20,530 bases of DNA from a virus, in the IMG/VR virus record IMGVR_UViG_3300049489_000122, positions 1 to 20,530 of that record; one strand, written 5' to 3'. A program made the translations under genes and the position numbers. Positions 1 to 20,530 of this stretch are shown here, piece by piece (the stretch's first letter is position 1; each line of letters opens with the position of its first letter). Under the pieces are notes generated by a model. It did no database searches. It was not told the origin of the DNA and saw only the letters and a list, made by a program, of their open reading frames with translations.

Positions 1-165
1 AATTAGAGCTTGCTTCCATGTTTCTTGATCGCCATTGGTAAAGGCTTTGTGAAGTTTCTCAAAGTTTCTTTCGTATTGCTTAACGTGAGTGATTAAGCGC
101 AACAGGTTCTGTAGTCTTTCATCATGGATAGCGATTCCGTTGTATAACATTGACTGTCTGAGCAT
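1..165 (-). CDS. Small leftward protein, C-terminus beyond window edge
   Basis: Unrecognised. An open frame of 55 codons starts at the ATG on complement 165-163 and runs off the left edge without a stop. The start is well supported: a perfect AGGAGG ribosome binding site (complement 176-171) lies five bases upstream. The peptide begins MLRQSMLYNGIAIHDERLQN and continues as a charged, probably helical chain (LLRLITHVKQYERNFEKLHK). No signal peptide, metal site or known motif is visible. It lies 64 bases downstream of the ribbon-helix-helix gene on the same strand, so the two may share a transcript. Function is not inferred. Confidence 0.7.
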   Translation of the reverse strand, partial: MLRQSMLYNGIAIHDERLQNLLRLITHVKQYERNFEKLHKAFTNGDQETWKQALI

Positions 166-170
166 TGTCA

Positions 171-176
171 CCTCCT
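171..176 (-). promoter_or_regulatory. Consensus Shine-Dalgarno of the leftward small gene
   Basis: The complement reads AGGAGG followed by TGACA and the ATG at 165. This is the strongest ribosome binding site in the left region and decides the start of the partial leftward gene. It contrasts with the neighbouring leftward gene at 230-388, which has no such site. Confidence 0.8.
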
Positions 177-229
177 AGTTATAATGACGTTAGTATTATG
201 TTAAACATTTTTAGACAAAAAAATATCTA

Positions 230-388
230 TTAAGTATTCGCGTCTTTTCTTCCGTACTTCTTGCATAACCAATAGATGAAGGCTGAGACATTAGTAAAGC
301 CATTATCCTTAGCCATTTGTTCAACTTCACGTTTCTCGGCCTCAGTTACTCTTAGCGCGATCGTTTTATCTTTGATTTCTTTTTCCAT
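230..388 (-). CDS. Ribbon-helix-helix (Arc/CopG-like) DNA-binding protein
   Basis: A 52-residue protein. After a lysine/glutamate-rich start, residues 8-14 (KTIALRV) form the expected DNA-contacting beta strand. Two helices follow, TEAEKREVEQMAKDNG and NVSAFIYWLCKKYG, separated by the short turn G-F-T-N typical of the ribbon-helix-helix fold. Family members dimerise and bind operator repeats, commonly repressing their own or a divergent promoter. It is transcribed away from the packaging genes, so it may control the divergent region at 389-488 or the leftward operon; this is inference. Its ATG has no recognisable ribosome binding site, and the promoter places the likely transcript start at or next to the ATG. 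Confidence 0.75.
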   Translation of the reverse strand: MEKEIKDKTIALRVTEAEKREVEQMAKDNGFTNVSAFIYWLCKKYGRKDANT

Positions 389-394
389 GTAATA

Positions 395-422
395 ATCATA
401 CCACGTTAATACATTGTGTCAA
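395..422 (-). promoter_or_regulatory. Sigma70-type promoter for the leftward regulator
   Basis: On the minus strand TTGACA (422-417) is followed after 16 bases by TATGAT (400-395). That is a perfect -35 and a five-of-six -10. Only six bases separate the -10 from the ATG at 388, so transcription would begin at or within a base or two of the start codon, giving a leaderless message. The site lies in the 100-base divergent gap (389-488) before the terS-like gene. No convincing plus-strand promoter was found in that gap. Confidence 0.65.
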
Positions 423-488
423 CATTATTTTAGCGACGAGAAATGAAGATTTATTTTTAATTGTTTCCAGAAAGTAACAAATTGCTAT

Positions 489-989
489 ATGTCAATACAT
501 CCAGCATCAAAACAGATCAAAGAGGCTAAATTCATTGAGGCCTTGGTGGATACTGCTGGAAATGCTACAGAGGCCTACAAGGCTATTAAGCCTCAAGTAA
601 CACACCATTCTGCAAGGGCTTTAGGAAGTAAAACATTAGCCACGATTAGCCAAGACGATACAAAAAGTATTATGGAGAGGGTTGGCTGTACTAAGGAAGC
701 GGTTATCAATGGAATCTGGAAACGCATTGAAGGAACAAGGAAGGTAGGCGATTACGTCCGAGGCGCTGATGTTATATGCAAAGTAGGCGGTTATTACGAG
801 TCTAAGAACACTTTGAAGGACGCAATGGACGCAGGCCTTGACCTAGTAGAGATTATCAAGGTACGTTTGCGTAAGTCTAGTGATATCAAGCCATTGCAAC
901 AATCAATAGATATTCCATCTAAGTCAACAGACAACGTAGTTGATGCGGTGATTAGCGACGGTACAGCGACGAGCAAGGCAAAAGAATAA
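489..989 (+). CDS. Probable terminase small subunit (TerS)
   Basis: A 166-residue protein. Residues about 10-50 (KFIEALVDTAGNATEAYKAI, then HSARALGSKTLA) match the N-terminal helix-turn-helix pattern of phage small terminases, in which an N-A-T-x-A-Y helix is followed by an S-A-R-x-x-G-S recognition segment. The middle (residues about 66-115) is helical and could oligomerise; the tail is Ser/Thr-rich and polar. TerS recognises the packaging site on phage DNA and regulates the large terminase. Position supports this: it is the first rightward gene, and TerL follows about 1.4 kb later. The ATG at 489 has no strong ribosome binding site. The call rests on motif resemblance and position; a transcription regulator is the main alternative. 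Confidence 0.65.
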   Translation: MSIHPASKQIKEAKFIEALVDTAGNATEAYKAIKPQVTHHSARALGSKTLATISQDDTKSIMERVGCTKEAVINGIWKRIEGTRKVGDYVRGADVICKVGGYYESKNTLKDAMDAGLDLVEIIKVRLRKSSDIKPLQQSIDIPSKSTDNVVDAVISDGTATSKAKE

Positions 990-1229
990 ATCCCTTCGGG
1001 CGTACCTTACATAACGCTAATTATAGAGCAGCATAAAATTATGTAACATGATCCGCGGAGCAGAGGGCAGGCTGGCTAGAATTGGGCAAGGAATCCTATG
1101 GAAAACCCTTCCAGCCCCCACCCCCACCGACCCCATACGTATCTAGTTCCCAAAAAATTACCAAGAATTTCCAATGCTCACCAGAATTTCTACACCTGAA
1201 CCAGAACCCACATCTATCAGGACTCTAAT
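990..1229 (+). other. 240-base non-coding gap with C-rich tract and inverted repeat
   Basis: No convincing gene is seen on either strand. The left part holds a short CCCTTCGGG palindrome just after the terS-like stop. Further right, GGCTGG (1070-1075) and CCAGCC (1111-1116) form an inverted repeat with GGG/CCC inside it. A strongly strand-biased C-rich tract (about 1111-1134) follows. Being next to the small terminase gene it is a reasonable place for a packaging site or a structured leader, but nothing in the sequence proves either. Confidence 0.4.
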
Positions 1230-1817
1230 GTGATCATCTTCCTCGGAAACCAACACAGCTCCGAACTCTACAAAGACTTCATTGAAGCCAATAAGTCATG
1301 TAAACCAGATGTTGTAGTCAGTTGCCAGTACCCGCACAAGATACCACAATCTCTGATAGATTCACATATAGTTGTTAATATCCACTACGGCCTATTACCC
1401 AGATACGCAGGCTGTAACCCTGTCTATTGGCAGATGATCATGGAAGACTACGCAGGTGTAACCCTGCACTACGTAGACAATGATTGGGATTCAGGCGATA
1501 TCATAGACACCTTTGAACTACCCACAGACGCAAGCATAGCCAGTGAAGTCTATGAAGGATTAGCCCAAGGTGGCAAGGCGCTCTTGCTTAGGAACTTTAA
1601 AGCAATACTCAATAAGTCAGCCAAGCGCAATCCCCAGGACAAGTCCAAGCGCCAGTACAAAGACAAGTTACAGGTTAACTTTAATGATGCCAAATACTTA
1701 GGCGAAGTAGACTTACCACGCAAGCTAGAGAAACATATCCGCGCACTAAACTTCCCAGGTAAGCAGTACCCAATAGTTACTATTAAAGGACGTGATTATG
1801 AAGTCAGAGCTATTTAA
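1230..1817 (+). CDS. Formyltransferase-fold protein, possibly sugar N-formyltransferase
   Basis: A 195-residue protein with the signature of the formyltetrahydrofolate-dependent formyltransferase fold. It has N50 and H52 in VNIHYGLLPRYAG, then GVTLHYVDNDWDSGDII with D87, giving the Asn-His-Asp catalytic triad. In known members this transfers a formyl group from N10-formyltetrahydrofolate to an amine. The segment after the loop reads CNPVYW; the P-x-x-W pattern is more like sugar-amine formyltransferases than methionyl-tRNA formyltransferase, and the protein lacks the C-terminal tRNA-binding domain of that roughly 315-residue enzyme. The usual P/S after the catalytic His is Y/G here. The start is GTG, with CAGGA seven bases upstream. 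A Met-type tRNA lies about 400 bases downstream, so tRNA as substrate cannot be excluded. Confidence 0.8.
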   Translation: MIIFLGNQHSSELYKDFIEANKSCKPDVVVSCQYPHKIPQSLIDSHIVVNIHYGLLPRYAGCNPVYWQMIMEDYAGVTLHYVDNDWDSGDIIDTFELPTDASIASEVYEGLAQGGKALLLRNFKAILNKSAKRNPQDKSKRQYKDKLQVNFNDAKYLGEVDLPRKLEKHIRALNFPGKQYPIVTIKGRDYEVRAI

Positions 1818-1818
1818 T

Positions 1819-1851
1819 ATGACTTCTAATTATGAGGTTAGAGCCATATGA
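1819..1851 (+). pseudogene. Duplicated C-terminal stub of the formyltransferase gene
   Basis: Just after the formyltransferase stop a ten-codon frame reads MTSNYEVRAI and then TGA. The preceding gene ends RDYEVRAI. The two ends share YEVRAI but use different synonymous codons for E, V, A and I, and the TGA overlaps the ATG of the next gene as ATGA. This looks like the leftover 3' end of a diverged second copy, or a translated coupling peptide. Confidence 0.5.
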
Positions 1852-2192
1852 AACCATCTAACCCCAATACCCATACCTTTAAGCTAGAACTGATCTGGTG
1901 GCAAGATGCCTATGTCACTACAGATAACGCACCAGAACTCAACCCCAATGCCTCTCATTTGACCTGTAGCATGGGTATAAGGGCCAAAGAGGACCAAGAG
2001 TACATCTATCTATCCCATTTCTATGATGGCATCTCTACAGAGCTTGCAGGGCCATTTACAGCCATTCCTAGAGGCATGATTAAGCATACGAAATCAATAG
2101 AGATAGGGGAGGTGATACCGCTTATGGCAGTAAAGGCAAATAAAGCTCCAAAGAAGTTAGTTAAGAAAATGAAGTCTAAGAAATCCTGTTAA
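1848..2192 (+). CDS. Hypothetical protein with lysine-rich tail
   Basis: Unrecognised, 114 residues. The body (residues about 8-90) alternates hydrophobic and polar residues in a way that suggests a small beta-rich domain, for example FKLELIWWQDAYVTT and YIYLSHFYDGIST. The last 20 residues are strongly basic (NKAPKKLVKKMKSKKSC), which could contact nucleic acid or a phosphate-rich partner. No signal peptide or membrane segment is seen. The ATG at 1848 overlaps the stop of the short stub upstream, suggesting translational coupling. The tRNA follows after 38 bases. Confidence 0.65.
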   Translation: MKPSNPNTHTFKLELIWWQDAYVTTDNAPELNPNASHLTCSMGIRAKEDQEYIYLSHFYDGISTELAGPFTAIPRGMIKHTKSIEIGEVIPLMAVKANKAPKKLVKKMKSKKSC

Positions 2193-2230
2193 TTTTGCCC
2201 CAAACTGCGTAGCAGGTTAAGGCGTATCAT

Positions 2231-2304
2231 CGCGGGATAGCTCAGTCCGGTAGAGCATAAGACTCATAATCTTAAGGTCATGGGTTCAAATCCCGTTCCC
2301 GCAA
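2231..2304 (+). tRNA. tRNA-Met (CAT) with initiator-like acceptor and D loop
   Basis: A full cloverleaf: acceptor CGCGGGA/TCCCGCA with positions 2-7 paired and C1 opposite A72; D stem GCTC/GAGC; D loop AGTCCGGTA; anticodon stem TAAGA/TCTTA around loop CTCATAA; five-base variable loop; T stem ATGGG/CCCGT with loop TTCAAAT; discriminator A73. No CCA is encoded. C1xA72, A73 and the nine-base D loop match bacterial initiator tRNA. But the three G-C pairs of the initiator anticodon stem are missing, and pair 11:24 is C-G as in elongators. It could be an initiator variant, an elongator Met, or a CAT tRNA for Ile after lysidine modification. The first is favoured by the end mismatch, with moderate certainty. 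Confidence 0.9.
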
Positions 2305-2367
2305 TGTTATAGCATGGTAGCCCTACAAGCACCTGGTTGCGACACCCCGCACTTTATAAAGGAATTT

Positions 2368-3858
2368 ATGGCAGTTTCCCTAGTCACTAGGCAAGAAAAA
2401 GAGAAGCTCTTAGAACACTATTACCTTAACATCCAAGACTTTGCTTCTGACATCTTGCCTCACTGGCTAACATTTAAGACACCAGAGTTCCACAAAGACA
2501 TCTATGGACTACTCAGAACTGAACCACTGTTGGCATTGTCAGCTCCTAGAGGCTTCGCTAAGTCAACAGTCTGCTCCAAGATATTCCCCATCTGGTCAGC
2601 CCTATTCAGGCAATATGGCGACATATCAATCATCTCAGCTTCCGAGGACTTCGTTGTCCGAGAGATCATGTCCCTGCTTAGAAACGAATTTGAATCAAAT
2701 AAGAAAATCCTCCGATTGTTTGGAGAACAGAAAACAGATCAGTGGTCAGCTTCTTACTTCAAGCTTAAGAACGGAATCGCATTTGAGGGCCTTGGCATTA
2801 ATGGTCAGTTGCGTGGTGGTCGTCGTGGTGTGGTTATCCTTGATGACATTGAATCTAACGAATCAGTTATTTCCGAAGACCAGCGTACAAAGCTTAAAGA
2901 CAAAGTAAACAAAGAGATTATCCCAAAGCTATTGCCAGAGTCAATCTGCTGCATTGTTGGCACAATTATCCATCCACTTTGTTACCTTCGCGAAGTGCTT
3001 AATAACAAAGACAATGGTTGGACAAAGCGAGAGTACAGGGCTTACATAGATGCCAAGTCCTCTGATACGCGCAAGATGCGGCAAGGTAACGAGCTTTGGG
3101 CTGATATGTGGTCCCATGACAAGCTACAGAAAAGAAAAGCTGCAATCGGGTCCACCGCATTTGCAAGTGAATACTTAAACGATCCTATCTCTGATGGTGC
3201 TATGCCGATCAATGAAGAACATATCCGGTATTGGGATTCATTACCAGAACAGTACTCGGTCTATATGTGCCTTGATCCGGCCTACACAGAGAACGAGACA
3301 TCTGATTACAAGGTAGCTGTAGCGGTTGCAATAGACTCAAAAGGAAACAGATACCTACTTGAATACATACGAACACACGCTCCGTTGGGCGAGTACATGG
3401 AAGGGGCGCTAAACCTATATGTTAAGTATAAAAATAAGTGCATCAAACTTGGATGTCCAGCCGGACGAGAATCAGACTTTTATAACAGCTTTGAAGAACG
3501 AGCCAGAAAACGCAACTTGTACCCGCCTATCTGCGAGGTTAAGTACGTTATCCGAGACGCTCAAACAGGTGCCAGTCTCAGAAATAAGCATCAGCGGATT
3601 GTGCGAACTCTACAACCACATTTCGAGAATGGAACATATTATATTCACCCAACACAGACCGAAGCCAGGGCAGAGTTATTAAGCTTTGCGGGACAGTCAC
3701 TACACGACGATATCGTAGATGCCATGTCTGGTGTTGAGCAGTTAGTTGAACCGCATTACTCCTACGAAGAAGTAGAAAAACAAGCACAGGATTCAACCTG
3801 GACTATTGAAACAGTAGACTTATCCTCGACCGGAGAGAATGGTTACGGGGATTACTAA
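2368..3858 (+). CDS. terL: Terminase large subunit (TerL), packaging ATPase-nuclease
   Basis: Packages DNA into the prohead. From the ATG at 2368 the protein has 496 residues. Walker A is SAPRGFAKST (about 58-67) and Walker B VVILDDIE (about 155-162, the final Glu being the likely catalytic carboxylate). The RNase H-like nuclease shows MCLDPAY near residue 302 and HDDIVDAM near residue 446, supplying metal-binding aspartates. Size and motif spacing fit complete TerL proteins. I chose 2368 because AAAGGA lies five bases upstream; an in-frame ATG at 2314, ten bases after the tRNA, would add 18 residues but lacks a ribosome binding site. The portal gene follows after 18 bases. Confidence 0.93.
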   Translation: MAVSLVTRQEKEKLLEHYYLNIQDFASDILPHWLTFKTPEFHKDIYGLLRTEPLLALSAPRGFAKSTVCSKIFPIWSALFRQYGDISIISASEDFVVREIMSLLRNEFESNKKILRLFGEQKTDQWSASYFKLKNGIAFEGLGINGQLRGGRRGVVILDDIESNESVISEDQRTKLKDKVNKEIIPKLLPESICCIVGTIIHPLCYLREVLNNKDNGWTKREYRAYIDAKSSDTRKMRQGNELWADMWSHDKLQKRKAAIGSTAFASEYLNDPISDGAMPINEEHIRYWDSLPEQYSVYMCLDPAYTENETSDYKVAVAVAIDSKGNRYLLEYIRTHAPLGEYMEGALNLYVKYKNKCIKLGCPAGRESDFYNSFEERARKRNLYPPICEVKYVIRDAQTGASLRNKHQRIVRTLQPHFENGTYYIHPTQTEARAELLSFAGQSLHDDIVDAMSGVEQLVEPHYSYEEVEKQAQDSTWTIETVDLSSTGENGYGDY

Positions 3859-3876
3859 CAGACCAAACGGACACAA

Positions 3877-6033
3877 ATGGCAACGAAATTCCTAACAGAT
3901 AACGGTTACAACAAGCTTAATCCAGCTACTTCTAGCGGTTTACGCAATGATTCAGCCAATGATTACAACAAGTACTTAGAAGATGAGAAGATCATCACTA
4001 AGTACAAAGTAGCCGTCAACATGGCTTTAACTGATACCTCCACATGGCGCAATAAGCAAGACGCATGGAATAAGCAGCGCATGAGGATTAAGAAGGCCAA
4101 GGTGTTCCCGTTTGAGGGATGCTCCAACCTTAAGATGCCAACCGATGAAAGACATATCGGTAAGAAGAAAGCTAAGTTAGCTAACCGTATCTTTGGTATC
4201 AGACCGATCGTGCAAGCCGTTCCACCACCGTCAGGTAAGATGGCGGTGGCCCAGAAGATAGAGAAGTTCCTAGACCACCTTTTGATGGATGTTATGAACA
4301 TCTATCCTAAGGGTGTTATCGCTATAGACAAGATGTTAGAGTCTGGCTTTAACACAATGAAAGCTTACTGGCGCATCGAGAAGACCCGACGCACAGAAAC
4401 TTTTGGTCTAGCGGACATGTCAGTAGAAGAAGCTGCAATGATGTTCTCTCACGGTACCGATCCAGATTGGATCAAAGAGGAGATCATTAAGCGCTTAGAT
4501 ATCGACATGAATCCGTTGGTTTCTGACGAGAACGAGAAGCAGATAGAAGAAGCCATCGTAAAGATTTACCAAGGCGCAGAGGAAGTAACCATTGATGTTG
4601 ACGACCTTACATATAACGCTCCTGACGTTGCCACACCCGATGCGGTACGTATCATTGTTCCCTCGGAATCGCCTCTCGACCCACAGAACTGTGAATGGAT
4701 ATGCCACGACCTTGTTATCAGCTATCGTGAATTTATGTCGAGGGCAGAACGTGGTTATAAGAACATTGACACCGTTAGCTCAACAGTCACAAGAGCAACT
4801 GATCCAAATTTTACTATTGAACAGTCAAAAGACTTTCGTGAGGGGATCAATCGTTATCAGAATGGTGGCTATGTCCGAATCTGGGAGATTTATACCTGGG
4901 AAAAAGTAACCCCCGAAGACCCCGCACCACGCAAGTGTGTTATTACTATTGCCCCAGAGTTTAATGTTGTCTTGCGCCGCATGTCTTTGGCTAACCTTAA
5001 TGGCAAGTTCCCATTCGCCCGTATCAATAGAGAGATCATTGACGACAGATGGTACAGCCCAAGGGGTATTCCAGAGTTAATTACAGACATTGTGCGTGAG
5101 ATTGATGTGCAGAAGAATCAGCGCATTGATTCACAGACAGCCCGTAATGCTCCGATGTTTATGTACCGCGTCGGGATAGTGAATCCGAATATTAAGCTTA
5201 AGCCCAACAAGGGGATTCCCGTTCCTCCTGGTATGCCATTTGGTGAAGCTTTCCACATGATGAACAATACCAACCTTAATGCTGAATTTAGCTATAAGGA
5301 TGAGTTGCAGCAGCTTAATGCAGAGACGGAAGAATTACTTGGTGAGGTTAACTTTACTCTCCAATCACAGATCAATAAGCGTCAACCCCGCACCGGAATA
5401 GAAGTAGATGCACAAGTTCAGAACATGATGCCAAGCACGAATCTTGAAGGTGAGATCGTGGCTAATGGTTTCAATGAACTGTTCAATATGATCTTCGCCT
5501 TGTGGTGTGAGTTTGGTGATGATGAGTATGAGTTCCAGTACTTCGGCAACAACGCTGATGGTAAATTTGAGACTATTAAGTTGACCAAGGAAGAACTACA
5601 GGGTCATATCATCTCGGTTCGCGGCAATGATAGCAACACCAATCCCGCTGTCCGTATGCAGAAAGCAATGACCATTAAGCAGATCACATCTGATCAGTTG
5701 GCATTGAATATGGGATTAACTTCACCCATGAATGTGTATAACGCTCAAAGGGAAGTGCTGCAACAGTTGGGTGTAAATCCTGATATGTTTGTCAGTCCTC
5801 CACCCCCGCCTCCACCAGAACGCCCAGCTCCCATTAAGATAGGGATGGAAGACCTAACGGCCAAGGAGGCAATGCAAGTAAAGATGGCCCAAGGTATTCG
5901 TCCTGATGTGCTAGGAAACCTTGAACGTGATGCGCAGATGGCATCTAAGCACAGAGCAGAAACAGCCCACATCAATGCTAAAACAATGAAGGAAAATATC
6001 AGTGAACAAATCCCAGAAGCAATTACTCAGTGA
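3877..6033 (+). CDS. Portal protein
   Basis: A 718-residue protein placed directly after TerL. It forms the dodecameric channel through which DNA enters and leaves the capsid and which carries the neck. Length and position fit portals of short-tailed phages. Recognisable stretches include a conserved N-terminal region (VFPFEGCSNLKMP), the wing/stem region with WYSPRGIPELITDI near residues 390-405, and the helical IDVQKNQRIDSQTARNAP. Near residue 640 seven consecutive prolines precede a charged helical tail (about 660-718) that could sit inside the capsid. The ATG at 3877 has only a weak ribosome binding site. The end overlaps the next gene by 32 bases. Confidence 0.88.
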   Translation: MATKFLTDNGYNKLNPATSSGLRNDSANDYNKYLEDEKIITKYKVAVNMALTDTSTWRNKQDAWNKQRMRIKKAKVFPFEGCSNLKMPTDERHIGKKKAKLANRIFGIRPIVQAVPPPSGKMAVAQKIEKFLDHLLMDVMNIYPKGVIAIDKMLESGFNTMKAYWRIEKTRRTETFGLADMSVEEAAMMFSHGTDPDWIKEEIIKRLDIDMNPLVSDENEKQIEEAIVKIYQGAEEVTIDVDDLTYNAPDVATPDAVRIIVPSESPLDPQNCEWICHDLVISYREFMSRAERGYKNIDTVSSTVTRATDPNFTIEQSKDFREGINRYQNGGYVRIWEIYTWEKVTPEDPAPRKCVITIAPEFNVVLRRMSLANLNGKFPFARINREIIDDRWYSPRGIPELITDIVREIDVQKNQRIDSQTARNAPMFMYRVGIVNPNIKLKPNKGIPVPPGMPFGEAFHMMNNTNLNAEFSYKDELQQLNAETEELLGEVNFTLQSQINKRQPRTGIEVDAQVQNMMPSTNLEGEIVANGFNELFNMIFALWCEFGDDEYEFQYFGNNADGKFETIKLTKEELQGHIISVRGNDSNTNPAVRMQKAMTIKQITSDQLALNMGLTSPMNVYNAQREVLQQLGVNPDMFVSPPPPPPPERPAPIKIGMEDLTAKEAMQVKMAQGIRPDVLGNLERDAQMASKHRAETAHINAKTMKENISEQIPEAITQ

Positions 6034-6334
6034 CATCTCGGTAGTTCTACAGCTTAAAGAACATGCCGGTTGGGAAATAGTAATGAGGGATGCGCAGGCA
6101 AACTTCGATGCGTTATCAGCATCGTGGTTTAACCTTCCAGAAGATTCACCATTGTTAAAAGAGCAAAGAGCAAGGCAGATAGCAAACTATACCATCCTAA
6201 CACTCATGGACATGTACGAAGCAAAGTACAGGGAGTTGGGGATGGAACTTATACAAAACGAAAACACTGACATCTTGCAATCCAGCGACATTGATCGCAT
6301 TGATGTAATGGAAGAACCAGAAGACAATGAGTAA
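6002..6334 (+). CDS. Small hypothetical protein following the portal
   Basis: Unrecognised, 110 residues, starting with GTG inside the end of the portal gene and itself overlapping the next gene by eight bases. It is predicted largely helical (QLKEHAGWEIVMRDAQANFD, then RARQIANYTILTLMDMYEAK) with an acidic tail ending EEPEDNE. A short helical gene in this place is common in podovirus head modules, where its product is thought to be a virion or assembly factor. Coupled translation with portal and hydrolase suggests a late role. No enzymatic motif is visible. Confidence 0.7.
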   Translation: MNKSQKQLLSDISVVLQLKEHAGWEIVMRDAQANFDALSASWFNLPEDSPLLKEQRARQIANYTILTLMDMYEAKYRELGMELIQNENTDILQSSDIDRIDVMEEPEDNE

Positions 6335-7103
6335 AACAGACCAGACACCAGCACAATTACAAGCAGCAGCAATGGCAGCTAAAGAGGGAAATGCGACACC
6401 TTCCGTCTATAAGCTCTCCGCTGCACCAGCACAGGTTCCTGAGTTTCAATATACTCGACCATCTAGGATCGTTGCTAGTAACGCTGATGATAACAAGGTT
6501 CTAGCTACAGCACAGATGCTTTATGGTGAGTTTGGTGGTGAAGGTAAGAATCCAGAACTCCAAAAACAATACATGAAGACGGGTGCTTCTGCCGCGTACA
6601 ACACATTCGGTAAGGGTGAATGGGCTGGCCGTGATTGGGACACTCACTTATACAAGAACTTCTACGCTGTCCAGAATCATAATCAGCCATATCAAGAAGC
6701 CTTAAATGGTGACTTCAAGACACCAGAATCACAAGCCTCCTGGAAACGTGCCATGCAGATCGCTTATGGTATAGAGTCTGGGAATATACCGGTTGAGAAG
6801 GGTCAGTTCTACTTCACACCAGAGGAACGTCAGAAGAACTTTGGCGGACCAAGCATCCCTAATCCAGATAAGTTAGAGCTGGTACGTAATGTTGGTAAGT
6901 ATGAAGTCTATCAATATAAGCAGAATAAACCAGTCGCTAAGATTCAAGAAGCCCTTAAGACTTCTGGTTTCTATAAAGGTGAAGTGGATGGCATGACGGG
7001 TCCACAAACCAAAGCTGCTATCAAACAGTTTCAAGTTGCTAATGGCTTAAAGCCAGACGGCATTGTAGGTAAACAAACAAGGGCTGCATTGTTCAGCTCG
7101 TAA
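6327..7103 (+). CDS. SleB-like cell-wall hydrolase with peptidoglycan-binding domain
   Basis: A 258-residue protein with two parts. Residues about 58-165 resemble SleB-type hydrolases: LATAQMLYGEFGGEG (candidate catalytic Glu 68), then YAVQNHNQPYQEA and WKRAMQIAYGIESG, ending in a KGQFYFTP segment. SleB enzymes cleave the glycan strand of peptidoglycan. Residues about 202-256 are a peptidoglycan_binding_1 domain (IQEALKTSGFYKGEVDGMTG, later PDGIVGKQTRAAL). There is no signal peptide or membrane segment, so release would need a holin or virion delivery. Its place between portal and scaffold genes points to a virion-borne wall-degrading enzyme used at entry, although a lysis endolysin is possible. 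The catalytic assignment is by pattern only. Confidence 0.75.
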   Translation: MSKTDQTPAQLQAAAMAAKEGNATPSVYKLSAAPAQVPEFQYTRPSRIVASNADDNKVLATAQMLYGEFGGEGKNPELQKQYMKTGASAAYNTFGKGEWAGRDWDTHLYKNFYAVQNHNQPYQEALNGDFKTPESQASWKRAMQIAYGIESGNIPVEKGQFYFTPEERQKNFGGPSIPNPDKLELVRNVGKYEVYQYKQNKPVAKIQEALKTSGFYKGEVDGMTGPQTKAAIKQFQVANGLKPDGIVGKQTRAALFSS

Positions 7104-7132
7104 CGAATGGCTACGTAATAGCTAAGGAACGT

Positions 7133-7954
7133 ATGGAATATCAAACACCGACTGATGACGTAATCATCAATGACTCGACTAGCGACGTTATCGCGAATGA
7201 CGCAAATGAATCAGGCGCCTCATCCCCGTCAGCACAAGCGGATGTAAACACTGAGGTAGATGAAACGGGTGTCTCTTATAAGAACCGGTTCTTGGAAGTT
7301 AACAGGAAACTAGAGAACCTGAATAAGTCAATCCCTCAGATGATTCAGGAAGCGGCACAGTTGGCAGCACAGAACACACAGGCACAGGTCAGCAAGAAGG
7401 AAGAATATAGTCTTAACGACTATCTTACCGCTAAAGCTAGAGACCCTCAGAACGCAGCTTACTACGATGGCAAGATTCTTGACCTCCAAAAGCAAGAGAT
7501 CGCAAGCACAGTACAGACGCAACTGACACAGTACCAGCTAAAGCAACAGCACGATGCCGCAAGGCAACAAGCTGAAGCATGGGCGGTAAATAACTTCCCA
7601 CAACTTAATGACCCAAATTCTCCTTATGCACAACAGGTCTGGGCTACGTTTAACTCAAGACCCGCAGATAAGAGAGAGCCGTATGATTTTGCTGTTGCTG
7701 CTGAATTAGTGGCGGCACGTATGGGGATCAAAGCAGCATCCGCCAGCAATCCGGCACAGGAAGCATTACAACGCAAAGAACGTGAACTAAAGAAATTAAC
7801 TAAGGAGCGTGTTGTTGAAGGTGATGGGAGAGGCCGAACAATAGCCCCAACATCAACACAGAGGCAGGCGGATTTGACCGCTGCGCTCGATCGTGGAAAT
7901 GTTAAAGGTTACATTGAGAAGTATCTTCTAAAGCCTAAGGCAGCCGAAGAATAA
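7133..7954 (+). CDS. Capsid scaffolding protein
   Basis: A 273-residue protein immediately before the capsid gene. The N-terminal 45 residues are acidic and low-complexity. Residues about 47-80 (RFLEVNRKLENLNKSIPQMI) form a likely coiled coil. The middle is rich in Gln and Ala, and a basic helix (LQRKERELKKLTKERVVEG) lies near 209-228. This composition and order is typical of scaffolds, which direct capsid shell assembly and then leave. The ATG at 7133 follows AAGGAA. Only three bases separate its stop from the capsid ATG. No protease motif is seen. Confidence 0.75.
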   Translation: MEYQTPTDDVIINDSTSDVIANDANESGASSPSAQADVNTEVDETGVSYKNRFLEVNRKLENLNKSIPQMIQEAAQLAAQNTQAQVSKKEEYSLNDYLTAKARDPQNAAYYDGKILDLQKQEIASTVQTQLTQYQLKQQHDAARQQAEAWAVNNFPQLNDPNSPYAQQVWATFNSRPADKREPYDFAVAAELVAARMGIKAASASNPAQEALQRKERELKKLTKERVVEGDGRGRTIAPTSTQRQADLTAALDRGNVKGYIEKYLLKPKAAEE

Positions 7955-7957
7955 TAA

Positions 7958-9060
7958 ATGGTAGATAATCCCGCAGGTTATTCGTTAAACACCGTCTAGC
8001 GAATATAAAATCTTACTATATCGGTGGATATCCAGCAATGGACAATACCGAGGCAACCTGAGAAGTTCAGAGAGTCCGTAGAGACTACACGTAAGACACC
8101 GCAAGGTGATGATATAGTCCGAACTACATAGAGATATGTAGAGATTGACAGAAATGCTCAATCCTCGTCTTTAAAACGAGTAACAATATTGATGACAATA
8201 AAGCAATTCGTGAAGATTTGCTTAATTTGATTACGAATGTTTCGCCGTTAGAAAACCAGTTGGTCTATGGTTTGCAGCAATCAACATCCCTTCAACCCAT
8301 CCATCAGTGGCTTACGGACTCTTTAAAGACCCCCGCCGCTAATGCGAAGGTCGAAGGTGCAGATGCTTCATTCGCAGCCCGCACCAACCCTGCCCGCGAC
8401 ATTAACTATTGCCAGATCGTTTCCATCCCAGTGATGGTTACTGGTTCTGATGATATGGCTAATGCTGCTGGTTATGGTGGTAGCCGTATGGCCTATGAAA
8501 TGGAAAAGGCCATCAAGGAATACGCTAACGATACCGAGTTTGCTCTTATGCGCGGTACGTTGGTTTGTGGCGCTGGTACCACAGCCCGTAGCCTCAAGGG
8601 TGTCAAGGCCTTTGCTTCTACGCTTGCAACCAGCCAATCTGGTATCTCTTTGAGCGAGTCTATTATGATCGATCACTTGGATGCTGGTTGGACCAATGGT
8701 GTTGTCCACAAGGAAATCTATGTTGGCCGTGTGCTGAAAAAGAGAATCAACTCTTTCACCGCGAACAGCACCTTGTTCCAGAACCCAACAGATAAACGAT
8801 TGGTTAACTCCGTCGATATCTACGAATCAACCAATGGTCCTGTGAAAATTATGCGCCATCGTTATGTCACTGTTGCTGGTGATGTTAATAACGATTTGGT
8901 CACGATCGCTCCGGATCACTTAGCAGTTGCCTACTTCCGCAAGCCTACAGTTCAGGATATTGCGAAGACGGGTGATGCTGAGAAGAAGCAGTTACTTGGT
9001 GAGAAGACCCTCGAAGTCCGCACCGAGAAAGCTGTTGGTTTGATCAGTGCGTTGCTGTAA
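7958..9060 (+). CDS. Major capsid protein (SU10/DUF5309-like), interrupted by an intron
   Basis: Builds the capsid shell. Exon 1 is 7958-7985 and exon 2 most likely 8192-9060; joined they give 897 bases, 298 residues. Spliced, the start reads MVDNPAGYSYDNKAIREDLL and then LITNVSP, matching the Y-D...R-E-D-L...I-T-N-I-S-P start usual in this family. Further family-like stretches are WLTDSLKTPAANAKVEG, VMVTGSDDMANAAG and an E-x-E-K-A-x-K-E-Y segment. Without splicing exon 1 stops at TAG 7997-7999 after 13 codons, and exon 2 has no ATG or ribosome binding site near its start; the TTG at 8218 is an unlikely start. The spliced product length fits the family. Confidence 0.85.
7986..8191 (+). ncRNA. 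ORF-less group I intron in the capsid gene
   Basis: The elements of a group I ribozyme are visible. P1 pairs 7979-7987 with 7997-8005, with the U7985-G7999 wobble marking the 5' splice site. P2 is ATATC/GATAT (8018-8022/8027-8031). P3 pairs 8038-8043 with 8074-8079. P6 is CTGA/TCAG (8058-8061/8067-8070). P7 is GACTA (8083-8087) with TAGTC (8115-8119), the latter within the conserved GATGATATAGTCC. P8 is CACC-GCAA-GGTG (8097-8108). P9 is CTACATA-GAGA-TATGTAG (8124-8141). A later hairpin CTCGT/ACGAG (8165-8169/8176-8180) lies before the 3' end. Ending at G8191 restores the reading frame and a family-like protein; G8203 is the nearest alternative. No homing endonuclease is encoded. Confidence 0.88.
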
Positions 9061-9108
9061 TCACTTACAGTTACAGTAATCGCAGTAGTTAAGTAAACAA
9101 TGGCTTAT

Positions 9109-9131
9109 GGGGTTGTGCCATAAACAACCCC
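9109..9131 (+). terminator. Hairpin after the capsid gene, attenuator or terminator
   Basis: GGGGTTGT (9109-9116) and ACAACCCC (9124-9131) form a perfect eight-base-pair stem with a seven-base loop, 49 bases after the capsid stop. Only a short TTTT follows, about eight bases later, so it is not a textbook intrinsic terminator; it may reduce read-through or protect the capsid mRNA 3' end. An overlapping pairing of ATGGC (9100-9104) with GCCAT (9117-9121) would compete with it. Confidence 0.6.
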
Positions 9132-9143
9132 TACCCACATTTT

Positions 9144-9473
9144 ATGGAACTAGCCCACACCACAGATGTCAATGTTGCCGTAAGAGCCTACATCAATACC
9201 ATCCTTAAGCATGACCAAAGAGCATGGCAAGAGATGCAGGATTTTATGGACCAGAAGAAGGACATGATCGCCTCACAGAAAAATGAGCGTGGCATGTCAG
9301 ACGGCGAAGAACTTAAGCACTGTATCTCAATGCCTGAATTATTAGGTGCGTATGTGTTCAAGCAATTCCCAGAGATATTAGATTCCAAGAACTCGATGTA
9401 TCGTTTCATGCGAGCTTTCCCAGAGTTTACCGCATCACATAAGCCTTTCAAGACCAAGTACGAAGCTCGTTAA
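9144..9473 (+). CDS. Hypothetical protein after the capsid gene
   Basis: Unrecognised, 109 residues, predicted helical and charged throughout (HDQRAWQEMQDFMDQKKDMI). A compact C-terminal part carries ISMPELLGAYVFKQFPEILD and FMRAFPEFTASHKPFKTKYE. No signal peptide, membrane segment or metal motif is seen. It sits between the post-capsid hairpin and the glycosyltransferase cassette, 12 bases before the first glycosyltransferase. It may be a minor head protein by position, but nothing in the sequence confirms this. Confidence 0.65.
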   Translation: MELAHTTDVNVAVRAYINTILKHDQRAWQEMQDFMDQKKDMIASQKNERGMSDGEELKHCISMPELLGAYVFKQFPEILDSKNSMYRFMRAFPEFTASHKPFKTKYEAR

Positions 9474-9485
9474 CAAAAGGGGTAT

Positions 9486-11846
9486 ATGAAGAAAACCATT
9501 GGATTATGTTTAATTGTCAAAGATGAAGTAAAAGATGTTGTCCGTATTTTATCTCATTACGGGAAACTATTTGATTGTGTTTACTTGACCGTTACGAACA
9601 AATCCAAATTGGAAGAATTTCAGACCCTACCAAAGCTGATGGATGATGTTAGAATCCTCGTCAGCTACTTCGAGTGGACCAAGAACTTTTCAGAAGCTCG
9701 CAACTTCAACTTCGCACAAGCTGAAACAGATTATATCTTCTGGATGGATGCGGATGATAAACTCCATAATGCCTCCGCAATGCGTGGCTTAATCACCAGG
9801 CACGAAGATGTAGATGTATTTTATTTCAATTACCAATACGCTTTTGATGAGTCTGGTAATTGCACCATGCAGCACACAAGGGAAAGGCTCATCCGCAACA
9901 ATAAAACATTGATGTGGAAAGGAGCCGTACATGAAACCCTTATTCCTATTGAAGACGTACAGTTACGTTCTGGCCAATCTGATGAAGTCCAGGTTATCCA
10001 CACCGCTACGCTTGAAGATTGCGTTGACTCTCATAAAAGAAATGTGGAGATACTGGTATCAGAATACAATCGCGAGGGCGAGAAGACTGACCCTAGAAGT
10101 TTATCTTATCTTGCAGCAGAGCTTACAGCGCTTAAAAGGTATGATGAGGCTATAAAGTTTTACGAGAAGCATATCCAGTTAAGCGGTTGGGAAGAAGACA
10201 AGTATCTTAGCTGGAACAAGATCGCACAGAACCTAGTCAGCATGTTCATGGAGCATGGTGATAAGAAGCTATTAGCTACCGCAATCGCAGCGTTATCCGA
10301 AGCGATTATTATGTTCCCGCAGTTCCCTGATGCTTACCTGACAATGGGTGAAGTCTATTGGCACTTAAGAGAATGGGAGAAAGCGATTGAGTGGACGAAT
10401 ACTGGTTTATCGAAAAAGCCTGACACAACATTACCTTATCACGATCCCACACGCTACACCATACGTCCTTTACCTATTCTGGCCTTTGCTCACCTTAATC
10501 TCGGAAATATCGAACTCGCGTATCAGTTGATGTCCGAGGCCATGAAACGTGCGCCTAAGAACCCGTTTGTGGTTAATAACTTTCCGTTCTTTGAGAAGTC
10601 TCAGAAAGAGCTGCTGGTATTTAAGAACTTCATCAATATAGCCGCATACCTTGAAAACAACGATAGAGACAAGTTAAACAAGCTCCCCGATCTTATCCCA
10701 AATGATTGTGCTGGTGATGATCGCTTTATCCAGTTAAGGCATAAGTATTCTAAGCCTAAGGTATGGGATGCAGACTCGGTTGTGATCTATTGCGGTTTAT
10801 CAGCAGAGGAATGGGCGCCACCTAGCGTTTTAAAGGGCATAGGAGGCTCTGAGGAGGCCGTAATCTACTTATCCAAGGAACTAACCGCCTTGGGCCATAA
10901 AGTCACCGTATATGCCAACTGTGGCGATTTAGAGGGTGATTACGATGGTGTGGAGTACAAGAATTACTGGCACTTCAATAAGCACGATGTCTTTAATGTC
11001 ATCATCTCCTGGCGTCAGAATATCTTTAATGCTGGTGTTTTTGGTAAGCGTAAACTTGTATGGCTACATGATGTGCCATTCAAGAACGATTGGACCGCAG
11101 AAGCTTTTGAGAATGTGGACAAGGTTATTGTGCTTTCAGATTATCACAAGACCCTTTTACCTAATGCGCCGGAAGATAAAATCTACGTTTCCACAAATGG
11201 GATAAATGTACCAGACATGGTACTAGCTGATTCCAAGAAGCATACACGCAATCCATATCGCATCATTTATGGCTCAAGCTACAACCGTGGCCTTGAACAC
11301 TTGCTAGATATGTGGTCTGAGATAAGACAAGAAGTTCCCATGGCAGAACTCCACGTATTTTATGGGTGGGAAACTTTTGATGCCATGAACTCTGAAAACC
11401 AAGACCTTATGCGCTGGAAGGAATCTTTGATTAAGAAGATGAACCAACCAGGTATTAAGGATCACGGCCGGGTTGGCCACAGAAAATTGCTTGAAGAATA
11501 TGCGAAGTCAGCGATCTGGGCTTACCCAACATTCTTTAAAGAGATTAACTGTATAACGGCGCTGAAAGCAACTGCAATGGGTTGTATGCCGGTATTCCAT
11601 AACCAATTTGCATTACGCGATACTTGTAAATATGGTTACGGTGTGGAACCTAAGGAGGAGAAGTTAATGCTTGAGGAGTTTAAGCAGAAACTAATCACCG
11701 CCCTACATGTTCCATACGGAAAAGAACCCAGAGAATCTATGAAGATCGCGGTAAGGAATCAATACTCCTGGGTGAATGTCGCAAGGGATTGGAGTGCAAA
11801 TCTATTTAATGAAAATCTCGATCTTTGCGTCAGCGATAAGAACTAA
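9486..11846 (+). CDS. Fused glycosyltransferase: GT2 domain, TPR-like helices, GT4-like domain
   Basis: A 786-residue protein that should transfer sugars from nucleotide donors. Residues about 1-185 are a GT2-type GT-A domain: TIGLCLIVKDE, then WTKNFSEARNF and MDADD with D88, D90 and D91 as the metal/nucleotide site. The WTxxFSxARN spacing matches bacterial GT2 enzymes that carry TPRs. Residues about 195-360 are helical TPR-like repeats (RYDEAIKFYEKHIQL, EWEKAIEWTNTGL). Residues about 428-770 form a GT-B domain of GT4 type: KGIGGSEEAVIYLSKEL, then VIVLSDYHKTLL and the late EINCITALKATAMGCMPV, where the family's donor-binding glutamates would sit. AAAAGGGG precedes the ATG. The 3' end overlaps the next glycosyltransferase by 38 bases. 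Two catalytic domains in one chain suggest two successive transfers; acceptor unknown. Confidence 0.85.
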   Translation: MKKTIGLCLIVKDEVKDVVRILSHYGKLFDCVYLTVTNKSKLEEFQTLPKLMDDVRILVSYFEWTKNFSEARNFNFAQAETDYIFWMDADDKLHNASAMRGLITRHEDVDVFYFNYQYAFDESGNCTMQHTRERLIRNNKTLMWKGAVHETLIPIEDVQLRSGQSDEVQVIHTATLEDCVDSHKRNVEILVSEYNREGEKTDPRSLSYLAAELTALKRYDEAIKFYEKHIQLSGWEEDKYLSWNKIAQNLVSMFMEHGDKKLLATAIAALSEAIIMFPQFPDAYLTMGEVYWHLREWEKAIEWTNTGLSKKPDTTLPYHDPTRYTIRPLPILAFAHLNLGNIELAYQLMSEAMKRAPKNPFVVNNFPFFEKSQKELLVFKNFINIAAYLENNDRDKLNKLPDLIPNDCAGDDRFIQLRHKYSKPKVWDADSVVIYCGLSAEEWAPPSVLKGIGGSEEAVIYLSKELTALGHKVTVYANCGDLEGDYDGVEYKNYWHFNKHDVFNVIISWRQNIFNAGVFGKRKLVWLHDVPFKNDWTAEAFENVDKVIVLSDYHKTLLPNAPEDKIYVSTNGINVPDMVLADSKKHTRNPYRIIYGSSYNRGLEHLLDMWSEIRQEVPMAELHVFYGWETFDAMNSENQDLMRWKESLIKKMNQPGIKDHGRVGHRKLLEEYAKSAIWAYPTFFKEINCITALKATAMGCMPVFHNQFALRDTCKYGYGVEPKEEKLMLEEFKQKLITALHVPYGKEPRESMKIAVRNQYSWVNVARDWSANLFNENLDLCVSDKN

Positions 11847-12564
11847 ATTCTGGCCAGAACAGCTAGAGTCACTTGAGAAGAATAAAGTGGATTGGGAGTT
11901 AGTCTACGTAGGCTCTAAACAGCCAGACTTTCATCACCCAAATCTTAAATGGTACTTTTCCGAAGTTAAACCGGCCCAATGTTGTGAGGCGGCACGAAGG
12001 AATTGTACCGGAGATATTCTCTCATGGACAGCAGACGATGCAATATATCCGGCAGGCATATTGGATGACATTGCTAATCTGTTTACCTCTTATCCTGACG
12101 AGAAATTAATCATAGCAGCAGAAACAATAGAGAATGAAAGGCCCTGTCCCTGGGAGTCTTTCCTATTGTTTGATAATAACCCACTCTCACCAATCATGGC
12201 ACCATTCGGATTTATCCGTAAGGCATGGTTCGATAAATTGGGTGGGTTCGATAAACGCTACATCGGTGGTCAGTACGAGAACGATCTATTACTTAGACAC
12301 TACGCTGCTGGTGGTCAGATCATGGGATATGATGATAAACCAATTATCGTAGACCATTACAACAAGCACACCAATCATCACTCGGACTTTAGTAACTTCT
12401 ATAAGCATGGACGCAAGGTCTTAGAAGATACCTGGCGTTTAGGTGGTTATCAAGAACACTCCGCAGATGGTCAAGTCCTACACACACCAGCCATAGAGTT
12501 CCAACCTTACAGTGATAAGGAAATCCTAACAAAGACTCAAGGACCACAAGGCCTATGGGAGTAG
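11809..12564 (+). CDS. GT2-like glycosyltransferase
   Basis: A 251-residue protein from the ATG at 11809, chosen because a GGAG lies upstream and the protein then begins MKISIFASAIR; an in-frame ATG at 11776 would add 11 residues deeper inside the preceding gene. The GT-A fold is suggested by the N-terminal strand, CCEAARRNCTGDILSWTADD (putative A-D-D metal site), and FIRKAWFDKLGGFDKRYIGG, a typical acceptor-side segment followed by YENDLLLRHYAAG. The pattern fits GT2-type sugar transferases, with no membrane segment. It lies between two other glycosyltransferases, sharing 38 bases with the first and 10 with the third, so all three are likely made together. Confidence 0.75.
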   Translation: MKISIFASAIRTKFWPEQLESLEKNKVDWELVYVGSKQPDFHHPNLKWYFSEVKPAQCCEAARRNCTGDILSWTADDAIYPAGILDDIANLFTSYPDEKLIIAAETIENERPCPWESFLLFDNNPLSPIMAPFGFIRKAWFDKLGGFDKRYIGGQYENDLLLRHYAAGGQIMGYDDKPIIVDHYNKHTNHHSDFSNFYKHGRKVLEDTWRLGGYQEHSADGQVLHTPAIEFQPYSDKEILTKTQGPQGLWE

Positions 12565-13232
12565 ATGTCAGTATTGTATTACCAACACTGATCCGTAATA
12601 CAGAACAATTCAACACAACCATCAAGTGCATCGAACTAGCCCGCAAACACACCAATGTTCCATTTGAATTAATCATCGTAGAAACTGAGACTAATTACCT
12701 TGAAGAACTTGCCGACGTTTACATTCACTTCCCAACAAAAACGTGTAGCACTAAAGACATTAATGCTGGCTTTGCTGCTGCCACCGGCACTTATGTTGGG
12801 TTGCTTACTAACGATGTATATGTTGATGAAGGATGGCTTGAGGTTCTGTTGGAGACGTTTGACAGGAAAAAGGACTGTGGTATTGCCACACTCGCTTCTA
12901 CGCAATTCAAAGAACACAGGCAAGTTGGTAAAATTGAGCAGTGGGTATGGTGTTCGGTATTTATTACTCGCAGGGATTATTTAGTAAAACATAATTACTT
13001 CGACGCTGAGAATTTTCCTCAAGTATGGGATGACAGCGACTACGTTACAAAGCTTTGCCTTGATGGATTGCTACCGTATAAGAATTACGGATGCGTTGTT
13101 CATCACAAGATTGGAATGACAGAGTACAAATCACCGCAACACGAATACAACTACCGCACCAACGGTCAACGCTACAACGAGAAGTACAAAGATTGCAAGC
13201 ATCCAATATACGAACACCTGAGGCTTAAATGA
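12555..13232 (+). CDS. GT2-family glycosyltransferase
   Basis: A 225-residue GT-A type transferase. The N-terminus VSIVLPTLIRN is the usual nucleotide-binding strand. The family's N-x-G sits in DINAGFAAATGTYVGLLTND, where T-N-D replaces the more common D-x-D. A later FITRRDYLVKHNYFDAEN and WDDSDYVTKLCLDG match the catalytic end of GT2 enzymes, with D-D-S-D as the likely base region. The chain is short and has no membrane anchor, as in soluble transferases. The ATG at 12555 overlaps the preceding gene by ten bases and the stop overlaps the neck adaptor start as ATGA. That coupling to a virion gene shows it is expressed late. Confidence 0.8.
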   Translation: MGVDVSIVLPTLIRNTEQFNTTIKCIELARKHTNVPFELIIVETETNYLEELADVYIHFPTKTCSTKDINAGFAAATGTYVGLLTNDVYVDEGWLEVLLETFDRKKDCGIATLASTQFKEHRQVGKIEQWVWCSVFITRRDYLVKHNYFDAENFPQVWDDSDYVTKLCLDGLLPYKNYGCVVHHKIGMTEYKSPQHEYNYRTNGQRYNEKYKDCKHPIYEHLRLK

Positions 13233-14158
13233 TAACTAATAAAGATTTTGTCACAATGAAGGGTAACGTAGCTGAGATCGTGGGAGATACGTCTGCCGCT
13301 TTCCAGACTAAGATAGGTAAGTGGATCAATAGACGTTACCGCGACTTCATGCGTAGGTATCAATGGAAAGAGCTATACGATACCTATACGATCACAACGG
13401 TAGCTAACCAGGCTACTTATGCTTTACCAGAGGACTTTGGTGAGGCTGTCTACTTCTACGACAATACCAATAAAGCTACACTCTGGGAATCTCCAGAGTT
13501 TGGTTCTCAAAATGATACATCTTTAGTATCAGCTTCTCAGTACTTTAGCATATCTGAATCGAGCGTTAAGGCTCAACCAACATCAGCTTCAACTCTCTCT
13601 GTTGTTAGTACCTCTGCCAGCGATAACACCCAGACATTATTTGTGAAGGGATTCACTGGAACAGTTACTGTGGAAGAAACAATCTCCCTGAATGGTACTA
13701 CGCCGGTTTCTAGCGCTAATTCATACACCAAGGTCTATCAGATATCCAAGTCCGCTGTTAGCGCTGGAACGATCAGCGTAACATCCGACTCTGCCGCTGT
13801 CACGCAGGCTGTGATGTCACCCAAGGTCATGCAGGCTAGGTATAGGATTGCACATCTATTCTATATCCCCGTTGGAACTACATCAATCGTTGTTAGATAC
13901 AAGAGGGCTGTTACTCCACTGATCAATGACTACGACTATCCAATCATGGATATTGGTGATGAGTTAGAACTTGGGGCAGAAGCAGACGCTTGGAGAGCTA
14001 AGAGACAATTCAGTAAATCCTCCGCACTAGATGGTGTCTTTGAGAACGAACTAGCCAAGAGAATGTTCCAAGAAGAACAGAACGCAGACATTACTTTCAA
14101 GCCCACCGCATATAACAGGCAATCTATCATTGGTATTGGCAATACCTGGAATACCTAA
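13229..14158 (+). CDS. Neck adaptor (head-tail connector) with Ig-like insertion
   Basis: A 309-residue protein likely to bind beneath the portal. Residues 1-85 (KIGKWINRRYRDFMRRYQWK, then TITTVANQATYALPEDFGE) carry the helical bundle and beta motif common to phage adaptor proteins of podoviruses, and residues about 230-309 return to this type (DIGDELELGAEADAWRAKRQ). Residues about 110-195 are Ser/Thr/Val-rich beta sequence (TLFVKGFTGTVTVEETISLN), read as an inserted Ig-like domain that could decorate the neck surface. The start overlaps the last glycosyltransferase by four bases. The nozzle-like protein follows after 14 bases. Assigned by pattern and position. Confidence 0.7.
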   Translation: MITNKDFVTMKGNVAEIVGDTSAAFQTKIGKWINRRYRDFMRRYQWKELYDTYTITTVANQATYALPEDFGEAVYFYDNTNKATLWESPEFGSQNDTSLVSASQYFSISESSVKAQPTSASTLSVVSTSASDNTQTLFVKGFTGTVTVEETISLNGTTPVSSANSYTKVYQISKSAVSAGTISVTSDSAAVTQAVMSPKVMQARYRIAHLFYIPVGTTSIVVRYKRAVTPLINDYDYPIMDIGDELELGAEADAWRAKRQFSKSSALDGVFENELAKRMFQEEQNADITFKPTAYNRQSIIGIGNTWNT

Positions 14159-14172
14159 AGGTTAACTAATTA

Positions 14173-15693
14173 ATGGAATACACCGCAACCGCTGATGATC
14201 AACCATTAGTTAAGGTAGTCAGAAACCTTTCTGGTGGTATGAACTCTAGGGATCATGGGTCAAACATAGGTGAGACACAAGCTACCCTGCTTTATAACAT
14301 AGATATCGGTACACCTGGTCAGACAACAAAGAGACCTGGACTAACGCTTATAGAGGACCTTGGAAGCTCCGCTGGTCTAGCTCTGTATGGATTTGAGCCT
14401 CAGGGTGGAACAAATGCCCTGATTGGTATGTACTCAACCAATCTTGTTACATGGCCAGGCACCGGAACATTTACCAATCGCAAGTCTAACTTTACCGCCA
14501 CTACGCGTCCTTGTGTATTTAGAGCAAGGGAATCTAGCAATGGTGATGTGGTTATGGTTGGTAATGGAACCGATAACTGGTTTCGTATGAAGCAAGATTA
14601 TTCCTTTGCTGACTTGGGTAACACCAATACCTCGCCACCGATCTCCAATGTTGGAACATTCTATCGCTCACGCATGTGGGTATTAAGGAACGAGAAGTTA
14701 TATTGGTCAGACGCTGTATCTAGTGACTACTCCGCAGGCTTTGATAGGACATCAAATAACTTCAACATGCCGGTAGGAGCAGAACAGGCTATTGTTGGGT
14801 TACGCGATCTTGGTTTGATTTGCTTCGGGTTAAAGGGTATCTACGCTATTAACCCATCCGCCACACCAGCCGCTACAGACAAGACCGAAGTGCTGTATGA
14901 CAAGGGCTGTATGGCTGGTAATACAGTGGCACAGGTGGGGGATGATATCTACTTCCTAGCACCCGATGGCGTTAGGTCATTGGTTCGTACACAGCAAGAT
15001 AAAGTGCAGTTGGGGGCATCATTTCCTGTCAGCTATCCACTTAAGGATGAGTTTGAGTCTATCTCTTGGTCCTATATTGACAAGGCTTGCGCTACTTATT
15101 TCGATAACAAATACTTCATCTCGCTTCCAACCTCTGCTTCTACCTACAACAACCAAGTATGGGTCTACTGGCCCGCTACTAATTCTTGGGCTGTGATTAC
15201 TGGATGGAATGTTTCTGCATGGGCCAAGCTTAAGATTAATGGTCAAGAGCGTTTGTATGCTTTTGATTCCAATGACGGAAGTGTGTACAGGGCATGGTAC
15301 GGTTACAGCGATAATGGCACAGCTATTAACTATCAAGAAGAAGGACGTAAAGAAGATATGGGGCAGCCGCTTCTACAGAAGTTTGGTGGCTACTTCAAAG
15401 TTAAAGCGTTCTCGTCTGGTGCCTATACACTTACAATTTCAGCGTCTATTGACGACCAAGACTACACCACACTTGGAACAATGTCCTTAGCTGGTAACGC
15501 ACCCGCTTTGCCTATAGCCCTACCATTCACATTGGCTGGTACGAATATTTTAACCTCAACATTCCCACTCGATTCATTGGGGGAGTGGAATCAGATACGA
15601 TTTAAGATTCAACACAACGCTACAAACGGTTCAGATGAGATCAAGTTGCTTGAAAGGAGTCTCTACACCTATGCCGGAGAATACAATCCCTGA
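14173..15693 (+). CDS. Tail nozzle/stopper-like beta-propeller protein
   Basis: A 506-residue beta-rich protein. The start (VRNLSGGMNSRDHGSNIGET, then TTKRPGLTLIE) is a signature of podovirus tail proteins that sit below the adaptor. Repeated blade-like segments follow, for example YRSRMWVLRNEKLYWSD, GLRDLGLICFGLKGIYAIN and DDIYFLAPDGVRSLVR. The C-terminal third (about 390-500) is a separate beta domain. In related phages this part closes the tail channel and carries fibres. No enzyme motif is visible. It is the largest tail gene in the window, directly between the adaptor and the fibre block. Family naming is by resemblance. Confidence 0.7.
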   Translation: MEYTATADDQPLVKVVRNLSGGMNSRDHGSNIGETQATLLYNIDIGTPGQTTKRPGLTLIEDLGSSAGLALYGFEPQGGTNALIGMYSTNLVTWPGTGTFTNRKSNFTATTRPCVFRARESSNGDVVMVGNGTDNWFRMKQDYSFADLGNTNTSPPISNVGTFYRSRMWVLRNEKLYWSDAVSSDYSAGFDRTSNNFNMPVGAEQAIVGLRDLGLICFGLKGIYAINPSATPAATDKTEVLYDKGCMAGNTVAQVGDDIYFLAPDGVRSLVRTQQDKVQLGASFPVSYPLKDEFESISWSYIDKACATYFDNKYFISLPTSASTYNNQVWVYWPATNSWAVITGWNVSAWAKLKINGQERLYAFDSNDGSVYRAWYGYSDNGTAINYQEEGRKEDMGQPLLQKFGGYFKVKAFSSGAYTLTISASIDDQDYTTLGTMSLAGNAPALPIALPFTLAGTNILTSTFPLDSLGEWNQIRFKIQHNATNGSDEIKLLERSLYTYAGEYNP

Positions 15694-16045
15694 GGAAATC
15701 TTAACACCTCTTGATATTAGTGTAGATACCAACACATCTACTAACCCCAACCGAAAGCCAATGGCTAACTGTCAACCTTATATTGACGCCATTAAGTTAA
15801 GGTATGGGAAAGATGTTCAGATATCTGGTACATACGAGCTTAACCCAGACGGAACCTTTAAAGAGACAACAATCAATATCGAATCTCCAAAGGGTAGACA
15901 TTACAGCATCACAGAATACTTCACCAATAACAATACTGATTACGTCATCACTTCCAAGACCATCGACAACAGATACATGGAGCACAGGTTCGATAGGTAC
16001 ATAGACGCTGAAATCCAAATCATTGATTTAATAGCAGGGGAATAA
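15671..16045 (+). CDS. Small hypothetical tail-region protein
   Basis: Unrecognised, 124 residues from the ATG at 15671, supported by AAAGGAG at 15653-15659; an in-frame ATG at 15635 lacks such a site. It overlaps the end of the nozzle-like gene by 23 bases. The N-terminal 30 residues are Thr/Pro-rich and probably flexible. Residues about 32-120 alternate strands (GKDVQISGTYELNPDGTFKE, then TDYVITSKTIDNRYMEHRFD), suggesting a small beta domain. Its stop precedes the first fibre ATG without a gap. It may be a fibre-attachment or assembly factor, by position only. Confidence 0.6.
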   Translation: MPENTIPEEILTPLDISVDTNTSTNPNRKPMANCQPYIDAIKLRYGKDVQISGTYELNPDGTFKETTINIESPKGRHYSITEYFTNNNTDYVITSKTIDNRYMEHRFDRYIDAEIQIIDLIAGE

Positions 16046-17002
16046 ATGTCAACCTTGACACGCGGTATTTCGCTAGGCGCTACAGAAACGGTTACAAATA
16101 CAAAGTTACAGAACCTTGTTGATCTTGGTAGCTGCACAGGAATTGTTGATGCTGACGTTTCTAACGCGGCAGCAATCGGATATAGCAAGTTAAATCTCTC
16201 TGGTGGCATCACAAACAGCGATATTAATGCAAGCGCTGCAATAACCTATAGCAAGCTTAACCTGGGAACATCCATAGTCAATGCTGATGTATCTGCTTCT
16301 GCTGCGATTGTGGCATCAAAGCTTGATCTAACATCACCAGGGGCTATTGGCACCACTGCACCCGCCGCTGGTAAGTTTACAACGCTTGAGGGAACCACAA
16401 CACTAAAGCTTGGCACCACTAATCAGGGCGATATTCTTTACGACAATGGAACATCTTTAACCAGATTGGTTCCTGGAACATCTGGTCAGTTCCTTAAGAC
16501 TCTTGGCGCTAGTGCTAATCCGTTATGGGCTGATGCTTCCTCGGCTTCTAATGTTGTATATAGCTGGTCTGGGTGTACTGACTACGTTGCGGGTGATGCT
16601 TTTGTTGGGTCGGTTTCAGGCACTTCACTTACTCCCACCACTGGAAATACATACTCATTCTTTATCAACAAAAATGCTTCTATTGGGGATCAGACATCAA
16701 GGATTTTGAGATCAAAATTCAAAAAGACAGCAGGTATATCCAATCTAACCATATACGCAAATATTTGGATTAATAATTCTACAGCAAGCGGTGAAAAGGT
16801 TTCAGCGGAATTGAAGGTTAATACGCTGACAATTAATACTTCCGATGTGACTTCAATTACACCAACATGGGCAAATTCTTCCACGCTGGATGTTTCGAGC
16901 CTAACGAATGGTAATGTCTACGACCTTTCAATATCTTTATACACAAATGGTCCAGTTACAATGTACGCATACTTGGGATCAGTAATAGTCTTCGGAAGTT
17001 AA
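16046..17002 (+). CDS. Tail fibre protein with SKL repeats (first copy)
   Basis: A 318-residue protein with typical fibre composition: Ser, Thr, Ala and Asn rich, few Cys. Residues about 30-95 hold three imperfect repeats of about 20 residues ending in SKLNL or SKLDL (AAIGYSKLNLSGG, AAITYSKLNLGTS, AAIVASKLDLTSP), the kind that builds a trimeric shaft. A G-TSL linker (about 130-150) leads to a C-terminal beta domain (about 172-318) that is the likely receptor-binding head. The N-terminus (LGATETVTNTKLQNLV) matches the next gene, so the two share an attachment part. Start at ATG 16046, just after the preceding stop. Confidence 0.75.
   Translation: MSTLTRGISLGATETVTNTKLQNLVDLGSCTGIVDADVSNAAAIGYSKLNLSGGITNSDINASAAITYSKLNLGTSIVNADVSASAAIVASKLDLTSPGAIGTTAPAAGKFTTLEGTTTLKLGTTNQGDILYDNGTSLTRLVPGTSGQFLKTLGASANPLWADASSASNVVYSWSGCTDYVAGDAFVGSVSGTSLTPTTGNTYSFFINKNASIGDQTSRILRSKFKKTAGISNLTIYANIWINNSTASGEKVSAELKVNTLTINTSDVTSITPTWANSSTLDVSSLTNGNVYDLSISLYTNGPVTMYAYLGSVIVFGS
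16245..16260 (+). repeat. 16-base exact repeat, copy in first fibre gene
   Basis: CCTATAGCAAGCTTAA occurs here and again at 17163-17178 in the next fibre gene, both in frame coding YSKLN. The surrounding bases diverge. It marks homologous shaft repeats and could serve as a recombination joint between the genes. Confidence 0.8.
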
Positions 17003-17023
17003 ATCCAAGCTTAAAGGAAATAA

Positions 17024-17620
17024 ATGTCAGCAACCCTCGTAAATGGCCTAGGAACAATAGGCGCAACAGAACAGATCACAGCTACTAAGCTGATGAACTT
17101 GGTTAATAACGCTACGATTAGCGGGATATCTAATGCTGAGATAGCTTCTGATGCGGCGGTAGCCTATAGCAAGCTTAATCTCGCAACAAGCATAGTTAAT
17201 GCGGATATTGCAACTGACGCTGCTATAGCCCTATCCAAGCTCGCCGTAACCACATTAGCCACTGGAAATGCTATTAACATTGTCCTGGATGGCGGTGGAT
17301 CAGCCCTAACAACTGGTGTTAAGTTAGATGTCTTGGTGCCATTTGCTTGCACCATTACCCAGGCTACGGTGCTTGCTGATCAATCAGGTTCCATCGTTAT
17401 AGATATTTGGAAAGATACCTATGCGAATTACCCACCAACGGTAGCCGATACCATTACGGCTTCCGCCAAGCCAACCCTTTCCTCTGCTATCAAAGCGCAA
17501 GACTCTACGCTAACAGGATGGACCACATCTATAGCCGCTGGTGATACCTTGCGCATCAATATTGATTCCATCACTACATGCACACGCGTGACTCTATCTC
17601 TTAAGGTTACAAGGACATAA
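17024..17620 (+). CDS. Tail fibre protein, paralogue of the preceding gene
   Basis: A 198-residue protein. Its N-terminus (GTIGATEQITATKLMNLV) aligns with the first fibre protein's (LGATETVTNTKLQNLV), and it has SKL shaft repeats (AAVAYSKLNLATSIVNADI, AAIALSKLAV), but one fewer. The C-terminal domain (about 85-198) is unrelated: VPFACTITQATVLADQSGSI, then IVIDIWKDTYANYPPT, an all-beta pattern seen in phage fibre tips. So the pair shares a base and shaft and carries different tips. Its stop TAA shares its last A with the ATG of the LamG protein, suggesting coupled expression and perhaps a shared fibre complex. Confidence 0.75.
   Translation: MSATLVNGLGTIGATEQITATKLMNLVNNATISGISNAEIASDAAVAYSKLNLATSIVNADIATDAAIALSKLAVTTLATGNAINIVLDGGGSALTTGVKLDVLVPFACTITQATVLADQSGSIVIDIWKDTYANYPPTVADTITASAKPTLSSAIKAQDSTLTGWTTSIAAGDTLRINIDSITTCTRVTLSLKVTRT
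17163..17178 (+). repeat. 16-base exact repeat, copy in second fibre gene
   Basis: Identical to 16245-16260 in the first fibre gene, in the same codon phase. Confidence 0.8.
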
Positions 17621-18351
17621 TGCCAGGCATAGACTCCTATACGAAGTTAATGCTTCATATGAACGGCACAGACGCATCGACTACGTTCACAGATAGTTCT
17701 CTAAGCCCAAAGACAGTTACGGCTAATGGAAATGCACAAATAGACACCGCACAAAGTAAGTTTGGTGGGGCGTCTGGGCTTTTTGATGGAACTGGTGATT
17801 ATCTAAGCACGCCTAATAGCGCAGACTTCGATTTCGGAAGTGGAGATTTTACAATAGATTTCTGGATGCGCATTTCATCCAATCCAACGGATTATGTAAG
17901 TTTTCTCAATCGTAGGGTGGATGATAACAACCAGATTAGATTCTTGTGGTTTGGAAATGATGTTTCTGGTGGCGGAAGGCTATTCTTTAGAGTTCTTGAT
18001 GGTGGGGTCACAACAACCGCATCAACATCGGGGTATAATTTTATACCATCACATGATGCGTGGCACCATATAGCTGTGGTAAGAACCGGAAACACCATCA
18101 AATTTTTTGTAGATGGCACACAATTTGCGGTTGATTATACGTTCAATATAACCATTCCATCCCTGAACGCAACAACACTAATATCAGTAGATACTAATGG
18201 TGGAACATCGCAATACTATCTCAATGGATGGCTAGATGAATACAGGGTATCTAAGGGAATAGCAAGATGGACCTCAGATTTTACTCCCCCAACAGAAGAA
18301 TACGCTGAAACACCAACCGCAACAGGTAGATCGCAAGTCATTTTCATGTAA
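17620..18351 (+). CDS. LamG/concanavalin-like fibre or adhesin protein
   Basis: A 243-residue protein consisting essentially of one laminin-G-like beta-sandwich. Signatures are KLMLHMNGTDASTTFTDSS near the start, the GGASGLFDGTGDYL turn, SGDFTIDFWMRI, then DAWHHIAVVRTGNTIKFFVD and LNGWLDEYRVSKGIARW. Such domains bind carbohydrates and are common on phage fibres and bacterial adhesins. No signal peptide. Residues after about 225 form a short Thr-rich tail. The start overlaps the preceding fibre stop by one base. The likely job is recognition of a host-surface glycan, by family and context. Confidence 0.8.
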   Translation: MPGIDSYTKLMLHMNGTDASTTFTDSSLSPKTVTANGNAQIDTAQSKFGGASGLFDGTGDYLSTPNSADFDFGSGDFTIDFWMRISSNPTDYVSFLNRRVDDNNQIRFLWFGNDVSGGGRLFFRVLDGGVTTTASTSGYNFIPSHDAWHHIAVVRTGNTIKFFVDGTQFAVDYTFNITIPSLNATTLISVDTNGGTSQYYLNGWLDEYRVSKGIARWTSDFTPPTEEYAETPTATGRSQVIFM

Positions 18352-18363
18352 TTACAGGAGTGT

Positions 18364-18783
18364 ATGAATCTCAAAGAAGCAAAGCCAACACTATTGCAAC
18401 AGTTCTACGCAGACAGGGTGATAGATTTTATTAAGCATGAAGATAAGACCATGTACGATCACATGCGCCTTACCTTAAAGCAATCACCAGTACAGATCAA
18501 GCAGCTTATCCTAAAGCATATGGAGTATAACACGATAGTTGTATTATGGGATAAAGCTGAGATTATCGCTGTGTGCGTATTTAATATAGAAGGTGATGTA
18601 GCAGATATTAATTATGTAGTAATCCGCAAGGATCAGCAATTTAGGAATCTACTGAAACGAATGACAGTAGAGGGAAAGCTTAGATATCCATACGTAAAGA
18701 AGTTATCATTCGAGAGATTTTTTAAATATAAGTCACACAAAACCCACCAGCTTAACCTAGATCAATGGTTAGCTACAAAGTAA
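18364..18783 (+). CDS. Possible GNAT-fold protein, unknown function
   Basis: Unrecognised with certainty, 139 residues. The middle (TIVVLWDKAEIIAVCVFNIE, then DINYVVIRKDQQFRNLLKRM) has the strand-strand-helix order of GNAT acetyltransferases, but the acetyl-CoA loop (Q/R-x-x-G-x-G/A) is absent, reading RKDQQFRNLLKRM instead. It is basic with a lysine-rich end. Similar small proteins occur in phage tail modules as chaperones or internal proteins. A good ribosome binding site, ACAGGAG, lies just before the ATG at 18364. The assignment is tentative and rests on secondary-structure pattern alone. Confidence 0.55.
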   Translation: MNLKEAKPTLLQQFYADRVIDFIKHEDKTMYDHMRLTLKQSPVQIKQLILKHMEYNTIVVLWDKAEIIAVCVFNIEGDVADINYVVIRKDQQFRNLLKRMTVEGKLRYPYVKKLSFERFFKYKSHKTHQLNLDQWLATK

Positions 18784-18796
18784 AGGTCTTGACCAA

Positions 18797-19465
18797 ATGG
18801 GCGGCGCACCTAAAATAGTTACCCCAACACCTCCACCTGCACCAACACCAACGGATGCTACGGAGTCATACATAAAGAATCTTCCCGCTATGTACCAGGC
18901 GCAGTTGGACTATGCACCGAAGTTTGCACAGAGTGAACTAGATCTTACTTCTCAATACGCTCCTCAGTATAAAGCATTGCAGGATTCTTTGTACCCTGAA
19001 CTTGCCAAGCTAGATACTACAATGACTAAGCAAGCCGCTGATGGTGTTGCTTCCACAGAACTTAGTCCGGCGCTTAAGAATCAATACCTAGACCAGTTTA
19101 GGTCTGAGGTTGGAGATCAGGCGGGGAGTGGTGTTGGGGCAGACTACGTTTCTAGGTCTATGCTCAACGCTGGTGTTGCCCAACAGCAGTACTATCAGAA
19201 CATGGCTCTGTCCTTAACGGGGCGGCAACCTCTGTATCAGGCTCAGTCTACCAACATCCCGAACATGGCACAGGGATTTAATTATGGTTCTGTGGCTAAT
19301 CAGCTACAACAGGGTTATGGTAATTACTCGTCGCTGTATGGGAATATGTATAGTACTAATGGATCAAATGCCATGAATACTTATAGTCAGAATATGGGGT
19401 TAATTAAGGCTGGAATAGGCGCGGCCAGCTCTGTTGGTGGGGCCGCTATTAGTAAATGGGGCTAA
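18797..19465 (+). CDS. Putative internal virion/ejection protein
   Basis: A 222-residue protein starting MGGAPKIVTPTPPPAPTP, a proline-rich lead followed by helices rich in Gln, Tyr and Ala (AMYQAQLDYAPKFAQSELDL). The end is Gly/Asn/Tyr-rich with a hydrophobic stretch (IKAGIGAASSVGGAAISKWG) that could insert in membrane. In many podoviruses proteins with this opening precede the large ejection proteins that leave the capsid with the DNA. It lies in that position, ahead of two further candidates. Its stop overlaps the stop of the antisense lipoprotein gene. Assigned by pattern and position. Confidence 0.6.
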   Translation: MGGAPKIVTPTPPPAPTPTDATESYIKNLPAMYQAQLDYAPKFAQSELDLTSQYAPQYKALQDSLYPELAKLDTTMTKQAADGVASTELSPALKNQYLDQFRSEVGDQAGSGVGADYVSRSMLNAGVAQQQYYQNMALSLTGRQPLYQAQSTNIPNMAQGFNYGSVANQLQQGYGNYSSLYGNMYSTNGSNAMNTYSQNMGLIKAGIGAASSVGGAAISKWG

Positions 19466-19716
19466 TCAACGTAACCAGTATCATTGCCGTTGTTATCGTA
19501 TGTTCGACCGTTACTGATTCTTCCAGTTTGTGATCCGCTTTGATCGTAGGTATAAACATCGTGTTTAGGTTGGCTAATGATCTGCGGTTGGTATGTGGGC
19601 GTATCATCATTTGAAAAAGAGCGTCCAATGTCCTGGAAGGCTGCTCCCATTCCAGGATTCCCACCACCAGCGCATCCAGACAACAGAAGAATCGATATCA
19701 ATAGAATAGTTTTCAT
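19462..19716 (-). CDS. Small lipoprotein, antisense to the late genes
   Basis: An 84-residue protein on the minus strand. Residues 1-15 form a signal peptide with the lipobox L12-S13-G14-C15, so Cys15 would be lipidated after cleavage; Ala at +2 predicts the outer membrane of a Gram-negative host. The mature part has a pair of related segments, YDQSGSQTGRI and YDNNGNDTGYV, separated by SNGRT, like short repeats in bacterial surface lipoproteins. It is the only minus-strand gene in this region and ends stop-to-stop with the gene on the other strand. Possible roles are superinfection exclusion, lysogenic conversion or an outer-membrane lysis part; none is shown. A possible TTGACA lies upstream. 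Confidence 0.78.
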   Translation of the reverse strand: MKTILLISILLLSGCAGGGNPGMGAAFQDIGRSFSNDDTPTYQPQIISQPKHDVYTYDQSGSQTGRISNGRTYDNNGNDTGYVD

Positions 19717-19723
19717 ACTTGAT

Positions 19724-19750
19724 TTTTAACAGACTAACTTGAATTGTCAA
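19724..19750 (-). promoter_or_regulatory. Weak promoter candidate for the lipoprotein gene
   Basis: On the minus strand TTGACA (19750-19745) is followed after 15 bases by TTAAAA (19729-19724), only seven bases before the ATG at 19716. The -35 is perfect, but the spacer is short and the -10 poor. It is listed because the gene, antisense to its neighbours, needs its own transcript. Confidence 0.35.
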
Positions 19751-19761
19751 GGAATTAATTA

Positions 19762-20403
19762 ATGGCACTACCAACCGCAGATTATAAGACAGATACAAAA
19801 CCATACAACGCTTTAGCATCTGCGTTCTTTGGAATAGGTGATGCTTTTGCTGGAACTAATAACCAAGCCTCCTACATGAAGCTAAAGCAAGACGCCGTTG
19901 AGTGGCAACAAGCACAGAAGCAGAAAGCTTTTGAGCAACAGTTATCCATGCAAGAGAAGGGTTATCAACCAATAGCAGAGTTCCCTGGTGGAAATCCAGA
20001 AGACTTTACAGCTATCACAACCCCACAAGGCGATGGATATTTTAAGCCAGTAGCAGATGAAAAATTAAAATCATTGATCGCGAAGGGTAAAGCCTCTGCC
20101 ATTGAATCACTAACCCCAGAACAAAAGACACAATTCTTCTTAAATGGTGGAAGACTTCCAAAGGGTCCATCCAAGCCATCCGCATTAGCACTAGAGAAGT
20201 TTGCAACATCACAAGCAATGACTGAGGCTGGTGGTTCGTTTATGACCGGTGTGAGTGAAAATGCTCAGAAGAAATTTGTAGCACTAAAGAAAGAAAAATA
20301 TCAAGAACTTTTAAAGAGATACGGAGTTCAAGATGGGGCCGGTGAAGTAAATAGCTCCACTGATCCAGAAGCAAATATTGATTACACACAATCGAATTTC
20401 TAA
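19762..20403 (+). CDS. Hypothetical protein, probable virion component
   Basis: Unrecognised, 213 residues. After an N-terminal stretch with ASAFFGIGDAFAG, a long Gln/Lys-rich helix follows (KLKQDAVEWQQAQKQKAFEQ, about residues 40-65), then mixed regions and a second charged helix near 165-185. The composition resembles internal virion proteins, and the gene lies just before a gene starting with a typical ejection-protein motif. The start is ATG 19762 after AGGA. Its upstream gap holds the minus-strand promoter candidate of the lipoprotein gene. No enzyme motif is seen. Confidence 0.65.
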   Translation: MALPTADYKTDTKPYNALASAFFGIGDAFAGTNNQASYMKLKQDAVEWQQAQKQKAFEQQLSMQEKGYQPIAEFPGGNPEDFTAITTPQGDGYFKPVADEKLKSLIAKGKASAIESLTPEQKTQFFLNGGRLPKGPSKPSALALEKFATSQAMTEAGGSFMTGVSENAQKKFVALKKEKYQELLKRYGVQDGAGEVNSSTDPEANIDYTQSNF

Positions 20404-20414
20404 AAGGTAAATAA

Positions 20415-20530
20415 ATGGCTAAGTGGGCTGATGTTGTAGCGTCTACAGATTTCAAGGGTTTATCCGATGAGGCAAAGCTACAAGCCAAGAAGCAATTCTT
20501 TACTGATGTTGTGGCTAACAGTAAGTCATT
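20415..20530 (+). CDS. N-terminus of a probable large internal virion/ejection protein
   Basis: An open frame from ATG 20415 runs past the right edge. The 38 visible residues begin MAKWADVVASTDFKGLSDEA and continue KLQAKKQFFTDVVANSKS. The pattern W-x-x-V-x-x-S-x-x-F/Y-x-x-L, then a helix and F-F-x-x-V-V-A, is an N-terminal motif known from large phage internal proteins, some with transglycosylase domains. The ATG follows the preceding stop by 11 bases. The rest of the gene lies outside the window, so the role is inferred only from this motif and position. Confidence 0.6.
   Translation, partial: MAKWADVVASTDFKGLSDEAKLQAKKQFFTDVVANSKS

Follow-up and report, generated by a model that had tools for sequence, protein, structure and literature searches.

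The window analysed here, a 20,530-base viral fragment from IMG/VR, carries a cassette of three overlapping genes (GT1, GT2b and GT3; Table 1) between its capsid and neck genes. The first of these encodes two glycosyltransferase domains joined by a TPR region and is inherited together with the capsid gene. We think it probable that the cassette is a late, cytosolic protein-glycosylation system that decorates a virion protein of the phage, with GT1 priming Ser/Thr residues and the other enzymes extending the glycan. Phage particles are seldom viewed as glycoproteins, and modification of DNA or of the host surface is the role routinely given to glycosyltransferases from phages. If our reading is true, virion glycosylation would be a core trait of a widespread environmental phage lineage, vertically inherited with the capsid, and the cassette would provide a defined enzyme open to direct testing, its likely substrates being encoded alongside.

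Table 1. Features of the window and domains of GT1 (nucleotide positions in the window unless given as aa).
Feature	Position	Strand	Remarks
TerL	2314-3858	+	
SU10-type portal	3877-6033	+	Pfam SU10_portal, PF23899, above cut-off
Two small ORFs	between portal and scaffold-like ORF	+	one with a peptidoglycan-binding domain
Scaffold-like ORF	7133-7954	+	
Major capsid gene, proposed 5' exon	7958-7985	+	MVDNPAGYS + T; spliced product matches TYDNKAIRE of locus L004
Group I intron in capsid gene	7986-8191	+	206 nt, no ORF; RF00028, 55.9 bits, E 5.7e-12
SU10-type MCP, 3' exon	8192-9060	+	PF17236 (SU10_MCP), 2.9e-61 at 8218-9060
Small helical ORF	9144-9473	+	between MCP and GT1
GT1	9486-11846	+	786 aa
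GT1, GT2 (GT-A) domain	aa ~1-190		PF00535
GT1, TPR/helical region	aa ~176-400		Pfam TPR from residue 204
GT1, GT4-type GT-B domain	aa ~428-778		PF13439, 30.5 bits, cut-off 28.5
GT2b (middle cassette ORF)	11809-12564	+	251 aa from ATG at 11809
GT3	12555-13232	+	225 aa
SU10-type neck adaptor	13229-14158	+	PF24175 (SU10_adaptor), 1.2e-9
Head-closure/stabilisation-like protein	14173-15693	+	
Tail/fibre candidates	3' of 14173-15693	+	fibre candidates at 16046, 17024 and 17620

The window holds the head module of an SU10-type podovirus, in which PF17236, PF23899 and PF24175 all score above their cut-offs, and the cassette lies within it in the order major capsid protein (MCP), small ORF, GT1, GT2b, GT3, SU10-type adaptor. 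An earlier note on this DNA had described three glycosyltransferases between head and neck genes, overlapping by 38, 10 and 4 bases and coupled to the neck adaptor. The ORF coordinates bear this out exactly: the overlaps are 38 nt (GT1/GT2b), 10 nt (GT2b/GT3) and 4 nt (GT3/adaptor), the last being an ATGA junction at 13229 by which GT3 and the adaptor are predicted to be translationally coupled, and the flanking genes match the Pfam SU10 MCP upstream and SU10_adaptor downstream. For GT2b an alternative in-frame ATG at 11776 would extend the overlap with GT1 to 71 nt. GT1 follows the small ORF by 12 nt, and a promoter and terminator scan returned no more sites than were found in shuffled sequence.

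The capsid gene is interrupted by a group I intron, which the earlier note had not flagged; its exact ends are placed by inference, and the predicted spliced MCP is about 298 aa long. The small ORF has no PHROG match. It was considered as a partner of the glycosyltransferases and rejected, since it also trails the MCP in loci where GT1 is missing or lies at another place. Because it is found after the MCP in relatives with or without GT1, we treat it as a head gene.

GT1 is a GT2-TPR-GT4 fusion whose three parts (PF00535, TPR and PF13439) all exceed the Pfam cut-offs. An AlphaFold2 model built with 51 homologues from the window and the viral loci reached a mean pLDDT of 94.1. In a profile search of the PDB, the top matches beyond those to TPRs only were GmaR (1e-17, residues 2-193) and SunS (1.8e-17, residues 1-234), with ThuS also among the matches, and a phmmer search of the PDB with the first 191 residues returned GmaR and SunS and nothing else. 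The top Foldseek matches of the model were SunS, ThuS, SPINDLY (SPY) and OGT. Every one of these four is a protein or peptide glycosyltransferase with TPR or helical parts. GT1 scores far below the curated cut-off of the SunS equivalog TIGR04195 (24.6 bits vs 350). Its GT2 domain is directly followed by the TPR region and is related in sequence to characterised members of the GT2-TPR (GmaR-like) group. In GmaR, the glycosyltransferase domain carries out the glycosylation of flagellin, and a role in substrate binding has been proposed for the TPR (PMC9638930). In sequence and in the model, the N-terminal half of GT1 thus resembles enzymes that glycosylate proteins directly.

The C-terminal half has both the fold and the Pfam match of CAZy family GT4, residues 428-780 fitting GT4-type GT-B structures with Z scores of about 30 (MshA, 29.7; PimA, 29.1). 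Both domains contain residues that are invariant in 52 homologues: (i) D88, D90 and D91 (DxD-type) and H149-E150 in the first and (ii) G454-S455-E456, H528-D529 and R601 in the second. The canonical EX7E motif of GT4 enzymes is absent from GT1, where E686 is followed by K694 (EX7K), and this lysine is the family consensus.

That the cassette encodes three glycosyltransferases rests on Pfam for GT1 and GT3 and on profile comparison for GT2b. GT3 belongs to the GT2 family (GT-A; PF00535, 39.8 bits, cut-off 23.3). GT2b has no match in Pfam, PHROGs, NCBIfam or phage records and no relatives in the viral contigs or phage records searched, and a pairwise BLASTP comparison with GT3 gave no match. An hhalign comparison of GT2b with the GT-A profile of its neighbour aligned 200 columns with a probability of 99.7, and an ADD (DxD-like) motif is present, so that GT2b is a putative GT-A glycosyltransferase. 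Its single-sequence AlphaFold2 model had a pLDDT of 37.

The earlier note had proposed a genome-context comparison, and this placed GT1 at the same position in dozens of diverged phages; the arrangement is therefore not due to chance. Among phage records, full-length relatives of GT1 (32% identity) occur in MW202524, MW202718 and MW202743, which are 42,585 bases each with identical match scores, and in which the gene order matches that of the window (MCP-small-GT1-GT-GT...stabilisation protein). IMG/VR yielded 135 GT1 relatives, and 80 of these loci were fetched; locus ORFs were called mechanically and the counts that follow include some duplicate contigs. GT1 lies on the MCP strand in all 65 loci that have both genes and after the MCP in 55 of them, exactly as MCP-small-GT1 in 30; its usual place is immediately behind the MCP or behind the MCP and small ORF. 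In the other 10 of the 65 it lies upstream of portal and MCP, typically right behind TerL. The spacing upstream of GT1 in these relatives is mostly a small overlap or a few bases. The genes that follow GT1 (116 scanned) encode glycosyltransferases, methyltransferases and a few cytidylyltransferases. In two complete genomes, MW202718 and MW202497, the glycosyltransferase genes share the strand of the structural genes, whereas most replication and recombination genes are on the other. Together with the gene overlaps and the conserved synteny, this position upholds the earlier proposal that the enzymes are made late, with the virion parts, and not early, as expected of a DNA-modifying set.

GT1 is co-inherited with the capsid. 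The presence of GT1 requires 6 changes, as against 33.8 after shuffling, when mapped onto a 101-row capsid tree that includes GT1-anchored loci and several long branches. In a set of 46 phages, the correlation of MCP with GT1 distances is 0.82 and that of MCP with portal distances 0.62, and none of 5000 permutations reached the former value. In the reverse test, SU10-MCP phages were scanned from the capsid outwards for GT1 with narrow MCP alignments; wider, divergent alignments yielded no searchable patterns. Where at least 4 kb lay downstream of the MCP, GT1 was present in 18 of 28 loci with the small ORF vs 1 of 48 without it, which is not an unbiased frequency, because the queries were taken from phages that bear GT1 and some contigs entered the set twice. 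Some close capsid relatives have empty sites, reading MCP-small-adaptor (L171) or MCP-small-...-stabilisation protein (L084, L085 and L087), and the cassette is therefore accessory.

The best 80 bacterial loci, mostly from Bacillota, match the GT2-TPR half of GT1 alone, and the fusion of GT2, TPR and GT4 occurred in 0 of 99 bacterial GT2-TPR ORFs vs 107 viral loci. A collagen-like Gly-X-Y protein occupies 31 of the 156 slots adjacent to the bacterial gene (20%), a frequency that falls to 5% or less beyond them. The Y position of these proteins is Thr in 84%, and Collagen and BclA_C rank among the most frequent Pfam families of the neighbours. Threonines of BclA-type collagen-like repeats are glycosylated, and the Gly-X-Thr neighbours are likely O-glycosylation targets of the bacterial enzymes. 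This enrichment supports the view that the N-terminal half of GT1 was ancestrally a protein O-glycosyltransferase. Some bacterial relatives sit in general glycosyltransferase and methyltransferase clusters. A collagen-like protein was also considered as a general phage acceptor and rejected, since only 15 viral loci contain Gly-X-Y ORFs and the window has none.

For the cassette itself we infer the following order of steps. With a nucleotide sugar as donor, the GT2-TPR half of GT1 would place the first sugar directly on Ser/Thr (less likely Cys) of a structural protein of the phage, gripped by the TPR region. The C-terminal GT4-type GT-B domain would attach the next sugar, and lengthening or branching of the glycan would fall to GT2b and GT3. 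The earlier note had listed the capsid, the fibres and a host surface glycan as candidate acceptors. This list can be narrowed: since the N-terminal half of GT1 is kin to enzymes that act directly on proteins, a virion protein becomes likelier and a host surface glycan less likely. Virion proteins of the same operon are the most likely acceptors, the candidates being capsid, adaptor and fibre. The MCP is a candidate as a product of the same operon that is co-inherited with GT1; its Ser/Thr content does not differ between phages with and without GT1. The adaptor is a candidate because its gene is coupled to GT3 and because a scan of the window found the richest Ser/Thr stretch in this protein (42% in the 60 aa that begin at residue 109); its Ser/Thr content differs only slightly between the two groups.

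The cassette could instead act late on a host surface glycan or glycoprotein, such as flagellin or another receptor, and so block superinfection or the re-adsorption of progeny to debris. The relative GmaR does act on flagellin, collagen-like surface proteins adjoin the bacterial relatives, and the composition of the cassette varies, as expected of a host-adaptation locus. However, GT1, GT2b and GT3 contain no strong transmembrane segment, and the proteins scanned included no recognisable flippase, lipid-carrier enzyme or ligase, so that conversion of the O antigen or of a wall glycan is disfavoured. The late operon position and co-inheritance with the capsid also favour a virion substrate, and we regard action on the host surface as unlikely. 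Less likely still, the cassette could be a moron whose product, a small glycoconjugate or capsule-like polymer, has nothing to do with the particle. Such a role would suit the methyltransferases and cytidylyltransferases of relatives, and a gene there that its record annotates as 'has synthase', but conservation of position and co-inheritance with the MCP across large divergence are atypical for a moron, and the minimal versions consist of GT1 without further cassette genes (L021/L182). Glycosylation of phage DNA, in the manner of T-even glucosyltransferases or hypermodification pathways, is a function often assigned to phage glycosyltransferases and has a structural match at rank 43 ('DNA alpha-GT' of cyanophage S-TIM5), but it is very improbable given that no thymidylate-synthase-like protein, hydroxymethylase or base-modification enzyme was found among 31 scanned ORFs of the relative MW202718 (the window itself being a fragment that does not extend to its early genes), that the glycosyltransferase genes of MW202718 and MW202497 lie away from the replication genes, and that the relatives of the N-terminal half act on proteins.

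Glycosylation of a virion protein may also extend to the lineage as a whole, a broader proposal that we hold more tentatively. A large group of uncultured SU10-type phages would have inherited with their MCP a protein O-glycosyltransferase with two active sites that furnishes the head or neck with a core glycan, and swappable glycosyltransferases and methyltransferases would vary the outer sugars in a serotype-like manner.

Among known systems, GmaR, the flagellin GlcNAc transferase of Listeria, shares with GT1 a GT2 domain with W..DFS.ARN and a DxD region followed by TPR, and shares with the cassette as proposed the direct transfer of sugar to protein. It differs in its C terminus, an antirepressor where GT1 has a second glycosyltransferase domain (GT4, GT-B). 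The glycocin S-glycosyltransferases SunS and ThuS, the best structural match to GT1, combine GT2 with a helical domain and act on a peptide, and SunS is prophage-encoded; unlike them, GT1 has an added GT4 domain, and its surroundings show no recognisable bacteriocin peptide gene. OGT and SPINDLY also combine TPR with GT-B and act on proteins, but their TPR precedes a GT41 GT-B domain, whereas the order in GT1 is GT-A, TPR, GT4-like GT-B.

In mycobacteriophages Che8, Corndog and Myrna, phage-encoded glycosyltransferases glycosylate capsid and tail proteins (Freeman et al. 2023, as reported in PMC11256854 and PMC12363180). The capsid lineage of these phages differs from the SU10 type, and, as far as these reports describe it, the glycosyltransferases of the F1 phage Maravista lie near the genome 3' end, not in a head operon. 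A tblastn search of phage records with GT1 at 1e-5 gave no Mycobacterium phage match, and the open-access literature searched (subscription journals lay outside this scope) did not describe any GT2-TPR-GT4 fusion linked to capsids of the SU10 type. Because virion glycosylation is already known from mycobacteriophages and GT1 has no detectable sequence kinship to their systems, the cassette would represent a new variant and not a new kind of phage virion glycosylation, built around a GT2-TPR-GT4 fusion beside an SU10-type capsid.

A group I intron of 206 nt (55.9 bits), which contains no ORF, interrupts the major capsid gene close to the 5' end of the gene. Predicted splicing, at the U of the U-G pair and after the terminal G, gives the product MVDNPAGYSYDNKAIREDLL..., which agrees with the capsid N-terminus of the relative L004 (TYDNKAIRE). 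Capsid ORFs in pieces were also observed in the relatives L015, L011, L028, L036, L049 and L172. In L015 (5468-5785) there is a match to a group I intron (70.9 bits). Most of the other five have an ORF of 155-186 aa between the pieces and gave no Rfam match at the gathering threshold.

Several other genes of the window and of phage MW202718 are listed below. The short formyltransferase resembles both fmt and amino-sugar N-formyltransferases and could tailor an amino sugar in the glycan that the glycosyltransferase cassette would build. In the tRNA, the anticodon stem does not show the GGG/CCC pairs found in initiator tRNAs. The interval between portal and scaffold genes is an unusual location for a cell-wall-binding protein.

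Features of the window and of phage MW202718 (L341)
Feature	Position	Match or motif	Context
Short formyltransferase	window 1230-1817	PF00551	upstream of TerL
tRNA, CAT anticodon	window 2230-2305		adjoins terminase gene
Peptidoglycan-binding domain protein	window 6327-7103		between portal and scaffold genes
Major capsid gene, intron-split	window 7958-9060	RF00028	intron 7986-8191
Two tandem related fibre-like proteins	window 16046-17620	repeated YSKLNL..SIVNADI
Laminin-G/concanavalin-like protein	window 17620-18351		follows fibre-like pair
Nicotinate phosphoribosyltransferase and PRPP synthetase genes	L341:13430-15609		adjacent

In six phages that carry GT1, the lead gene of the cassette, between TerL and portal (L002, L053, L057, L058, L060 and L062), a GroEL-sized ORF (~520-570 aa) separates GT1 from the next glycosyltransferase; it is annotated as groeL in L002, and three of the scanned ORFs carry the annotation Cpn60. 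In MW202718, the adjacency of the genes for nicotinate phosphoribosyltransferase and PRPP synthetase suggests NAD salvage by the phage.

The bacterial GT2-TPR genes (L261-L340), relatives of the N-terminal half of GT1, are strongly enriched beside genes for Gly-X-Thr collagen-like proteins, which suggests for their products an O-glycosyltransferase role dedicated to collagen-like surface proteins.
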